DNA of 64,000 nucleotides. It comes from Granulicella mallensis. GTDB lineage: Bacteria > Acidobacteriota > Terriglobia > Terriglobales > Acidobacteriaceae. The stretch spans positions 1 through 64,000 of the forward strand of contig NZ_JACHIO010000014.1 in NCBI RefSeq assembly GCF_014203225.1, in the 5' to 3' direction. The first letter of the stretch is position 1. Every line of letters starts with the position of its first letter. Both the position numbers and the translations under genes were made by a program. The notes under the pieces were generated by a model. It saw nothing but the letters and a program-made list of their open reading frames with translations, was not told the origin of the DNA and ran no database searches. This document shows positions 1 to 64,000 of the stretch, one piece after another.

Positions 1-87
1 ACGTGGGTCTGCATGGCGTATCTTCCTCCGGATGGATTATCTGTGCCTCGAGCACGTACCAGGAAGGTACGCCGCTCTTCATACCAT

Positions 88-232
88 CTGAGCGGTACGC
101 GAAGGACCCCCGCATTCTGCACGGTGCCAGCGTGAGCGAATACTGCCTATGCAAGCACCATCGACCGGGCTCTTTGCCCGCCCGGGGCATAGGTGGCAGG
201 CCCAATGCGGGGGTCCTTCGCGTACCGCTCAG
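88..232. repeat. 29-bp perfect inverted repeat (intergenic palindrome)
   Basis: Bases 88-116 are the exact reverse complement of 204-232, separated by 87 bases. The arms contain GCGGTACGCGAAGGACCCCC and its complement. No gene is credible in 1-280; open frames here only cross the palindrome. It lies downstream of the dinG stop and could form a large hairpin at the transcript end. The right arm ends in AGGATGACGA, similar to the GGAATGACAA ends of the palindromes near 34.7 and 41.4 kb, so it may belong to the same repeat class. Confidence 0.75.
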
Positions 233-280
233 GATGACGACGAAAAACAAACAACGGCGAAAAACAAGCAACAACAAAGG

Positions 281-2362
281 CTACAAAGCCTCGAAGAACT
301 TCTCCACCTCACCGATCTCTTCCGTCCGCCGATACGGCGGCAGCGAATCGAGAAAGGTCGCCCCATAGCGCGTCGTGCGGATGCGCGGATCGAGCAGCAT
401 CAGCACCCCGCGGTCCGACAGCGAACGAATCAGCCGCCCAAAACCCTGCTTGAGCGCGATCACCGCCTGCGGAACCTGCAGATCGTTGAAAGCATTGCCG
501 CCGGCAGCGGTAATCGCATCCGTGCGAGCCTTCATGATCGGGTCGCTGGGCACGGCGAATGGCAGCTTGTCGATGATGACGCAGCTCAACTGCTCGCCCT
601 GCACATCGATGCCCTGCCAGAACGACGACGTGCCGAAGAGCACGGCGTTCGGCGTCTCGCGGAACTGCTGCAGCAGCACATGGCGCGGCGCGCTGCCCTG
701 CATCAGCAGCGGATAGGGCAGTTGCGCCAGCAGACGCTCGTGCATCTCGCGCATCTGCGCGTAGCTGGTAAAGAGGCAGAAGGCGCGGCCGCGAGAGATC
801 TCCAGCACGCGGCGGGTCTTCTCCGTGGCCTGGGCGATGAAGTCCGCATGGCGCGGATCAGGCATCGTCGGCGGAAGGTAGAGCAGCGCCTGCTTCGCGT
901 AGTCAAAGTGCGAAGGCACGACTAGCTCTTTAGGGAAGGGAATGCCGAGCCGTTTTTTGAGATGCGCGAAACTCGGCACACCGTCTGCCCCCGCAACCGT
1001 GAGCGTCGCCGAAGTAAGAATGACGCTCGGATAGTGCGTAAAGAGCGTCTCGGCAAGCAACGTGGAGACGTCGATCGGCGTGGCCTGGAGATGCGTGCTG
1101 AAGGCCTGCGGAGGCGGTGCCTGTGAGGGCTCGACGAGGCGCGCATTGCGAGCAGCGTTACGCAGGCCGCTGGTGGCGCGGCGCTCGATCCAGAAGACAG
1201 TGTTGGGGTCTTCGGACTCAAGCAGGAACTTCATATGGTTGCGGATATCCGCGGCCCGTTTGCGCAGGCCCGCGGCCTCTTCCACCTCGCGCAGGCGCTC
1301 CAGCTCGCCTTCGAGCCGCTGCAGCGCGTTCGACGCGCCAAGATAGGCATCGCCGCGCGACTCCAGAAAGTCTGCCCGGTCGATAAACTCCAGCCGCCCC
1401 AGGTGCGAGGGTCCCGCAGGCAGCGAGCCGAAGAAGAGCTTCGACCGCTCGCGGATGGTCTGCGTCGCGCTTTCGATCGCGCTCGTACTCACGCCCTTGG
1501 CGCGCAGCATCGACTCCGTATCGCGAGCCAGCTCATCAAAGCGTGCGTTCGACAGCGCGATGCCGAAGTACTGCGAGGCTACGTCTTCCAGCTCGTGCGC
1601 CTCGTCGAAGATCACCGCCGCGGCCTCGGGCAGAATTCCTGCGTCCGGCGCGCCCGCGGCCTGCTGCTTGATGCTGAGGTCGGCGAAGAACAGATGGTGG
1701 TTGACGATGACGATGTCCGACTCCAGCGCCTTGCGCCGCATTCCGGTGACGAAGCAAGGCTCCCAGTTCGGGCACGACTGCCCGAGGCAGACCTCGCTGC
1801 GCGCATCGAGCTTGTGCCACAGCGGCGACTGCTCGGGCAGGGCGTCGATCTCGGAGCGGTCACCAGTCTCGGTGGTGCGCTCCCACTTCAGGATGTGGTG
1901 GAACTGGTCGATCTCCTCCAGCCCACTGAGGATGGGGTTGTCGCGCAGCGCATAGAGCTTCTGCTTGCAGAGGTAGTTCGCCCGGCCCTTCATGTAGCAG
2001 ACCTTCAAGGGCCCTAGCAGCGATTCGAGGAACGGGATGTCCTTGAAGTAAAGCTGTTCCTGGAGATTTTTTGTCCCGGTCGAGATGATGATGCGCTGCT
2101 TCTGCTCACGGGCCCGCCGCAGCGCGGGCAGCAGGTAGGCGAGCGTCTTTCCGGTCCCCGTCCCGGCCTCGGCGATGAGGTGGCGGCGGTCGGCAAAACA
2201 CTGTTCGATGGTCTTCGCCATCAGGTACTGGCCGGGGCGATGCTCGAAGGCGAGCGAAGACTTCGCCAGCAATCCGCCGGGATGGAAGAAGTCATACAGC
2301 GATGGAAGCTTCTGCTCTGGCGGAGCTTGGTGCATCGCAGGAAGTGGGGTGGCGGACGACAT
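281..2362 (-). CDS. dinG: ATP-dependent DNA helicase, DinG/XPD type
   Basis: 693-residue superfamily 2 helicase of the DinG/XPD Fe-S family, which unwinds DNA with 5'-3' polarity using ATP and acts in repair and R-loop or fork processing. Visible motifs: Walker A AGTGTGKT at about residues 66-73, four cysteines spaced as a 4Fe-4S site (C132, C192, C197, C203), DEAH box at 253-256, and C-terminal motif VI in GRLIRSLSDRG. Length fits the shorter bacterial DinG-like proteins without an exonuclease domain. The ATG start leaves 157 bases to the divergent lipoprotein gene. YoaA-like naming is equally possible because DinG and YoaA cannot be separated by eye. Confidence 0.9.
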   Translation of the reverse strand: MSSATPLPAMHQAPPEQKLPSLYDFFHPGGLLAKSSLAFEHRPGQYLMAKTIEQCFADRRHLIAEAGTGTGKTLAYLLPALRRAREQKQRIIISTGTKNLQEQLYFKDIPFLESLLGPLKVCYMKGRANYLCKQKLYALRDNPILSGLEEIDQFHHILKWERTTETGDRSEIDALPEQSPLWHKLDARSEVCLGQSCPNWEPCFVTGMRRKALESDIVIVNHHLFFADLSIKQQAAGAPDAGILPEAAAVIFDEAHELEDVASQYFGIALSNARFDELARDTESMLRAKGVSTSAIESATQTIRERSKLFFGSLPAGPSHLGRLEFIDRADFLESRGDAYLGASNALQRLEGELERLREVEEAAGLRKRAADIRNHMKFLLESEDPNTVFWIERRATSGLRNAARNARLVEPSQAPPPQAFSTHLQATPIDVSTLLAETLFTHYPSVILTSATLTVAGADGVPSFAHLKKRLGIPFPKELVVPSHFDYAKQALLYLPPTMPDPRHADFIAQATEKTRRVLEISRGRAFCLFTSYAQMREMHERLLAQLPYPLLMQGSAPRHVLLQQFRETPNAVLFGTSSFWQGIDVQGEQLSCVIIDKLPFAVPSDPIMKARTDAITAAGGNAFNDLQVPQAVIALKQGFGRLIRSLSDRGVLMLLDPRIRTTRYGATFLDSLPPYRRTEEIGEVEKFFEAL

Positions 2363-2519
2363 CGGCTAGGTTGATGATAATCGCCGTTTCTTCGCCAGCC
2401 TCCACGACCCTCCAAAAGACAAACGCAAAATCTTCACAACACTTCACCGAACCGGGGGTTACTGAGGCTAGAGCCGCTGTTTGTAAGAGTTTCCTCGACG
2501 TTGCGGCCGGGAGCACGAA

Positions 2520-4673
2520 ATGACAGTGCGCAAGGCATGGCTTGTATTTATTGGCCTGAGCTCAATCCTTGGATTGGCTGGCTGTGGCGGTTCGAAGAAT
2601 CTTTCATCCCTTTCGACCGGTTCAAAACCTACTGCTGTCCTGTTCGTTTCGCCTCCGCCCAAGTCCCTGGCCGTGAATGCCTCGGCAACGCTATTAGCGG
2701 CAGCGACCTATCCGATCCCCTCCCAAGGTGGAAACAGTCAGGTCACATGGGTGATGACCTGCGGCAGCCCTGGCGCGTGCGGCTCCTTTGGCCCCAGTGA
2801 TGAGGGCGGCGCAATCACCTACACAGCCCCAGCCGCCATTCCGGCCGGAGGAACAGTCACGGTGACCGCCACCGCTGTAGCCGACACTACGAAGTCGACT
2901 TCGGCCACCATCACCATCGTCGCTCCCATTCCGATCTCTGTTGCCTTCTACGCACCGCCTCCGGCCTCGCTCCAGGTCAACGCTGCCTTCCCTATGAGTG
3001 CGTCCATCAACAACGATGTCTCCGCAAATCCCCAGGTGAAGTGGACGGTAACCTGCGGCGCCGCAGCCTGTGGTTCGTTCAGCTCCGCCACCACGGGTAA
3101 TGAGTCCCAGAACACCTATACTGCTCCCGCTGCAATCCCTCCCGGCGGCAACGTCACCGTGACCGTCACCTCTGTGACCGACCCCACCAGGTCGGCCTCC
3201 ACCAGCATCGTCATCACTGCTGCCGCGCCAACTTTGGCCAATGGCACCTATGTGTTCCAGATCTCGGGGCCGACAGGCGGCCAATCCAGCTTCATGACCG
3301 GCGTCTTCGTGGCCAACAACGGCGTGGTCACCGGAGGGGAACAGGACTGGACTTACTACTTCAACGACGATGACAGTATTTACCCCTATTCCTCTTTCCA
3401 GAAGATCACCGGCGGCAGCTATGCCACCACTCCCGATGGCAATCTTCAAGTCACGCTCCAAATCGCTTCAGGTGGGCCTGAAACGTTCACCGGCACTCTC
3501 GCTACGGGGGCCCATGGATTCGTTGCAGCCATCGATGGCTCTCCCGCCAGCGGCACACTCGACCTGCAAACCAGCACTGCAGCTCCTGCGGGCGGCTATG
3601 CCGTCTCCCTGTCCGGCGGCGATGAATCCTCCGAGGCCGTCTGGATCGGCGGCATTCTCAATATCGACAGCACCGGGGGAATCTCCGGCGCTGGCAGCGT
3701 TCTCGACGTCATCAATAGCCAGACAAACACAGCCAACACGCAGTCTTTAGGCGCAAGCACAGTCTCTGCGCCCGATGCGAATGGCCGGGTGCAGATCCAC
3801 CTGATTCCCACCGGTTCATCGTTACCTTCGCTCTATCTGGCGGGTTACCCCATCGACGCCACCCATATGCGGCTCGCCGAAATGGCGGGCTCGGACAATA
3901 GCAACATCCCCGCCCAGTGGGTTCTTGGCGGTACGGCTCTCGGTCAGGGTGCCGGCACCGGACACTTCAGCGTCTCTTCAATCGGAGGCTCCAGCTATGT
4001 CTTTGGCGCACAGGGCACCAACCCGGCAGGGCCGCTCCAGATGGCTGGTGTGATCACCCTCAAGGCAGACGGCACGCTGACCGGCACCTTCAACAAGAGC
4101 GATTACAACGGAGACCCGGCAACGATCCCCATCCCGGTAACCGGCAACTACACCGTCGATCCCACCGGACGGGTCACCCTCTCCAGCCTGGTCGAAGGAT
4201 CGTCCTCCGAGGATTCCCTCCATCTTTACCTGACGGGAGACGGCAACGGGCTCCTGCTCTCCAACGACTTCAGCGATATCTTCACCGGGCAGGTATTTCA
4301 GCAGCAAACCGCCGCCTTTAGCGCGGCGTCCTTCAGCGGAAACTATGGATTGAACGCGACCGTGCTTTCTCCCCTTAGCACCCAAATACAGGCAGGAGCG
4401 GTCACGGGGCCCCTTACGTCGAATGCGGGCAACTTCACCGATACCCTGGCGGGATATGCGGATGCAGGAGGGAGCACGGCGGACTTCGCACTCTCTGGCA
4501 GCTTCACGTCCAACACCAACGGGGTCTTTGCAGGAATGCTGGCTGGATTCGATCCGACTGACCGTACAAGGGCAGGCGAGTTCACCCTCTATCTCGTGGA
4601 CAGCACGCAGGCGGTTCTGATCGGAACCGATGGCACGCAGTTGGTGCTTGGACATCTGCAGAGTCTGCAGTAG
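2520..4673 (+). CDS. Secreted lipoprotein with two Ig-like repeats
   Basis: 717-residue predicted lipoprotein. The N-terminus is a type II signal peptide with lipobox LAGC (Cys near residue 22), so it should be lipid-anchored after export. Residues about 40-130 and 140-235 are two similar Ig-like units, each starting with a PPP(K/A)SL motif, carrying a close Cys pair (CGSPGACGSF and CGAAACGSF) and ending in a YTAPAAIP...TVT pattern. The remaining ~480 residues are Gly/Thr/Ser-rich beta sequence with repeated 'NGTYVFQISG', 'GSSYVF' and 'GNYGLN' starts, suggesting three or more related beta domains. Such proteins are common in Acidobacteria and have no known function. SD GGGAG six bases before the ATG. 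Confidence 0.8.
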   Translation: MTVRKAWLVFIGLSSILGLAGCGGSKNLSSLSTGSKPTAVLFVSPPPKSLAVNASATLLAAATYPIPSQGGNSQVTWVMTCGSPGACGSFGPSDEGGAITYTAPAAIPAGGTVTVTATAVADTTKSTSATITIVAPIPISVAFYAPPPASLQVNAAFPMSASINNDVSANPQVKWTVTCGAAACGSFSSATTGNESQNTYTAPAAIPPGGNVTVTVTSVTDPTRSASTSIVITAAAPTLANGTYVFQISGPTGGQSSFMTGVFVANNGVVTGGEQDWTYYFNDDDSIYPYSSFQKITGGSYATTPDGNLQVTLQIASGGPETFTGTLATGAHGFVAAIDGSPASGTLDLQTSTAAPAGGYAVSLSGGDESSEAVWIGGILNIDSTGGISGAGSVLDVINSQTNTANTQSLGASTVSAPDANGRVQIHLIPTGSSLPSLYLAGYPIDATHMRLAEMAGSDNSNIPAQWVLGGTALGQGAGTGHFSVSSIGGSSYVFGAQGTNPAGPLQMAGVITLKADGTLTGTFNKSDYNGDPATIPIPVTGNYTVDPTGRVTLSSLVEGSSSEDSLHLYLTGDGNGLLLSNDFSDIFTGQVFQQQTAAFSAASFSGNYGLNATVLSPLSTQIQAGAVTGPLTSNAGNFTDTLAGYADAGGSTADFALSGSFTSNTNGVFAGMLAGFDPTDRTRAGEFTLYLVDSTQAVLIGTDGTQLVLGHLQSLQ

Positions 4674-5137
4674 GATCGGCAGTTTCGGCCCCTCCACAGA
4701 GACCGTCATCCTGTAGAGGGACATGAACAAAACGGAACCTGCTTTACGTGACGCCTCTAATGAGTCGGGCCTTCAGCCCTCATCCTCTTCCCTCCACCTC
4801 TCTTGGTGGCTTCGCCCCAGGCTGGTATGAGCTGCGCCTTTGGCGCTGGATTATCGTGTGATCACCCGGAGGGTGCGCGTTCCCTGACGCTAAAGCGTCA
4901 GGGAACGCGCTTCGCGCTGTGGGAACAGACCATCATCATTCGACGAATGAAAAACTCAACACATTGACAGCAAATTTTATCCAGAGGAACCTGAGATCGA
5001 ACGTCACCTTTCATATTCACATTCAGCTCAGGGAACTTTAAGAAGCTTTCCAGCGTAGAGACCCAGATACACTGCAGGTCTTCGGCCGTGCTGCGCTCAT
5101 TGCAGCCTGCCCGTTATGCCGCAGGTGATGGGGTCAC
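4674..5137. repeat. Intergenic region with 17-bp hairpin and dispersed repeat copy
   Basis: No gene seen. Bases 4875-4891 pair perfectly with 4894-4910 (GCGCGTTCCCTGACGCT, two-base loop), a very stable hairpin that could terminate the upstream lipoprotein transcript. From about 4882 to 4963 the sequence (hairpin, CGCTTCGCGCTGTG, ACCATCAT, TTCGACGAA) is shared, with substitutions, with about 31535-31615 upstream of the beta-glucosidase gene. The final ~175 bases before the TonB receptor are less GC-rich and should hold its promoter, but no -35/-10 pair is convincing. Confidence 0.7.
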
Positions 5138-7858
5138 ATGAAGAAATTGTTTTTCGCCGCGAGCTTTGCGGCGCTTGCGTTCTCGCACGCCTTTGCGGAA
5201 ACTGTCTGCCACGGAACGACTCTCACCGGTATCGTGCGCGACAGCACGCTTGCGCTCATTCCCGGCGCGATGATTACGCTGGACGGTAACCAGAATGCTG
5301 AGAGTGGCTCCGACGGCAGCTTTCGCTTTACCTGCATCGGCGATGGTTCGCATCGTCTGTCCGTAAGAGTGGAAGGCTTTGAGAAGCGTGACCTCACGCT
5401 CACCACCCCCCACGCGGCGCTGGTGGCATTCGAGTTGAAACCGGAAGCGGTTGAGAGCGAGGTCGATGTCGTCGCAGACGCCGGTCCCGGGGTCAGCGCC
5501 GCGTCCAGCGGCCCCTCGCAGACCCTCTCCGGCAAGCGGCTGCAATCTCTCGCTGACGACCCTGACGACCTTCTGCGCGAGTTGCAGCAGATGGCCGCGA
5601 CCGCCGGAGGCAGCCCGGCCAACGCCACCATCAGCATCGACGGCTTCCAGGGTGGCGGCGACGGCAACACCACCCTTCCGCCCAAGAGCTCCATCGCCTA
5701 CATCAAGGTCAACCCCGACCTCTTCTCCGCGGAGTATCGCCAGCCGCCGTTTGGCGGTGGCCACATCGAGGTCTACACCAAGCCCGGCCTGAGCGCCTAT
5801 CACGGAGCGCTCTTCGCCACCAACGGCAGCCCCTGGATGAACGCTCGGGATCCGTTTTCAACGAGCAAGGCCTCGATCGGCAAGCAGCGCTACGGCTTCG
5901 AGTTCACCGGCCCCCTTCGCAAAAAGGGCAGCGACTTCAGCATGACGCTCGAGCACCGCAGCATCGACAACTTTGCCGTGGTGAATGCCATCACCGTCGA
6001 TGGCGCAGGCAATCAGTCCAACATCGTTCAGAACGTCGCCACACCGCAGCGCCTCTGGATCGGCACCGCGCGCACGGACTGGCAGCTTGGTCCCAGGAAC
6101 ACCTTCATCGTCACCTTCAACGCCTATTTGAATCATCTCGAGAATGTCGGCGTCGGAGGCACCTCGCTCGCCGAGACCGGCTATGACCAGGAGAAGTACG
6201 ACCATACCCTGCGCTTTACAGACGTCACCACCGTCTCCCCCAAACTGATGCACGAGGCGCGCCTGGGTATCGAGTGGGATGGCAATAACGACGCCCCGAA
6301 CTCTACCGCTCCGCAGGTGCAGGTAGCCGGCGCCTTCACCGGCGGAGGTTCAACCGCCGGTGCCGTGCGCGACCATGAACTCGATATCGAAGGCGACGAC
6401 GACGTCATCCTCACCACCACCAATCACCTGATGAAGTTCGGCTTCCAGGCGGAGATCCTCGACGAACACCTGCGCCTCACCACGAACTTCAATGGAAGCT
6501 ACACCTTCGGCGGCGGCACCGTTCCGGGCCAGGCTATAGCGCTCACCGGCCTCCAGCAGTACGTGCTGGCGCTGAACGGGCAGCCCAACGGCTCGCCCAC
6601 CGACTACTCCAACGTGGCCGGCAACCCCGAGGTCGATCTCGTCCAGACCCGCTTTGCGCCCTTCTTCCAGGACGACTGGAAGGTCCGGCCCAACCTGCAT
6701 ATCGCCTACGGCGTGCGCTACTTCACCCAGACCGACCCCAAGGTCGTCGACAGCCTCACACCGCGCCTCGGCGTCGCGTGGTCTCCGGACAAGAAGGCCA
6801 CCTGGACTATCCACAGCCACGCCGGTCTCTTCGCCGGCCGCTTCTTCGCCCACACCTATGCCGAGGTGCTGCGCATGGACGGCGTCCAGCGCGTCACCAG
6901 CACGATCTACAACCCCATCTGCACCGGTGTCTTCGACCCGGCTACCTGCAATCCCTTCAACGGCTCCACGCCCATCCACTCCATCCGCACCATCGCTCCC
7001 AACTTCCCCAACCTCTTCTACGGCATTGAAAATCTCGGCTTCACGCACACGCTGCCCCATGGCTGGAATCTCTCCGGCGACTACTACATCGCGCAGATGT
7101 GGCACGATACGCGGACGGAGAACATCAATTCTCCGATGAACAACTCGCCCACCGGCCCGCGCCCCGGCACACCCAACCTGAACGTCCTGCAGATGCAGGC
7201 CAGCGGCCGCGGCTATGGCAACGTCGAGTTTGCAGGCCTGGAGCAGCACTCACTCAAGCACGTGCAATTGTTCATGGGCGCGGTCCGTGTGCAGATCATC
7301 GACGACACCGACGACACCGAATTCACCACCCCGCAGACCACCGGCTCGAACGCCGGGGAGTATGCCCGCCGCACCGGCAACGGTCTCTGGAACGTCTTCG
7401 GCAACGCCACCTTCTCCCTGCCGGAGAAGATCCAGCTCAGCGGCAACTTCAACGCCTCCGGCGATGCGCCGTACAACATCACCACGGGCTTCGACAACAA
7501 CGGCGACGGCGACTTCAACGACCGTCCGCAGTATGCGGCACCGGGAACGCCGGGCGCGATCTCCACCCCCTATGGCCTGCTGGTGGCCTCGGGCGGCACG
7601 GGGGTCTTCCCGCGCAACAAGGGCACGATGCCCTGGACGTTCTATCTCGACTCCAATATTCAGCGCACCTTTACCCTCACCCGCAACCCCAAGGCCGAGC
7701 ATCAGCAGACCCTGCAGGTGAACATCCGTTCGTCCAACCTGCTGAACCATACCAACGTCACGCAGGTGGGCGGTGTGCTGGGTTCTCCGCTCTTCGGAGT
7801 GCCCTACGCCGCCGACAATGGCCGCCGCGTTGAAGGTGGAGTGCGGTATAGCTTCTGA
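5138..7858 (+). CDS. TonB-dependent receptor with carboxypeptidase-regulatory-like domain
   Basis: 906-residue outer-membrane protein. Sec signal peptide at 1-20 (cleavage near AFA|ET), CarboxypepD-reg-like beta sandwich at about 27-105 (GIVRDSTLALIPGAMITL...GSFRF), a plug-like segment at about 125-210, then a long beta barrel with alternating aromatic strands. GFDNNGDGDFNDRP near residue 790 is the extracellular loop signature of Oar-like receptors, and the C-terminus ends in Phe (GGVRYSF), the usual BAM recognition signal. Acidobacterial relatives often run 1000-1200 residues, so this is a compact member. The family imports polymers or chelates with ExbBD-TonB; the ligand cannot be told. 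Confidence 0.88.
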   Translation: MKKLFFAASFAALAFSHAFAETVCHGTTLTGIVRDSTLALIPGAMITLDGNQNAESGSDGSFRFTCIGDGSHRLSVRVEGFEKRDLTLTTPHAALVAFELKPEAVESEVDVVADAGPGVSAASSGPSQTLSGKRLQSLADDPDDLLRELQQMAATAGGSPANATISIDGFQGGGDGNTTLPPKSSIAYIKVNPDLFSAEYRQPPFGGGHIEVYTKPGLSAYHGALFATNGSPWMNARDPFSTSKASIGKQRYGFEFTGPLRKKGSDFSMTLEHRSIDNFAVVNAITVDGAGNQSNIVQNVATPQRLWIGTARTDWQLGPRNTFIVTFNAYLNHLENVGVGGTSLAETGYDQEKYDHTLRFTDVTTVSPKLMHEARLGIEWDGNNDAPNSTAPQVQVAGAFTGGGSTAGAVRDHELDIEGDDDVILTTTNHLMKFGFQAEILDEHLRLTTNFNGSYTFGGGTVPGQAIALTGLQQYVLALNGQPNGSPTDYSNVAGNPEVDLVQTRFAPFFQDDWKVRPNLHIAYGVRYFTQTDPKVVDSLTPRLGVAWSPDKKATWTIHSHAGLFAGRFFAHTYAEVLRMDGVQRVTSTIYNPICTGVFDPATCNPFNGSTPIHSIRTIAPNFPNLFYGIENLGFTHTLPHGWNLSGDYYIAQMWHDTRTENINSPMNNSPTGPRPGTPNLNVLQMQASGRGYGNVEFAGLEQHSLKHVQLFMGAVRVQIIDDTDDTEFTTPQTTGSNAGEYARRTGNGLWNVFGNATFSLPEKIQLSGNFNASGDAPYNITTGFDNNGDGDFNDRPQYAAPGTPGAISTPYGLLVASGGTGVFPRNKGTMPWTFYLDSNIQRTFTLTRNPKAEHQQTLQVNIRSSNLLNHTNVTQVGGVLGSPLFGVPYAADNGRRVEGGVRYSF

Positions 7859-7949
7859 CGCACCTGTGAGCTTTTGACGCACCGATGAGCTTCTGGCGCA
7901 CCAATGCGTTTAGATCGCCCGCCCAGCGTTATGGCATGTGAAATACCAC

Positions 7950-8129
7950 GGGTACAAGCCCCAAAGGGGCGGCATATCCCAGCCCAGGGTGGAGGTATCC
8001 GCAGCGAGCGTTTTTTGCTCGCCGTGCCGCCTCCACCCTTGACGCAGAGCGCGATGCGAATGTTTGTGGCGCGCTTTGCGTCACCACCCTGGGCTGGGAT
8101 ATGCCGCCCCTTCGGGGCTTGGACCCGTG
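7950..8129. repeat. Palindromic repeat, copy A of a 104-bp direct repeat
   Basis: Bases 8026-8129 are identical to 9763-9866 (104 bases, same orientation), 1.74 kb apart on either side of the DinB-methyltransferase gene. The 3' part (CTGGGCTGGGATATGCCGCC...GGACCCGTG) is the approximate reverse complement of the start of this block near 7950-8000, so copy A is itself palindromic. No gene is supported in 7859-8133. Confidence 0.85.
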
Positions 8130-8133
8130 ACCG

Positions 8134-9573
8134 TCAGCGCCAGGCGCACACAATGTTTGCCGAACGACCACGAAGGCTGAACCCGTCAGAGCGATTGGAA
8201 AAATAGCGCTCGTTCAACATCGGTGCATCAAAATCCTCAATGAGTTGAAACGCGCTGAGTTCTTGGCGAATCTCTGAGGGAGTGAAGAATAATCTGAAGG
8301 GTTCCCCGATACTTTCAACCCGCGATGCGAGCTCGTCCCGGGCATACAGCTCGGCCGACGGCAACGCGTGACGAGGCAAAGCGTAATCAAAAACAACCCC
8401 ACTTCCATTGCGAAATGAGGCGATGAAGGCGAGGGTACTCCGAAAGGCAGGGCGTGTGAGGTAGATGACAACTCCAAGCCAGGCAAAGATCGTTGGAGCA
8501 CTCAGATCGAGGCCGCTTTCTTCCAGTTGAACCGATACCTGCTGTCGTTCAAAATCGACAGGGACATAACGGAGTGTTGAAGGTTCCCTCAATCCGCTTG
8601 ATGCCACAAGGTTGCGCTTCCACTGTTGTGTTGCAGGATGGTCCACCTCAAACACCCTCAGATTCTGATGGGGATTGCGGTGAGCAAAGGTGTCGAGACC
8701 GGCTCCAAGCAAGACATATTGTTTGACGCCTCTACTTACAGCCTCGGCCAGCTTATCCTCGGCAAGACGATTGCGGGCGACAAGCAAGGCCCGCATTGCA
8801 ATGGAAGACTCCTCGCCTATTGATTCAGCAGCAGCCTCAAGAGCGGCACGGTAGACCTCTCCGAGTATGGGAACTGCGATGGGATCATTCAGAACGAGCG
8901 GAGAAGAATCGTGAACCTGATGTGAAGCTCGCCTGATCGCAACGCCGAGAGCTGTTCGAGACGCTTTCCCAGCTACGATGGAGTCTTCTCGCACATCCTG
9001 ATTCGGGACGACATTGCGGCTGGGAAGTTGTTTGATAAGAAGATCAATCTGGCCGATGTGATGAGATTCATGCTCACAAACGTGAAACCACTTGCAAAAA
9101 TTGTTCGTCGGCCCCCAACCCCACTTGAGATCGACGGCCATGAACCACTCATCATCCCGTCTCCGAAACTCAGAGAGCGTATGTTCACGCGTCTCCGTCA
9201 GGGCAGATAAATAGAACGAGAGGTCGTTGCCTCTGATCCAATTCCGCCCTAAATCGCCGAGCTTCATGGCCGGTTCCCAACGATTCACAACCTCCTCTGG
9301 ATATCTTGCCCACGGCAGACCATCGAAGGTATTGAGGCCGTAATAGACATCGCTGGCAGCCAAATGGAGAAGCAGCGTTCCTATTGAGTTCGAACGTTCG
9401 TCCGGCAGCCAATCGAGGTCTTCCTGAGACAAATTCTTTAGGCGGGACAGTACTTTGTGGCGCATCCAGTTGAGCTGAGAGACAAAGATGCCAATCTGAG
9501 GGCTAAAACCCTCACGAGGACCGAATACGGATAGCGGTTCACCTAACGGAGCAGGTTCTGAAACCTTCGTCAT
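8134..9573 (-). CDS. Fusion protein: DinB-like domain plus SAM-dependent methyltransferase
   Basis: Start chosen at the ATG encoding MTKVSEP (480 residues); an in-frame ATG at 9606 with a better GGAAG ribosome site would add 11 residues. Residues about 1-190 are a DinB/DUF664-type four-helix bundle with a HESHHIGQ helix that should carry metal-ligand histidines. Residues about 200-480 resemble class I methyltransferases of the TIGR00027/leucine carboxyl methyltransferase group: DPIAVPILG entry helix, SAM loop LLGAGLDTFAHR near residue 288, then EVDHPATQ. Both parts are near full domain length and joined in one frame, so this looks like a genuine fusion. Substrate unknown. The gene stands alone between copies of a direct repeat. 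Confidence 0.8.
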   Translation of the reverse strand: MTKVSEPAPLGEPLSVFGPREGFSPQIGIFVSQLNWMRHKVLSRLKNLSQEDLDWLPDERSNSIGTLLLHLAASDVYYGLNTFDGLPWARYPEEVVNRWEPAMKLGDLGRNWIRGNDLSFYLSALTETREHTLSEFRRRDDEWFMAVDLKWGWGPTNNFCKWFHVCEHESHHIGQIDLLIKQLPSRNVVPNQDVREDSIVAGKASRTALGVAIRRASHQVHDSSPLVLNDPIAVPILGEVYRAALEAAAESIGEESSIAMRALLVARNRLAEDKLAEAVSRGVKQYVLLGAGLDTFAHRNPHQNLRVFEVDHPATQQWKRNLVASSGLREPSTLRYVPVDFERQQVSVQLEESGLDLSAPTIFAWLGVVIYLTRPAFRSTLAFIASFRNGSGVVFDYALPRHALPSAELYARDELASRVESIGEPFRLFFTPSEIRQELSAFQLIEDFDAPMLNERYFSNRSDGFSLRGRSANIVCAWR

Positions 9574-9643
9574 TCTGAAACAATCCTCAACACAAGAGTG
9601 AAGCATTCGAACACTTCCGATCAAGGCAAGTGGTAAAGGAAAT

Positions 9644-9701
9644 AGAGCCCTGAAGGGGCGACCTATTGTGGCTGCACGATAGGTCGCCCCTTCAGGGCTC
9701 T
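9644..9701. repeat. 23-bp perfect hairpin
   Basis: Bases 9644-9666 are the exact reverse complement of 9679-9701 (AGAGCCCTGAAGGGGCGACC core, 12-base loop), followed by CTCTTTTCT. It lies just upstream of the DinB-methyltransferase start on the minus strand, so it is in the 5' leader or promoter of that gene. The same core GAGCCCTGAAGGGGCGACCT recurs at 58996, so it is a dispersed element. Confidence 0.75.
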
Positions 9702-9762
9702 CTCTTTTCTGGGTCCGGTAACCCAGGGTTCCGGCGGCACGGCGAGCAAAGAACGCTCGCCA

Positions 9763-9866
9763 GCCGCCTCCACCCTTGACGCAGAGCGCGATGCGAATGT
9801 TTGTGGCGCGCTTTGCGTCACCACCCTGGGCTGGGATATGCCGCCCCTTCGGGGCTTGGACCCGTG
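9763..9866. repeat. 104-bp direct repeat, copy B
   Basis: Identical to 8026-8129 in the same orientation. The interval 9607-10056 otherwise holds only the hairpin at 9644-9701 and the der promoter; no separate gene is seen. Recombination between the copies would delete the DinB-methyltransferase gene cleanly. Confidence 0.85.
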
Positions 9867-10017
9867 GCCGCCTGGGACTCTGCGCTCCATTTTGTGTTGA
9901 TGTATCGTCCGCAAGCAGGCGGAGGATACCCTCTTCATCTTTTCTCTTTTTGCATGAAGACAGCACGTTAATCCCCGCCATAAAAACGCCATGAACGCAG
10001 AGGATGCGTATCGTTCT

Positions 10018-10023
10018 TATAAT
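10018..10023 (+). promoter_or_regulatory. -10 element of the der gene
   Basis: A perfect TATAAT lies 33 bases before the der ATG at 10057, giving a leader of roughly 27 bases that contains GGAGGA. No recognisable -35 lies 17 bases upstream. Its position inside the upstream frame extension argues against a start at 9991. Confidence 0.5.
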
Positions 10024-10056
10024 GAAGGATGCGCTGTGGCGCGGAGGACAGGCACC

Positions 10057-11952
10057 ATGGCACCGAAACGCGAACAGAAGAAAAGATTAGGCAAGAAGCA
10101 TCGGCAGGCGAGCACGCGGCCGAAGCTGGGCAAGACCGCTCCCAGGGCGACGGCAACAACCGGTGCGGTTTCACCGAAGAAGCGTAAAGAAATTGCGGCG
10201 AAGAAGGCCGCAGCCACCAAGGCCGCGAAGACGCCGACCCGCAGCCCGGAGAAAGAACGGCACGTCGTTATCAGCCCTCGCGACGCCAGTGGCGAGCAGC
10301 GTGGCCACGCGAGCGAGAGGCAGGCGCCCCCTCGCGTTCGTGCGATAAAGAAGCCGCTCGATCCCGATGCCGCGGAAAAGCGCGAATGGCGTGAGGCCGA
10401 AGCCCTGGCAACGGAACTTACGCTCGTTGCCGACAGGCATCACGAGCCCACCCGGCTGCCGCTGGTCGCGATCTGCGGCCGGCCCAACGTCGGCAAATCG
10501 ACGCTCTTCAACCGCCTCACCCAGACGCGGCGCTCCATCGTCGGCGACGAGCCGGGCATTACGCGCGACCGCATCTATGGCGAAGTCGAGTGGGCCGGGC
10601 GCGATGTGCGGCTGGTCGACACCGGTGGCGTGATCCCCGACGACGAAGCGCTCATTCCCGCCGAGATCTTCCGCCAGGCCAAAGTTGGCCTCGAAGAGGC
10701 GGACGTGATCATCATGGTCGTCGACGGACGCACCGAGCTGGCAGCACCCGACATCGAGCTGGCCCGCCTGCTGCTGCGCGGCGGCAAGCCCATCTTTCTG
10801 GCCGTCAACAAAATGGACACCCCCGAGCTGCTGGCCGGCGCCGAGAACTTTCGCCGGCTCGGCTTCAGGAACGTGGTGCCGATCTCCGCCGAACATGCCG
10901 CAGGCATCGGCGATCTGCTCGACGAGGTATGGGCGGCGCTGCCGCCAGAGTTCGTCGCCGAAGAGCCCGAAGAAGCGATGGAAGGCTTCGAGGAAGAGTT
11001 TGAAGAGGACATGGACGGCGGCGGCGATCCTCTGCCCGGCGCACAGGACTCTCCTGACGAAGAGGCCAAACCGGGCCGCAGATTGCGTTCGCACGGCGAG
11101 CACGTCTCTCGCGAGACCAAGATCGCCATCATCGGACGCCCGAACGTCGGCAAGAGCACGCTGTTGAACGCACTCACCGAGTCAGACCGCGCCATCGTCT
11201 CGCCCATCGCCGGAACGACGCGCGATGCTGTCGACGAAGTGGTTACGAGAGAAGGCCACGACTTCCGCTTCATCGACACCGCCGGCATCCGGCGCAAGGG
11301 CAAGACAAAGCTGCTGGCTGAAAAGCTCAGCGTCATCATGAGCCGCAAGCATCTCGAGGCCGCCGACGTGGCGTTGCTGGTGATCGACGCCGCCGAGGGA
11401 GTCGCCGCAGCCGACGCAAACATCGGCGGCTACGCGCACGAGAGCGGACGTAGCGTCATCATCATCGTGAACAAGTGGGATCTGATGACCGAGGTCGGCC
11501 CCGACGGCAAGCGGCTTCTCGATGGCAAGCCGCCTGCGGACCAGAAGGTCTACGAACAGCAGGTGCGGGACTCGCTGAAGTATCTCGACTACGCACCGCT
11601 GTTGTTCGTCTCGGCCTCGGAGTCCCAGGGCATCGAGCAGGTCTTCAAGAAGGTAGAGTTGGTAGCTCGCGAACGCCGCAAGCGCGTCTCGACCGGATCG
11701 ATGAACCGCTTCCTGGACAAGATCGACTTCCAGCGGGCTTCAGTTCCCATGGCGAAGCGCGTCAGGATCTATTACATGACACAGGCTGCGGTCGCGCCGC
11801 CCACGTTCGTGCTCTTCACCGATCGCGATGTGAAGCTGCACTTCAGCTACGAGCGCTTTCTCGCCAACGAGATTCGCGACACCTTCAAGTTCATCGGGTC
11901 GCCGATCTGGTTCAAGGTGAAGGCGAGGAATAAGAAGAAAAAGGAAGAGTAG
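10057..11952 (+). CDS. der: Ribosome-assembly GTPase Der (EngA)
   Basis: Tandem GTPase needed for 50S ribosome assembly. Start set at ATG 10057 because GGAGGA (10043-10048) lies eight bases upstream and a TATAAT lies at 10018; this gives 631 residues. G domain 1 begins near residue 145 with GRPNVGKS, then DTGGV and NKMD; G domain 2 has a second GRPNVGKS near 370, DTAGI and NKWD; the C-terminal KH-like domain follows. Family members are usually about 440-500 residues. The excess is a ~140-residue Lys/Arg/Ala-rich N-terminal tail and a ~50-residue Glu/Asp-rich linker between the G domains. Confidence 0.95.
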   Translation: MAPKREQKKRLGKKHRQASTRPKLGKTAPRATATTGAVSPKKRKEIAAKKAAATKAAKTPTRSPEKERHVVISPRDASGEQRGHASERQAPPRVRAIKKPLDPDAAEKREWREAEALATELTLVADRHHEPTRLPLVAICGRPNVGKSTLFNRLTQTRRSIVGDEPGITRDRIYGEVEWAGRDVRLVDTGGVIPDDEALIPAEIFRQAKVGLEEADVIIMVVDGRTELAAPDIELARLLLRGGKPIFLAVNKMDTPELLAGAENFRRLGFRNVVPISAEHAAGIGDLLDEVWAALPPEFVAEEPEEAMEGFEEEFEEDMDGGGDPLPGAQDSPDEEAKPGRRLRSHGEHVSRETKIAIIGRPNVGKSTLLNALTESDRAIVSPIAGTTRDAVDEVVTREGHDFRFIDTAGIRRKGKTKLLAEKLSVIMSRKHLEAADVALLVIDAAEGVAAADANIGGYAHESGRSVIIIVNKWDLMTEVGPDGKRLLDGKPPADQKVYEQQVRDSLKYLDYAPLLFVSASESQGIEQVFKKVELVARERRKRVSTGSMNRFLDKIDFQRASVPMAKRVRIYYMTQAAVAPPTFVLFTDRDVKLHFSYERFLANEIRDTFKFIGSPIWFKVKARNKKKKEE

Positions 11953-12010
11953 CTCTTACAGAGCTACCCCATACAGGACCTACCCAAAATCCAGAGCACG
12001 GCACCGTCTC

Positions 12011-12206
12011 AGCCCCGAAGGGGCGATATATCCCAGCCTGGGGCGCAAGCCCCAGGTACCAGGTCCCACAACGAAATCGAGGGCTGAAGGCCCGATATAT
12101 CTCGCTAATGCAGACGAGATATATCGGGCTTTCAGCCCTCGATCCTTATTTGCTTCCATACCTGGGGCTCGCGCCTCAGGCTGGGATATACCGCCCCTTC
12201 GGGGCT
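12011..12206. repeat. Nested palindrome between convergent genes
   Basis: The outer arms (AGCCCCGAAGGGGCGATATA... at 12011 and its complement ending at 12206) enclose a middle pair (CCTGGGGCGCAAGCCCCAGG and a diverged copy) and an inner perfect pair around 12076-12143 (TCGAGGGCTGAAGGCCCGAT and complement). The ~196-bp unit could fold as one long imperfect hairpin. It fills 11953-12261, between der (+) and the oxidoreductase (-) that converge here, so it may act as a two-way terminator. No gene seen in this stretch. Confidence 0.75.
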
Positions 12207-12261
12207 GGGATCGTGCTGTCTCTAACGTTCTTACGCAGACCCTTGCTTACTCGTAAGCAGC

Positions 12262-13380
12262 TTAGTTCGGCAAAGGCTGCAACGTCACGGTGCGTCCGGT
12301 CTTTGCCGACTCGCGGGCCGCGTCGAGAATCTGCACCACGATCATGTTGGTGTCGAGCGCCGAAAGATCACCATCCGGCTTGACCTCTCCGCGCAACACC
12401 GCAGCCAGGTAGTCCAGTGAGTTCTGCCGCTCCGGCGTGAGCGGGGGAGCCGTCATCGTCGACTCTTTCTGCTCGTGCGCATAGCGGACGCGCATCTCGT
12501 CGGAGGCTACCGTAATGGCATAGCCGGTCGCTCCATAGACCTCCATGTCCTTGCGGCTGAAGGGCCAGTTCCACGAAGGCATCAGCACAGCCTGCGCGCG
12601 CGGGTAACGCAAAATGATGGTCGCATCGTCATCGACCTTCGGATAGATGTCGGGCTTGTCGGTTTGCGCTACAGCGGTAACGCTGAGCGGGGCCTTGCCG
12701 TGCATCATCTGCGTCATCAGGTCCGCGCCATAGCAACCGAAATCGAACAGGGCTCCCGCGCCGTTCTGAACCGGATCGGTAAGCCACGGCAACCACTCCG
12801 GACCGACACCGATCTCCTTCGGACCAAAGTGTCCGTCATGGATGACGACCTTGCGCACGTCGCCCAGCTTGCCTGAGACTACCTCGTTATAGGCCTCCTG
12901 ATTGCTGGCGTACCAGGTCGTCTCGTAGTTCACCAGCACCTGCACGTGGTGCTCGGCCGCAGTCTTGCGAATGGCGAGCGCATCGGCCACCGTGGTGGCG
13001 AGCGGCTTCTCTACCATCGAACTGACGCCGTGCCGCGCCGCGAGCTCGATCACCTTGCGATGGTCGAGGATCGTCGTGTACACCAGCACGGCCTGCGGAT
13101 GTACGGCGTTGAGCATGGCTTCGGTATCGGTATAGAAGAGGGCGTGGTTCAGGTGAAACTCTTTTTCGTACCGGGCTGCAACGGCGGTGTTGGGTTCGGC
13201 GATGCCCACGAGCTGAACGTTCTTATCCGTGGACAGCGGACCAAACAAGCCCTGCGCATGACCATGCACCAGGCCGACGATGGCAACTCGCACAGGAGCG
13301 GCCTGTGCGTGAACTGCCTGGGAGAGGAAGGTTGTTCCAAAGACGAGGAGTGCGCTACGGACGAACGAGGAGAGCTTCAC
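12262..13380 (-). CDS. Exported Gfo/Idh/MocA-family oxidoreductase
   Basis: 372 residues. An N-terminal Sec-type signal peptide (MKLSSFVRSALLVFG...AVHAQ) precedes a Rossmann fold starting VRVAIVGLVHGHAQ; the usual GxGxxG is degenerate (GLVHGH). The EKP signature of the family (VEKPLATTV) lies near residue 122 and the C-terminal alpha/beta domain carries GAGALFDFGCYGADL. Relatives oxidise or epimerise sugars with NAD(P). A cleavable signal is unusual for a cofactor-dependent enzyme but is common in acidobacterial Gfo/Idh paralogs. It faces the brnT locus divergently; substrate unknown. Confidence 0.85.
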   Translation of the reverse strand: MKLSSFVRSALLVFGTTFLSQAVHAQAAPVRVAIVGLVHGHAQGLFGPLSTDKNVQLVGIAEPNTAVAARYEKEFHLNHALFYTDTEAMLNAVHPQAVLVYTTILDHRKVIELAARHGVSSMVEKPLATTVADALAIRKTAAEHHVQVLVNYETTWYASNQEAYNEVVSGKLGDVRKVVIHDGHFGPKEIGVGPEWLPWLTDPVQNGAGALFDFGCYGADLMTQMMHGKAPLSVTAVAQTDKPDIYPKVDDDATIILRYPRAQAVLMPSWNWPFSRKDMEVYGATGYAITVASDEMRVRYAHEQKESTMTAPPLTPERQNSLDYLAAVLRGEVKPDGDLSALDTNMIVVQILDAARESAKTGRTVTLQPLPN

Positions 13381-13457
13381 GGCGTTTCCTTTGTACAGCG
13401 AAATTATTTCTATCTTAGAACCGTTCGCAAATCTGCCGTACTATCTGGAGTTGAAAG

Positions 13458-13746
13458 ATGAAACCTCCCAGGCAGATATTCGAGTTCGACGCGGCCAAAG
13501 CGGCCAGCAACCTGAAGAAGCATGGTGTTTCATTTGCAGAAGCAATGACGGTCTTCGACGATGCGCTCTCCTCCACGCTTCCAGATGATCAAACACTCGA
13601 ACGACGAACTCCGCTTCATCACGGTTGGAATGTCTTCGCGGCAACGTCTGCTTTTTGTCGTTTACACTGACACTGTCTCCAGCATCCGTATCATCGGGGC
13701 TCGTCTTGCCACTGCAACGGAGAGAAAACAGTATGAAGAAACGTGA
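13458..13746 (+). pseudogene. brnT: BrnT-family toxin, frameshifted
   Basis: BrnT toxins are small ribonucleases. The first frame gives MKPPRQIFEFDAAKAASNLK...GVSFAEAMTVFDDAL, a typical BrnT N-terminus; it then runs out of family. The next frame continues with the BrnT C-terminal half: HSNDELRFITVGMSSRQR...RIIGARLATATERKQYEE, stopping at 13746. Removing one A from the AAA run at 13591-13593 restores a continuous ~95-residue protein (DDQ|HSNDE). SD GGAG seven bases before the ATG. The downstream antitoxin overlaps the end by 14 bases. Either a real pseudogene or a homopolymer sequencing error. Confidence 0.8.
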
Positions 13747-13984
13747 GCTCGATCCCCTCGCTCCTCGGCCGGCCCTGGATTTCAGCAAGGGCGTTCGCGG
13801 GAAACACCATGCCCGCATGCAGCAGGGAACGAATGTCGTTCTTATCGCTCCAGATCTCCTTGAAACTTTTCCAGACTCCGAAGCCGTCAATGAGGCGCTC
13901 CGCAGCCTGAAGAAGATAGCGGAACGAACTACGAAACCAGCTTCTCGCTCTACCCCTAAAAGATCTACAGCCCTGGCCAGCTAA
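13733..13984 (+). CDS. Antitoxin partner of BrnT
   Basis: 83 residues, ATG at 13733 with GGAGAG eight bases upstream, overlapping the end of the BrnT reading frame. The sequence (MKKRELDPLAPRPALDFSKG, VRGKHHARMQQGTNVVLI, FPDSEAVNEALRSL) matches the small proteins that follow brnT genes: a basic linker, a TNVVL beta strand and a ribbon-helix-helix-like SEAVNEALRSL helix. It should bind and neutralise the toxin and repress the operon. Intact although the toxin is broken. The family assignment is from gene context plus pattern. Confidence 0.7.
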   Translation: MKKRELDPLAPRPALDFSKGVRGKHHARMQQGTNVVLIAPDLLETFPDSEAVNEALRSLKKIAERTTKPASRSTPKRSTALAS

Positions 13985-13989
13985 AACAG

Positions 13990-14271
13990 CTAATACCGAT
14001 CTACCACCTGGCGGTGCCGCTGCAACCACCAGCACGCCCCACTGCCTGCCTGCGGAAACAGCGAGTAGCTGCAATCCACGACGTTGACGTCTCCCAGGTA
14101 GTACTCCTCTTTGTTGTTCTTCATCTCAGCCGCAACGACGCTGATCACCTGCACCTTACCCATTCCATTGCCGTGGGAGACGCGCAGCTTCCAGACCGCC
14201 CAGTCGACGGGATACGACAAGGCCGCGATGATCAGCAGCCCCGCAAGCGTTCTGAGCAAAATCCGTTTCAT
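13990..14271 (-). CDS. Small membrane-anchored protein of unknown function
   Basis: 93 residues from ATG 14271 (a GTG at 14280 would add three). One N-terminal hydrophobic helix (ILLRTLAGLLIIAALSYPVDW) followed by a ~65-residue soluble tail with two Cys (VDCSYSLF, GACWWLQ). The first segment could be an uncleaved anchor or signal. Gene converges with the antitoxin; only five bases separate the stops. The YYLGDVNVVDCSYSLFPQ region looks conserved-protein-like, but I do not recognise the family. Confidence 0.6.
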   Translation of the reverse strand: MKRILLRTLAGLLIIAALSYPVDWAVWKLRVSHGNGMGKVQVISVVAAEMKNNKEEYYLGDVNVVDCSYSLFPQAGSGACWWLQRHRQVVDRY

Positions 14272-14380
14272 GTGAGCCACGCCCTATTATGCAGGCAGGC
14301 GATGGTAGAAAGACGCCAGGCCCTCATTACAAGTCTCAGCATCAGCATCAGCTTTGTCGCTACGCATGGCCCACCACAAT

Positions 14381-15259
14381 CTACAGATTGAACAGCTCCC
14401 GCAGCCGCTTGGTCTGCGAGCGGCTCACCGGGATCTCGGTCTGCTTGCGGTCGTCCATGCGGAGCTGATACGACGATTTGAACCACGGCACGACCTCGCG
14501 GATGTGCTGAATGTTCACCACGAACGACCGGTGCGCGCGCCAGAACTGCTCCTGGTCAAGCTGATCCATCAACTCTTCGAGCGTCCTGCAGTTCGAATCG
14601 CCCTCTACCGTTTTGGTCACCACCGAGATTCTGCCGTCCTCGATCGCAGCGAAACACACGTCCTTCTGATCGGCGAGCAGCAGGCGGTTCTGTGCCCGCA
14701 CCACCACCTTGCCCGACTTCGCCAGATTGTGCGCTCCCTGCGTGGAGAGTCCCGAAGCCTGCGCTGCCTGCTCTTCCACCATGCGCAGCAGGGCATCCAG
14801 CTTGGCCGCGGCATCCGAGCCAAACTCGGCCCCGTTGCCTCCCTGGGAAACCACTGCCTCACTGCTCGGCCCATCGGATGCCAGGCGCGCACGCACCTTC
14901 TCCAGTGTCTTCACCACGCGTTTGGCGTCAAACGGCTTCAGCAGGTAGTCGACGGCGTTCACCTCGAACGCCTTGACCGCGTACTGGTCGAACGCCGTCG
15001 CAAAGACGACCTGCGGCATATGGAACTTGCGGTCGAGCGCCAGCACCTTCTTGAGCACCGCAAAGCCGTCGAGCCCCGGCATGCGGACATCGAGGAAGAT
15101 CACATCGGGCTTATGCGTCCGGATAAGGCTCACGGCTTCGATGCCGTTGCTTCCCTGGGCCAGCACCGAGACCTCGCCCGCGGCCTCCAGCAGATATTGC
15201 AGCTCCTGCCGGGCCAGCGGTTCGTCGTCGATGATCAGGGCGGTGAGCGGATTTGCCAT
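14381..15259 (-). CDS. LytTR-family response regulator
   Basis: 292 residues. Receiver domain 1-125: acidic pair D11/D12, phosphoacceptor D57 in IFLDVRMPG, switch Thr in FATAFDQ, and Lys in LLKPF. A 50-residue Ser/Ala/Gly linker follows, then a LytTR DNA-binding domain at about 185-292 (VRAQNRLLLADQKDV, CRTLEELMDQL, FWRAHRSFVVN, IPVSRSQTKRLREL). It should be phosphorylated by a sensor kinase and bind direct-repeat promoter sites. No histidine kinase gene is adjacent, so the partner lies elsewhere. Confidence 0.9.
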   Translation of the reverse strand: MANPLTALIIDDEPLARQELQYLLEAAGEVSVLAQGSNGIEAVSLIRTHKPDVIFLDVRMPGLDGFAVLKKVLALDRKFHMPQVVFATAFDQYAVKAFEVNAVDYLLKPFDAKRVVKTLEKVRARLASDGPSSEAVVSQGGNGAEFGSDAAAKLDALLRMVEEQAAQASGLSTQGAHNLAKSGKVVVRAQNRLLLADQKDVCFAAIEDGRISVVTKTVEGDSNCRTLEELMDQLDQEQFWRAHRSFVVNIQHIREVVPWFKSSYQLRMDDRKQTEIPVSRSQTKRLRELFNL

Positions 15260-15354
15260 TACGGCATTCTAGTCTTTAGACCAGAGATCTTTGTTGTTGC
15301 TTGTTATCAGGGTGAGTCATTGAACCTCGTTCGAGGTTTCGCCAGATCTCTTGC

Positions 15355-15567
15355 TTTGAAGGGGCGGGGCTTCAGCCCCGCCGTTGGGACAACCACTAAA
15401 GCGGCTTCAGCCGCGGAGGGAACGGTGTCTATTCAGCCAGTCACTCTGTCCCTTGAAATAGCTTCGGCCTGCAGATCGCAGATTTGCTCCGGAATCATTC
15501 CCTCAGTGGCTAAAGCCACTGCACGCAGCAAGCTCTAACGGCGGGGCTGAAGCCCCGCCCCTTCAAA
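15355..15567. repeat. 31-bp perfect inverted repeat, composite palindrome
   Basis: Bases 15355-15385 are the exact reverse complement of 15537-15567; each arm is itself a hairpin (GGCGGGGCT-TC-AGCCCCGCC). Between them lie smaller palindromes (GCGGCTTCAGCCGC; AGTGGCTAAAGCCACT). The stretch 15260-15630 holds no gene and separates two minus-strand genes. Such units recur through the window and resemble REP-like elements without a visible transposase. Confidence 0.8.
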
Positions 15568-15630
15568 ACAAAAACTTGAACTCTAACCTCACCCCTGCCC
15601 ATGGCTTAAGCCTGCGAGGTTGACTGTTGA

Positions 15631-16170
15631 CTAGTCGCTATACGACCGCAACCGCGCCGGAACGGAATCCTCGGCCAGGTCGTGTCCGCACTGCGTGCAG
15701 TAGACATCGGTGATCTTCACTCCGCGATGGCACAGCCCGCACACCGGGGCCATCTGGAACTGGCACTGCGGGCAGAAGTGATAGCTGCCCTCCATCGCCG
15801 TGGCACAGTTCGGGCAACGCGACAGGATCGGCTGCCGCAGCATGAAGTACACCACCGAGCCAATGCCGCCGGGCAGAACCACGCACACCAGCATCCACAG
15901 GCCCGCGGACATGCCACGGCGCTTGACGTCGCGGCTCACATAGCCGAGCAGCAGGGCATAGCTGGCGACCAGCGCACCCCACCAGTAACCCGCCATCAGG
16001 CGCATCGGCAGAAGCTCATGCTTGTGGTGCGGCATGACCTCGTGGAAGATGTACTGCATCCCCACAAACAGGGCGATGGCCAGCACCATCGACCAGCGTG
16101 GGATCATCATCAGTTCCTGATCCCCGCTCGAGGAGGAGTCGCCCTGCTGTGATGTCGCCCACTGGGTCAT
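15631..16170 (-). CDS. Membrane protein with C-terminal double zinc ribbon
   Basis: 179 residues. Hydrophobic helices at about 28-45, 60-80 and 90-110, then two treble-clef/zinc-ribbon units: CPNC...CPQC and CGLC...CTQCG, eight cysteines in CxxC pairs. This is a cytosolic zinc-binding tail on a membrane protein. It is last in a three-gene operon behind an ECF sigma factor; the start overlaps the previous stop by four bases. A role in the sigma circuit (membrane sensor or effector) is inferred from the operon only. Confidence 0.75.
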   Translation of the reverse strand: MTQWATSQQGDSSSSGDQELMMIPRWSMVLAIALFVGMQYIFHEVMPHHKHELLPMRLMAGYWWGALVASYALLLGYVSRDVKRRGMSAGLWMLVCVVLPGGIGSVVYFMLRQPILSRCPNCATAMEGSYHFCPQCQFQMAPVCGLCHRGVKITDVYCTQCGHDLAEDSVPARLRSYSD

Positions 16171-16538
16171 CGTGTTACCTCACTATTGGACTGCCCGCGG
16201 TCACGCTGAAACCATGCCAGGCCCAGCAGCACGGCCGTTACCGGCAGCGACCACAACAGTAGCAGGAACAACTGATCGCTCGCATCGGGAACACCATTCG
16301 GAGCCAGCTCGTCGTAGCCCTCGAGTACAGCCCATACGGCATAGCAGAGCCCCATCAGCAGCATCGAGAAGATGCCCAGCGGAACCCACAGGCTGCGCGA
16401 ACGCTGCTTCTGCTCCCGCATGACCAGCGCCTGCTCGCGCACCACGCGATGCGTGCGGTTTACCACCGAAGCGCGGGCCGTAAAGTTCATGGGCCCTGTC
16501 TGCCTCGTTACGTCTTTGAAATCCTGAGGAGCGCTCAC
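16167..16538 (-). CDS. Membrane protein in sigma-factor operon
   Basis: 123 residues. The N-terminal 50 residues are basic and probably cytoplasmic (RTHRVVREQALVMREQKQRS), followed by two transmembrane helices (about 52-72 and 90-108) and a short tail. It overlaps both neighbours by four bases, so the three genes are translationally coupled. Its position right after the ECF sigma gene is where an anti-sigma factor usually sits, but no zinc-binding HxxxCxxC anti-sigma motif is visible. I do not recognise the family. Confidence 0.7.
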   Translation of the reverse strand: MSAPQDFKDVTRQTGPMNFTARASVVNRTHRVVREQALVMREQKQRSRSLWVPLGIFSMLLMGLCYAVWAVLEGYDELAPNGVPDASDQLFLLLLWSLPVTAVLLGLAWFQRDRGQSNSEVTR

Positions 16539-17182
16539 GCCTTCACCTCCAATGCCCTGGCCTCGGCCGCATGGCGTTCGGCGCGGAGACTGAGCAGTTG
16601 CGGCTTAAGCGAGGCCAAACCACGATACAGACGCGACTTCACCGTCGAAAGCGGTGCATGCGTCACTGTAGCGATCTCTTCGAGAGACATCTCCTCATGA
16701 AAGCGTAGTGTCAGAACTTCGCGATAGCTGGGCTCGAGTGTCAGCATCACGGTCGCAAGTTCGGCTGCATCCTCACGGTACTGGAACTGCTCCAGGGGCG
16801 ATGGCCCTTCCTGCACGATCTCAAAGGGGCGCTCGTCTTCGCCGCCGTCCCGCATCTCGTCCAGGCTGGCCATGGTGCGCTTGCGCGACAGATCGATGAC
16901 CAGGTTGCGCGCGATGGTGAAGATCCAGGTATCGAAGCGGGCCTTGCCGTTGTACTGCGCGCCGCGCCGCAACACACGGATCCAGACCTCCTGAAACAGG
17001 TCTTCGGCGACCTCGCGCTTGCCCGTAAGGAACATCAGGTAGCGCATCAGCCGGTGTTGGTAGGTCTCGATGAGCTGGTCGAGAAGCTCGGGGTCCTGGC
17101 GCTTGAGCCCGCGCGCAATGGCGGCGTTTTCACGCTCCACCTGCTTCGCCGCTTCGACCGTCAAGACCACGGATGTTCTCAC
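16535..17182 (-). CDS. ECF-type RNA polymerase sigma factor
   Basis: 215 residues, sigma-70 family. Sigma2 region at about 40-105: LMRYLMFLTGKREVAEDLFQ...VWIRVLRR, then RFDTWIFTIARNLVIDLSRKR. Sigma4 region at about 150-200: LEPSYREVLTLRFHEEMSLEEIA, HAPLSTVKSRLYRGLASLKP. A 40-residue acidic linker joins them. It redirects RNA polymerase to a target regulon. First gene of a coupled operon with two membrane proteins; no auto-regulated promoter sequence could be recognised. Confidence 0.92.
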   Translation of the reverse strand: MRTSVVLTVEAAKQVERENAAIARGLKRQDPELLDQLIETYQHRLMRYLMFLTGKREVAEDLFQEVWIRVLRRGAQYNGKARFDTWIFTIARNLVIDLSRKRTMASLDEMRDGGEDERPFEIVQEGPSPLEQFQYREDAAELATVMLTLEPSYREVLTLRFHEEMSLEEIATVTHAPLSTVKSRLYRGLASLKPQLLSLRAERHAAEARALEVKA

Positions 17183-17350
17183 CTCAGTATGGACGCCAGT
17201 TTATAAGGAAAAGTCTCGGTTGTTGCATAAAATATGCGCCTTTCCGGTTCGCACTCCCTGGCTTTCCTTTTTGCCGCGGCTTTTGCACTTGCTTTTCCAG
17301 ACGGCTTTACTGACGAGAAGCCGACTTATCGTTACCTAGACCTCGGGTAG

Positions 17351-18583
17351 CTAACTCACCACTGGTTCATCTCTCATGGACGAAATACGTGACACACCAA
17401 ACGCTCCTGCAACAGCGATTACAGACATCCAGAGAGCCCAGCCAACGTATAAGCCATGATCGATCAACATGCCTACCACCAGAGGTGCGAGAACAGAGGC
17501 AATCGACATTACGGATTGATTGACTCCCATCACCAGCCCCTGACGCTGTGGTGATACACGTTTTGAGAGCCGCGCCGTGATCGTCGGCCTGAGTACCGCC
17601 GCACCGCTGTGGCTCAGGGTAAGGAATACCAGCGTCACGAGGACTGTATGGCTCAGCGAGAGCGCGCCAAATCCGATAGCCATCAGCAGAAAACCAGCGA
17701 AGACTAAGGTACGCTCCCGGAACCACCGTAAAAGGTGTCCCAGAGCTATCGCCTGGAAGAAAAAATTCAGGAGACCGGCGTAAGCAAACATAAACCCCGC
17801 GGTCTGCGGTCCGATCGGCTCTCCCCCCCAGGTGACGCGCCCGGCCAAAAACAAAGCGAACCCGGATATGAATGTGTTGAAGACAAAATAGAAGAGAGAC
17901 AAGAGAAAAAAGATTCCGCCTGTCGCCGGATCGCGGAAACAATCCAGGATTGGTTTGACGGGAAGCAGAGTCTCGGACGGTCCTTTGTGCTCAGCCTTTA
18001 TTCCCTTCGGCAACAGTACGGCCGTCGCCACGATGCTGAGGGCCGAAAGAACGCAAGCTCCCCAAATCGGCGTCGTCAGGCTGTGCCTGGCCAGGAGGCC
18101 GCCGAGGCTTGGCCCAACAAGCATGCCGAGACCAAAAGCAGCTCCGACGATACCGAATGCCTTTGTCCTCTGTTGGGGCTGCGTATTGTCCGAGACGTAT
18201 GCGTGCGCGACCGAAATGTTCCCCGCAGTCAACCCGTCAATAATCCTTGCCGCAAAGACGAGCCATAGAGTGTTCGATAAGGCGAGCAGTATGTATCCCG
18301 CGAGTGTGCCGATCTGGCTAATCACCAAGACAGGTTTCCTCCCAATTCGATCCGAGAGCTGACCGAGCGGAGGTCCAGCGAGCAACTGACAGAGAGCGAA
18401 AACCGATAGCAGCAGACCAACGGTGAATGCCGAAGCTCCAAAATGCTCTGCATAGAAAGGCAATAGAGGAATCATCAGGCCAAAGCCCATGATGTCTGTG
18501 AAGACGATGAGAAACACCGGCACAAGAACTTTGCCGAGGGGAGGAGCGGACGGGGTGTTTGGAGTCTGGATCGCGCTTGTCAT
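17351..18583 (-). CDS. MFS drug-exporter-like transporter (TetA-type)
   Basis: 410 residues from ATG 18583. Twelve hydrophobic helices. The first transmembrane helix carries FTDIMGFGLMIPLLPFYAEH and the loop after helix 2 the MFS motif GQLSDRIGRKPVL; helix 5 has GxxxGPxxGG (GLGMLVGPSLGGLL). These match the 12-TM proton antiporters of the tetracycline/multidrug group. It is the last gene of the peroxiredoxin operon, 11 bases after the Ig-like gene, and would export a compound tied to that operon. Substrate not predictable. Confidence 0.88.
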   Translation of the reverse strand: MTSAIQTPNTPSAPPLGKVLVPVFLIVFTDIMGFGLMIPLLPFYAEHFGASAFTVGLLLSVFALCQLLAGPPLGQLSDRIGRKPVLVISQIGTLAGYILLALSNTLWLVFAARIIDGLTAGNISVAHAYVSDNTQPQQRTKAFGIVGAAFGLGMLVGPSLGGLLARHSLTTPIWGACVLSALSIVATAVLLPKGIKAEHKGPSETLLPVKPILDCFRDPATGGIFFLLSLFYFVFNTFISGFALFLAGRVTWGGEPIGPQTAGFMFAYAGLLNFFFQAIALGHLLRWFRERTLVFAGFLLMAIGFGALSLSHTVLVTLVFLTLSHSGAAVLRPTITARLSKRVSPQRQGLVMGVNQSVMSIASVLAPLVVGMLIDHGLYVGWALWMSVIAVAGAFGVSRISSMRDEPVVS

Positions 18584-18594
18584 AGTTTTCCGTC

Positions 18595-19413
18595 CTAAGC
18601 AGGAGTTTCGTCCGGGTATACCGGGGTTGTAGAACTGTTCGGCGGTGTGTCTCTGCCTTCTAGGCCATGGCAAGTGAAGCTGATCGTCCCAGCGCGCGGT
18701 CGTCCGCCTGTGCTCAGGTCATGATCCAGAGCCTCACCCAACCTGTTGCCGCAAACGTCTTCGAGACGTTCAGAGACAACCAGGTGGTGCTCCAAGGCGC
18801 TCCAAGGGTGGCTGGGGATAATCTGCGCTGTGGTTCCGTCCGGTGCAAGCGACACGCTCGTCTGAACGATATCTCCGGAAACCGTCAGAACTCCGATCTC
18901 GTCCTCGCAAAGGGCAGCATCCATCACCCTGTCGAAGTGCACGACGACGGGATCAAGGCTCCCCACCGTTGGAGCGACGAGACGCCAGTGGGTCTCATCG
19001 ACGGCTTCCAAGACTGGATCACTTACGCAGAAGGTATGGTGCGCAGTCTGCCCGAGCGCCGTGACGGCTAAGCTGTACGTCCGCCCGACAACAAGCGCCG
19101 GATCGTGAGCCGGGTCCGGCCCCAGACCGCGCTTGATTCTTCCTGGCTCCATCAACACTGTCAGTCGACGTCCATCAGCCGACCACAGTTCCTGCGACAG
19201 CACGAGGAAGGGGTCGCGCACCACCTGCTCATCCTCGTTCAGCAAGCAGAGTTGGGCGCGATCGAAGTGCGCCTCCGCCGGCCTCGGAAAATAGAAGTAG
19301 AAACGCAGGGTGTTGGCGGGAAGCACCTTGGCTTCAGGAGAGATGCGGATCGGTATCTCAGGGAAAGTTTGAATCCGCATCTCTGGTGTCCTAAAAGCCC
19401 AAGCCACCTTCAC
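18595..19413 (-). CDS. Unknown protein with Ig-like (SbsA-type) fold
   Basis: 272 residues from a GTG that overlaps the upstream stop in GTGA; an internal ATG at 19380 would remove 11 residues. No signal peptide. The sequence resembles bacterial Ig-like domains twice: LPANTLRFYFYFPRPAEAHF near residue 32 and VGSLDPVVVHFDRVMDAALCEDEIGVL near residue 150, the second with the FDRxMD pattern of SbsA-type Ig domains. The C-terminus (GRPRAGTISFTC) looks structured. Sits between the propeller-like gene and the MFS gene in one operon. Function unknown; a cytoplasmic Ig-like protein is unusual. Confidence 0.65.
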   Translation of the reverse strand: MKVAWAFRTPEMRIQTFPEIPIRISPEAKVLPANTLRFYFYFPRPAEAHFDRAQLCLLNEDEQVVRDPFLVLSQELWSADGRRLTVLMEPGRIKRGLGPDPAHDPALVVGRTYSLAVTALGQTAHHTFCVSDPVLEAVDETHWRLVAPTVGSLDPVVVHFDRVMDAALCEDEIGVLTVSGDIVQTSVSLAPDGTTAQIIPSHPWSALEHHLVVSERLEDVCGNRLGEALDHDLSTGGRPRAGTISFTCHGLEGRDTPPNSSTTPVYPDETPA

Positions 19414-20597
19414 GCTGCGTGCTTTCGCGCGAACTCGACACCTGGGAAATCGAACTCTACCCAGATTTTGTCTAGCCGTGCAGGAAGCGGGCTGACCATC
19501 AGGGTTTCAAGCGTCAGATCGCCGGTGTCTGCGTAGCGGGTTAGCGAGACGAAGAACTTGTCGCTGAACAGATCCGCACGCAACGAGGACCCGACGAACA
19601 GCACCTGTTTGCCGACTGGGCCGGCGGGCATGAAGGGGGATTGGTCCAGCATCGGGCCTTGGGCCGGCCGGTTCTCGGGCGTGAAACCTTCGGCGGAGCG
19701 GACACCGGAGAGCGGAACGATCATGGGGCCGCGACCGAGATTTGTAATGAACAGCTTGTCCTCATCTCCGTCACGATAGGCGACCATGCTGATGGGCTGA
19801 CCGTTGCCCATGTCGCCGATCGTCTTGCCCCTCACCTTCGAGCCGTGCTGCAGCTCTGAAACCGGAATGGTGACGAGTGGGCTGCAGGCGTACGCGGCGA
19901 CGAGCGTGTCTACACCATCGAGCGTGGCGAACTGCATGGCTCGGATCGGCGCGCGCGTTTCGTAGCGGCCATGAGCGACGTGGTAAATCTCCAGTTGGGT
20001 CTCGCTCGCGGCCCCAGTGAATGGATAGACGATTCGGCGCAGCGTGGAGGAGAACTCCTGGTTTGAGACACCAGCAACGAACACCTCGCCGTCATGAAAC
20101 TTCAGATCCACGATTGTCATGGACCGGATCGGCGTACGTGCCTTCTCGTCGAAGTACGACGCGGGTGGATATGGGAAAGTACCAGCCCGCGACTTGAATG
20201 TCGCGTCCTCGTCGGGAACGTCGGAGAGTTGGTGCACCATCACCTTCGACGATGAGAGGTCGAATGGGTGGATCTCGCCGGTAAGCGAGACGCGCAGAAT
20301 TGCAGGCTCCAAGCGGTCGCCGTTACGCACGCCGACCGACAGGTACGGCTCGCGCGTCACGGGATGGACGGCCATCCCGTTCATCACGAGGCTTTTCGCC
20401 GTCACGCCCAGCGCCGCTGCGATCTTTTCGTCAATCGACTCGAAGAGGAAGGGGTCCAGCGAGGCTGGCGCCTGGCCGCGTTCCGTCTCGAATGCAAAAA
20501 CAGCTCCGAGCTTGCTGTCGCCTACAAAGAGGACCCCGTCGGGGTTGAAGGTAAGAGCCCCCGCCGATTGTGGGATGACTTGATTGCTAGTGTTCAT
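19410..20597 (-). CDS. Unknown beta-propeller-like protein
   Basis: 395 residues from ATG 20597, chosen because GGAG lies six bases upstream; ATGs at 20609 and 20624 are alternatives. No signal peptide. Repeated blade-like segments: LTFNPDGVLFVGDSKLGAVFAF, MAVHPVTREPYLSVGVRNG, IVDLKFHDGEVFVAGVSNQ, and a late GPMIVPLSG followed by VLFVGSSLRADL. This suggests a six- or seven-bladed propeller such as seen in NHL/YncE proteins. Second gene of the peroxiredoxin operon, 124 bases downstream of it, and coupled by a four-base overlap to the Ig-like gene. Function unknown. Confidence 0.65.
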   Translation of the reverse strand: MNTSNQVIPQSAGALTFNPDGVLFVGDSKLGAVFAFETERGQAPASLDPFLFESIDEKIAAALGVTAKSLVMNGMAVHPVTREPYLSVGVRNGDRLEPAILRVSLTGEIHPFDLSSSKVMVHQLSDVPDEDATFKSRAGTFPYPPASYFDEKARTPIRSMTIVDLKFHDGEVFVAGVSNQEFSSTLRRIVYPFTGAASETQLEIYHVAHGRYETRAPIRAMQFATLDGVDTLVAAYACSPLVTIPVSELQHGSKVRGKTIGDMGNGQPISMVAYRDGDEDKLFITNLGRGPMIVPLSGVRSAEGFTPENRPAQGPMLDQSPFMPAGPVGKQVLFVGSSLRADLFSDKFFVSLTRYADTGDLTLETLMVSPLPARLDKIWVEFDFPGVEFARKHAA

Positions 20598-20721
20598 GAT
20601 GGTCTCCATAGATCGTCCGCTCATGGCGGAGGTCAGGTTGAGTGAGAAGAGATTGCGCTTGACGGGGATCATTGCCGCGAAAGACAGTGCCTTGTCAAAG
20701 GGCAGCGTCGAGGTCCGGGGG

Positions 20722-21386
20722 CTACTGCACGACGGGATGAGCGATTAACTCCAGTGCCGCCACCACGGTTTCCGCCTCCACACGTCCGGTCATGTAATCC
20801 GCGTCGACGTGGGAAAACCGAATGATCCCCGAGGCGTCGATCACATACGTGGCCGGCACAGGGAGCTGGTAAGACCCTTCTCCATTGCGGAGTTCTAGAT
20901 CGTTGTTGAACCGACTCTTGCCGAGATCCTTCACCCCATCTCCCACTTGAAAGACGATGCCAAACTGCCGCGCCAGCTTGTTCTTGAAGTCGCTGAGGAT
21001 GGGGAAGGTCAGTTGGTTCTTTTCTGTTGCGATAATTCCGCCATCCGGTTTCTCAGGCGAGATCGCGACCAGTTTCGCGCCCAGTGCCTGCATCTTTGGC
21101 AGAGCCGCCTGCAGTTCACGCAGTTCGAGATTGCAGTACGGGCACCATTCGCCACGGTAGAAACTGATGACGACCGGCCCTTCAGCCAGCAGACTTCCGA
21201 GCGAGACTTCATGGCCGAATGCATCCGGCAGGGTAAACTCAGGCGCGGCATCGCCGACTTTCAAAGCGTGATCCAACACGTCGGACGAGCGGACGCGCTC
21301 CATGTCACCGGAAATAATGCTGAACCTATCTCCAAGTGAAGCCTTGACCTTGCCTGTAATACCTCTGCCGCCTGTTTGTAAGCCAT
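20722..21386 (-). CDS. AhpC/TSA-family peroxiredoxin-like protein, 5' frameshift
   Basis: Thioredoxin-fold peroxidase with active site YRGEWCPYCNLEL and LPDAFGHEVSLGSLL before it. It would reduce peroxides using thiols. Start problem: ATG 21386 has an excellent AGGAG six bases upstream and begins MAYKQAAEVLQA, the expected N-terminus, but that frame stops soon after. The main frame continues KVKASLGDRFSIISGDMERV through to 20722. Adding one base at 21350-21351 (TT on the plus strand) joins them as VLQAKVKASL. If real, only a protein from ATG 21303 (about 193 residues, no good SD) could be made. First gene of the operon driven from 21434-21462. Confidence 0.8.
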
Positions 21387-21433
21387 ATTGATCTCCTGAG
21401 TGCCATGCGTTGACTATCTGTAGCACTTGATAC

Positions 21434-21462
21434 ATAATGAGAGGGCGGCTTACCCGTGTCAA
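21434..21462 (-). promoter_or_regulatory. Sigma70-like promoter of the peroxiredoxin operon
   Basis: Minus-strand -35 TTGACA at 21462-21457 and -10 CATTAT at 21439-21434, spacing 17 bases. It lies in the 118-base divergent gap with the TetR gene. CTTGA (21426-21430) and TCAAG (21459-21463) form an inverted pair around it, and TGTAGC (near 21419) pairs with GCTACA (near 21482), so TetR operator sites probably overlap this promoter. Confidence 0.6.
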
Positions 21463-21504
21463 GCATTATTTTGTGGCAGTCGCTACAGAACAGGAAAGGT
21501 CGTC

Positions 21505-22092
21505 ATGGCGCGGACTTTGGAGTTCGATTACGACACCACCTTGGAAAGGGCGACGCGCCTCTTTTGGAAAAGTGGCTATGCTGGCACTTCGCTACGCGAT
21601 CTGCTGAAAGAAATGGGTATTGGGGAAAGTTCTTTCTACAACACCCTGAAAAGTAAGAAGCGAGCGTACCTGGAGTGCCTGAAGCATTACAACGAGACCG
21701 TCGATCGAAAGCGCTCCAAGGAATTTCTTGAGGCACCCACGGCTGCACTGGGAGTACGTGCGCTGTTCAACAACATCCTGGAATCTCTCGATAATCCCGA
21801 GACACCTTCGGTCATCTGCATGATGGCTGGAAGCCTGACGCACGAAGTACTTGATGAGGCTGAACTGCGAGAGTACATCGAAGGGCGGATCTCCACGCTT
21901 CAGGACAAGATGATCGCTCGGATGAACGCCGACAAGCGAGATGGACTTCTGGCGGCGGGTTTCGAGCCTCAGCTTGTGGTGCCCGTCGTCAGTACCTATA
22001 TGCAGGGGCTCTGGCGGATGGCCCTGGTGTCTTACGAGAGAGCTCGCTTCGAGCGGCAGATCGATGTCTTTCTCACTGGACTCGGACTTTAA
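21505..22092 (+). CDS. TetR-family transcriptional regulator
   Basis: 195 residues from ATG 21505 (AAAGG upstream). N-terminal helix-turn-helix at about 10-55: ERATRLFWKSGYAGTSLRDLLKEMGIGESSFYNTLKSKKRAYLECL, the AefR/TetR_C-type layout. The C-terminal half is helical and should bind an effector. Divergent from the peroxiredoxin-propeller-Ig-MFS operon, so it most likely represses that operon and itself. The effector may be an oxidant or the MFS substrate; this is inference. Confidence 0.88.
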   Translation: MARTLEFDYDTTLERATRLFWKSGYAGTSLRDLLKEMGIGESSFYNTLKSKKRAYLECLKHYNETVDRKRSKEFLEAPTAALGVRALFNNILESLDNPETPSVICMMAGSLTHEVLDEAELREYIEGRISTLQDKMIARMNADKRDGLLAAGFEPQLVVPVVSTYMQGLWRMALVSYERARFERQIDVFLTGLGL

Positions 22093-22612
22093 AGCGTCTT
22101 TGAACGGAGCTGACAATTGGTGAGCGTTGGCATATTGAAGCGAACTCCCCACTGGGTTTGTTGAGCGGTGCCGAGAAACGCCGTTCTCGTCACTTGACGA
22201 TTCCTGACGGGAAGCCGACTTACGAGGACTGATCCCAAAGGAGCGCCACCCACTGATAACGGATCCGCATAGTGGCGGCCCGTGGTACGCCCAAACTACG
22301 TCGTGGCAGTAGGTGGCAAGCATAATCCTAAACGGCTTAAGAAGAAACTGTCACACTTGAATGATTGGTCGCCGACGACCTCGGCGGCACGCTCCTTCGA
22401 AGACACCGCAGTAAGAGTCCATTCCGCAATCAAGAGGGTGGGGCTTGCGTTATCCATGATGTTCTCCGATGAGTTCGAGGCCGTTTAGCACCTGCTGAAA
22501 TGCGCGCTGCGCGGTAGTAAGTTGTTGCATGCTGAAGGGGTAGCTTTGTAGAAGCGTTTGGAGCGGCCGCTGTCTTCCGGCGGGCTCTTTAGCCCCACCG
22601 GGATGGCCTGTT
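22093..22612. other. Gene-poor stretch with possible gene remnant
   Basis: Convergent gap of 520 bases. On the minus strand an ATG at 22457 with GGAG upstream opens a 53-residue frame ending at 22296: MDNASPTLLIAEWTLTAVSS, then KERAAEVVGDQSF. The KERAAEVVGD piece resembles the start of acidobacterial membrane proteins carrying an ERAAxxVGDLxE motif, but the rest has decayed. It may be a truncated remnant; nothing else is recognised here. Confidence 0.3.
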
Positions 22613-23152
22613 TCAACGCTTGCGTCCTAGCAGGATTCCCCCGATCAGGAAGTAGATTGCGCCAAAGATGGCGTACCCGCCTAAATCCTTGATCTGAAAC
22701 TTGCCACTGAGCCCACCGAGCACAAAGGCGATACCTGCGGCTGTCGATTGAACCCCGCTCAAGATCATGGCCCATTGCCCACCCAGGCGTTTTCTGCGGA
22801 GAATGCCCACGGCAAGCTGCAGAAACCCGGCGAGAAGCGCCCACGCGCCAAAGATTGCCACAGCATACGCAGGATGAGAGTAAACGGTGAGGCCGATCCC
22901 GATCGCCGTAAGGGTTCCCACCACGGCATTCACGTATTGTGTCGTTGTGGAATCAGATCCCGAGGAGGTCTTCAAGTCATAGAGGGTGCATGCGACATCC
23001 CAAAGGGGATACAAAATCAGGAGGGTTGCGCCAGCCGCTGGATTCTTTACCGCGACGGCGATCACGGCAACTGCCCATAGGAGTTGAACGACAGTTCGAG
23101 TGAAGTAGAGGTTGCGCAAGCCTTGCGTCGCCTGTGGAGTCTGAATCGTCAT
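22613..23152 (-). CDS. Multi-pass membrane protein (DUF308-like)
   Basis: 179 residues from ATG 23152 with AAAGGAC upstream. Six short hydrophobic helices (about 15-35, 40-55, 70-90, 95-115, 125-145, 150-172) with small-residue content and the pattern VVQLLWAVAVIAVAVKNPAAGATLLILYP that resembles DUF308/HdeD-like proteins, which are linked to acid or general stress in some bacteria. The C-terminus ends GRKR. Two palindromic operator-like sites lie upstream, so it is probably under repressor control. Confidence 0.65.
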   Translation of the reverse strand: MTIQTPQATQGLRNLYFTRTVVQLLWAVAVIAVAVKNPAAGATLLILYPLWDVACTLYDLKTSSGSDSTTTQYVNAVVGTLTAIGIGLTVYSHPAYAVAIFGAWALLAGFLQLAVGILRRKRLGGQWAMILSGVQSTAAGIAFVLGGLSGKFQIKDLGGYAIFGAIYFLIGGILLGRKR

Positions 23153-23171
23153 GTTAATGTCCTTTCTATAT

Positions 23172-23194
23172 CTACCTTCTAGTTGATAGGTTAA
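23172..23194. promoter_or_regulatory. Operator-like site near the DUF308-like gene start
   Basis: CTACCTTCTAGTTGATAGGTT lies 20 bases upstream of the minus-strand start at 23152 and is an imperfect version of the perfect palindrome at 23314-23327 (shared CTACCT-N-CTAGT and AGGTT). A repressor bound here would block the promoter of the membrane protein gene. Confidence 0.45.
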
Positions 23195-23313
23195 TGAAGC
23201 ACAAAACTCTTTGTTAGATCGCGAACCGGTCGGCCTTGGCTCCGCGCTCAGCCAGGAGTCGATGGGCCACATCCATCATCCGCTCTGCAGTACCGCTTAT
23301 ATTTCATATGACT

Positions 23314-23327
23314 ACCTACTAGTAGGT
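23314..23327. promoter_or_regulatory. Perfect 14-bp palindrome, probable repressor operator
   Basis: ACCTACTAGTAGGT, perfectly self-complementary, about 160 bases upstream of the DUF308-like gene. Such palindromes are typical TetR-family operators. No intact regulator gene lies in 23153-23631; between the two sites a minus-strand 21-residue frame (23279-23214, MMDVAHRLLAERGAKADRFAI) may be a scrap of one, but this is weak. The rest of 23153-23631 holds nothing I can name. Confidence 0.5.
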
Positions 23328-23631
23328 TTGGTTACAAAGTTTTTCCGGATGATCGCGGCGATTCATCGCAGACGCCCACCAAAGAGCGTCGTAACCGTCT
23401 TGTGCGGCCCGACTTTCTCTTCCGACCCATTAAACTGCTGAATAGACTTCTCTACGGCCTGCTCCCGCATCCAAGCAGGAATGCCTGTCAGCAAATCCAC
23501 GCCTTTGTTTGCGATAATGACTAAGACAATAAGAGTTGCTGTGTAAGCACCAGCGGCTCCCTCGCCTGCCTGTGTAACTTCGCCCTTGCGGCATTTTGGC
23601 CTTATCCCACTCCCCATGCAGGACCTTATAT

Positions 23632-25011
23632 ATGCAGCTATGGACCGACTATGAAGGCGTCACGATAGACGGCGTTTTCCCCTTGAAAAAACTGCTGATG
23701 CCCGAGGGCCGCAGCGCGTTCTACACCACCGCCGGGCTCACCGGCGAGCCAACCGTGCTGCGCCTCATCGAGTGCCACTTCGATGAGGAGGAGATTCTTG
23801 CCCGTTGGCGTTGCGTGGAGGCGTTGAACCATCCAAACTTCCTCAAGTTCGAGCGCTTCGGCCAGACCGAGCTCGATGGCCGCCCGGTCGTCTATGCCGT
23901 CCTGGAGAAGGTGGACACGAATCTTGCCGAGGTCCTTGACCAGGGCCACCTGACGGTCGAGGATGTGGCGCAGCTGGCATCCAGTCTGGTGGCAGCGCTC
24001 GATGTGCTGCACACCCATGGCTTTATTCACGAGCACATCAAGCCGCGCAATATCTTTGCCTTGAGCAACGTAGTCAAATTGCGCAGCGACTGCATCCGCG
24101 AAGCGCCGGAGGGAGAGGAAGGCCGCATCGCGAAGCAGCGCGACGTGCGCGATCTCGCAACCGTGCTCCTCCAGGCACTGACTCAACGGAAATCCGTCGA
24201 GGGCATTCCCGATTCCGCCCTGCCTCCGCCGTTCGGCCAGATCATCCGCAACGGACTCGATGGCACATGGGGGCTGGAGAACATAAAGACCGCTCTCGAA
24301 CACCAGTTTGGTTCGAATCAACCTGCAGCCCAGCCTACAGCCCCAAAATCGGAGAATGCGGTTCCGGCAACGACAGCCGTAGCCGAGCAGAAGGCTCCAG
24401 GGACTGCGGGTGCTGCCGCCAAGCAGTCCGTGCGGCCCGAGGCACAGCTCCCCCTCCCTCTCCTCAAGGAGGACCGGGATGCGGGATCTGCCCGCGCAAC
24501 CGCCCGCAAAGATACCTGGGACCCCAAAGCTACCCAGAACGACGGTCAGAGCCTCTCGCTGGGCTCCCGTCGGCTTGGTGCCGGCATTGTTGCTATTCTC
24601 CTGCTTCTTTCCTTATGGGGACTTGCGCACCATCGGAACAAAGCCCAGCAGGCTGCTGTCGTTTCACAACCAGCCGCGCAATCAGTGGAACAGACCGTAG
24701 CCAGCCCTGCTCCTAAGCCCGTCACGGCGGATTTGCCGCCCGCGAGCCTCCCCGCATCAGCTGGCTCTCGCGCCGACTGGCGCGTGATCACCTTCACCTA
24801 CAACCGCAGGACAGACGCGGAAAAGAAGGTTTCCGACCTGGCACATAGCCATCCTGAACTGGAGCCGGAGGTCTTTACCCCCAGCGGGCATGCTCCATTC
24901 CTGGTTTCCATCGGCAAGAGCATGGACCGGGACGCCGCCTACGCCCTTGCCCGCCACTCTCGTTCCCTGGGGCTACCGCGCGACACGTACGCGCAGAATT
25001 ACAGCCGTTAA
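23632..25011 (+). CDS. Pseudokinase-like domain, transmembrane helix and SPOR domain
   Basis: 459 residues from ATG 23632 (AGGA eight bases upstream). Residues 1-225 follow the serine/threonine kinase fold (LEKVDTNLAEVLDQGHLTVE, VAALDVLHTHGFIHEHIKPRN), but the catalytic HRDxKPxN reads HEHIKPRN (133-140), so the catalytic Asp is His, and the VAxK Lys appears as Arg in VLRLIE. A ~90-residue Ala/Pro/Gln linker leads to one TM helix (about 315-332), a second linker, and a C-terminal SPOR domain (380-455: WRVITFTYNRRTDAEKKVSDL, HAPFLVSIGKSMDRDAAYAL). SPOR domains bind denuded septal peptidoglycan, so it probably links a cytosolic pseudokinase to the division site. Confidence 0.75.
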   Translation: MQLWTDYEGVTIDGVFPLKKLLMPEGRSAFYTTAGLTGEPTVLRLIECHFDEEEILARWRCVEALNHPNFLKFERFGQTELDGRPVVYAVLEKVDTNLAEVLDQGHLTVEDVAQLASSLVAALDVLHTHGFIHEHIKPRNIFALSNVVKLRSDCIREAPEGEEGRIAKQRDVRDLATVLLQALTQRKSVEGIPDSALPPPFGQIIRNGLDGTWGLENIKTALEHQFGSNQPAAQPTAPKSENAVPATTAVAEQKAPGTAGAAAKQSVRPEAQLPLPLLKEDRDAGSARATARKDTWDPKATQNDGQSLSLGSRRLGAGIVAILLLLSLWGLAHHRNKAQQAAVVSQPAAQSVEQTVASPAPKPVTADLPPASLPASAGSRADWRVITFTYNRRTDAEKKVSDLAHSHPELEPEVFTPSGHAPFLVSIGKSMDRDAAYALARHSRSLGLPRDTYAQNYSR

Positions 25012-25020
25012 CCAGCCTTT

Positions 25021-25067
25021 TCAGGCGCCATGCAGAGGATGACTCCGATCATCTGCATGGCGCCTGA
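25021..25067. terminator. Hairpin terminator between convergent genes
   Basis: Bases 25021-25035 pair perfectly with 25053-25067 (TCAGGCGCCATGCAG and complement). It lies 10 bases after the SPOR gene stop and faces the patatin-like gene on the other strand. There is no long T-tract, so strength is uncertain. The rest of 25068-25226 shows no gene. Confidence 0.55.
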
Positions 25068-25226
25068 TACGCAGGATCAGGTGAAGTGTCGGCGGCATGC
25101 TATCTAGAGCAAATCTCCGAAGCGGCAGACCAAACGGCCCTGCCGACGCTAAAGCCCACGACACCGCTTCGGCTCGTCAGAGCTGGTTCGAAGTGGCGCG
25201 TCCACGGAAGTTGGTTGTCTACGCGA

Positions 25227-28061
25227 TTAGTGTGGCGTTGGGGTCATGGGAGGAGTTGAAGACTTTTTTGCGGGCGACTTCGCTACAGTTTCTGGCGATA
25301 TATTGGGTACCATCGGCTGTTCGTTTGCATTTGTCTCTGTGGCAGTCTGAGCCACACTGTCCCAGGTGCCGGGCTGCCTGCCGTCGAGCCACTTCAACAC
25401 ATCTTCGTAATTGGGTCCGCTTTCTCCATCGGAGGCCGAGCGCTTGATCTCGTTGCGCTGCCGCGGAGTCAGAGACCAGTTCAAAGGATCGGTTCCGGTG
25501 CTGTTACTTCGTTCATCCGCGATGACGACATGGTGGAGCTGGAGCCGGTTACCGTATGCCTGTCGCAACACCTCCAGCGAAGCGCGATTGCGCGAGGTGA
25601 CGCTCTCGTGTCCTGCCTCCCAGAGGCCTTGGAGCGGTGCCGTCAGCTGCGTCAGCAGATCTCCCGTGCCAGTCTGACTTTGTGGGACGGGCTGGAACGA
25701 GCGAAAGGTCTTGACCGACTCGGCAGGATCATAAGCATCGTTCCTGATTTCGATCAGCACGACACGAACGCGTTTTCCGGGTAAGCCTGGCGTGCCTTGC
25801 CAGCGCTTCTTCAAGGCTGCCAAGGCAGCATAATTGCCCTTGTCTTCTGTTTTGCCTGATCCCTGCTCAGGGTCGTCCAGTGCGTAGCGCAGGAACTCCA
25901 GCACCGAAGCTGTGCCGTCGTTGTCGTAATACCCGCCATCGATGAAGTGCGTCGCATTGCGACCGTAGACATCCGGGAAACGGGCAGCGGAGGAGACGTA
26001 AGGGAAGGTCGCGGATAGCTGTGCCGCGGTTGGTAGCGGCAGATCCGGGTAACGCGGATCGTCTTCGCTTCCAAGATCGGTGTCTCCGTAGACCTGAAGG
26101 AAAGACTCCGCGGGCAGGGCCTCCTTCTCTCCGATCGCGTAACGAGGAAGCTGATAGTTGGCGAGCAGAAAACGGTCTCCGTATTCAGCCGTGGTCGTAT
26201 TCATCGTGAAGGCTGGAAAGAGCTGCCTTGTGAAGCCCATGCCGCTCAGGTTCAGCGCTTTGTTCTCGTTTTTTTCATTGTCTGCATCCCGGGTGATGAA
26301 ATCGAGTGTGATCCATTTGGAAACTGGGTGACTCCAATCAACGGCTTTGTCGTTCCAGGTGCTGACGCAGTAATCATCGGTCAAATTGCGGCTGAATCCC
26401 CTCCGGAGGGCCCAGGTCCGATCCTTTCCCATCGGGGAGCTCAGCAGATCGTCGACTCCTGTTGCGGAGGCGGTGGCCAGAGGGATGGGGAAGAAGGCAG
26501 CCACAGGCAGATCATGGTAAATCAGCCCCCAACTGATGGCCTCCAGGCTGGAGCAGGATGCGCTGATAGGGATCGAGGAGAAGTCACGACGGGAGCGTCG
26601 GAGTTGGTCCACGTAACTCATGAAGCCTGTGCTGCCGCCGGAGACTGTACTCGCCAGCAGCATGTGTTCATACAGGTGTTGCCCAGGCCACTGCTTGGAC
26701 ACGTGCCATTCAAGCTGGGCGAGAACGGATGCGGTCCATGCAGAGGCATGCAGACCGCCGCCTGTAGCCGTGACGATGATGAGTGGCTGATCAAGATCTC
26801 CTTCCGGTCCATACCAGTCGTCAAGGATCTCAGCCGGTGTTTTTTGCAGTGTTTTCTTAGACGTGAGGCTGACCGAAAGGTAGTGCTCTTCGCGTCCCTG
26901 TTCTACGTGCAGCCACCGCTCTACATTGCGCGGAAGAATGACAAACACCACAAAGAGGGTTGTCACGGGTACACGATAGCGATCGAGAAAGAAAGCCAGG
27001 CCGTCCAACAACCAGAAAAAGACGAGTACCGCAATCGTAATAGAGGCGAGGGCGGGGAAACGCTCTGCATCCGTGATGACATACAGGAGCGGAAAAACCA
27101 GCGTGTACAGACCAATGACAATGGCGGCACCTCGGAGGACAAACTTCGACGTCGCGTCTGTTGCGCCGCTCTGCAGGAGTAGCGCGATGACTGTGCCTCC
27201 CATCAGAAAGATGAGTGCCACACCTGCCCATGCCCATCGTGTAGGAACAGGTGCCGTCATCGGCCAGAGGGCGAGATAGATGAAGAAGAATCCGATCGCG
27301 GCCAGCACAGAGAAGAACGTTCCTTCGTAGAGGTTGTTTCCGCCCGGCTGCACATATCCTGGCAATTGCAATCTTGTGACGAACGAACGAAACCCCACGG
27401 CAAGCCTGGCCTCTCGCCGTAATATCTTTGGAACCGCCGACCCTGCTGTCTCGACGGTATCCAGGTCTACGTCGCTGCTTGGAGACGGCAACAGAAACCA
27501 GGAACGCGGCATCAAGATCGTCCGAGCTGCGTTCTTACCCAGAATGACCTTGCCCCGTGACGTGTTGGCCGCCGCGTCATAGATGTACAGGATGTAATAG
27601 AGCAGGTTTAACGGCCACCAAAAGATGAAAGCCAGTACAGTTCCGATCGCTAGACCGAGACATATCTGCCGGCCGTCCACCGATTCACTCGTTCCAAAAT
27701 TGAACAGGTAGATGAATCCAAAGAGCGACGGAAATGTAGCCAAGACGATGGCCCAGTGCTCATTTCGGCCCCGGTTGTTGCGTAGCAAACTGATGATCCA
27801 ACTGGGCGGACCGTCATCATTGAAGCGCTCGGCACCGTTGATTGCGATCACGCGCATGCCAATCAATGCAACAAAGCCCGTACAGATCAGAAAAAAACCG
27901 ATACAGACGTATTGAGGGATTGTCTCGGCTACCATCAGCCCGCTGCTCAGGCTCTTCAACCCCGTCGAATTTATGGCAGCCATGATCATCGGAAACAGCC
28001 AAAGCAGAAGGCTGAATCTTGAAAAGTAGAGATATCGTAACGCGCGAGACAGACCCTTCAT
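25227..28061 (-). CDS. Multi-TM patatin-like phospholipase/hydrolase
   Basis: 944 residues from ATG 28061 (GGGAG upstream). The N-terminal ~380 residues contain about eight hydrophobic helices (near 15-32, 50-72, 103-122, 135-160, 250-270, 278-298, 310-330, 338-358). The C-terminal half is patatin-like: oxyanion loop GGG at 434-436, nucleophile elbow GGSTG at 475-479 (Ser477), and the Asp of DGG at 708-710 (HFIDGGYYDNDGT). These form the Ser-Asp dyad of patatin lipases that cleave acyl esters. The last 60 residues are Pro/Ser/Thr-rich. Monocistronic. The large membrane domain is uncommon for patatins; the substrate may be a membrane lipid. Confidence 0.82.
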   Translation of the reverse strand: MKGLSRALRYLYFSRFSLLLWLFPMIMAAINSTGLKSLSSGLMVAETIPQYVCIGFFLICTGFVALIGMRVIAINGAERFNDDGPPSWIISLLRNNRGRNEHWAIVLATFPSLFGFIYLFNFGTSESVDGRQICLGLAIGTVLAFIFWWPLNLLYYILYIYDAAANTSRGKVILGKNAARTILMPRSWFLLPSPSSDVDLDTVETAGSAVPKILRREARLAVGFRSFVTRLQLPGYVQPGGNNLYEGTFFSVLAAIGFFFIYLALWPMTAPVPTRWAWAGVALIFLMGGTVIALLLQSGATDATSKFVLRGAAIVIGLYTLVFPLLYVITDAERFPALASITIAVLVFFWLLDGLAFFLDRYRVPVTTLFVVFVILPRNVERWLHVEQGREEHYLSVSLTSKKTLQKTPAEILDDWYGPEGDLDQPLIIVTATGGGLHASAWTASVLAQLEWHVSKQWPGQHLYEHMLLASTVSGGSTGFMSYVDQLRRSRRDFSSIPISASCSSLEAISWGLIYHDLPVAAFFPIPLATASATGVDDLLSSPMGKDRTWALRRGFSRNLTDDYCVSTWNDKAVDWSHPVSKWITLDFITRDADNEKNENKALNLSGMGFTRQLFPAFTMNTTTAEYGDRFLLANYQLPRYAIGEKEALPAESFLQVYGDTDLGSEDDPRYPDLPLPTAAQLSATFPYVSSAARFPDVYGRNATHFIDGGYYDNDGTASVLEFLRYALDDPEQGSGKTEDKGNYAALAALKKRWQGTPGLPGKRVRVVLIEIRNDAYDPAESVKTFRSFQPVPQSQTGTGDLLTQLTAPLQGLWEAGHESVTSRNRASLEVLRQAYGNRLQLHHVVIADERSNSTGTDPLNWSLTPRQRNEIKRSASDGESGPNYEDVLKWLDGRQPGTWDSVAQTATETNANEQPMVPNISPETVAKSPAKKSSTPPMTPTPH

Positions 28062-28275
28062 ATGAAAGACTCCCGGAGAAATTCTCTGTGTGGGGGCCCT
28101 AATAAGTATTGCGTCAGATGTAGCTGGAAAGGATGCGGTCATCCTACAGCAAGGTATTGAGTACGGCAACTGGATTTGTTATACGGAGCTATCGACCGGC
28201 CCCGCTTCGGCTCTCATTGGCGTTCCCGACGTCCGCTAAGCCCAACTTTCTCCCTCAACCCGGTAAACTACTTGG

Positions 28276-29079
28276 ATGGACGTTCTCTACGGCCTGCACC
28301 CGGTGGAAGAGGCCATTCGCGCGGGCATGCGGCAACTTGACCATGTAAGCGTCGCCCGCGAGCGAGAGGCCCGCCGCGATGCCCGTCTGGACGCGGTTCT
28401 TGACCTCTGCCGGGCCGCAGGCATCCGCGTCAACACCGAGTCACGCGACCAGCTCACACGCCACGCCAAGACCGACGCCCACCAGGGCATCGTCGCCTTC
28501 CTGCGGGAGCGCAAGTTTCTCGCGCTCGAAGACCTGCTGAACGCACCCCCCGGGCCGACCGGCTTCCGGTTCTTTCTCGCACTCGATGGCGTCGAGGACC
28601 CGCACAACCTCGGCGCGCTGCTGCGCTCCGCGGATGGTTCCGGGATCGACGGCGTCATCGTGCCGGAGCGGCGATCCGCGCCCTTGAGCGCGACGGTCGC
28701 CAAGAGCTCTGCAGGGGCCTCCGAACACGTGCGCATCGCGCAGGTCGTCAACATTACGCGCGCCCTGGAGACGATGAAGAAGCACAACGTCTGGATCGTC
28801 GGCCTCGACGAGCGCGGAACCCCCGACTACACCGACTTCGACTTTCGCCAGGACTGCTGCCTCGTTCTGGGCAGCGAGGGCTCGGGCCTGCACGAGCTGG
28901 TAAAGCGCACCTGCGACCACCTGCTGCGCATCCCGATGGCGGGCAGCGTCTCGTCGTTAAACGTGTCCGTAGCCGGCGCGGTCGTCATGTACGAGGCGAT
29001 GCGTCAGCGCCGCTCCGGTGCGGTTCAGACCCCGGCTGCGTCCAAAACACAGAAGCCTCGTAAAGGTTTGGGATCGTGA
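28276..29079 (+). CDS. rlmB: 23S rRNA (guanosine-2'-O-)-methyltransferase RlmB
   Basis: 267-residue SpoU/TrmH-family SPOUT methyltransferase. N-terminal substrate-binding domain 1-75 (DVLYGLHPVEEAIRAG, DAHQGIVAFL). Catalytic knot: motif 1 LALDGVEDPHNLGALLRSAD, motif 2 CLVLGSEGSGL, motif 3 IPMAGSVSSLNVSVAGAVVMYE. It would methylate a conserved guanosine in 23S rRNA (G2251 in E. coli numbering) using SAM. The C-terminal 25 residues are a basic tail. The M1-like gene starts 13 bases downstream, so the two are co-transcribed. Confidence 0.92.
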   Translation: MDVLYGLHPVEEAIRAGMRQLDHVSVAREREARRDARLDAVLDLCRAAGIRVNTESRDQLTRHAKTDAHQGIVAFLRERKFLALEDLLNAPPGPTGFRFFLALDGVEDPHNLGALLRSADGSGIDGVIVPERRSAPLSATVAKSSAGASEHVRIAQVVNITRALETMKKHNVWIVGLDERGTPDYTDFDFRQDCCLVLGSEGSGLHELVKRTCDHLLRIPMAGSVSSLNVSVAGAVVMYEAMRQRRSGAVQTPAASKTQKPRKGLGS

Positions 29080-29092
29080 GGAGTCATTGACT

Positions 29093-31252
29093 TTGAGTTT
29101 GAAACGACTGCCACGCGCTTTGGCGGCGACGCTTGCGCTGGCTGGTCTGGGCCTTGCCGGCACCACCTACGCGCAAACAACCACCCCTGCACCACCGCCC
29201 GCCACGCAGGCCACTCCGGATCAGCCCGCTCCCCCCAAGGGTGAGGTCCTCTTCCAGAGCCACGGCACTCCCCCCGATGCGACGCCTGAATCCGAGGCCA
29301 ACGGGCGCACGGTTCTCGCCAAGCCCGAGGAGAAGCCTTCCGGGCCGGAGCTGACCGACCTCGAACGCTCGGCCATTACCTTTACAGCCTACGATCTCGA
29401 CGCGCGCCTCACTCCCGCCAGCTCGTCGCTGACCGTTCGCGCAGGCCTCACACTGCGTAACGACGGCGACAAGCCGCTGACGCGCCTCGCGCTCCAGATC
29501 TCCTCGACGCTCAACTGGCTGGGCGCTACGCTGATCTCGAACACCGGTACCCAGAAGCTTGAACTGGCACAGCATCTGATCGACACCGACGCCGATCACA
29601 CCGGCAAAGCGCAGGAGGTGATTATCACCCTGCCTGCTCCGCTCGCCCCCGGCAAATCGATCACCTTGAACACGGTCTATTCCGGAACGGTCGAGGCCAG
29701 CGGCGGCCGCCTGGAGCGCATCGGCGCGACGCACGAGCAGGCACTCTCCACCGATTGGGACGCCATCTCCACCACGACCATCGCGTTGCGCGGCTTCGGC
29801 AATGTGCTCTGGTATCCCGTCGCCTCGCCCCAGCTCTTTCTCGGCGACGGTGCGCAGCTCTTCAACGCCGTCGGCCGCATGAAGCTGCGGGAATCGGCCG
29901 CAACGATCCATCTGCGGCTGTCCGTCGAGTACACCGGCGAGCCACCGGTTGCAGCCTACTTCTGCGGACGCCGCCAGGCCTTCCATGCCTTGAGCGACAG
30001 CGCCGATACTCCTACTGCTGCAGGTACGGGCATTGCAACGGCGGACTTTGCCGCTGAACCCCTGGGCTTCCGCATGCCCAGCCTGTTCCAGGTCGCGCAT
30101 GCGGAGACGATGACCGCTTCGCTGACAGAGCCCTCCGATTCACCAGCGGCTCCTGCAACGACGCCCGATGCCGACTCCAGCTCGTCCTCCAGTTCCTCTT
30201 CAAGCTCGTCATCGAGCTCATCATCGAATTCCGCCGGGGCTCCTGCCCCGGCAAGTTCCAATGCCATTGCTGCGAGCCACGGCCCAGGCGACTCGCTGCT
30301 CGCGGTCGAGAGTAACGACGACGGCTCGCTGCCGCCGCTTGCTGCCTCGGCACAGCACATCGCTCCGCTGCTGGAAGAGTGGTTCGGACCGAAGCCGCTG
30401 TCGTCCCTGACGATTCTCGATAACCCCGGGCAGCCGTTCGAGGATGGCCCGCTGCTGGTCGCTCCCATCTCCGCGCTGGCCGCTTCAACGGCCTCTCCGG
30501 CGCTGGCACATAGCCTTACCCACGCGTGGGTGCAGACCGGCCAGCCGTGGATGGATGAGGGCCTGGCACAGTTTTTCAGCCTGTTGTGGATCGAGCACGA
30601 GCAGGGCCGCGATGCCGCCATCGCACAACTGACCACCCTGATGCAGCCGGTGTCGATCGCCGAACCAGGCATCGAGCCCAACGAGCCCGCTCCGGTGGGC
30701 GAGCCGCTGGTCTCGGCAACCTCAGAACTCTACTTCCGCCGCAAGGCCGCAGCGGTCTGGTGGATGCTGCGCGGCATCGTCGGCGACAAGCCGCTGCAGG
30801 CCGCGCTGCAAGCGTGGCGCACACGCACTCCGGGGAACACGACGCCCGAGCAGGACGTGCGCGCCTTCGAGGCGCTGCTGGAGAAGACACCGAAAGGCCC
30901 GATCGACCTGCGCTGGTTCTTCGACGACTGGGTGCTGCATGATCGCGGCCTGCCCGATCTCGCGATCACCGACGTAACACCGCGGTTGCTGCCGGCAGGC
31001 CAGGGCCACAGTGCGGGCTGGCTGGTGGCAGTCACCATACATAACGATGGCGCTGCCGGTGTCCAAATCCCTATCACGATCCGCTCCGGGACCTACAGTA
31101 CGACCTCTCAAGTGCGGGTGGCGGGATTTGCCGATGCAACAGCGCGCGTCCTGGTGGAAGCTCCTCCTACCGAGGTCTGGGTGAACGACGGCAGCACGCC
31201 CGAACTACGCACCTCGCTGCACCGGCGCGACGTTGTCGTCCACGCTCAATAG
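29093..31252 (+). CDS. Exported M1-peptidase-like protein with degenerate zinc site
   Basis: 719 residues if started at TTG 29093, nine bases after GAGGAG; TTG 29087 would leave only three bases. Signal peptide 1-27 (ALAATLALAGLGLAGTTYAQ). Residues about 90-270 are the M1-type N-terminal beta domain (AYDLDARLTPASSSLTVRA). A run of 17 serines follows near residue 365. The gluzincin site reads HSLTH (473-477) in place of HExxH, so the catalytic Glu is Ser, while the later zinc-ligand Glu is kept (MDEGLAQFF, E489). It is therefore probably not an active aminopeptidase. The C-terminus (WFFDDWVLHDRGLPDL...) matches M1-like proteins. Confidence 0.8.
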   Translation: MSLKRLPRALAATLALAGLGLAGTTYAQTTTPAPPPATQATPDQPAPPKGEVLFQSHGTPPDATPESEANGRTVLAKPEEKPSGPELTDLERSAITFTAYDLDARLTPASSSLTVRAGLTLRNDGDKPLTRLALQISSTLNWLGATLISNTGTQKLELAQHLIDTDADHTGKAQEVIITLPAPLAPGKSITLNTVYSGTVEASGGRLERIGATHEQALSTDWDAISTTTIALRGFGNVLWYPVASPQLFLGDGAQLFNAVGRMKLRESAATIHLRLSVEYTGEPPVAAYFCGRRQAFHALSDSADTPTAAGTGIATADFAAEPLGFRMPSLFQVAHAETMTASLTEPSDSPAAPATTPDADSSSSSSSSSSSSSSSSSNSAGAPAPASSNAIAASHGPGDSLLAVESNDDGSLPPLAASAQHIAPLLEEWFGPKPLSSLTILDNPGQPFEDGPLLVAPISALAASTASPALAHSLTHAWVQTGQPWMDEGLAQFFSLLWIEHEQGRDAAIAQLTTLMQPVSIAEPGIEPNEPAPVGEPLVSATSELYFRRKAAAVWWMLRGIVGDKPLQAALQAWRTRTPGNTTPEQDVRAFEALLEKTPKGPIDLRWFFDDWVLHDRGLPDLAITDVTPRLLPAGQGHSAGWLVAVTIHNDGAAGVQIPITIRSGTYSTTSQVRVAGFADATARVLVEAPPTEVWVNDGSTPELRTSLHRRDVVVHAQ

Positions 31253-31958
31253 TCACTTCACGCAAAGAGGCAGCCCTCAAAACTCCGTAGTGCGCTGGGT
31301 CTTTAGTTCGTTGAAAAAACCAGCGTTGGCCATAGCGCGAAGCGCAAACCGTGACACTTTAGCGTCGCGGGTCGGAGGGAGCCGTAGCCTTTAGGCTACG
31401 GAATAAGGGGCAGGCGAGAATCGGGCTTTAACCCCGGGCCCTTTGTCCGCAGCCGAAAGAAGGCCCGGGCCTAAAGGCCACACCTTTGCTAACCCTCTAT
31501 TTCCGTAGCCTAAAGGCTACGGTTCCCTCCGTCTCCCTGATGCTGAAGCATCAGGGAAGGCGCTTCGCGCTGTGCTGAAAAAACCATCATCCTTCGACGA
31601 ACGAATAACTCACTCCACTCTTGTGGAGTTTGCGGGGACGTAGTTAGCCTGCTCGCGTCAGTCATTATTTATATTCATGTCACGAAATATATTTATTTAC
31701 CCTTAACTTCTAATAAAAAGCGCCCACCTTTTCTATTCGTTTCTTCCCATAAATCACCGCTGTTTAGTAGTAAACGTATTCCCCGCTGCTGCGTGGGAAC
31801 GACAGCGGTTTTAGTTGTGTGCTAGAAATTATCTTCGGATAAAAGCTCCGAAAGATTGTCCGGCAAAAAAAACGCGACCTGCACAGCGAGGTCTGGGTTC
31901 TCCAGGAAGCACTCCGCGATCAGTGTTTGCGACAGAGAAAAAGGGACGGTATATTTCA
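31253..31958. repeat. Composite palindromic repeat and AT-rich leader
   Basis: No gene seen. Bases 31374-31410 (GGAGGGAGCCGTAGCCTTTAG...) are the inverse of about 31492-31530; inside are smaller pairs. Bases 31534-31557 form a hairpin (TCCCTGATGCT/AGCATCAGGGA) and the block to about 31615 repeats the element at 4882-4963. Part of it also recurs inverted near 31314-31345. From 31640 to 31760 the DNA is clearly AT-rich, unlike its surroundings, and should hold the beta-glucosidase promoter. GTTTAGTAGTAAAC near 31767 is a short palindrome that could be an operator. Confidence 0.6.
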
Positions 31959-34610
31959 GTGAATCGAAGAGTTGTGCACGCGGCAGCATTGGCATTATTG
32001 ATGGGCGGCTTTTCCGCTTCGGCACAAAGTCCGTCGCCTGCCGGGACCAAGACTTCACTGCTGCCCTACCAGGACACGACGCTGCCCGCGGAGCAGCGGG
32101 CAGCCGACCTGGTGGGACGCCTGACACTTGATGAGAAGGCCGCGCAGCTGGTCACCAGTGCGCCGGGAATCCCGCGGCTTGGCGTTCCAGCGTATGACTT
32201 CTGGAGTGAAGGCCTTCACGGTATCGCACGCTCCGGCTATGCGACGCTGTTCCCGCAGGCCGTGGGCATGGCGGCGACCTTCGATGAGCCGCTGCTTCAC
32301 CAGATCGGCGTGGTCATCTCCACGGAGGCGCGCGCCAAGTACAACGATGCGGTCGCGCACGACCTGCGCTCCATCTTCTATGGGCTGACGATCTGGTCGC
32401 CGAACATCAACATCTTTCGCGACCCTCGCTGGGGGCGCGGACAGGAGACCTACGGCGAAGATCCTTTTCTGACGGCACGCCTCGGGACCGCCTTCGTCGA
32501 GGGCCTGCAGGGCGACGACCCCAACTACTATCGCGCTATCGGAACGCCAAAGCACTTCGCCGTGCACAGCGGCCCGGAGAGCGAGCGCCACCGCTTCAAC
32601 GCCGACCCGAGCCCGCACGATCTATGGGACACATACCTTCCCGCATTCCGCGCCACCATCGTCGAAGGCAAGGCCGGCAGCATCATGTGCGCGTACAACG
32701 CCATCGAAGGCAAGCCGGCGTGCGCCAGCGATCTGCTGCTGGACGAGGTCCTCCGGAAGGACTGGGCCTTCAAGGGGTTTGTCACCTCCGACTGCGGCGC
32801 GATCGACAACTTCTTCGAGAAGGACGGACATCACTACTCCAAGGATGCGGAACAATCCTCGGTCGACGGCATTCGCGCCGGCACCGACACCAATTGCGGA
32901 GACACCTATCGAAACCTCGCCAGCGCCGTACGCAAGGGAATGATTCAAGAGAGCGAGCTCGATGTTCCGCTGCGCCGCCTGTTTCTCGCGCGATTCAAGC
33001 TGGGCCTCTTCGACCCTCCGTCCCAGGTAAAGTACGCGGCCATGCCCATCACGGAAAACATGTCCTCCTCGCATACCGAGTTGGCGCTGCAGGCCGCGCG
33101 TGAAGCGGTGGTCCTGCTGAAGAACGAGCATCACACGCTGCCGCTGGATGCTCGCGTAAAGACCATCGCAGTGATCGGGCCCAACGCCTCCTCGCTGATC
33201 TCCCTCGAAGGCAACTACAACGCGATCCCCAAAGACCCCGTAATGCCGGTCGATGGCATCGCCCGTGAATTCAGGGACGCGAAGGTGCTGTATGCGCAGG
33301 GATCTCCCTATGCCGAGGGCGTCGCGCTGGTGATTCCAAGAACGCAGTTTCGTACCGCGCAGGACTCGCAGGAGCAAGGTCTGAAGGCCGAGTACTTCAA
33401 CAACGACAGCCTGCAAGGCACGCCGGCGTTCACGCGTGTAGATCGCCAGATCGACTTCGACTGGGACGGAGCATCGCCTGTCCCCTCCCTCAGCATGAAG
33501 GCCTTCTCCGTACGCTGGAGCGGCACGCTGCAGGTGCCTGTAGCTGGTGATTACCTCATCGCTCCACACATCACGCACTTTTGGAATGGCGATGCCGTGG
33601 AGAAATTCACCCTTAAATTCGACGGCAAAGACATGGGCTCTTCAGCGGTCAAGCTGCACTTCGAGGATACCCGGCCGCACGCGATTGAGATGACATACTC
33701 GCATAAGGCAGAGCTCTTCGGCGGAGAGCTTTCGCTGCGATGGACTCCACCGGTCGAGCCCTTACGCGCGCAGGCGATGGAAGCGGTAAAGCAGGCAGAT
33801 GCCGTCGTCGCCTTCGTTGGGCTGTCTCCTGAATTGGAAGGCGAGGAGATGGACGTGCACATCCCAGGCTTCTCCGGCGGCGACCGCACCGATCTCGTTC
33901 TGCCTGCCGCACAGCAGCAACTGCTGGAAGCCGCCAAGGCGAGCGGCAAGCCGCTGGTCGTGGTGCTGCTCAATGGCTCGGCGCTGGCCGTGAACTGGGC
34001 ACAGGAGCATGCCGACGCCATCCTCGAAGCATGGTACCCAGGACAGGCTGGAGCCCAGGCGATTGCGGAAACGTTGAGCGGCAAAAACAATCCCAGCGGA
34101 CGCTTGCCGGTTACCTTCTATCGCAGCGTGAACGACCTGCCGCCCTTCACCGATTACGCAATGACGAACCGCACCTATCGTTACTTCAAGGGCAAACCGC
34201 TGTATGAGTTTGGGTATGGCCTGAGCTACTCGACCTTCAGCTACTCCAATGTGCACTTGAGCAAGGAGCGCCTCGATGCCGGTGACACGCTGCGCGTGGA
34301 AGCCGATGTAAAGAACACCAGCACGCTCGCAGGCGATGAGGTAGCAGAGCTATATCTCACACCTCCACAGAATGGTGTCTATCCTCTGCGGTCCCTGGAG
34401 GGCTTTGAGCATGTACACCTTCTTCCCGGACAGAGCAAACATGTGAGCTTTACGCTCAATCCGCGCCAGCTGTCTGAGGTAGATGAGAAGGGTGTGCGCG
34501 CCGTACGGGCAGGGGTGTATTCCGTCAGTGTCGGTGGAGGCCAGCCAGGAGTCAGCAAGGATCTTTCGGCTCAGTTCACGATCGAGGGTATGCGGGAGTT
34601 ACCGCGGTAA
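31959..34610 (+). CDS. Secreted GH3 beta-glucosidase with PA14 domain
   Basis: 883 residues from GTG 31959 (AGGGAC upstream); earlier in-frame starts lack a signal peptide. Signal peptide 1-22 (ALALLMGGFSASAQ). GH3 N-terminal barrel at about 45-350 with GRGQETYGEDPFLTARLG, KHFAVHSGPE and nucleophile D278 in TSDCGAID. GH3 C-terminal domain about 370-760, interrupted by a PA14 domain at about 475-600 (GLKAEYFNNDSLQG...YLIAPHITHF). Fibronectin III-like domain at about 780-870. The family hydrolyses beta-glucosides, xylosides or related oligosaccharides in the periplasm or outside. The PA14 insert usually shapes oligosaccharide binding. Confidence 0.9.
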   Translation: MNRRVVHAAALALLMGGFSASAQSPSPAGTKTSLLPYQDTTLPAEQRAADLVGRLTLDEKAAQLVTSAPGIPRLGVPAYDFWSEGLHGIARSGYATLFPQAVGMAATFDEPLLHQIGVVISTEARAKYNDAVAHDLRSIFYGLTIWSPNINIFRDPRWGRGQETYGEDPFLTARLGTAFVEGLQGDDPNYYRAIGTPKHFAVHSGPESERHRFNADPSPHDLWDTYLPAFRATIVEGKAGSIMCAYNAIEGKPACASDLLLDEVLRKDWAFKGFVTSDCGAIDNFFEKDGHHYSKDAEQSSVDGIRAGTDTNCGDTYRNLASAVRKGMIQESELDVPLRRLFLARFKLGLFDPPSQVKYAAMPITENMSSSHTELALQAAREAVVLLKNEHHTLPLDARVKTIAVIGPNASSLISLEGNYNAIPKDPVMPVDGIAREFRDAKVLYAQGSPYAEGVALVIPRTQFRTAQDSQEQGLKAEYFNNDSLQGTPAFTRVDRQIDFDWDGASPVPSLSMKAFSVRWSGTLQVPVAGDYLIAPHITHFWNGDAVEKFTLKFDGKDMGSSAVKLHFEDTRPHAIEMTYSHKAELFGGELSLRWTPPVEPLRAQAMEAVKQADAVVAFVGLSPELEGEEMDVHIPGFSGGDRTDLVLPAAQQQLLEAAKASGKPLVVVLLNGSALAVNWAQEHADAILEAWYPGQAGAQAIAETLSGKNNPSGRLPVTFYRSVNDLPPFTDYAMTNRTYRYFKGKPLYEFGYGLSYSTFSYSNVHLSKERLDAGDTLRVEADVKNTSTLAGDEVAELYLTPPQNGVYPLRSLEGFEHVHLLPGQSKHVSFTLNPRQLSEVDEKGVRAVRAGVYSVSVGGGQPGVSKDLSAQFTIEGMRELPR

Positions 34611-34653
34611 GATCGTTCTTTAGCAAGTTGCTTGTGTTGTCTTGTTGTTGTTT

Positions 34654-34825
34654 TTCTTGTTGTCATTCCCGCAGGGAATCTGCTGTCTGCCGGCCCAGCA
34701 CTGATAGCTTGCGAGGCGTCGCCAGAGGGAAACGGTTCGAATCATGCCCTGTCCCTCTCGGCCCCTGCGAAGAGCAGCCAGGGTACGAACAAGCAGCAGA
34801 TTCCCTGCGGGAATGACAACAAGAA
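34654..34825. repeat. 32-bp perfect inverted repeat (small palindromic element)
   Basis: Bases 34654-34685 are the exact reverse complement of 34794-34825 (core GTCATTCCCGCAGGGAATCT). Total length 172 bases, between the GH3 gene (+) and the small barrel gene (-), which converge here. The core resembles the inverted repeat at 41279-41477 and a half-element at 61009-61045 (AGATTCC...GGAATGACAA). Confidence 0.8.
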
Positions 34826-34862
34826 AAGCAAATACGTGGTTCGTCGGTATTTCAGACACTAC

Positions 34863-35414
34863 TTAAGGCAGCCGCACCACCAGGCCAAGGCCGAACTGCT
34901 GCACCGTCTGAGCGTTGGAATGAAACACCGCACTCAGGCGCCCGATTCCGTACTCGCCGCGCAGCGAGATATGGGGCACGAGGGTATAGTCGGCGCCAAA
35001 CTGAAACTGGCTGGCGAAGCTGCCTGTGTTGAAGCCATAGTTCGTGCCGCCGCCGCCGATCTCAGCCTGCGCATAGGGCTGAAGGATGGGAGAACGCAGC
35101 GCCAGCCGCACTCCCACAAGCCCTTCATGAAGATGGCCGCTGCCGGACGACTGTGTCTCATAACGCACATCGCCGCCAAAGTTCAGCGGGCCGACACGCG
35201 CAAAGTTGTCATAGAGCCCAAAGGTTCCGCCACCAGCGGTCAGACTTCCGGTAGACGTTGTTCCATTGGGATTGCTGGCGATATCGACGCCGCCAATATG
35301 GCCGATGCTGCCCATCGCGTAAAGTCCATACTGCTGCGCCTTCGCGGCCACAGACGTCAGTGCAACGCACAACAGGCAGAGCCATAGGCAGTGTTTTGTG
35401 ATGAAAGTGCTCAT
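34863..35414 (-). CDS. Small outer-membrane beta-barrel protein
   Basis: 183 residues. Signal peptide 1-27 (CLWLCLLCVALTSVAAKAQ). The mature part alternates hydrophobic/aromatic and Gly residues in eight strand-like segments and begins YGLYAMGSIGHIGG; it ends LGLGLVVRLP. This fits the OmpA/OprF-like eight-stranded outer membrane barrels (OMP_b-brl). It lacks a terminal Phe. Possible structural or adhesion role; no specific function assigned. Confidence 0.7.
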   Translation of the reverse strand: MSTFITKHCLWLCLLCVALTSVAAKAQQYGLYAMGSIGHIGGVDIASNPNGTTSTGSLTAGGGTFGLYDNFARVGPLNFGGDVRYETQSSGSGHLHEGLVGVRLALRSPILQPYAQAEIGGGGTNYGFNTGSFASQFQFGADYTLVPHISLRGEYGIGRLSAVFHSNAQTVQQFGLGLVVRLP

Positions 35415-35542
35415 GGCAGGGCCCCCAGCGGCGAGAAACGCCGATGTTAGATTAACGCGGTGTAATCAGGAAAAGTCGCGCAGGGAAACCAAGGAGGTAC
35501 CTGGTTGTTCAAGACCCTGCGACAGGGATTTACCCGCGTCCT

Positions 35543-36310
35543 CTACCGCGAAGAAGCGATCTGCGCTGCAACCCGCATCATGCTGTTCTGATGAACACGA
35601 ATGAACCCCGAGCGCGAACTGTCGAGATCGAGGATGAGTGCAAAAACAACGCCGACAACAACAGGCAGAATCACGAGCAGCCTCTTCGACCGCGATGTAA
35701 TGCTGATCGCGACCAGCGCGCTGGAAACAAAGGCCATGAACAGCAGGATGGCCCACGCCGGGGAAGGAATGCGATTCTCGAGCGCGGCGGTACGCTTCTC
35801 CGTGACATCGATCGTGTCGTTGAGGGATGAGAGAAGTAGAGCGCTGACGGGATCACGGCGAGCTGACGCATCCCCGGCTGCGATCTTCCAAATCTGCTCC
35901 TGCAGCTCACCGCTTTGGGTGAGGCTGCGCTGTATCGCCTGGGCATCCGTTCCAGCGGCAACAAAGTTCAGGCGTACAGGCACGTACTGCTGAAGCAACT
36001 GCCGCTCAGCTGTACGTGCAGGTTCCGGCAGCGTATCGGTGCGCAGCCAGGTAGTGCCGATGGCGTTGGCCTCTTCCACCTCCAACTGTTTGCGGAGATC
36101 GTAGCGGTTAACGGCCATCGCAAAGCTGAAGCCCAGCAGCAGCGCAAACAGCCCCAGCACCGCTCCTTCAAGCGCCTTGAAAGATCCCGCATCCCGCGCA
36201 ACAGCCTCCGCTCTCCGAACGCGAACCCAGGCACCCAACAGGCTCCCGAGGAACAGAAAGAGAATGACAAAGGGACAGAAGAGAAGAGGATGGTCCAGCA
36301 GAGTCAGCAT
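35543..36310 (-). CDS. DUF4239-family membrane protein
   Basis: 255 residues from ATG 36310. Two N-terminal TM helices (about 8-28 and 45-65), a long charged helical region (75-180) and two C-terminal TM helices (190-210, 215-232). The pattern EGAVLGLFALLLGFSFAMAVNRYDLRKQLEVEEANAIGT is the DUF4239 signature, a family distantly related to bestrophin-like channels. Faces the Phd antitoxin gene divergently. Function unknown; an ion-channel-like role is a family-level guess. Confidence 0.8.
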   Translation of the reverse strand: MLTLLDHPLLFCPFVILFLFLGSLLGAWVRVRRAEAVARDAGSFKALEGAVLGLFALLLGFSFAMAVNRYDLRKQLEVEEANAIGTTWLRTDTLPEPARTAERQLLQQYVPVRLNFVAAGTDAQAIQRSLTQSGELQEQIWKIAAGDASARRDPVSALLLSSLNDTIDVTEKRTAALENRIPSPAWAILLFMAFVSSALVAISITSRSKRLLVILPVVVGVVFALILDLDSSRSGFIRVHQNSMMRVAAQIASSR

Positions 36311-36411
36311 GGCCGAAGTGTACAACTGTCGATTCACTTGGAGCTTCAGGTTCGTGGGACACCACCTCACCCTTCCCCAAAATGACGATAATGGTCATCT
36401 CGGAGGTGGTG

Positions 36412-36669
36412 ATGGCAAGCTGGAGCGTAGCAGACGCAAAAGCGAAGTTCAGCGAGGTTCTCGAAACCGCGCGAAGCAAAGGACCCCAGGAGATTACGAG
36501 GAGCGGCAAGCCTGTTGCGGTCCTGGTCAGCTTCGACGAGTGGAAGCAGCGACAATACGAAGAGCAGCCGAAGGAATCGCTCGTCGATTTCCTCCTATGT
36601 CCACCGCATGATGGTACCGACGTCGAGTTCCCGCGCATGAAGGGTAAACCCCGCGTGGTGCGCTTTTGA
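36412..36669 (+). CDS. Phd/YefM-family antitoxin
   Basis: 85 residues from ATG 36412, five bases after GGAGG; earlier ATGs at 36382 and 36391 lack ribosome sites. The N-terminal ~55 residues have the Phd fold: ASWSVADAKAKFSEVLETAR, GPQEITRSGKPVAVLVSFDEW. The C-terminal tail (about 60-85) would wrap the toxin. Its stop overlaps the TTG start of the PIN toxin remnant, the normal arrangement of such operons. Antitoxins of this type repress their own promoter. Intact, although its toxin is not. Confidence 0.88.
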   Translation: MASWSVADAKAKFSEVLETARSKGPQEITRSGKPVAVLVSFDEWKQRQYEEQPKESLVDFLLCPPHDGTDVEFPRMKGKPRVVRF

Positions 36670-37079
36670 GAGACCTGCTCGATACGGATGTTATCTCGCA
36701 GACCACAAAGGCTTCCCCGCACACAGGAGTGCTCACATGACTTCGCGAGCGTCAGGATTCAGAGCTCTGGCTGAGTGCAATAACAATTGAGGAACTCCGT
36801 TTCGGCCTGGAGTTGCTGCCTAAGGGTAAGCGGCGGCGGGAGTTGGAGTCATGGCTCGAAGACCGTGTCCTTCATCGATTTGCAGGACGCATTCTTCCAG
36901 TTGAGGAGCGCGTTGCCGATAAGTGCAGCAGACTCTTCGCCGCGGCCAAACTGGCCGGTGACAATTTAGACATGGGCGATGTCTTTATTGCCGCGACAGC
37001 ATCCGTTCACGATCTAAAAATTGCAACCTTGAACCGAAAACACTTCGACGGCTTGGGTGTGGAGTTGGTTAAATTCTAG
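36666..37079 (+). pseudogene. vapC: PIN-domain (VapC-type) toxin with premature stop
   Basis: In one frame from TTG 36666 the sequence reads LRDLLDTDVISQTTKASPHTGVLT, TGA at 36738-36740, then LRERQDSELWLSAITIEELRFGL through to NLDMGDVFIAATASVHDLKIATLNRKHF, ending at 37079. All PIN acidic positions are present (DTD, IEE, MGD, TLNRKHF). Family proteins have Trp at the stop position, so TGG to TGA is a single-base change. Full length would be 137 residues. As read, only 24 residues are made, so the ribonuclease is dead unless restarted internally. The four-base overlap with the antitoxin is kept. Confidence 0.85.
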
Positions 37080-37094
37080 CTTTTGGGCAATGAC

Positions 37095-37120
37095 AAAGGC
37101 CACCCGCAGGGGTGGCCTTT
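37095..37120. terminator. Bidirectional rho-independent terminator
   Basis: AAAGGCCACCC (37095-37105) pairs with GGGTGGCCTTT (37110-37120), four-base loop, with A/T-rich flanks on both sides. It ends the PIN remnant transcript (+) and the radical SAM transcript (-). Confidence 0.8.
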
Positions 37121-37161
37121 GCTATTGCTTGTTACGCGAAGCGCATCCAGCGTACGCAGTA

Positions 37162-39297
37162 CTAGTCGCCGGCTACGGTCTCTTCGATGTTGTTGACGAC
37201 CTCAGCCTTGCTGGTGACGGGAGCCGCGGGCTTGATGCCGCCCAGGCCGCCGATCTCGCCGATTGCCACGAAGCCTGCGGGAGCTTCCGGCTCCTGGAGG
37301 ATCTCCTTGCGATACAGCTTGGCCATGCGAGCGTTCTCGGCATCCTGCTTCAGCTTCGAGTCGCGAGCGCGAATCTTCTCTTCGCGCGCGTTCTTGGCGA
37401 TACCGCTCTTGTCGAAGGTATCGTTCGCAGCCGAATCCACATGCTCCTGGTTCAGAACGAGGTCATACTTCGATTCCTTCTCGAGGCCAACCTTCTTGCC
37501 GCCCGCGAAGATCTCGTGACGGCCGTGCTCCTCATACCACTTGGTGAGCGACGAGGTCATGTGCATCTTCTCGATGATGTTGCGCCAGCCCACACCCGTG
37601 TTGTACGCGCAGAAGCTGATCTCGCCTTCCTGCGTTGCGTAAGGGATGATGCACTGCTCGGTGCGGCGGAAGTCGTAGTTGAAGAGATCCTGGAACCACA
37701 TGCCGGCGATGAAGAGGAAGTTCCAACGGTCGGCGCGGCGCTTCTCGATGTCCGCCTGGGTGCGGTCGGCGGTAACCTTGCCGTAGTTGCGGCCGGTCGC
37801 GCCGAAGCACTTATCGAACTTGGTGAGCAGCGAGAAGATGCTGAAGTGGGTGGGAGCGTTCTTCGGCTCGTAGTTGCGGATGAGCGCAAGGCCGGCGCCC
37901 AGCATGGTCAGGTACTTGCCGCGGGCTGCGTCGTTGACGCGCGCGATATCCTTGGCCAGACGGTCGGCGTTGAGGAATGCCGTAACGGGCACGGCTTCCT
38001 TGGTTTCCTTGTCGATCATCAGCGCCATGCCGATGCCGCAGTTCGGGTGGCAGCCGCAGGAGAGCTGGCCCCAGTCGTGGTTCGGTCCGTGCACCAGGTC
38101 GGCCCAATCGCTGAAGGTCGACATGAAGCTGATGGGGAACCAGTCGCGAACGGGCTCGCCGAGACCGGTCTGGTTCTTGACGTCGTGTGCGAGATGGCTG
38201 AGCGTGTAACGCTGCGCCATGCGGCGCTCGTCCGAAACCTCTTCGTCGCGGCCCGTGAACGAGACCGGCTGGAAGCTGAGGAAGTTGATCTTCTTGGGGT
38301 TGTCGAGCGCGAACTCGATGATGCGGCCAACCTGCTCGTTGTTGATGCCGTTGATGATGCAGGTGACGGGGACGATATCCACACCAGCCTCATGCAGATT
38401 GTGGATCGCCTGGAGCTTCACGTCGAACGAGTTGCCAACCTTGCGGTGCGAGTTGGCGGCGTTACCGATACCGTCGAACTGCAGGTACGCGTAGCGAAGG
38501 CCCGCTTCAGCAGCAGCCTTCGAGAACTCCTTGGACTTCGCGAACTCGATGCCGTTGGTCGCAGCCTGCACCGAGGTGTAGCCGACCTTGCGAGCATAGG
38601 CCACCGCGTCGAGGAAGTAGGGGCTCAGTGTGGGCTCGCCGCCCGAGAACTGAACCGACATCTGGCGCTTGGGCTTGATCGTGACCGCGTTGTCGAGCAT
38701 GGTCTTGATCTCGTCCCACGTGAGTTCGTGGACGAAGCCGACCTGGTTGGCATCCATGAAGCAGGGATCGCACATCATGTTGCAGCGGTTGGTGAGATCG
38801 ATGGTGAGAACCGAACCGCGGCCGTGAGTGACGGTCGAGGTGCCGTGGTTGTGCAGCTTCTCATCGTTGTGGGCGCGAATGTCGCGGCCCGGGAAGACCT
38901 CTTCGAGGTGCTTGAAGAAGGCCGTGTCGATCGACATGACGTCTTCAAAGTGGCCGTGGATCGGGCAATCCTTGACCATCAGGATCTTGCCGTCGCGCTC
39001 GATGATCTGCGCCTTGATCTCGCCGACCTTCTCGTTGAGCAGGATCTCGTGGGGCAGCTTGCCGTCCACGATCTGCTGGCGAATCTCAGGCACGCACTTG
39101 GGGCAGAGCGAATCAGTGGTGCGGGGCCAGCCGAGGGGCGGCTTTTCCTTCTGGTAGGACTTCAGCAGGGGCTTATCGCTCCACTTGGGAGTAAAGCTCT
39201 TGTTGGGGCTGATCGAGTTCAGCTTGTTGAACACGCTCCAGCCAGCCTTAGCGGTGAGCACCACGCCTTTTTCAAAGAGCTTCGTTGCCTTTGCCAT
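37162..39297 (-). CDS. Radical SAM protein of the tetraether synthase (Tes)-like group
   Basis: 711 residues from ATG 39297 (AGGAG 12 bases upstream). N-terminal rubredoxin-like site CxxC at C65/C68 with C111 in DCPIHGHF; radical SAM CxxxCxxC at C172, C176, C179 (NRCNMMCDPCF); GGEP at 219-222; an extra cluster motif LSCGCHPNC (414-420) and later cysteines around 545-560. This order matches the MJ0619/Tes family, which couples hydrocarbon chains of membrane lipids, and its bacterial homologs. Acidobacteria of this group are known for membrane-spanning iso-diabolic acid lipids, so this is a candidate enzyme for that step. The C-terminal ~100 residues are charged and helical. Monocistronic. Confidence 0.75.
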   Translation of the reverse strand: MAKATKLFEKGVVLTAKAGWSVFNKLNSISPNKSFTPKWSDKPLLKSYQKEKPPLGWPRTTDSLCPKCVPEIRQQIVDGKLPHEILLNEKVGEIKAQIIERDGKILMVKDCPIHGHFEDVMSIDTAFFKHLEEVFPGRDIRAHNDEKLHNHGTSTVTHGRGSVLTIDLTNRCNMMCDPCFMDANQVGFVHELTWDEIKTMLDNAVTIKPKRQMSVQFSGGEPTLSPYFLDAVAYARKVGYTSVQAATNGIEFAKSKEFSKAAAEAGLRYAYLQFDGIGNAANSHRKVGNSFDVKLQAIHNLHEAGVDIVPVTCIINGINNEQVGRIIEFALDNPKKINFLSFQPVSFTGRDEEVSDERRMAQRYTLSHLAHDVKNQTGLGEPVRDWFPISFMSTFSDWADLVHGPNHDWGQLSCGCHPNCGIGMALMIDKETKEAVPVTAFLNADRLAKDIARVNDAARGKYLTMLGAGLALIRNYEPKNAPTHFSIFSLLTKFDKCFGATGRNYGKVTADRTQADIEKRRADRWNFLFIAGMWFQDLFNYDFRRTEQCIIPYATQEGEISFCAYNTGVGWRNIIEKMHMTSSLTKWYEEHGRHEIFAGGKKVGLEKESKYDLVLNQEHVDSAANDTFDKSGIAKNAREEKIRARDSKLKQDAENARMAKLYRKEILQEPEAPAGFVAIGEIGGLGGIKPAAPVTSKAEVVNNIEETVAGD

Positions 39298-39588
39298 AAC
39301 TTTTAATGTCTCCTGAGGGTTCGCCGCAGCCATTCTTGCGGCGACCATGTCATCTCTAAGCCTATACCGCTAACCCATGATCCGAGAAGTACTTTGCGGG
39401 TTTCCTGCCTTAGAAATCAAAGACACGGTTCCCCTGTACCGTTCAGCCTAGTGAAGGCTCCGAAGGAAGTCCTCGGGAAAACAGCGAATGGCGATATTTT
39501 GCAGCGAACGGGGACAACCCCAGCCCCAGCGGACACCCCCCAAACGCCCGATTCCGACCCAGCCGGACAGCCGCCTTACACTGGTTGC

Positions 39589-40635
39589 ATGCGCTACCGG
39601 ATTGCCAGCCTCCTGTCTCTCGGTATCTCGCTCGGTCTGCAGGCCCAGACTGCAGACCAGAATCAGCCGGTAAACCAGAATCAGTTACCTGCTCCAACCC
39701 TTCAGGTGCAGTCGCAGCTTGTGCTCGTACCCACCACCGTCGAGACCGGCAAGGGCGATATGGTCTACGGGCTCAAGGCCTCGCAGTTCCTCACCAAAGA
39801 TAACGGCGTCCACCAGGACGTTCAGCTGGAAGATGCCGGGAACGATGCCCGGCCTCTTTCGCTCGTCGTCGTGGTGCAGTGCTCGCGTTCCGCGGAGCGT
39901 GAGTTCCCGAAGCTGCGCGGGGTAGCGACAATGGTCTCGGCGCTGGTCGGGGGAGCCCCGACCGACACCGCCGTCGTGCAGTTCGGCACCGGCGAAGAGC
40001 TGCTCTCGGGCTTCACCCGCGACCCCGCCGCACGGGAGAGGGCCTTGAACAGGCTGGCACCGTGCAGCGATGACGAAGACACGATCTTCGATGCCGTCGA
40101 CTACGCCAACACCCTGCTCGATAGTCGCAAGACACCAGGCCGCCGCGTCATCCTGCTCATCAGCGAGACCCGAGACCACGGCAGCGAGACCAAACCCATG
40201 GATGTAATCCGCGCGCTGGGACGCACGAATACTGTGGTGGACACCGTGTCGTTCTCCCCAGCCAAATCACAACTGATCGATGAGGGGGAGCATGGTCCCC
40301 CGCCAGGCGCCACCACCAATTGGCTTGCCTTGGTGGTGATGGCGGTCGAGGCCGCGCGCACGAACGCTCCGAAGGAGTTTGCCGGCCTTTCGGGCGGCGA
40401 ATACATCAACTTCACCACGCAGCACGGCTTCGACCGCAGCCTGAACACGCTGGCCAATCATGTTCACAACTACTACCTGTTGAGCTTTGTGCCCAGGTTT
40501 CCGGCAGACGCTTCGGGAAGCAGTGCCGCGTCACCGGGACTGCACAGCCTCAGCGTGAAGATTCCCGACTATCCCTCAGCGACGGTCCGCCACCGCGAAT
40601 CGTACTGGGCCAATGACATTGAACCTGCGAAGTGA
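39589..40635 (+). CDS. VWFA-related secreted protein (acidobacterial type)
   Basis: 348 residues from ATG 39589. Signal peptide 1-20 (MRYRIASLLSLGISLGLQAQ). The body matches the VWFA-related Acidobacterial domain: QSQLVLVPTTVETGKGDMVYGLKASQFLTKDNG, LSLVVVVQCSRSAEREFPKL (the MIDAS DxSxS is degenerate, QCSRS), GRRVILLISETRDHGSE, and the C-terminal HNYYLLSFVPRF, the beta strand typical of these proteins. Exported and probably surface or periplasmic. Very numerous in acidobacterial genomes; function unknown. Metal binding is doubtful given the changed MIDAS. Confidence 0.82.
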   Translation: MRYRIASLLSLGISLGLQAQTADQNQPVNQNQLPAPTLQVQSQLVLVPTTVETGKGDMVYGLKASQFLTKDNGVHQDVQLEDAGNDARPLSLVVVVQCSRSAEREFPKLRGVATMVSALVGGAPTDTAVVQFGTGEELLSGFTRDPAARERALNRLAPCSDDEDTIFDAVDYANTLLDSRKTPGRRVILLISETRDHGSETKPMDVIRALGRTNTVVDTVSFSPAKSQLIDEGEHGPPPGATTNWLALVVMAVEAARTNAPKEFAGLSGGEYINFTTQHGFDRSLNTLANHVHNYYLLSFVPRFPADASGSSAASPGLHSLSVKIPDYPSATVRHRESYWANDIEPAK

Positions 40636-40755
40636 TGCCAGCAGGTTTCCGGCCTCCTCTGCAACCAACGCTCTCATTGTTTTCCCGCATCTGAATCCTT
40701 GAATCTGTACAGAAAACGCTGCAAAACAACCGCAGCTACGGGAGAGACGCTTTTC

Positions 40756-41259
40756 ATGCCTTGGGGTACGACTGCCAGAACTGCTGCATGCATCGCCCTG
40801 GTAGCGACGACGATGGCCGCTACAACTTCCTCCGAACCGTTGCCTTCGCAACTGGCTGGCACCTGGCGAATTACGCGAGTGCTACCCACAAAGAACACAG
40901 CCTGCTGGAGCGACGAACAGGCGCGTCCCCTCGTCGGTTCTACGTTGACGTATCGCGCCAATGCCATGCGCTGGCGGGGCGGCCAGGTGCCACTGGAAGA
41001 CATCAACACGCGCCAGGTAACGGACAGGGAGTTCCGCAAGGAGAACGCCGGCGCGGACTTCGAACAGCTCGGCATTCATTCGCCGAAGGTGCTGGAGGTG
41101 GATCTGCAGCACGAGGATGCCGACATTACCGGGGCTTCGACCGAGGTGCCTGGGGACTCGGTTCTGCTGGCTGGGCCTGGACGTATTGTTGTCAGCGCCT
41201 GCGGGGTTTACTTTGAGGCGATGCGGGGTGGTGCGGGGCGAGGGGCTGCGCGTAAGTAG
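40756..41259 (+). CDS. Exported protein of unknown function
   Basis: 167 residues from ATG 40756 (GGGAGAG about nine bases upstream). Signal-like N-terminus (TARTAACIALVATTMAATT). The mature part begins LAGTWRITRVLPTKNTACW, a lipocalin-like opening ('GTW...'), then PLVGSTLTYRANAMRWRGG and ends RIVVSACGVYFEAMRGG. Two cysteines could form a disulphide (ACW, SACG). It could be a small calycin-like beta barrel. Unrecognised family, no operon partner besides the VWFA gene 120 bases upstream. Confidence 0.6.
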   Translation: MPWGTTARTAACIALVATTMAATTSSEPLPSQLAGTWRITRVLPTKNTACWSDEQARPLVGSTLTYRANAMRWRGGQVPLEDINTRQVTDREFRKENAGADFEQLGIHSPKVLEVDLQHEDADITGASTEVPGDSVLLAGPGRIVVSACGVYFEAMRGGAGRGAARK

Positions 41260-41278
41260 TTCTGTCGGAGAAGCGGTT

Positions 41279-41477
41279 TTGTCTTTGCTTTTCTGGTTTG
41301 TCATTCCGAGCGTAGCGAGTGAATCTGCTTCCTCCCGTTTTTTTGCCCGGATCGCTCCAACTGTTCTGCGTTGGCCAATGTACATCGCACCTGCATTCTC
41401 GTCGCTACGATCGAAGAACGGGAGGAAGCAGATTCACTCGTTTCACTCGGAATGACAAACCAGAAAAGCAAAGACAA
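41279..41477. repeat. Long inverted repeat (61-bp arms, few mismatches)
   Basis: Bases about 41279-41339 match the reverse complement of 41417-41477 with mismatches limited to a short patch (GCGTAGCG versus GTGAAACG). The core TCATTCCGAGCG...GAATCTGCTTCCTCCC belongs to the palindrome class seen at 34654 and 61009. It fills the gap between the lipocalin-like gene (+) and mutS2 (-), which converge. No gene in this stretch. Confidence 0.8.
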
Positions 41478-41518
41478 GGGCTACGACAACTGCAAAATCA
41501 ACTGCAGCCGTCATCCCA

Positions 41519-44011
41519 TCACTGTCTCAGCTCCACCAGCGTCGCACCCTGACCACCCTCGTTATACGGCGGCTCCGTCACCGAAGCCACATGGGGATGG
41601 TTCTTCAGAAACGTCCGCAGCGTGCGGCGCAAAACACCCATGCCGACACCGTGCACCACGCGGATACTCGGCAGTCCCGCCAGGAACGCGCGCTCCACAA
41701 ACCGCTCGACCTCGCTCTCGGCCTCGTCGGCGGTTCGGCCGATCACGTTGATCTCCGACGTCATGTACTCCGCGTCGTCCGAACCGGTCGAGGTGGAGAC
41801 CGTGACGCCGCCACGCCTGCGCGCGCCCTGCACCGGGGTCTCCTTCGCAACGGCGACCACCTCCGCTACATCGCTGCGCGGCACGCGCATCTTCATCGCG
41901 CCAACCGTGACCTCCAGCGTCTTGGCATCGATGACCCGCGCCACACGCCCCTCGCGGCCCAGCGACTTCAACCGCACGAGATCGCCCACCGAAGGCTCGC
42001 GCTGGCGGTCCGCCGTCTTCTTCTGGCTGCCGGGGTCGTTCTCGCTGGTGTGCGTAGCCACCGTCGATTGAAACTGCGCCGAAAACTCGCGTCGCAACTG
42101 CGCAATTCGCAGCGCCGAATCGCGAGCGATCTTCTGCGCGACAGTCTTGTCGTCGATGGCCTTCACCGTGTCGCGAAGCTGGGACTCGAAGTCCTCGATC
42201 AGCGACTTCAGTTGCCGCTCCAGCTCGCGCGTTCGTGCCTGCTGCTCCGCGCGGCCTTCGGTGGCCAGCTTCAAACGCTCCGCATTCAACTTCTTCTGCA
42301 ACTCCGCGAGGCCTTCGCGCTCGTCTTTGGCTGTCGCAAGCTGCGCGTGCAGTTCGTCGAGAAAGCGACCGATATCGATCTGCTGCGTCGTCATCTGCGC
42401 ACGGGCATTCGCCACGATCGCCGGGTCCAGCCCCAGCCGCGCCGCAATGTTCAGTCCTGCCGAAGCTCCCGGCACGCCAAGCCGCAGTTCATAGGTCGGA
42501 GCCAGCCGCGCTTCGTCAAAACCTACCGCTGCATTCAGCACGCCCTCATGCTTGGTCGCATAGACCTTGAGCGAGGTGAGATGCGTCGTGATGAGGCACC
42601 ACGCGCGCTGCATGAGAAAGTGCTCGGCCACCGCGACAGCCAGCGCGGCGCCCTCTTCGGGATCGGTCGCTGAACCCAGCTCGTCAAGCAGGACCAGGGA
42701 AGTATCGTCAGCCACGCGCGCGATGCGGTTCACATTGACCACGTGCGCCGAGAAGGTCGAGAGGTTCTGCTCGATCGACTGCGCATCGCCGATGTCGGCA
42801 TAGATCGCCGTGAACAGTGGCAGCTTCGCGCGCGCCGCAGGCACCGGCAGGCCCGCCTGGGCCATCAGCGCGAGCAGTCCCGCCGTCTTCAGTGCAACCG
42901 TTTTGCCGCCGGTGTTCGGTCCACTGACGATCATCTGCCGCATGCCCAGCGGCAGGGCAATCGTCAGCGGCACAATGGCGGCATCCTGCTCGCGCAGCCG
43001 CAGCTCCAGAAGGGGATGCCGCGCCGCAGCCAGCTCGAACTCATAGCCCTCGTCCTCTTCGCTGGCCGCCTCTGCGGAGGCGAATGCCGGACGCACGCAC
43101 TCCAGCAGCTCCGCGAAACGCGCTACCGCCTGGTGCGCGTCGGCCTGCGCGAGCACACCCGCGCCCAGCAGCAGAGCCTGCGCCTGCGCGGCGACTGCGC
43201 GGGTCATGGCCACGAGTATCCGATGTACCTCGGCCTGCTCTTCGTCGAGCAGCCGCACCAGCTCGTTGTTCTGCTCGATGGTCTCCATGGGCTCGACGAA
43301 CACGGTCTGTCCGCTCGAACTCGACCCATGCACCACACCGCCGACCTTGCGCTTGAACTCCGCCTTGACGGGGATCACGAAGCGCTCTCCGCGCACGGTG
43401 ATGAGCTCGTCCTGGGTGCTGCCGCTCTCCGAGAGCTTAGACAGGGCGCGACGCAGGCTGTCTTCAATCGCCCGATGCTGCCGTTCCATGGCACGCCGAA
43501 TGCGCCGCAACTCCGGCGAGGCGTCGTCGCTCAAACTGCCGTCGGCTTCGATCTTGCCGCGTAAAAAGACCAGAAGATTGCCAAGATCGTGCATCAATAG
43601 CGGCGCTGAAAGCTCTTCGATAGCGGGCCACTTACCCTGCACTGCGCCCGGCGGGGCCAGCAGCACCTGCCGCCACGCCTCGACGCGCTCCGCTAACTCC
43701 AGCGCAGCCAGCAGTTCTGCCGGCTCCAGAGCCGAGCCTTCGATCCGGGCTTTGTCCAGGGTGACGGAGGGATCGAAGATGCCGTGAAACTGAAATCCGC
43801 CTCCGCCTGCTACCAGCCGGCGCATCTCTTCGGTACGCTGTTGCTGCCGTTCGATCCATGCCGGGTCGGCTGAGGGCTGCAGCGTCAGAACGCAGGCCCG
43901 CCCCAGCGACGACTGGGCACGTTCGGCAAGCTGTTGTTGCAGGTCTGCCCATTGCAACGCTTTCGCGCCGATCTCGGACAACGGATTCGGAGTTTGGGGC
44001 AGGAGTTCCAC
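41519..44011 (-). CDS. mutS2: MutS2 family ATPase/endonuclease
   Basis: 830 residues from GTG 44011 (VELLPQTPNPLSEIG); longer in-frame starts run into non-family sequence. Core and lever regions 1-330, Walker A GPNTGGKT near residue 362, Walker B LVLLDELGSATDPEEG near 440, then a long charged coiled coil (about 500-620) and a C-terminal Smr domain (750-830) with HGVGMGVLR. The Smr LDxH motif reads INVIG, so the nuclease motif is altered. MutS2 lacks the mismatch-binding domain; in bacteria it acts on branched DNA or on collided ribosomes. Stand-alone, converging with the 41.3-kb palindrome. Confidence 0.9.
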   Translation of the reverse strand: MELLPQTPNPLSEIGAKALQWADLQQQLAERAQSSLGRACVLTLQPSADPAWIERQQQRTEEMRRLVAGGGGFQFHGIFDPSVTLDKARIEGSALEPAELLAALELAERVEAWRQVLLAPPGAVQGKWPAIEELSAPLLMHDLGNLLVFLRGKIEADGSLSDDASPELRRIRRAMERQHRAIEDSLRRALSKLSESGSTQDELITVRGERFVIPVKAEFKRKVGGVVHGSSSSGQTVFVEPMETIEQNNELVRLLDEEQAEVHRILVAMTRAVAAQAQALLLGAGVLAQADAHQAVARFAELLECVRPAFASAEAASEEDEGYEFELAAARHPLLELRLREQDAAIVPLTIALPLGMRQMIVSGPNTGGKTVALKTAGLLALMAQAGLPVPAARAKLPLFTAIYADIGDAQSIEQNLSTFSAHVVNVNRIARVADDTSLVLLDELGSATDPEEGAALAVAVAEHFLMQRAWCLITTHLTSLKVYATKHEGVLNAAVGFDEARLAPTYELRLGVPGASAGLNIAARLGLDPAIVANARAQMTTQQIDIGRFLDELHAQLATAKDEREGLAELQKKLNAERLKLATEGRAEQQARTRELERQLKSLIEDFESQLRDTVKAIDDKTVAQKIARDSALRIAQLRREFSAQFQSTVATHTSENDPGSQKKTADRQREPSVGDLVRLKSLGREGRVARVIDAKTLEVTVGAMKMRVPRSDVAEVVAVAKETPVQGARRRGGVTVSTSTGSDDAEYMTSEINVIGRTADEAESEVERFVERAFLAGLPSIRVVHGVGMGVLRRTLRTFLKNHPHVASVTEPPYNEGGQGATLVELRQ

Positions 44012-44127
44012 CTCTCTAGGATAGAGGCTCCCAGCGCTGACGCCGTGGTTTGCGGAACTGAAAGCGCGCGGATTGCGTAGATCATTCTGTGCGAGCCCGC
44101 AAGTGCCGGTTCGCGGAGGTTCACCCC

Positions 44128-44676
44128 ATGCTTTGCCCCACCTGTGGAAACGATCTCGCCCAGGATGCGCGTTTTTGCACCCGCTGCGGCGCCCAGACAG
44201 GTCTTCCGTCACAACCCGGCTCCCCCACTCAGCCCTTCTCGGGTTATGGAGCGCCTCTTCCTTACACCCGCGTCGGCAACCACATCCAGACGCTTGGCAC
44301 GCTCTGGCTCATCTATGCCGCCGTCCGGTTCATGACCAAGCTCGCGGGTCTGTTCTTCCTTCATGGCATGTTCGGCCATCACGCCCACACCGACTGGATG
44401 TTCGGCAGCGGCCCCTTCAGCAACGCCTGGATGGCAGCCTTCTGGCCGATTGCGCTCACCTCGCTGATGGTCTCGGTTGCGCTCTGCCTGCTGACGGGCT
44501 ATGCGCTCATCACACGCCAGCCCTGGGGCCGCGTCTTCGGCATTATCTTCGGAATCCTGGCGCTGTTTCACCCGTTCCTGGGCACGGCGCTCGGCATCTA
44601 CACACTGTGGGTGCTGGCCCCGGGAGCCAGCGTCGTGGAGTACGAGGCGATCTCCCGCGCAACACCGCGAAGCTGA
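44128..44676 (+). CDS. Zinc-ribbon membrane protein
   Basis: 182 residues from ATG 44128, eight bases after GGAGG. N-terminal zinc ribbon CPTCGNDLAQDARFCTRCG (residues 3-21), a Pro/Ser linker, then TM helices at about 60-80, 98-120, 130-150 and 155-170 (DUF2127-like layout). Ribbon plus membrane domain resembles the 15.6-kb protein but in reversed order. Function unknown. Starts opposite mutS2 with a 116-base divergent gap. Confidence 0.75.
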   Translation: MLCPTCGNDLAQDARFCTRCGAQTGLPSQPGSPTQPFSGYGAPLPYTRVGNHIQTLGTLWLIYAAVRFMTKLAGLFFLHGMFGHHAHTDWMFGSGPFSNAWMAAFWPIALTSLMVSVALCLLTGYALITRQPWGRVFGIIFGILALFHPFLGTALGIYTLWVLAPGASVVEYEAISRATPRS

Positions 44677-44683
44677 ACGAAGC

Positions 44684-44719
44684 GAACGCTGCCGTTTGCA
44701 GTGACAAACGACAGCGTTC
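44684..44719. terminator. Bidirectional terminator
   Basis: GAACGCTGCCGTTTG (44684-44698) pairs with CAAACGACAGCGTTC (44705-44719) except for one bulge mismatch, followed by TTTACC. It serves the zinc-ribbon gene (+) and the VapC gene (-), which converge here. Confidence 0.7.
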
Positions 44720-44750
44720 TTTACCCGTAACGCAGATAGGGCAACAAACA

Positions 44751-45200
44751 CTATGGATGCACAAGAAGATGCTTCAGTACCAGCGTTTGCAGACCGAAAG
44801 TTCCGGTAAGAGCCTCGTCGTTGGTTAGAAAAAATGTAGCGTTGCCGTGTTGGGCGCTAGCAATCTGAATTGCATCGGGTGTCTTGAATCCGTGCCGTGC
44901 GCGAAGGTGCGCCGCCTCAGTCGCGATAGACGGAGATACGGAGAGAGTTTTCAAGTGATTTGCGTTAAGCAAGATGCGCGAGTATTGCAGTGCTAAGTCC
45001 CGGTTGCCCTGCCGCAAAGGATGGATCAAAACTTCAGTCAAAGTAAGCGTCGACGTCACAACCTGAATGTCTCCACGCTCGACAGCTTCAAAAAAAGGAT
45101 GAACCAACGGCAGGTAGGTTGGGTGTTTCTCGATGAAATAAATCAGCGGGGCCGTATCAAGCCCTACGATCTGACCGCTAAGCCGGTCTACCCATTCCAC
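44751..45200 (-). CDS. vapC: PIN-domain toxin (VapC family)
   Basis: 149 residues, full PIN domain. Acidic active-site residues all present: VGLDTAPLIYFIE (Asp), TLTEVL (Glu), GFKTPDAIQIASA (Asp), FLTNDEALTG (Asp/Asn). VapC toxins are Mg-dependent ribonucleases that cut tRNA or rRNA and stop translation. The start overlaps the antitoxin gene by 13 bases. This is the only complete toxin-antitoxin pair seen in the window. Confidence 0.9.
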   Translation of the reverse strand: MEWVDRLSGQIVGLDTAPLIYFIEKHPTYLPLVHPFFEAVERGDIQVVTSTLTLTEVLIHPLRQGNRDLALQYSRILLNANHLKTLSVSPSIATEAAHLRARHGFKTPDAIQIASAQHGNATFFLTNDEALTGTFGLQTLVLKHLLVHP

Positions 45201-45409
45201 GATGCGCGCTCACGATCGACATATTCCTGTGCATCCATCTGCTGCCAGACCTCCTGGCCAAGACCGCACAGATCCAGCAGACTGACAGGCTCTTCGGAAG
45301 CAATATCGATTTGCGCGTGACGCTCCAACTCCTGAATCAGGCGCATCTGTTCATCGCGGGGGAGCGCCTCCGCCATCTGGAGCGCGATCTGATAGGAAGC
45401 CGTGGCCAT
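45188..45409 (-). CDS. VapB-type antitoxin
   Basis: 73 residues from ATG 45409, eight bases after GAGGA. MATASYQIALQMAEALPRDE, then QMRLIQELERHAQ and an acidic tail (EEPVSLLDLCGLGQEVWQQMD) ending YVDRERASWNG. The WQQMDAQEYVDRERASW tail is typical of antitoxins paired with this kind of PIN toxin and would occlude its active site. No clear DNA-binding motif beyond the N-terminal helix. Upstream of and overlapping the toxin gene. Confidence 0.8.
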   Translation of the reverse strand: MATASYQIALQMAEALPRDEQMRLIQELERHAQIDIASEEPVSLLDLCGLGQEVWQQMDAQEYVDRERASWNG

Positions 45410-45495
45410 ATGCAATGTCCTCGTTCCATGATACTCAGAACTGGACAAACGTACTCACAGCAAATCCAGGTTTGAATTTAGACCGGGCACCCCTA

Positions 45496-45975
45496 TTACG
45501 GCATAGCGGCATAGCGATCATGCAGAGTCACCATGATCGCTAACAGATCCTTTGCACTTCGCCCATAGGTATCCGCCAGCGCAGCCTCGAATCCGCCTAC
45601 GGCACGGCTCACACTTCTCCAACCCGGGTTGGAGAAGTAGCCCGCCACAAAGTTCCATGCCACCATGCGCTTGAGGCGAATGGTGACCAACCCGAACTCC
45701 TGGATGTCCGCCCACCGCACGGTGTGCGCCCGGAACAGGCTGCAAAAGGCGAAACCTTCTTCGTCCAGCCTCAGGTAGGAGGCATTGGGAAGCATATTGA
45801 CGACAAATACCACCGCGCCCACAGCAAAGAGCCCGCCACAGAAGTAGCCCATCGAATCGCCGTCACGCACCATCATTACGCCGATGACGACAAACGCTAA
45901 GCAAAGGAGGAGCAGCAGCAGTTGCTTCCTGCGGCTCGCACGAAGGACTATGGGGAACGTATCGAACTCCGTCAT
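45496..45975 (-). CDS. PH-like membrane protein (STM3941-type)
   Basis: 159 residues from ATG 45975, five bases after GAGGAG. Two N-terminal TM helices (about 17-35 and 42-60), then a PH-like soluble part ([33 protein letters not shown]) with the W-x-D-I-xxF pattern of bacterial PH/STM3941 proteins. Divergent from hemB; the starts are 30 bases apart, so promoters overlap the coding ends. Function unknown. Confidence 0.7.
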
Positions 45976-46005
45976 ACCGACTCCTCTCGCCGTAAACTTG
46001 AGTCT

Positions 46006-46992
46006 ATGCACTTTCCCGCCACGCGCCTACGCCGTCTACGCTCCACCCCCGCCATGCGCTCACTGGTGCGCGAGACGCACCTCCACCCCGGCGCGTTCCT
46101 CTATCCGCTGTTCCTCTGCGAGGGCGAAGGAGTCCGTCGCGAGGTCAGTTCCATGCCCGGAGTCTTCAACCTCTCGATCGACGAGGCCGTGAAGGAAGCC
46201 GAGCAGTGCGCGGCACTCGGCATCGGGGGTCTGCTGCTCTTCGGCATCCCCAACGAAAAAGACGAGCAGGGCAGTGGGGCATGGGCCGCGGATGGCATCG
46301 TCCAGCGCGGCCTGCGGGCGATCAAGGCGACGAAGGCGTCGGCCTCGCTGGTCACCATCGCCGATGTCTGCCTCTGCGAGTACACCTCGCACGGCCACTG
46401 CGGGGTTGTCGCGCGCGACGGCGAGCACTACCAGATCGAGAACGACGCGAGCATCGCGCTGCTCGCCAAGGCAGCCGCCTCGCTGGCGGAGGCCGGAGCC
46501 GACATCGTCGCACCCAGCGATATGATGGACGGCCGCATCGGGGCCATGCGCGAGGCGCTCGACGCAGCGGGCCAGCAGAACACGCCGATCATGAGCTACG
46601 CCTCAAAGTTCGCCTCGGCATTTTATGGACCGTTCCGGGAGGCCGCCGACAGCACGCCTCAGTTCGGCGACCGCCGCACATACCAGATGGACGGCGCGAA
46701 CCTGCGCGAGGCCATGCGGGAGATCGAACAGGACATCGCCGAGGGCGCGGACATGTTGCTGATGAAGCCCGCCATGCCGTACCTCGACGTGATCCGCGAA
46801 GCTCGCAACAGCTTCGATCTACCGATGGGGGCCTACCAGGTCTCGGGTGAATACTCCATGCTGCACGCCGCCTTCCAGCGCGGCTGGCTCGAACCTGAAC
46901 GCGCCATGCTGGAGAGCCTGCTGGGTATCCGCCGTGCGGGAGCAGACTTTATCGTGACGTACTTCGCGAAGGACGCTGCCAGGATTCTCTGA
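46006..46992 (+). CDS. hemB: Delta-aminolevulinic acid dehydratase (porphobilinogen synthase)
   Basis: 328 residues from ATG 46006. Condenses two 5-aminolevulinate to porphobilinogen in haem synthesis. TIM barrel with the catalytic zinc triad C122, C124, C132 ([14 protein letters not shown]), Schiff-base lysines K201 ([15 protein letters not shown]) and K254 ([11 protein letters not shown]), and the C-terminal [10 protein letters not shown]. The three cysteines mark a zinc-dependent enzyme. The next gene begins 18 bases downstream with a strong SD. Confidence 0.95.
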
Positions 46993-47010
46993 TCGTGACA
47001 GGAGGTCTTC

Positions 47011-47406
47011 ATGACACGTGACCGGATTGCGGTGTTGCGACGAGAGCAGGAAACCCTGCGGGCCTTTGCGGCTGAGGCCGATCCGCCAGCATTGTTGCTT
47101 CTCGCCGACGAGGAGTCTTTGTCCATTCGTGGGAATGAGGCAGGCCTGATTCGCTTCGCGATGGAACTGCTCGAAGTCTCAACCGGAGGCGAGCTAAGCC
47201 CTGAAGCTTCGGAATGGATCGATGCAGCATGGCTTCCACTCGAAAGCATCGTTCTTGATCCAGCACCCAAGTTCGAAGCCACAAAGCCAACCTTTCGCGC
47301 CAATGTGGTTGGGTATGCTGTCATGGCAACGATAGTTATCTTTTTGACAGCAGGTGCGATCACCAGCATCAACTGGCTACTTCATGCAATACATTTGCAT
47401 CATTAA
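47011..47406 (+). CDS. Small membrane protein downstream of hemB
   Basis: 131 residues from ATG 47011, four bases after AGGAGGT, an excellent ribosome site. The first ~85 residues are soluble and acidic (RRE, EADPPALLLLADEESLSIRG), then one hydrophobic helix (about 98-120) and a His-rich end HAIHLHH. Probably cotranscribed with hemB. The end overlaps the Uma2 stop on the other strand by four bases. Unrecognised family. Confidence 0.65.
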   Translation: MTRDRIAVLRREQETLRAFAAEADPPALLLLADEESLSIRGNEAGLIRFAMELLEVSTGGELSPEASEWIDAAWLPLESIVLDPAPKFEATKPTFRANVVGYAVMATIVIFLTAGAITSINWLLHAIHLHH

Positions 47407-47924
47407 AACTCGTCCAACTCCGCGAAGATCTCAGCCAGTGAGATCTCGATAGGCGAGCCCACCACCCGCAGCACGCCATCCGCCGGCTGCTCGAAGCCGT
47501 GAAGCGAAGCATGATATCCGACCCGCTGCTGCGGATCGATCACCCAAATACTGGGGACACCGAAGCGAGCGTACTCGTTGACCTTTTCCTGGACGTTGCT
47601 CATCCGGTCCTCTGGAGACAGAATCTCTATACAAAGGGTTGGGGCATAACGAATAACGGTTCCGCGGGGGCGGGAGCTCGGGACGACACATACATCCGGA
47701 ATCCGAAAATGAGTCGCCAATGTCTGGACGCGCACTTCCGTCATGACGCGAACACCCCATTCCGCGCGATGATTCCCAATGATCCTTGCAAGGATCGCCT
47801 GGACCTCGGCGTGCGCCTCCTCACCCATGTTTCGCTCCTTTAGTTCGCCATCAATATAGTCGCGATCAGGATGGTAGCTGCTGGCCAGGTACTCGCTGAC
47901 AGGAACAAGAACTGAACTTGCCAT
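47403..47924 (-). CDS. Uma2-family (DUF820) PD-(D/E)XK protein
   Basis: 173 residues from ATG 47924 (GGAG eight bases upstream). Restriction-endonuclease-like fold: VQTLATHFRIPDVCVV carries the Asp, CIEILSPEDRMSNVQEKVNEYARFGVPSIWVIDP the Glu/Lys motif (the LSPxxR...KxxxY of Uma2). Predicted nuclease, often found in many copies in cyanobacteria and acidobacteria, possibly tied to mobile DNA, with no established function. No partner gene nearby. Confidence 0.85.
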   Translation of the reverse strand: MASSVLVPVSEYLASSYHPDRDYIDGELKERNMGEEAHAEVQAILARIIGNHRAEWGVRVMTEVRVQTLATHFRIPDVCVVPSSRPRGTVIRYAPTLCIEILSPEDRMSNVQEKVNEYARFGVPSIWVIDPQQRVGYHASLHGFEQPADGVLRVVGSPIEISLAEIFAELDEF

Positions 47925-48138
47925 GGCGCACACTCCGTTGGAGTTATTTTAGCTCCGTCCAGGCGCGACACGCTTTTGCGTATCCCTCCTCTGCCGGCAT
48001 TCGAACCTCCTGCGCCTGAGTCCAAAGCCGATACTCGAACATCGAATACCGTGGTCTTGCACGGGCGGCGTAAACTAAGCTGTCCCGGCCTAATTTGGGC
48101 CTGGCAAGCACCTGCACACACGATTGGAGCGCATTCCC

Positions 48139-49587
48139 TTGGCAGATACCACTTACGACCTGGCAATAATCGGCGGCGGCCCCGCCGGCTATACCTGCGC
48201 GATCCGCGCCGGACAACTCGGATTGAAGGTTGCACTCATTGAAAAGACCGACAAGCTCGGCGGCACCTGCCTGCATGTGGGCTGCATTCCCACCAAGGCC
48301 ATGCTGTTCTCGGCCGAGGTCTGGGACCACCTGAAGCACGCCGAAAGCTACGGTATCGAGGGCGTCAGCGCTCCTAAGCTCAACTGGCAGAACGTGCTCA
48401 AGCGCAAGAACGACATCACCGTAAAGCACACCAAAGGCCTCGACTTCCTGATGAAGAAGAACAAGGTCACCGTCGTGCGCGGCCATGGCCGGCTCACCGG
48501 CGGAGCAAAAGACGGCGTGTTCACCATCGACGTGACCGCCGAGGACAAAGGCAAGGGCCAGGATGCCGAACTGCAGGCTGCGACCAAGATCCTGACCAAA
48601 AAGGTTGTCATCGCCACCGGCTCTGACGCCCGTATGCTGCCCGGCTACCAGGCCGACGATACCATCCTCACCAACATCGAGATCCTCTCGCTGCCCACCT
48701 TCCCGAAGTCACTCGTCGTCATCGGATCGGGCGCAGTCGGCGTCGAATTCGCGTCGATCTTCAAGAGCTTCGGCGCTGAGGTTACGATCATCGAGGCCCT
48801 GCCCCGCATCGTTCCGGTCGAAGACGAAGAGGTCTCGAAGGAACTGACCCGCGCCTACAAGAAGCGCGGTATTGATGTGAACGTCAGCTGCAAGGTCGAG
48901 AAGATCGAGAAGACCAAGGACGGAGTCAAGGTCAGCTTCGTCGATGCCGCAGGCAAACCCCAGGTCAAGGAGGCCGAAAAGGTCCTCGTTGCCGTAGGCC
49001 GCGGCCCTCGCACCGCCGATGCAGGTCTCGACAAGACCAAGATCCAGCTCGACCGCGGCTTCGTACCCGTCAACGAGTGGATGGAGACCTCCGAGCCGGG
49101 CGTCTACGCCATCGGCGACATCGTCGCGGGCCTGCCGCAACTGGCGCACGTCGGCGCCATGGCCGGCGTAGTCGTTGCCAGCAAGGTCGCGGGCAAGTAC
49201 GCCCGTCCCGTGCGCAAGGACCGCGTCCCGGGCTGCACCTACTGCGACCCGCAGATCGGCAGCGTCGGTCTGACCGAGGCGCAGGCCAAGGAGAAGGGCT
49301 ACCAGGTGAAGGTCGGCAAGTTCCCGTTCGTCGGCAACTCGAAGGCGACCATCCTCGACTCGCACGACGGCTTCGTCAAGGTCGTCTCCGACGCGAAGTA
49401 CGGCGAGGTGCTGGGCGTCCACATCATTGGACCGAACGCCACTGAGCTGATCGCCGAGTGCGTCGTCGCGATGGAGCTCGAGGCCACAGTCGAAGAGCTG
49501 ATGTTCACCATCCACGCCCACCCCACCCTCGCGGAGAGCCTGCTGGACGGCTTCTCAAGCGTCGAAGGTATGGCGATTAACGCGTAA
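48139..49587 (+). CDS. lpdA: Dihydrolipoyl dehydrogenase (E3)
   Basis: 482 residues from TTG 48139, nine bases after GGAG; TTG 48124 is an alternative that lacks an SD. FAD-dependent disulphide oxidoreductase that reoxidises dihydrolipoamide in pyruvate, 2-oxoglutarate and glycine-cleavage complexes. FAD motif DLAIIGGGPAGYTCAIRAG, redox pair C44/C49 in GGTCLHVGCIPTKA, NAD motif VVIGSGAVGVEFASI, and the C-terminal dimer interface with the catalytic His-Glu pair (HAHPTLAE). First gene of the lpdA-lipB-E2 cluster. Confidence 0.93.
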   Translation: MADTTYDLAIIGGGPAGYTCAIRAGQLGLKVALIEKTDKLGGTCLHVGCIPTKAMLFSAEVWDHLKHAESYGIEGVSAPKLNWQNVLKRKNDITVKHTKGLDFLMKKNKVTVVRGHGRLTGGAKDGVFTIDVTAEDKGKGQDAELQAATKILTKKVVIATGSDARMLPGYQADDTILTNIEILSLPTFPKSLVVIGSGAVGVEFASIFKSFGAEVTIIEALPRIVPVEDEEVSKELTRAYKKRGIDVNVSCKVEKIEKTKDGVKVSFVDAAGKPQVKEAEKVLVAVGRGPRTADAGLDKTKIQLDRGFVPVNEWMETSEPGVYAIGDIVAGLPQLAHVGAMAGVVVASKVAGKYARPVRKDRVPGCTYCDPQIGSVGLTEAQAKEKGYQVKVGKFPFVGNSKATILDSHDGFVKVVSDAKYGEVLGVHIIGPNATELIAECVVAMELEATVEELMFTIHAHPTLAESLLDGFSSVEGMAINA

Positions 49588-49653
49588 CAAGGTCGCTGAT
49601 TCTGCCAGGGGCAAGGAAACCCTTGCCCCTGGCAGATTGCACCGCCGAAATTC

Positions 49654-50394
49654 ATGTCTAACGTCCTCCATCTCCTCCAACCCGGCCGTATCTCCTATAG
49701 CGAGGCCCTCCGCCTGATGGCCGAGGTCGTCGCCGCGCGCAAGGCCCAGCAGATCGGCGATACGCTCCTGCTGCTTGAGCATCCTCCGGTCCTGACGCTG
49801 GGACGCAACAGTACGCGCGCCAACATCCTCGCGACGGACGAAGCCCTGGCCCGCAAAGGCGTTGAGATCCACGAGATCAACCGTGGCGGCGATGTGACGT
49901 ATCACGGCCCCGGCCAACTCGTCGGCTACCCGATCTTCGACTTGCGCGGCGACCTTCCGGGCAAGCGCGGACCGCACCTGGGCCCGGTCGACTTCGTCCG
50001 CCTCATGGAAGAAGCCCTCATCCTTACCTGCAAGGACTTCGGCGTTCCCGCGCAGCGCATCTGCAAGCTCACAGGGGTCTGGACGTTGGCCGGAGGTTCG
50101 ATCGCCGAGAAGAAGATCGCGGCCATCGGCGTCCACGTCTCACAGGCGGTCACCTCGCACGGTTTCGCGCTCAACGTCACCACCGACCTCCGCGACTTCG
50201 ACTGGATCGTCCCCTGCGGCATCACCGACCGCACCGTGACCTCGCTCGAGCTGGAATCACCCCAACAACCGCTGCCTACACTTCAACAGGCCGCGAACAG
50301 CGCAGCCGCCAACTTCGGCCGTGTCTTCCAGCGGCAGGTGCTGGCGGTCGACTCGCTCGAAGAGCTGTTGGCCCCCACAACCCAAGAGGCTTAG
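49654..50394 (+). CDS. lipB: Octanoyl-(ACP) protein N-octanoyltransferase LipB
   Basis: 246 residues. Transfers the octanoyl group from ACP to apo-lipoyl domains, the first step of lipoate synthesis. Family motifs: LEHPPVLTLGR, RGGDVTYHGPGQLVGYPIFDL, and the catalytic-Lys segment IAEKKIAAIGV; the catalytic Cys is in IVPCGI (residue ~188). Located 66 bases after lpdA and 92 before the E2 gene, so it supplies lipoate to the enzyme encoded next door. Confidence 0.92.
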   Translation: MSNVLHLLQPGRISYSEALRLMAEVVAARKAQQIGDTLLLLEHPPVLTLGRNSTRANILATDEALARKGVEIHEINRGGDVTYHGPGQLVGYPIFDLRGDLPGKRGPHLGPVDFVRLMEEALILTCKDFGVPAQRICKLTGVWTLAGGSIAEKKIAAIGVHVSQAVTSHGFALNVTTDLRDFDWIVPCGITDRTVTSLELESPQQPLPTLQQAANSAAANFGRVFQRQVLAVDSLEELLAPTTQEA

Positions 50395-50437
50395 TTCGCT
50401 AAACGCACGCCCTGAGCGGACGTTCGCACGATCCTCG

Positions 50438-50443
50438 TATAAT
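50438..50443 (+). promoter_or_regulatory. Possible -10 element before the E2 gene
   Basis: TATAAT in the gap between lipB and the E2 gene, preceded by CTCG. The same ten bases CTCGTATAAT occur before greA at 60107-60116. No clear -35 is found. A leader of about 37 bases would follow, so E2 may have its own transcript besides readthrough from lpdA. Confidence 0.45.
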
Positions 50444-50486
50444 CCAATGTTGCGCAGTACCTAATGAACCCGGAGAACCGATCGCG

Positions 50487-52118
50487 ATGCCGACCGAAGT
50501 AGTCATGCCCCAGATGGGCGAATCCATCACCGAAGGCACCCTCACCAAATGGCTCAAACAGCCCGGCGATACCGTCGCGCGCGATGAACCGCTCTTTGAG
50601 ATCTCGACCGACAAGGTCGATGCCGAGATCCCCTCGCCCGTCGCCGGAACCCTCGGTGAGATCAAGGTCCAGGAAGGCGCTACCGTCAGCATCAATACGG
50701 TCGTCTGCACGGTCGAAGAGGGCGGCGCAGCCGCTGCTCCGAACACCGCGTCAGCTCCGAAGAAGGAAGATACGGTTACCCCTGCTGCCGTTGCCACCGC
50801 AGCGAAGGATGTGGCCGCAGCCGCTGAGGCCACGGCTCCCGCAGCAGCCGGTCCTGGCACAGAGGTCCTGATGCCGCAGATGGGCGAGTCCATCACCGAG
50901 GGCACCATCACCAAGTGGCTCAAGAAGATCGGCGACACCGTCCAGCGCGACGAGCCCATCTTCGAGATCTCCACCGATAAGGTCGACGCCGAGATCCCGT
51001 CGCCCGTCGCAGGCATACTCACCGCAATCAAGGTGGAAGAGGGCGCGACCGTCACCATCAACACCGTGGTCGCCGTCATCGGCGGCGGAGCCGCGCCGGC
51101 CGCCAAGGCACCGGCAGCCCCGGCTCCCACCCCGGCTGCGGCATCTGTATCCACACCCACTCCCGCCGCAGCTTCTGCCTCCGCTGGAGAGGGTCTGCGC
51201 TCCTCGCCGCTGGTGCGCAAGATCGCTTCGGAGAACAACGTCAATCTCGCCCAGGTTCCCGGTACCGGAGCTTCCGGTCGCATCACCAAGCAGGACATCC
51301 TGGGCCACCTCGAAGGCGGCGCACCCGTCGCTGCCCAGCCTGTAGCCGCGGCCCCTGTTGCCGCACCGGCTGCGGCCTCGAAGCCTGCTGCCCCCGCGGC
51401 TCCGCAGCCGCAGCCCGGCGAGCTGGTCCCGATGACGAAGATGCGCGCCATCATCGCCAGGCGCATGGTCGAGTCCAAGGCCACCAGCGCGCATGTCCAC
51501 ACCGTCTTCAAGGTGGACATGACCCGCATCGTGAAGCTGCGCGAGAAGGAAAAGAACAAGTACGAGCAGCGCAACGGCGTAAAGCTGACCTACATGCCGT
51601 TCATCACGCGTGCAGCCGTGCAGGCGCTGCGCAAGCACCCCATCGTCAACTCCACGACGCAGGGCGAAGCCATCCTCTACAACAAGAACATCAACATCGG
51701 CATCGCGGTAGCGCTGGAGTGGGGCCTGATCGTTCCGGTCATCAAGCAGTCGGAGGAGAAGAGCTTCCTCGGCATCGCCCGCTCCATCGTCGATCTTGCC
51801 GACCGCGCCCGCACGAAGAAGCTGGCTCCGGACGATGTGGCCGGCGGCACCTTCACGCTGACCAACTCGGGCATCTTCGGCGAGCAGTTCGGCACGCCGA
51901 TCATTGCGCAGCCGCAGTCGGCCATCCTCGGCATCGGCGGCCTGAACAAGGAAGCTGTCGTACTCACCGACAAGGACGGCCAGGACACCATCGCCATCCG
52001 CTCGATCCAGCGCTTCACCCTCGGCTTCGACCATCGGACGATCGATGGCTCCGACGCCGGCAAGTTCATGACGGACTTCAAAGCCTATCTCGAGAACTGG
52101 ACCGAAGAGATTGGGTAA
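50487..52118 (+). CDS. 2-oxoacid dehydrogenase E2 (dihydrolipoamide acyltransferase), two lipoyl domains
   Basis: 543 residues. Two tandem lipoyl domains, nearly identical: lipoyl lysines K43 and K165, each in EISTDKVDAEIPSPVAG. Ala/Pro-rich linkers follow. Peripheral subunit-binding domain at about 235-270 (SSPLVRKIASENNVNLAQVPG). Catalytic domain about 315-543 with FDHRTIDGSDAGKFM (HxxxDG). Core of the pyruvate, 2-oxoglutarate or branched-chain complex; the first cannot be distinguished from the others by sequence alone (sucB or pdhC-like). Works with LpdA and LipB encoded upstream. No E1 gene is in the window. Confidence 0.9.
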   Translation: MPTEVVMPQMGESITEGTLTKWLKQPGDTVARDEPLFEISTDKVDAEIPSPVAGTLGEIKVQEGATVSINTVVCTVEEGGAAAAPNTASAPKKEDTVTPAAVATAAKDVAAAAEATAPAAAGPGTEVLMPQMGESITEGTITKWLKKIGDTVQRDEPIFEISTDKVDAEIPSPVAGILTAIKVEEGATVTINTVVAVIGGGAAPAAKAPAAPAPTPAAASVSTPTPAAASASAGEGLRSSPLVRKIASENNVNLAQVPGTGASGRITKQDILGHLEGGAPVAAQPVAAAPVAAPAAASKPAAPAAPQPQPGELVPMTKMRAIIARRMVESKATSAHVHTVFKVDMTRIVKLREKEKNKYEQRNGVKLTYMPFITRAAVQALRKHPIVNSTTQGEAILYNKNINIGIAVALEWGLIVPVIKQSEEKSFLGIARSIVDLADRARTKKLAPDDVAGGTFTLTNSGIFGEQFGTPIIAQPQSAILGIGGLNKEAVVLTDKDGQDTIAIRSIQRFTLGFDHRTIDGSDAGKFMTDFKAYLENWTEEIG

Positions 52119-52160
52119 GACAGGGTCCAGGGCTCAGGAATTAGGGCCCAGGGATTAGGG

Positions 52161-52193
52161 AAACGCCACGCTCGCAATAGAGTCGTGGCGTTT
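52161..52193. terminator. Terminator hairpin after the E2 gene
   Basis: AAACGCCACG (52161-52170) pairs with CGTGGCGTTT (52184-52193), followed by TTCTTTC on the plus strand. The stem is the same as at 55488-55520 and the loops differ by two bases. Outside it, blocks of 'AGGGCCCAGGG' and 'CCTGGGCCCT' form a larger palindrome. It separates E2 (+) from the DUF3037 gene (-). Confidence 0.8.
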
Positions 52194-52240
52194 TTCTTTC
52201 TGAGCCCTGGGCCCTGAACCCTAAGCACTGGCCGCTGCTC

Positions 52241-53053
52241 TTACGCTCTCAGCTCTCGCTTCGCCGTCTCCGCTACGCGTCCCAGATCTGAAACCGTCAA
52301 CACGCGGATCGCCTCACGCTCCATAGCGCTGATGCCAAAGCCATACTGCTCGGGATCGCTGATGCGGGCGAGCGGTTCCACCACTGCGGTCAGCTCCAGC
52401 TCTACACCCTCTACCCGCTGCACTCCGGCACGCAACGCTGCGGCCGAGTAGGCGAGACCCTTGGCGCCTTCCGCGTCGTTCTCCAGGGACACCGCGTGGA
52501 ACATCCGCACCTTGCCGTTGCGATACCCGCAGTCCAGCTTCAGCGGATCGCCCGCCTGCGTGTACTGTGCAGCGGAGATGCGTTTGCGCATCAGTCGCCA
52601 GACACCGGCACGCTCGAACTCTTCGCGCAACGCGCCTGCAATCGCCGTGCGGCCACTCGTCTTGCGGCGCGTTGCCGGAGCCTTCAGTGGCTCAACGTAC
52701 ATCCGCATCAGCTGCTCCATCTCCGCAGGCAGGTTCTCCGCCAGCGTGGCACGCATGGCTGTGATCTGCACGCTGTTGGAGAGAGAATCCCCCAGCACTT
52801 CGAGCACGGGCTTCGCGTTGAGCTGGGGTGCCGTTTGCAGTCGCGCACCAAGCTCGGCTTCCAGCGACTCCAGCAGCGCGACATCGGCCTCGGCGTCGAT
52901 GCAGCGAACACGGCTCCAGTCGCGCGTAAACCGGACGACCGCCTCCGAGTGGCCGGCTTCGCGCAGCACCACGCCGATGTTCGCGAACTCGCCCTTCACC
53001 ACATCCGGCACATAACGGATCAGGGAGAACTCGCACTGCATGCGTTCGGGCAT
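52241..53053 (-). CDS. DUF3037 protein
   Basis: 270 residues from ATG 53053, seven bases after AGGAG. The opening matches DUF3037: QCEFSLIRYVPDVVKGEFANIGVVL, a protein family of unknown function with an N-terminal alpha/beta unit. The rest has mixed helices and LDCGYRNGKVRMFHAVSLE. The gene follows a HipA-like kinase, a recurring partner of DUF3037, so the two probably act together. Confidence 0.85.
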   Translation of the reverse strand: MPERMQCEFSLIRYVPDVVKGEFANIGVVLREAGHSEAVVRFTRDWSRVRCIDAEADVALLESLEAELGARLQTAPQLNAKPVLEVLGDSLSNSVQITAMRATLAENLPAEMEQLMRMYVEPLKAPATRRKTSGRTAIAGALREEFERAGVWRLMRKRISAAQYTQAGDPLKLDCGYRNGKVRMFHAVSLENDAEGAKGLAYSAAALRAGVQRVEGVELELTAVVEPLARISDPEQYGFGISAMEREAIRVLTVSDLGRVAETAKRELRA

Positions 53054-53185
53054 GTTGAATCTCCTGTTCTTAGCTTATGGGTTTCCTTCAGCTACGAGCG
53101 ATGAGAAAAACCAGCAATGAGCCGAAACGGCTTCTCATAACTCGCAGCTCACAACTCGTCTCTCGTAACCGAAAACCAACTTCCG

Positions 53186-54034
53186 CTACATCACAAACTG
53201 TTGTACTCCAACCGGCACCACAACGCTCTTTGACGGAAGCCAGTTCGGAAACGGGTTCCGCTGCGACTCCCGGAAGGCAGTGATACTCTCTCGCACACCC
53301 GAGCGGCGCTGCAAAAGCGTCTGCATCAGTTGCTCGATCGTTGCGGTATCGCCTCCGTACCACTCGGGCGGCACGGCCTCGGCGATCTGCCAGAGTTTAC
53401 TCTCTGCAAACTCTTCGATGCGGCTGAGCCAGGGCTCGAAGCTCTGCCATCCTGTCACACTGGCATACACGTAGTTGCGCGGAAAGACGCCGCGCAGCAC
53501 GGGATCGGGAAACGTCCACTCCCCCGCATTGAAGCAGAAGCCCTGGTCGATGAAGATCGCCCGGTAGCGCCGTTCGCGCGGACGGCGCTCATAGACCGCC
53601 TGCCGTCCGTTGCAGTTGCCCGTCCATTTGTCCAGGCTGAGAATCCCCGCGAACTCCGCGAGATTGCGCAGCTCATCCATCTGCGACTCGGGCAGATAGT
53701 CGACGACCTGACCGGGATTCAGACCGCCCACGAACTGGCTGCCGAACTGCAACCCCGCCGCGCAGGGCTCGGAGACATTGCGCCTGCGCTCGACGACCAT
53801 CTCCGGGCTGTTGGCGATCAGCCATGGACTTACTTCAATCACGTCGGTCTTCGGCACGCTCAAGCCGACAGCCTCCGCCAGTCGCGTAGCGATGAGTTCG
53901 TTGGCGAGCACCCGCAGGTGCTGCGGATTGTTCTGAAACTTGACGACCCACAGGTTGCCGTCAGAACCCAGCATCAACTGGCTCTGCGCGCCGCCGCGCA
54001 GACGGTGAATCGCTTGGGTTGCAATGACGGCCAA
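53186..54034 (-). CDS. HipA-like kinase
   Basis: 282 residues from TTG 54034 (GGAG seven bases upstream); the longer in-frame upstream part consists of the inverted-repeat DNA. Kinase fold of the HipA family: N-terminal GSDGNLWVVKFQNNPQHLRVLANELIATRLAEAVGL with the ATP-binding Lys (VVKF), catalytic DKWTGNCNGRQ (Asp and Asn) and metal-binding IDQG (FIDQGFCFN). HipA kinases phosphorylate translation factors or tRNA synthetases; this shorter form lacks the HipA N-terminal domain. No HipB-like HTH is adjacent, but the DUF3037 gene lies 132 bases downstream. Confidence 0.85.
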   Translation of the reverse strand: MAVIATQAIHRLRGGAQSQLMLGSDGNLWVVKFQNNPQHLRVLANELIATRLAEAVGLSVPKTDVIEVSPWLIANSPEMVVERRRNVSEPCAAGLQFGSQFVGGLNPGQVVDYLPESQMDELRNLAEFAGILSLDKWTGNCNGRQAVYERRPRERRYRAIFIDQGFCFNAGEWTFPDPVLRGVFPRNYVYASVTGWQSFEPWLSRIEEFAESKLWQIAEAVPPEWYGGDTATIEQLMQTLLQRRSGVRESITAFRESQRNPFPNWLPSKSVVVPVGVQQFVM

Positions 54035-54056
54035 AGGGGGTCTCCACCGCCATGAT

Positions 54057-54142
54057 AGCGGCAAGTGATAAGTGGCAAGTGACAAGTAAGTTCGAAACGG
54101 CCTGCTTTTGTACTTACCACTTGCCACTTATCACTTGCCGCT
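54057..54142. repeat. Inverted repeat of AAGTG(A/G) units
   Basis: Left arm 54057-54090 and right arm 54113-54142 are complementary over 25 perfect bases (AGCGGCAAGTGATAAGTGGC then AAGTG), partly made of short tandem AAGTG-type units. Loop ~30 bases. Located 23 bases upstream of the HipA kinase start, in the divergent gap, so it may overlap its promoter. It is unlike the other palindromes of the window. Confidence 0.7.
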
Positions 54143-54183
54143 CCTAGTTGCCCCCACATACGTTCACCCGCTACCATCGCGAG

Positions 54184-54408
54184 ATGGAACAAAGTCCCAG
54201 CTCTGCCGCACGCCGCTCCGAAGACATCGCGCTCGACCTCCTGAAGTTTGTGGCCGGACACGCCAACCTGGGCCGCCCCGCGGCCTCGTCCACGCCCGGC
54301 TTCGGATTGCCCTCCTCCGCCAAGCCCGAAGACCAGGTCAACGCTCTGCTCGAGCTCTATGGCCGCTGCCGTGAGGCCGTGGAATCTCCAGCCCCAGCAA
54401 AGAAGTAA
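54184..54408 (+). CDS. Small hypothetical protein
   Basis: 74 residues from ATG 54184. Ser/Ala-rich ends around a helical core (SEDIALDLLKFVAGHANLGRP, DQVNALLELYGRCREAVESP). Its stop is two bases before the GTG of the Gfo/Idh gene, so they form an operon. Not recognised as a known family. Confidence 0.65.
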   Translation: MEQSPSSAARRSEDIALDLLKFVAGHANLGRPAASSTPGFGLPSSAKPEDQVNALLELYGRCREAVESPAPAKK

Positions 54409-54410
54409 CC

Positions 54411-55466
54411 GTGACGCCCCTTAAAGTTGCCGTCGTTGGGGCCGGAGCCTTCGGCCGCAATCACCTGCGCGTCTATCGCGAGCTGGAGACCGCGCATCCC
54501 GAGCTCGTGCAGCTGGCCGCGCTCGTCGAGGCCCATGCCCCAACCCGCGAAGAGGCTGCCGCGCGCTACGGCATCCCCGCTTTTAGCTCTGTTGAAGAGT
54601 TATTTGCAGCCGGGCTCTCCCTCGACGCGGCTTCGGTCTGTGTGCCCACGGTCCACCACGCCGCGCTCGCCGAGCAGCTCCTGAACGCCGGGCTCGATGT
54701 CCTCATCGAGAAGCCCTTCGCTGCCTCTCTGGCCGAAGCCGACCGCGTCCTCGCGCTGGCCGGTTCGCTGGGCCGCATCGTCCAGATCGGTCACCTCGAG
54801 CGCTTCAACCCGGCGGTCACCGCCGTCGCCGAGCGGCTCAACAACCCCATGTTCTTCGAGTCCCATCGGCTCAGCATCTTCACGCCGCGTTCGCTGGACG
54901 TGGATGTCGTGCTGGACCTGATGATCCACGACCTGGATGTGGTTCTCTCGCTGACCAACTCCCCGATCCGCGAGGTGCGCGCGGTAGGTCTGGCCGTCCT
55001 CTCCCGCAAGGTGGATATCGCCAACGTGCGGGTGGAGTTCGACTCCGGCTGCGTCGCGAACTTTACCGCCAGCCGCGTCAGCACGGAGCAGGTACGCAAG
55101 CTGCGGCTGTTCCAGCCGCACCAGTACCTGTCGCTGGACTTCGCGCGGCAGGAGCTGCTGTCGATCGACGTCGATCCCTCTGCGGCAGCCGCCTTCCTGT
55201 CTCGTCCCAGCACCCAGGATCTGTCCGCCACCCCTGCAACCGGGGCGGGAGCAATTCTGCAGCACCCCTCCGCCGGACTCAACCTGCAGAAGTTCGACCT
55301 GCCAAGGGCCGAGCCGCTACGGCTGGAGCTGGAGGACTTCCTCCGCGCCGTGCGAACTCGTACTGCGCCACGCGTCACGGGCGAGGCAGGACGAGCAGCG
55401 TTATCCCTGGCGCTTGAGATTAATCGAGAGATTGCAGAGCACGCGCAACGGGCGGGGCTCAGCTAG
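54411..55466 (+). CDS. Gfo/Idh/MocA-family oxidoreductase (cytoplasmic)
   Basis: 351 residues from GTG 54411. Rossmann fold with VAVVGAGAFGRNHLRVYREL and the EKP signature (VLIEKPFAASLAEA, residue ~97). No signal peptide, unlike the 12.3-kb paralog. C-terminal domain with LERFNPAV and HDLDVVLSL, which fits sugar-nucleotide dehydrogenases. In some Acidobacteria a relative lies among LPS lipid A genes, but no such genes are visible here. NAD(P)-dependent sugar oxidation is a family-level inference. Confidence 0.85.
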   Translation: MTPLKVAVVGAGAFGRNHLRVYRELETAHPELVQLAALVEAHAPTREEAAARYGIPAFSSVEELFAAGLSLDAASVCVPTVHHAALAEQLLNAGLDVLIEKPFAASLAEADRVLALAGSLGRIVQIGHLERFNPAVTAVAERLNNPMFFESHRLSIFTPRSLDVDVVLDLMIHDLDVVLSLTNSPIREVRAVGLAVLSRKVDIANVRVEFDSGCVANFTASRVSTEQVRKLRLFQPHQYLSLDFARQELLSIDVDPSAAAAFLSRPSTQDLSATPATGAGAILQHPSAGLNLQKFDLPRAEPLRLELEDFLRAVRTRTAPRVTGEAGRAALSLALEINREIAEHAQRAGLS

Positions 55467-55487
55467 CGGCAGGAAACAGAAAAAGCA

Positions 55488-55520
55488 AAACGCCACGCTC
55501 GCAAAGGAGTCGTGGCGTTT
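55488..55520. terminator. Bidirectional terminator (second copy of 52161 hairpin)
   Basis: AAACGCCACG (55488-55497) pairs with CGTGGCGTTT (55511-55520); outside it GCAGGAAACAG pairs with CTGTTTCCTGC, making a nested stem. The stem is the same as at 52161-52193, 3.3 kb away. Serves the Gfo/Idh gene (+) and the DUF4292 lipoprotein gene (-). Confidence 0.8.
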
Positions 55521-55539
55521 GTCTTGCTGTTTCCTGCTG

Positions 55540-56436
55540 CTAATCAAGCTTCTGCACAGTCACCCCGGGTGGAATCGGCAACTCAAACTGATCGTTGTCC
55601 AATTTCTCGTTGAGCGCCAGCTTGGTAATCTCCACCTTCAGCGAATACTCGTCGAGTGGACGCTTGATCGTGATGAGTGCGGGGAACTGCTGGTCCCCAT
55701 ACGGCTGATAGTGATCGTAGGTCGCCTGCGTTTCGACCTGCCCGTCGGCGTTGTAGATATCCTGTTGGAAGGGCAGCATTGTTACGCGATTGATGTGGAT
55801 CGTACGCGTGCGCTGCAGGATGGCGGGGTTGCCATCCTTCTTCTTCATGATGGTGAGCTCGTAGTCGGGCTCTTCGATGGCTTCGTGATGTTTGTTATCG
55901 AGCTGCAGCACGCGCGTCGACTCGGTCAGCGTAACGAACTCATCCGCACCGACACCAGGAATCATGAACGAGTCGAAGAAGACCGGGGGGCGCAGATTCT
56001 CCAGCCCATTCTTGGAAGGCTTCGTGACTGTATTCGATCCCTGCCGCCAGACATCGCCGTGCGACGACCAGTTCATCATGGTGAACGTGTCGCCGTTGCT
56101 GACCATGTCCAACCCCTCGGAACCGATGATCGGAATCTTCAGGATCACGCGCAGATCGTGCGGCTTCCGCACGAAGATAAAACCCCGGAACGAGGTGTAC
56201 TGAACGACTTTGCCCTCTTTACCCCCACCGGTGGTAGCCGTAATCAGCACGGAGGCATTCAGGGTCTTGATGGCCGCATCGCGGTCGGAGACTTCTTTCT
56301 GCAACTGCTCGACACCGGCGGAGCGGTAGACTTCAGGGGCCTGGGTCTTCTGGACAATACGCGTCGTCCTGTAGCATCCGGTCAGACCGGTAGACAACAG
56401 CACAAATAACAACGGAAACGCTTGAGATCTCTTCAT
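55540..56436 (-). CDS. DUF4292-like outer membrane lipoprotein
   Basis: 298 residues from ATG 56436. Type II signal peptide with lipobox LTGC (Cys near residue 21). The mature part resembles DUF4292 and LolA-type beta-sheet folds (RGFIFVRKPHDLRVILKIPIIGSEGLDMVSNGDTFTMM), a hydrophobic-cavity fold seen in lipid carriers. Probably outer-membrane associated; role unknown. Monocistronic. Confidence 0.75.
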   Translation of the reverse strand: MKRSQAFPLLFVLLSTGLTGCYRTTRIVQKTQAPEVYRSAGVEQLQKEVSDRDAAIKTLNASVLITATTGGGKEGKVVQYTSFRGFIFVRKPHDLRVILKIPIIGSEGLDMVSNGDTFTMMNWSSHGDVWRQGSNTVTKPSKNGLENLRPPVFFDSFMIPGVGADEFVTLTESTRVLQLDNKHHEAIEEPDYELTIMKKKDGNPAILQRTRTIHINRVTMLPFQQDIYNADGQVETQATYDHYQPYGDQQFPALITIKRPLDEYSLKVEITKLALNEKLDNDQFELPIPPGVTVQKLD

Positions 56437-56548
56437 TCGGTGCAAGCTTCAGTATATCGACTAGCGCAGACCCCGTGCTGATTCAGATATTCGGAGGTAT
56501 GTAGTCATTGGATACCGGAGCCGCCAAAAAGTTTGCACTTTCTTGCGT

Positions 56549-57517
56549 TTAACGTCCGGCCCGATAGGCCGCTACGTTCGTGTCATGTTCCGCCAGCGTC
56601 CGGGCAAAACGAGTCGCCCCATTCGCATCCGCCACGAAATAAAGAAAGTCCGTCTGGGCCGGATGCAGCGCCGCTTTCAACGCCGCCATACCGGGATTGC
56701 AGATCGGCCCGGGAGGCAGGCCGGTGTGTGTGTAGGTGTTGTACGCCGAGTCCGAGTGCAGCTCGCTCTGGTGTATCACTCCCGTCCACGTCCCGTGCAG
56801 TAGCGACGCGTAGATCACCGCCGGATCGGTCTGCAGGGGCATCCCCGCCGCCAGCCGGTTCTCGAAGACCCCCGCGACCACCGGACGTTCCGCGTCGATG
56901 TGAACCTCTTTTTCGACCAGCGAAGCCATCGTGACGGCCCGTGACGTGTCCCCATCAGCCAGTCCCAGCCGCGCCGCCTGCTGTCCGAAGCGCCGGGTCA
57001 TCACGGTCAGCATCTGCAACGGCGTCGCGTGACGGCTGAACTTGTAGGTATCGGGAAAGAGGTAGCCCTCAAGTGAAGTGGCCTTGGGGCTCCAGCGGGA
57101 AATCAGCTCCGTATGCTGCTGCGCGGCGCTCAGGAAACCGTCGCGAGAGCCCAGTCCCGCTGCGGCAATCGCCTGTGCAATATCGAAGAGGTTATAGCCC
57201 TCGGGAATGACCAGCGTCAGGGTATAGACATCGCCGCGATGCAGCCGGGCGTAGATCTCGGGGAGCGAAGCCGGGTGGTCGAAGCGGTACTCGCCGGCCT
57301 TGAGCGAGCCGTTCTTGAGGGTTTTGAACAGCTCGAACGCCAGCTTGCTGCGGATGATGCCCGCCTGCTGCAACTGTGCGGCAGCCCCTGCGGTCCCAAT
57401 GCCCGGCGTGATCTCGACGAAGGTCTCCGACGAAGGCCCATAGGGCAGAAACACGTAGAATCCCACCGCCGCAGCAGCCAGAACGATCAGTACCAGGAGA
57501 AACTTCAGCAGTCGCAC
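56549..57517 (-). CDS. mltG: Endolytic murein transglycosylase MltG
   Basis: 322 residues from GTG 57517. One N-terminal TM helix (LLKFLLVLIVLAAAAVGFYVF), LysM-like segment to about 140, then the YceG domain with catalytic Glu in MASLVEKEVHIDAERPVVAGVFENRL and TDPAVIYA...NTYTHTGLPPGPICNPG. MltG cuts nascent glycan strands at the inner membrane and sets their length. Lies 23 bases after the alginate-lyase gene and probably cotranscribed. Confidence 0.93.
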   Translation of the reverse strand: MRLLKFLLVLIVLAAAAVGFYVFLPYGPSSETFVEITPGIGTAGAAAQLQQAGIIRSKLAFELFKTLKNGSLKAGEYRFDHPASLPEIYARLHRGDVYTLTLVIPEGYNLFDIAQAIAAAGLGSRDGFLSAAQQHTELISRWSPKATSLEGYLFPDTYKFSRHATPLQMLTVMTRRFGQQAARLGLADGDTSRAVTMASLVEKEVHIDAERPVVAGVFENRLAAGMPLQTDPAVIYASLLHGTWTGVIHQSELHSDSAYNTYTHTGLPPGPICNPGMAALKAALHPAQTDFLYFVADANGATRFARTLAEHDTNVAAYRAGR

Positions 57518-57540
57518 GCACCCCACCCCTGCTTCGCATT

Positions 57541-58743
57541 CTAATGACTGCGCGGGGCTCCTTGCCCGGCCGACGACACATCGGCTCCATGCGTCAGCGG
57601 CTCGAAGACGAACATGTGCATGTCCACCGGCACGGGATACTGCTCCACGTGCTGCTCGATCCACTCCTTCGTCTCCGGCAGAGGCACTCCAAGCCGGTTG
57701 TGGTACTCGTTATACCCCACCACGAACGTCGCTCCCTGCGCGTAGTGCACCGCGCCTCCGCAGACCAGGGTCGGCACAGGGTCCTTGCGCAATAACAGGT
57801 GCGCGTGGAACTCCAGAGCAGGCAACAGTCGCTTCTCCTCGGCCTCATAGAGCTTGTCGCCCTGGATGTGCGCCGTCTCGGCGGCCGCCATCGTCGACGA
57901 GATGCCGTAGCTCGTATGCCCGAGGTCGCGGCACGTCTCCTGCGCCATGCCGTCCACGCTGGCGTTCAGGTTCGTCGTGCCGTACCAGCTCGTCTCGCCG
58001 CTTGCGCGCGGCAGTCGGCGGGGGTGCGCTCCATCCAGCGCCGAGTTATAGAAGTAGGCAGGCACGCGCTGCAGCCACAGGTCCTCGGCATGCTTCAGGA
58101 GGGCGTGGTCGTCTGTAAATACCGCGATGCCGGTCATCGCGTCGATCATGCTCAACTCCCAGTTGCCGTTTGAGCCTGAGCCGTCATGAATGAGCGGCAG
58201 GATGACCTTCGTCAGCATCGCCGAAAAGGCTGCGATGTCCTCCGGCTTCCACCCTGCATGGCTGTAGCGCAGGATCTCCGCCGACCGCGGCCAGGTCTCG
58301 CCGCTCCAGGCCGCCTGCAGCGGGGCGTTCGAGTTGGTATAGCCGTGCAGGTTATGCCCATAGGCGTTGACGATGCGGATCGCATTGTCCGCATAACGAT
58401 GGTCCTCGCTGATGTACCAGAGCATCGACTGCAAATACGCCGCGCTGGCGTCCGCATCCTCGGCATGGCAGCCATGGTCGGGATGAGAGACCGGCCCGCA
58501 GTCGATGATTCCTGTCGAAGGCGGTCCCTGCAACTGATAGTCCAGCGCTCCGTACTCGCTCGCCACGGCCTTCTGGTACTCGCTGTAGAAGGGCTCTGCT
58601 TTGGCCTTGACCTGGGCCTTCACGAAGTCGAGCTGCGGCCCGCTCACCAGCACCCCGGGATGCTGAAACGCCTGGGCAACACAGATTCCGCTAAAAAACG
58701 AGGCCGCCAGGGCGACCGGCGCAATACGACGCAGCAGAGACAT
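57541..58743 (-). CDS. Exported alginate lyase family protein (PL5-like)
   Basis: 400 residues from ATG 58743, six bases after AGGAG. Signal peptide 1-26 (VALAASFFSGICVAQ). An (alpha/alpha) toroid with the PL5/PF05426 marks SGETWPRSAEILRY, SNGNWELSMIDAM and SWYGTTNLN. Such enzymes cleave beta-1,4-linked uronate polymers by beta-elimination. The substrate in an acidobacterium could be alginate-like or another uronan. First gene of a pair with mltG. Confidence 0.8.
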   Translation of the reverse strand: MSLLRRIAPVALAASFFSGICVAQAFQHPGVLVSGPQLDFVKAQVKAKAEPFYSEYQKAVASEYGALDYQLQGPPSTGIIDCGPVSHPDHGCHAEDADASAAYLQSMLWYISEDHRYADNAIRIVNAYGHNLHGYTNSNAPLQAAWSGETWPRSAEILRYSHAGWKPEDIAAFSAMLTKVILPLIHDGSGSNGNWELSMIDAMTGIAVFTDDHALLKHAEDLWLQRVPAYFYNSALDGAHPRRLPRASGETSWYGTTNLNASVDGMAQETCRDLGHTSYGISSTMAAAETAHIQGDKLYEAEEKRLLPALEFHAHLLLRKDPVPTLVCGGAVHYAQGATFVVGYNEYHNRLGVPLPETKEWIEQHVEQYPVPVDMHMFVFEPLTHGADVSSAGQGAPRSH

Positions 58744-59200
58744 GAACTTCTCCTTGGATGGCTGGGGGAACGGGAACGACTGGGGAACGAAACAGCCGTG
58801 CTTCAAAACGCAGAGAAGTGTAGCATTCACGCGCTTGAGTAGGCCAGATGGTGACCCCTGGCACAGAAATTGCATTTAAAATTTCATAGGGTATCCCTAA
58901 ACGCTGATTCACATCGTGAACAGAGACAAGCCCTGAAAGGGCGACATATACCAGCCCAGGGCGAAGCCCTGGGTTAGGACCCAATAGAATCCCGAGCCCT
59001 GAAGGGGCGACCTATTGTGCCCCCACGATAGATCGCGCCTTCAGCGCTCCGCTCCGAAGTGGCCACAAACCCCCCGGGCTTTACCCGGGGCTGGTGTAGC
59101 GTCGCCCTTTCAGGGCTTACCTTCATGCCAACCATGCGCAGTCTCGGCCAGCAAAGTAGTCCCCCGACCCTACTTATCTTGCATTTTGTATAATTCAGCG
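58744..59200. repeat. Intergenic palindromic repeats
   Basis: No gene. The block GAGCCCTGAAGGGGCGACCT at 58996 is identical to 9645, and 'AGGGCGAAGCCCTGGG' at about 58957 and 'AAGCGCG...' nearby make imperfect hairpins. It precedes the XRE gene. The last ~30 bases contain its TATAAT. Confidence 0.6.
59189..59194 (+). promoter_or_regulatory. -10 element for a leaderless transcript
   Basis: TATAAT ends six bases before the ATG at 59201, so transcription should start at or very near the start codon. No Shine-Dalgarno sequence lies upstream of that ATG. No good -35 is visible. Confidence 0.5.
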
Positions 59201-59479
59201 ATGAATGAAGTCTTCAAGAACATTTGGGACGCTATAGAAGAGACTCCCGCACAGGCCGAAAACATGAAGCTCAGGTCCTCGCTCATGATTGTGCTGAAAG
59301 AGCACATCTCCCAGTCGGGTATGACGCAGAAGGAAGCAGCCAGGTTCTTCGGCGTTACCCAGCCCAGAATCTCCGATCTTATGCGGGGTCATATTGATCT
59401 GTTTGCTCTCGACAGCCTGGTCAATATGGTCGCGGCTGCAGGCCTGCACATCGAGATGCACATCGCGAAGGCTGCTTGA
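59201..59479 (+). CDS. XRE-family HTH protein (orphan HigA/antitoxin-like)
   Basis: 92 residues from ATG 59201. Central HTH: SGMTQKEAARFFGVTQPRISDLM, followed by DLFALDSLVNMVAAAGLHIEMHI, a common layout of antitoxins paired with Gp49/RelE-like toxins. No toxin gene is present upstream or downstream: upstream are only repeats, downstream is ruvX, whose start overlaps this stop by four bases. Probably self-regulatory. Its transcript appears leaderless. Confidence 0.8.
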   Translation: MNEVFKNIWDAIEETPAQAENMKLRSSLMIVLKEHISQSGMTQKEAARFFGVTQPRISDLMRGHIDLFALDSLVNMVAAAGLHIEMHIAKAA

Positions 59480-59979
59480 GAGACGTGGAGACTCCCCCTC
59501 GCATTCTCGCGCTTGACGTCGGCGACCGCCGCATCGGTCTTGCCATAACTGATCCGCTGGGTCTTACGGCCCAGCCGCTCTTCACGCTGCACCGCACCTC
59601 GCTCCGGGCCGACCTGAAGTCCGTAGCCCGGTTCATTCGCCAGCACAAGGTCACGACTGTCGTGGTCGGCAATCCGCTCCACGCCGACGGCTCTCCCAGC
59701 CCCCAGGCCGCCAAGGCCCTGGCCTTTGCCGCCGCCGTGCGCGAGGAGCATCCCACGCTTGCACACCATCTGCTCGACGAGCGGCTGACCACGCTCGAAG
59801 CCCATGCCTTGCTGGATGCCGCCGGACACAGCGCCCGCACCGCAGGCCGCAGCCACGGCAAGACGATCGACCGCAAAGACCTCATCGACCAGGTGGCCGC
59901 GACGCTGCTGCTGGAAAGCTTCCTCTCCGGCGGCAAGCCTGCTCTGCTCCCCGACCCGGACGCCGACGGGAGCACCTAA
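59476..59979 (+). CDS. ruvX: Putative pre-16S rRNA nuclease / Holliday junction resolvase RuvX (YqgF)
   Basis: 167 residues from TTG 59476, overlapping the XRE stop by four bases (GTG 59485 is an alternative). RNase H-like fold: ILALDVGDRRIGLAITDP with the catalytic Asp, VVVGNPLHADGSPSPQA, DERLTTLEAHALL (Asp-Glu) and a C-terminal DRKDLIDQVAATLLLESFL. In bacteria YqgF matures the 16S rRNA 5' end; a resolvase role is also proposed. Coupled to the antitoxin-like gene, an odd pairing. Confidence 0.9.
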   Translation: MRDVETPPRILALDVGDRRIGLAITDPLGLTAQPLFTLHRTSLRADLKSVARFIRQHKVTTVVVGNPLHADGSPSPQAAKALAFAAAVREEHPTLAHHLLDERLTTLEAHALLDAAGHSARTAGRSHGKTIDRKDLIDQVAATLLLESFLSGGKPALLPDPDADGST

Positions 59980-60110
59980 GCTCCCGGCACGGATGAGCAC
60001 TCCTCATCGCTCTCTCCCTCGCAGCTCGTGGCTCTACAGGAAGCCGGTGTTCCCTGGCCACAAGCGCCGTGCACAAGGGCATCGGACGCGGGGCGGAAGG
60101 GCAAGTCTCG

Positions 60111-60116
60111 TATAAT
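60111..60116 (+). promoter_or_regulatory. -10 element of greA
   Basis: TATAAT with CTCG directly before it, 61 bases upstream of the greA ATG. The ten bases CTCGTATAAT also precede the E2 gene. No -35 seen. It argues against any greA start upstream of 60120. Confidence 0.45.
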
Positions 60117-60177
60117 GGAGTTTTCACTCCACCGCCCTGTCGGCACCCGCCGAAGGCCCAGCAAAGCAGACCCACGC

Positions 60178-60648
60178 ATGGAAGACATCAAAAGGGCTCT
60201 TGAAGAGCAAATCAAGGCACTCGAATACGAACTGACCACCGAACTCCCCGCCGAGATTAAAAAGGCAGTCGCGCTTGGAGACCTCTCCGAGAACGCCGAG
60301 TATCACTCGGCCAAGCAGCGTCAGGAGTTTGTGAACGCGCGTCTCGGCCAGCTCAAGAAGCGTATGGGCGAACTCGCCATGGTGAACCTCGACAATATCC
60401 CCAGGGACAAGGTCGGCTTCGGGTCTACGATTGTCGTCTTCGACAGCACCAAGGACGAAGAGATTACCTACAAGCTTGTGACCAGCGAAGAGGCAGACGT
60501 AACCAAAGGCCTGATCTCGACGACCTCGCCGATCGGCCGCGCGCTGCTGGGCAAAGAGATCGGCGACACTGCCACGGTCGTTACGCCCAATGGCAAGCGC
60601 GAGCTTGAAGTACTGAAGCTGACGACGATTCACGGCGTAGCGGCATAA
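60178..60648 (+). CDS. greA: Transcription elongation factor GreA
   Basis: 156 residues from ATG 60178. N-terminal coiled coil (MEDIKRALEEQIKALEYELTTELPAEI...) with the acidic tip DLSENAEYHSAKQRQ, then the C-terminal FKBP-like domain (GFGSTIVVF, SPIGRALLGKEIGD, VTPNGKRELEVLKL). GreA reactivates backtracked RNA polymerase by stimulating transcript cleavage through the tip acidic residues. Size matches the family. Followed by DUF2695 after three bases. Confidence 0.93.
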   Translation: MEDIKRALEEQIKALEYELTTELPAEIKKAVALGDLSENAEYHSAKQRQEFVNARLGQLKKRMGELAMVNLDNIPRDKVGFGSTIVVFDSTKDEEITYKLVTSEEADVTKGLISTTSPIGRALLGKEIGDTATVVTPNGKRELEVLKLTTIHGVAA

Positions 60649-60651
60649 GCC

Positions 60652-60996
60652 ATGTCGGACGAGGCAGAGGACGACTTTGACTCGATCATTCGGGACATCA
60701 CACCCTATGTAATGAAAAGCCTCGAAGGAAAGGGGTTCTTCGTCAGCCTGGAAGAGCTCATCTTCAATAAGGGTGCAGATAATCCAATTGGTTGCAAACA
60801 TGACTTCACTCACGCTACGGCTCTTCTCATTAAGGCCGGGTATACCGCAGAAGATCGCGAAGATATCTTCGCTGTGATGAGATCACGGGGTGGCTTCTGT
60901 GATTGTGAGATTCTTTACAACGCGCTGGAGGAAAGTCTTCCCAGAGAGCGCTATTGGAAGACACGCGCAGCAGAATTGAAGCAAAACAAGCAATAG
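60652..60996 (+). CDS. DUF2695 protein
   Basis: 114 residues. DUF2695 pattern: GCKHDFTHATALLIKAGYTAEDREDIFAVMRSRGGFCDCEILYNALE, with CxH and CDCE (C..H...CxC) residues able to bind metal. Starts three bases after greA, so co-transcribed. Function unknown; small helical family. Confidence 0.8.
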   Translation: MSDEAEDDFDSIIRDITPYVMKSLEGKGFFVSLEELIFNKGADNPIGCKHDFTHATALLIKAGYTAEDREDIFAVMRSRGGFCDCEILYNALEESLPRERYWKTRAAELKQNKQ

Positions 60997-61155
60997 TGGT
61001 GATACGGGCGAGAAGCAGATTCCTCGCTACGCTCGGAATGACAACCAGAAAAGCAAAAGCGTTTCTCGGGTCGATAACAACGTTTTGTAGTAGTTCATTG
61101 ATATACAAACATCGCACTTCGCGAGCCATCGCGATAAACTAATCCCTGTACCCTC

Positions 61156-61788
61156 ATGACCTGGACACGCGCATTCGGTAAAGGCAGCGGCTGGCTGCTG
61201 CAGAAGATCGTCAACGGTCTTGCGCTTTCGCGCATCTCGCCGAACACGCTTACTTTCATCGGACTCATCATCAATGTCGTTGCGGCCTTCTTCTTCGGCT
61301 ACGCACGCGCGGATAACAATGTCCGCATGTTCCTCTACGCCGGCCTGGTCATCATCGGCGCCGGGCTGTTCGATATGGTCGACGGTCGCGTTGCGCGCCA
61401 GACCAACCAGGTCTCCGTCTTCGGAGCCTTCTTCGACTCCGTGCTCGACCGCTACTCCGACGTCGCGCTCTTCTTCGGCCTGCTGGTCTACTACGCTCGT
61501 GGCAACCGCTTCTTTTATGTCTTCCTCGCGGCCTTCGTCATGACGGCAAGCCTGATGGTCAGCTATACGCGCGCTCGTGCTGAAGCCCTCATCGGCTCCT
61601 GCAAGGTCGGCTTCATGGAGCGGCCTGAGCGTATCGTCCTGGTGATTCTGGGCGCGCTCTTCAACCGCTGGGGAGCGATGGCTCCTGCGCTCTGGGTGCT
61701 CGCGGTGCTCTCGACCATTACCGTCATCCATCGCATCCGTTACACGTACCTCGAGACCGAGCGGCGCAAGCTGGCGTTGAACACGTAG
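61156..61788 (+). CDS. CDP-alcohol phosphatidyltransferase family protein
   Basis: 210 residues. Signature D(x)2DG(x)2AR(x)8G(x)3D(x)3D seen in DMVDGRVARQTNQVSVFGAFFDSVLDRYSD (residues about 74-103). Six TM helices. It joins a CDP-activated lipid to an alcohol (glycerol-phosphate, inositol-phosphate, serine or similar). The surrounding genes do not fix the substrate; the RPERIVLVILGALF segment is like phosphatidylinositol-phosphate synthases. Upstream at 61009-61045 is half of a GGAATGACAA repeat. Confidence 0.88.
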   Translation: MTWTRAFGKGSGWLLQKIVNGLALSRISPNTLTFIGLIINVVAAFFFGYARADNNVRMFLYAGLVIIGAGLFDMVDGRVARQTNQVSVFGAFFDSVLDRYSDVALFFGLLVYYARGNRFFYVFLAAFVMTASLMVSYTRARAEALIGSCKVGFMERPERIVLVILGALFNRWGAMAPALWVLAVLSTITVIHRIRYTYLETERRKLALNT

Positions 61789-61894
61789 AGCAGTGCCGAT
61801 CTACCGCTTCTACAGCGGGCGGCCCCGAACGCAAACCAGCACAAAGCGGCGTGTAGACTTATTCTTCATGCGCCCGGTACGACCCCAATAAACT

Positions 61895-62731
61895 ATGGCC
61901 ACGGCTACCGCATCTCCGGTTCGAACCCTGCGTGAGCACGTTCTCGCGCTCGAGGGCGCGATTGCCCTCTGCCTGGACAAGCCACGCCCTAAAGCCGTCC
62001 ACAAGGTCCGTACCGAAGCCCGCCGGATCGAGGCGCAACTCGAGTTACTGGGCCTACTCAAGAGGCTGCCCTCCTACCGCTCTGAGATGGGCCGTTCTCT
62101 GCGGCTGCTCAAAAAGATTCGCCGGACTGCCGGACGCGTCCGCGATCTCGATGTTCAGCGCAAGTTATTAAAGACTCACACCGCTGAAGACGAAAAGCAG
62201 ATCGAACAGCATACGGATGCCAAGCTCAACGAACTCGCCGAGCTTGGAGAGCTTCGCCAGATCCGCAAGCAACGCCGCAAGCGCGCTGCCCGCAAGCTTC
62301 TGAAGCTGCTCCATAAGCGACAGGCAAAGCTTGCCTCCGCCTTCGACGCGCTGCTGACCGCTCTCGAGCCTGCGCAGGAACTTCAGTTGTCCGCAGCCGA
62401 GCTCTTGCGCCTGGTCGATCAACACTTTCGCGGCACGCATGCTCTCATCATTCGCCACCCTTCGAGCGAACATCTGCATTCCATTCGCAAGGCTGCGCGT
62501 ATTGCACGTTACCAGGCAGAGCTCGCGACGAACTCTGCAGCCGCCACGCGTTCGGCACAGCGCTATGAGGCACTCCAGGTCGCCGGCGGCCAGTGGCATG
62601 ACACGCTCGCACTTGCTGCCGAAGCAGCAACCGAACTGGGTGACAACCACAGCACCGCTGTCTGTTTTAGCCAGCTGCGCGACCAGCACCTCGCCGACTA
62701 TCGAGCCTTGCTCGAACGTGTCCGCACCTGA
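61895..62731 (+). CDS. CHAD domain protein
   Basis: 278 residues. Conserved histidines and basic residues of CHAD: AVHKVRTEARRIEAQLELL near residue 34 and HSIRKAARIARYQAELA near 192, in two helical halves rich in Arg/Lys. CHAD domains bind inorganic polyphosphate and are found with polyphosphate kinases or granules. No ppk gene in the window. nadD begins 10 bases downstream. Confidence 0.88.
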   Translation: MATATASPVRTLREHVLALEGAIALCLDKPRPKAVHKVRTEARRIEAQLELLGLLKRLPSYRSEMGRSLRLLKKIRRTAGRVRDLDVQRKLLKTHTAEDEKQIEQHTDAKLNELAELGELRQIRKQRRKRAARKLLKLLHKRQAKLASAFDALLTALEPAQELQLSAAELLRLVDQHFRGTHALIIRHPSSEHLHSIRKAARIARYQAELATNSAAATRSAQRYEALQVAGGQWHDTLALAAEAATELGDNHSTAVCFSQLRDQHLADYRALLERVRT

Positions 62732-62741
62732 GAGCTCCTCC

Positions 62742-63347
62742 ATGCGCATTGGCTTCTTCGGCGGCAGCTTCGACCCCCCTCATCGAGGCCACCTCGCTGT
62801 GGCCCGTACAGTAGCAGCTACTTTCAGGCTCGACCGTCTCCTGCTGGCACCCACCGCACAGCAGCCGCTCAAGCCAGGAGGCGCTGCTGCTTCCTTCCAG
62901 GACCGCCTCGCCATGGTCGAGATCCTCTGCCGGGGAGAGGCTCGATTCGAGCCCTCCGCGTTGGACGCCCCACGACTCCACAGCGGACCGAACTACACCA
63001 TCGATACCCTTCGACATCTGCGGGCCGAGTTTTCCCATTACCCCGAGATCTACAGCATCGTCGGTGCAGACTCTTTCCTGGACCTGCGCCGCTGGCGTTC
63101 GCCCGATCAACTGCTCGCTATTGTGGATTGGATCGTCGTCAGCCGTCCGGGCTTCGCTCTTTCAGCACTCAACAAACTGGATTTGACACCTGAACAACGC
63201 GCGCACATTTACCTGCTGGAGGGCGTCACGGAACCTGTAAGCGCCACCGAGGTTCGCGCCTGTCTGCGTGAGGGCCGCGACTGCAGCGAACTCGTTCCGT
63301 TCGACGTTCTCAGCTACATTCAGGAACACCATCTTTACGGCGCATAG
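62742..63347 (+). CDS. nadD: Nicotinate-nucleotide adenylyltransferase
   Basis: 201 residues from ATG 62742. Adenylates nicotinate mononucleotide in NAD synthesis. Nucleotidyltransferase motif GGSFDPPHRGHLAVA (residues 6-20), SIVGADSFLDLRRW, WIVVSRPG, and the (S/T)xTxVR signature VSATEVRACLREG. Upstream is CHAD, downstream after palindromic repeats is the probable rsfS. Confidence 0.93.
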   Translation: MRIGFFGGSFDPPHRGHLAVARTVAATFRLDRLLLAPTAQQPLKPGGAAASFQDRLAMVEILCRGEARFEPSALDAPRLHSGPNYTIDTLRHLRAEFSHYPEIYSIVGADSFLDLRRWRSPDQLLAIVDWIVVSRPGFALSALNKLDLTPEQRAHIYLLEGVTEPVSATEVRACLREGRDCSELVPFDVLSYIQEHHLYGA

Positions 63348-63950
63348 AGCTGTCTCCAAGTTGCTGTTTCGGGACGAAGATTGAGCCGTGCAAATCGCGC
63401 CCTGAGGCAAGATACCGGAAGGGCACGGCTGAAGCTGTCCAGTGCCGGGCCGTAAGAACGGGGCACAGCCCCCTTCCGCTCTGCCGAAGGCTGAAGCGAA
63501 GGCGTAGCCGGAGCGACTGAATTGGTGCTGCCAGGACTGTGCAGGGTTCAGCACGGATGCATCCGGGGCTAAAATGGCCTGTTTCGCCACTACAAAAAGA
63601 AAGCAATTCAGTCGTTGCGCCCTGCGGGCTTCACTCCTGCCTTCGGCAGAGTCGTACGGCCTTTGGCCGGCTTTCTACGGCACGGTTGAAACCGTGCCCT
63701 TCCGCTCTGTGCCTCAACAAGCTATTTGCACCGGTCGATTGAGGTCCAGAAGCAATTTGATGACACACCCTAGTCTCTGTAGTCCTGGCTCTCAGCCAAA
63801 CCGAAACGGAACTGCTATCTGTTCACTTCGCCCTACATTTCAACGAGGCTCAAACCGAAAGGACGCAGTTTCAGCCATACTGATTACTCACGACTCTTTC
63901 GTCCTTACAGCGCCTCACCTGTACTAGGATGGAATGTCTAAAGGAGTTTC
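63348..63950. repeat. Intergenic repeats between nadD and probable rsfS
   Basis: About 600 bases without a gene. Several imperfect palindromes (GGAAGGGCACGGCTGAAGCTGT near 63420 with ACGGTTGAAACCGTGCCCTTCC near 63690; CTCTGCCGAAGGCTGAAGCG near 63480 with CTGCCTTCGGCAGAG near 63638). Their mutual orientation makes one large stem possible. AAGGAG at 63941-63946 is the ribosome site of the last gene. Confidence 0.6.
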
Positions 63951-64000
63951 ATGCCCAGTACCGAAGTAAACCAGATGCTCGCCGCCGCCGCTGCTGCCTG
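63951..64000 (+). CDS. rsfS: Partial CDS, probable ribosomal silencing factor RsfS
   Basis: Only the first 16 codons are present: MPSTEVNQMLAAAAAA. ATG four bases after AAGGAG. RsfS (DUF143) genes follow nadD in very many bacteria, and RsfS proteins begin with a helix of this kind. The name rests on the position after nadD; the sequence alone cannot prove it. Confidence 0.45.
   Translation, partial: MPSTEVNQMLAAAAAA

Follow-up and report, generated by a model that had tools for sequence, protein, structure and literature searches.

Positions 23632 to 25011 (plus strand) of the DNA analysed here, a 64,000-nucleotide stretch of Granulicella mallensis contig NZ_JACHIO010000014.1 referred to below as the window, are occupied by an uninterrupted open reading frame (ORF) with a product of 459 amino acids. 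Met1 at 23632 is kept in all 12 aligned members of the family; the ORF lister had instead set the start at a TTG at 23596. The protein consists, in this order, of a kinase fold, a linker, a transmembrane (TM) helix, a second linker and a SPOR fold, and its features are as follows.

23632..25011, plus strand: whole gene, 459 residues, pseudokinase-TM-SPOR (open frame, translation, conserved Met1)
23653..24315, plus strand: pseudokinase domain, residues 8-228 (Pfam Pkinase, AlphaFold2, VIA-align)
23761..23763, plus strand: Arg44 in place of the ATP-binding β3 Lys
24028..24051, plus strand: HEHIKPRN (residues 133-140) in place of HRDxKPxN
24085..24093, plus strand: SDC (residues 152-154) in place of DFG, with Asp153 in the Phe position (alignment)
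24316..24573, plus strand: disordered, predicted cytosolic linker, residues 229-314 (pLDDT below 50 for 229-316; dN)
24574..24630, plus strand: TM helix, residues 315-333 (AlphaFold2 helix; hydropathy)
24631..24774, plus strand: disordered Ala/Pro-rich linker, predicted periplasmic, residues 334-381 (pLDDT below 50 for 333-379)
24775..25008, plus strand: SPOR domain, residues 382-459 (Pfam in relatives, SPOR-only model, VIA-align)
24787..24789, plus strand: Ile386, where SPOR domains have a glycan-contacting Gln

An initial annotation had described this gene as a pseudokinase joined through a TM helix to a SPOR domain, which is confirmed here, and the arrangement is that of a family and not a single oddity. 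An AlphaFold2 (AF2) model of the 459-residue protein, built on 12 aligned sequences, has a mean pLDDT of 64; the kinase C-lobe and the C-terminal domain (383-456) are modelled with confidence, the N-lobe is poor and there are disordered stretches between. Pfam, scanned with the window protein at E≤10, returns Pkinase and the related PK_Tyr_Ser-Thr and no other match, and comparison with PHROGs yields a single weak kinase model and nothing more. The single TM helix placed by the annotation between kinase and SPOR is recovered as a hydrophobic AF2 helix at residues 315-333.

Family members were gathered from 42 first loci, further searches and fetched stretches, giving 127 distinct sequences above the score floor, which were typed with hidden Markov models built from the family itself. 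These comprise 95 sequences of the SPOR type (the window copy included), 24 of a TonB type and 8 of neither; the 95:24 ratio is not a census, full-length and high-scoring matches having been fetched first. Four of the 8 (L008, L013, L176, L178) possess a kinase part and no in-frame SPOR match, and all four likewise lack the HRD Asp. The others (L029, L031, L032, L098) were excluded as other kinases, L031 and L032 being used as the outgroup. A segment of Kyte-Doolittle hydropathy of at least 1.6 lies between the two domains in 92 of 95 SPOR-type sequences and in all 23 TonB-type sequences tested; at least one SPOR-type sequence also has an N-terminal stretch with a hydropathy of 1.83. In 69 of the 95 SPOR-type sequences the kinase side of the TM segment has more Lys and Arg than the other side, in 8 it has fewer and in 18 the numbers are equal, the window protein (2 vs 2) being among the ties, and on this pattern the kinase part is predicted to be cytosolic and the SPOR part periplasmic.

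The SPOR-type loci that carry genome handles all lie within the family of the window's organism, and those with names are Granulicella, Acidobacteriaceae or 'Acidobacteria' records. A SPOR-type profile finds matches at E≤1e-10 in 235 of 398 genomes of that family, a count that takes in TonB-type genes. Most of the examined genomes with two to four matches hold one gene in two pieces, and one (G389) holds two SPOR-type genes; each of 27 listed genomes has one family match, and none has both types at that threshold. Within the genus, 11 of the 28 genomes have the gene, the window's own included. The profile search did not find it in the other 17, of which 10 are at least 90% complete, including a one-contig assembly (G007), and its apparent absence there suggests that the gene is not essential to the genus.

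The pseudokinase-SPOR gene is under purifying selection: in comparisons with four orthologs, dN/dS over the whole gene is 0.25-0.34. By part, it is 0.06-0.25 for SPOR, 0.20-0.31 for the kinase domain and up to 0.60 for the linkers, SPOR having the lowest value in three of the four comparisons, and the dN of residues 229-309 exceeds that of the kinase domain in all four.

The C-terminal SPOR fold and its possible ligand

The assignment of the C-terminus to SPOR in the initial annotation stands, as the domain is modelled as a SPOR fold and Pfam SPOR matches 11 of the 12 aligned members (best E 1e-6). The exception is the window copy, which by itself has no Pfam SPOR (PF05036) match even at E≤10, a consequence of its divergence. 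Modelled alone, the domain reaches a pLDDT of 89 and has the order strand-helix-strand-strand-helix-strand, and both Foldseek and VIA-align place it with the RNP-like SPOR fold. The best Foldseek match is the SPOR domain of Bacillus subtilis CwlC (1x60), whose E of 0.009 is modest, and no match reaches E≤0.001. In VIA-align the first rank goes to 6ozd (Z 9.2), an exported protein that carries no SPOR label, and ranks 2 to 6 are solved SPOR domains, namely CwlC (1x60) at 9.1, RlpA at 7.7 (6i05) and 7.5, DedD at 7.5 and DamX at 5.4, where a Z below 8 may by itself reflect merely a common arrangement. Further ranks have a Z of 4.8 and lower, among them the FtsN SPOR domain (rank 9, Z 4.4). At the sequence level the resemblance is weak: hhalign of the family against six reference SPOR domains, from which the residue alignment is taken, gives a probability of 26 and E 7e-4, and hmmsearch of a SPOR profile against PDB sequences finds no SPOR chain and only a chance match to Titin (E 0.41).

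SPOR domains contact glycan through a so-called highly conserved Gln (RlpA Q270, FtsN Q251, DamX Q351), and in the RlpA-glycan complex a further patch is formed by R302, R309 and R311 (PMC6895207). The Gln is retained in all six reference domains, which are those of E. coli FtsN, DamX, DedD and RlpA and of two other SPOR proteins from the window's genome. At the equivalent position of the SPOR-type family (386, aligned to FtsN) there is Val in 56 and Ile in 39 of the 95 sequences and never Gln. Position 424, which corresponds to FtsN R285, is Leu in 77, Phe in 12 and other residues in the rest, with Arg in none; since this Arg is found in just three of the six references, the Gln is the telling difference. 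Other residues of the sheet are retained: position 384 is Arg or His in 91 of 95 sequences, Thr389 is kept in 94, and aromatic residues stand at 388 in 94 and at 390 in all 95.

These residues bear on one reading of the protein, which follows the initial annotation in targeting SPOR to the septum: the domain would bind denuded peptidoglycan there, and the protein would report from, or recruit to, the division site. The C-terminal SPOR fold and its low dN/dS point that way, as do the retained sheet residues and the involvement of all known SPOR proteins in division or morphogenesis, as put in the introduction of PMC6895207. Against it, the key Gln is replaced in every SPOR-type sequence, so that canonical recognition of denuded glycan is unsupported by the residue that matters most; Arg never occurs where FtsN has R285, though half of the references lack that Arg as well; the search of the 28 genus genomes left 17 without a match; and no division gene was recognised among ten neighbouring genes scanned with Pfam. 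We regard septal binding as possible and rather doubtful. From the aligned residues, a variant mode of glycan binding or a protein ligand would be just as likely, and the SPOR fold by itself should not be taken as septal glycan binding.

The ten scanned neighbours comprise four in the window and six in one other locus (L046), and open frames around 30 loci were also clustered, by which no operon partner was found. Those of the window encode a membrane protein resembling DUF308 (24 bits, cut-off 25), a patatin-like protein, an rRNA methylase of the RlmB type and a product without a match. They are not common to close relatives, and one 246-residue ORF falls into a cluster with frames from two distant loci. 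The patatin-like protein (25227-28169, minus strand) is a membrane protein of 980 residues in which the motifs TGGG, GGSTG and DGG were recognised by eye and Pfam finds nothing at E≤0.001. At 29018-31252 (plus strand) an ORF of 744 residues with a long serine run, likewise without a Pfam match at E≤0.001, adjoins the rRNA methylase gene. In one subclade (L046 at 6947-16172, L047, L048, L057 and L058) the gene is next to or between genes for glycine dehydrogenase subunits, which belong to a glycine-cleavage cluster and are encoded on the other strand. Neighbourhoods thus vary among the relatives, and no functional clue was obtained from them.

A kinase fold that has lost its three catalytic residues

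Pfam Pkinase matches residues 54-150 of the window protein with 35.7 bits against a cut-off of 31.7, and structural comparison by Foldseek and VIA-align groups the N-terminal part with protein kinases (in VIA-align, Mnk1 at Z 18.7 and Mycobacterium tuberculosis PknB, 1o6y, at 17.9). Blocks of the AF2 model from residue 91 to 230 have a pLDDT of 75-95, and residues 1-49 are mostly below 50.

A kinase fold without catalytic competence, with His for the catalytic Asp in HEHIKPRN and Arg for the ATP-binding Lys, had been proposed in the initial annotation, and both replacements are seen, at His135 and Arg44. The position of the β3 Lys is Arg in 76 of the 95 SPOR-type sequences, Ser in 18 and Gly in 1, and never Lys. 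The position of the HRD Asp is His in 76, Arg in 10, Gln in 5, Glu in 2, Leu in 1 and Lys in 1, so that no SPOR-type ortholog with an intact HRDxKPxN is found (0 of 95). A third loss, beyond those in the annotation, affects the DFG Asp (Ser152 in the window protein), which is Ser in 87, Gly in 5 and Thr, Ile or Cys in one each. In addition the SPOR-type kinase part is without a Gly-rich loop and has a shortened activation segment. The protein thereby falls under the definition of a bacterial pseudokinase as a kinase fold missing one or more of three catalytic residues (PMC12599244), and an active Hanks-type Ser/Thr kinase is rejected on the absence of the β3 Lys, HRD Asp and DFG Asp from all 95.

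The conservation that was expected of HEHIKPRN holds in part: HEH is the norm, but the Lys at position 137 occurs in just 2 of 95 sequences, where 64 have Glu, which rules out the motif as a conserved octamer. Residue 153, which is Asp in all 95 SPOR-type sequences and in 23 of the 24 TonB-type ones, was considered as a remaining DFG Asp; in the canonical kinases aligned with them DFG lies at 152-154, which makes 153 the Phe position, although the placement of the one-residue gap is not beyond doubt.

Six other proteins with Pkinase matches in the same genome were used as a control. All six keep the Asp of the HxD motif (L200 reads HCDLTPAN), the search patterns for the β3 Lys matched only two, and DFG was seen in five (four by pattern and L200 by eye) and not in L201. 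With the Lys and DFG patterns incomplete among these kinases, the control supports the loss of the catalytic Asp only.

Glu25-Gly26-Arg27, Arg44 and Asp153 are invariant in a 15-row alignment (A5), and this could mean that a pocket has been repurposed. Hence the kinase-fold domain may be considered as a site of non-canonical catalysis or as a nucleotide-binding sensor, a reading to which the near-universal Asp153 and the frequent Arg44 (76 of 95) also contribute. Pseudokinases with new chemistry, such as SidJ and SelO, are precedents, and ActPs2 may bind ATP with Arg in place of Lys (PMC12599244). The low pLDDT of the N-lobe leaves room for an unusual nucleotide pocket. Still, with no Gly-rich loop, Lys, HRD Asp or DFG Asp and with a short activation segment, such activity is judged improbable.

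Relatives with a TonB_C domain

In the sister group (L017-L028, L165-L174), likewise from Acidobacteriota, a pseudokinase is followed by a TM segment and a TonB_C domain. TonB_C is detected in all three of the sister proteins scanned, with NCBIfam tonB_Cterm above its cut-off in L017 and L020, and the window protein has no TonB_C match in Pfam at E≤10. Among the 24 TonB-type sequences the position of the HRD Asp is occupied by His (12), Arg (11) or Gly (1), the DFG Asp is kept in none and the β3 Lys in 21; their kinase part mostly has a GGS loop and mostly a longer activation segment than in the SPOR type. The TonB type extends to other families of the same class (G079, G086), where the fetched SPOR-type sequences do not occur.

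Two trees were built. The first comprised 52 SPOR-type rows (thinned from the 95), the 24 TonB-type sequences and two canonical kinases; all SPOR-type sequences fall on one branch (SH-aLRT 99), and the C-terminal type changes once. The second comprised 27 of the 95 SPOR-type and 21 of the 24 TonB-type sequences with six other kinases, four of them from the window's genome. Here, the SPOR and TonB types together are separated from the other kinases (99), the SPOR sequences again form one group (99), and the TonB sequences are left unresolved (support 0). Both trees thus give the SPOR form a single origin, and it probably derives from a pseudokinase-TM-TonB_C protein whose periplasmic domain was exchanged. 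The simplest order of events would be that the HRD Asp and DFG Asp were lost first, followed by the Gly-rich loop, the β3 Lys and a portion of the activation segment on the branch where SPOR replaced TonB_C.

SPOR and TonB_C are different folds. This speaks against a TonB-like function at the outer membrane, in which the two domains would be alternative grips on the outer envelope; that the sister proteins carry TonB_C at the same end, and that none of the 27 listed genomes shows both types at the threshold used, would fit such a function, which nevertheless seems unlikely.

Two copies have a disrupted frame between the kinase and SPOR parts. In G006 (L013, 1501-2887) the assembly has just 5 contigs, and the break may therefore be a real recent loss; in G013 (L008/L039) the locus lies on a fragmentary assembly. 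A decaying pseudogene or chance fusion, for which one could cite these two breaks and the kinase parts of L176 and L178 without a same-frame SPOR match, is largely refuted by purifying selection and by the same architecture in 95 distinct sequences, and we give it almost no weight.

A candidate scaffold and its known counterparts

Somewhat favoured over the other readings taken together is a single-pass inner-membrane, receptor-like, non-catalytic scaffold that links a ligand in the envelope with a partner in the cytosol. Here, the cytosolic kinase-fold domain would not phosphorylate in the usual manner and would serve as a binding platform for the partner; the TM helix and the two disordered linkers would join it to the periplasmic SPOR fold, which would bind a component of the envelope; and binding outside would fix or cluster the protein at a site in the envelope and thereby position or modulate the partner inside. 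The scaffold reading follows above all from the complete loss of Lys, HRD Asp and DFG Asp in the 95 sequences, set against an HxD Asp in six of six same-genome kinases. It also draws on the two folds, the TM segment with its positive-inside bias, the dN/dS values, the single SPOR clade, the separation of the family from six other kinases and the TonB_C sisters, and on the analogy with EssB/YukC, a transmembrane pseudokinase that acts in scaffolding and recruitment (PMC12599244). It is weakened by the poorly modelled N-lobe and its invariant residues, which may point to an unusual nucleotide pocket, by the Lys/Arg bias, which is reversed in 8 and tied in 18 of the 95 sequences, the window's among the latter, and by the hydrophobic N-terminal stretch of at least one SPOR-type sequence.

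A broader and distinctly speculative extension is that dead receptor kinases of the Acidobacteriota signal across the inner membrane purely by binding and have an exchangeable periplasmic sensor, TonB_C being the older one and SPOR, without the canonical Gln, a derived one that would read another envelope ligand. Kinase remnant and sensor would then have changed together, the Lys being lost on the branch where SPOR replaced TonB_C.

Bacterial pseudokinases are largely unexplored by experiment, and the available text of a review of their families has no occurrence of 'spor', 'tonb' or 'acidobacteri' (PMC12599244). In the open-access literature searched, no description of the pseudokinase-TM-SPOR architecture was found, and none of Acidobacteriota pseudokinase-TM-TonB_C proteins in the literature searched; the available part of one paper (PMC3989709) pairs a pseudokinase with a SPOR domain only through its reference list. 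Among characterised systems, EssB resembles the window protein in that its kinase fold has a shortened activation loop and degraded versions of all three motifs, and ActPs2 in having Arg for Lys and a C-terminal TM segment, but ActPs2 has Asn for the HRD Asp where the window protein has His. EssB/YukC, MviN (ActPs3) and ActPs2 occur in other phyla, and EssB/YukC and MviN are dead kinases with other partners (PMC12599244). The YARHG-domain kinases, as described in the available part of PMC3355149, share an N-terminal kinase, a TM segment and a C-terminal domain proposed to bind peptidoglycan, but comprise six sequences, are hypothesised to phosphorylate targets and carry another outer domain.

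The closest model in NCBIfam by score is PknB_PASTA_kin (NF033483), with 37.2 bits against a cut-off of 450. PASTA-type PknB and Stk1 have an N-terminal Hanks kinase fold, one TM segment and a C-terminal extracytoplasmic cell-wall module, and the window protein follows the same plan from kinase to outer module. They are live kinases with PASTA repeats, however, whereas the window protein has lost its catalytic residues and has SPOR instead, with no PASTA repeat in its Pfam scan. FtsN, DamX and DedD are organised as a cytosolic part, a TM segment, a linker and a SPOR domain. The SPOR fold is common to these proteins, RlpA, CwlC and the window protein, in which the cytosolic part is a pseudokinase and the glycan-contacting Gln is gone. 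The TonB_C sister proteins share a homologous pseudokinase without the HRD Asp and DFG Asp, and a TM segment, and differ in mostly keeping the Lys (21 of 24), in their mostly present GGS loop and longer activation segment and in their TonB_C end. The window protein would work like the PASTA kinases and EssB/YukC or MviN but belongs to none of them by the features tested. What this broad soil-bacterial family adds to them is an apparent order of catalytic-residue loss together with a natural domain exchange, which makes the role of a dead receptor kinase testable through swaps of the outer domain.
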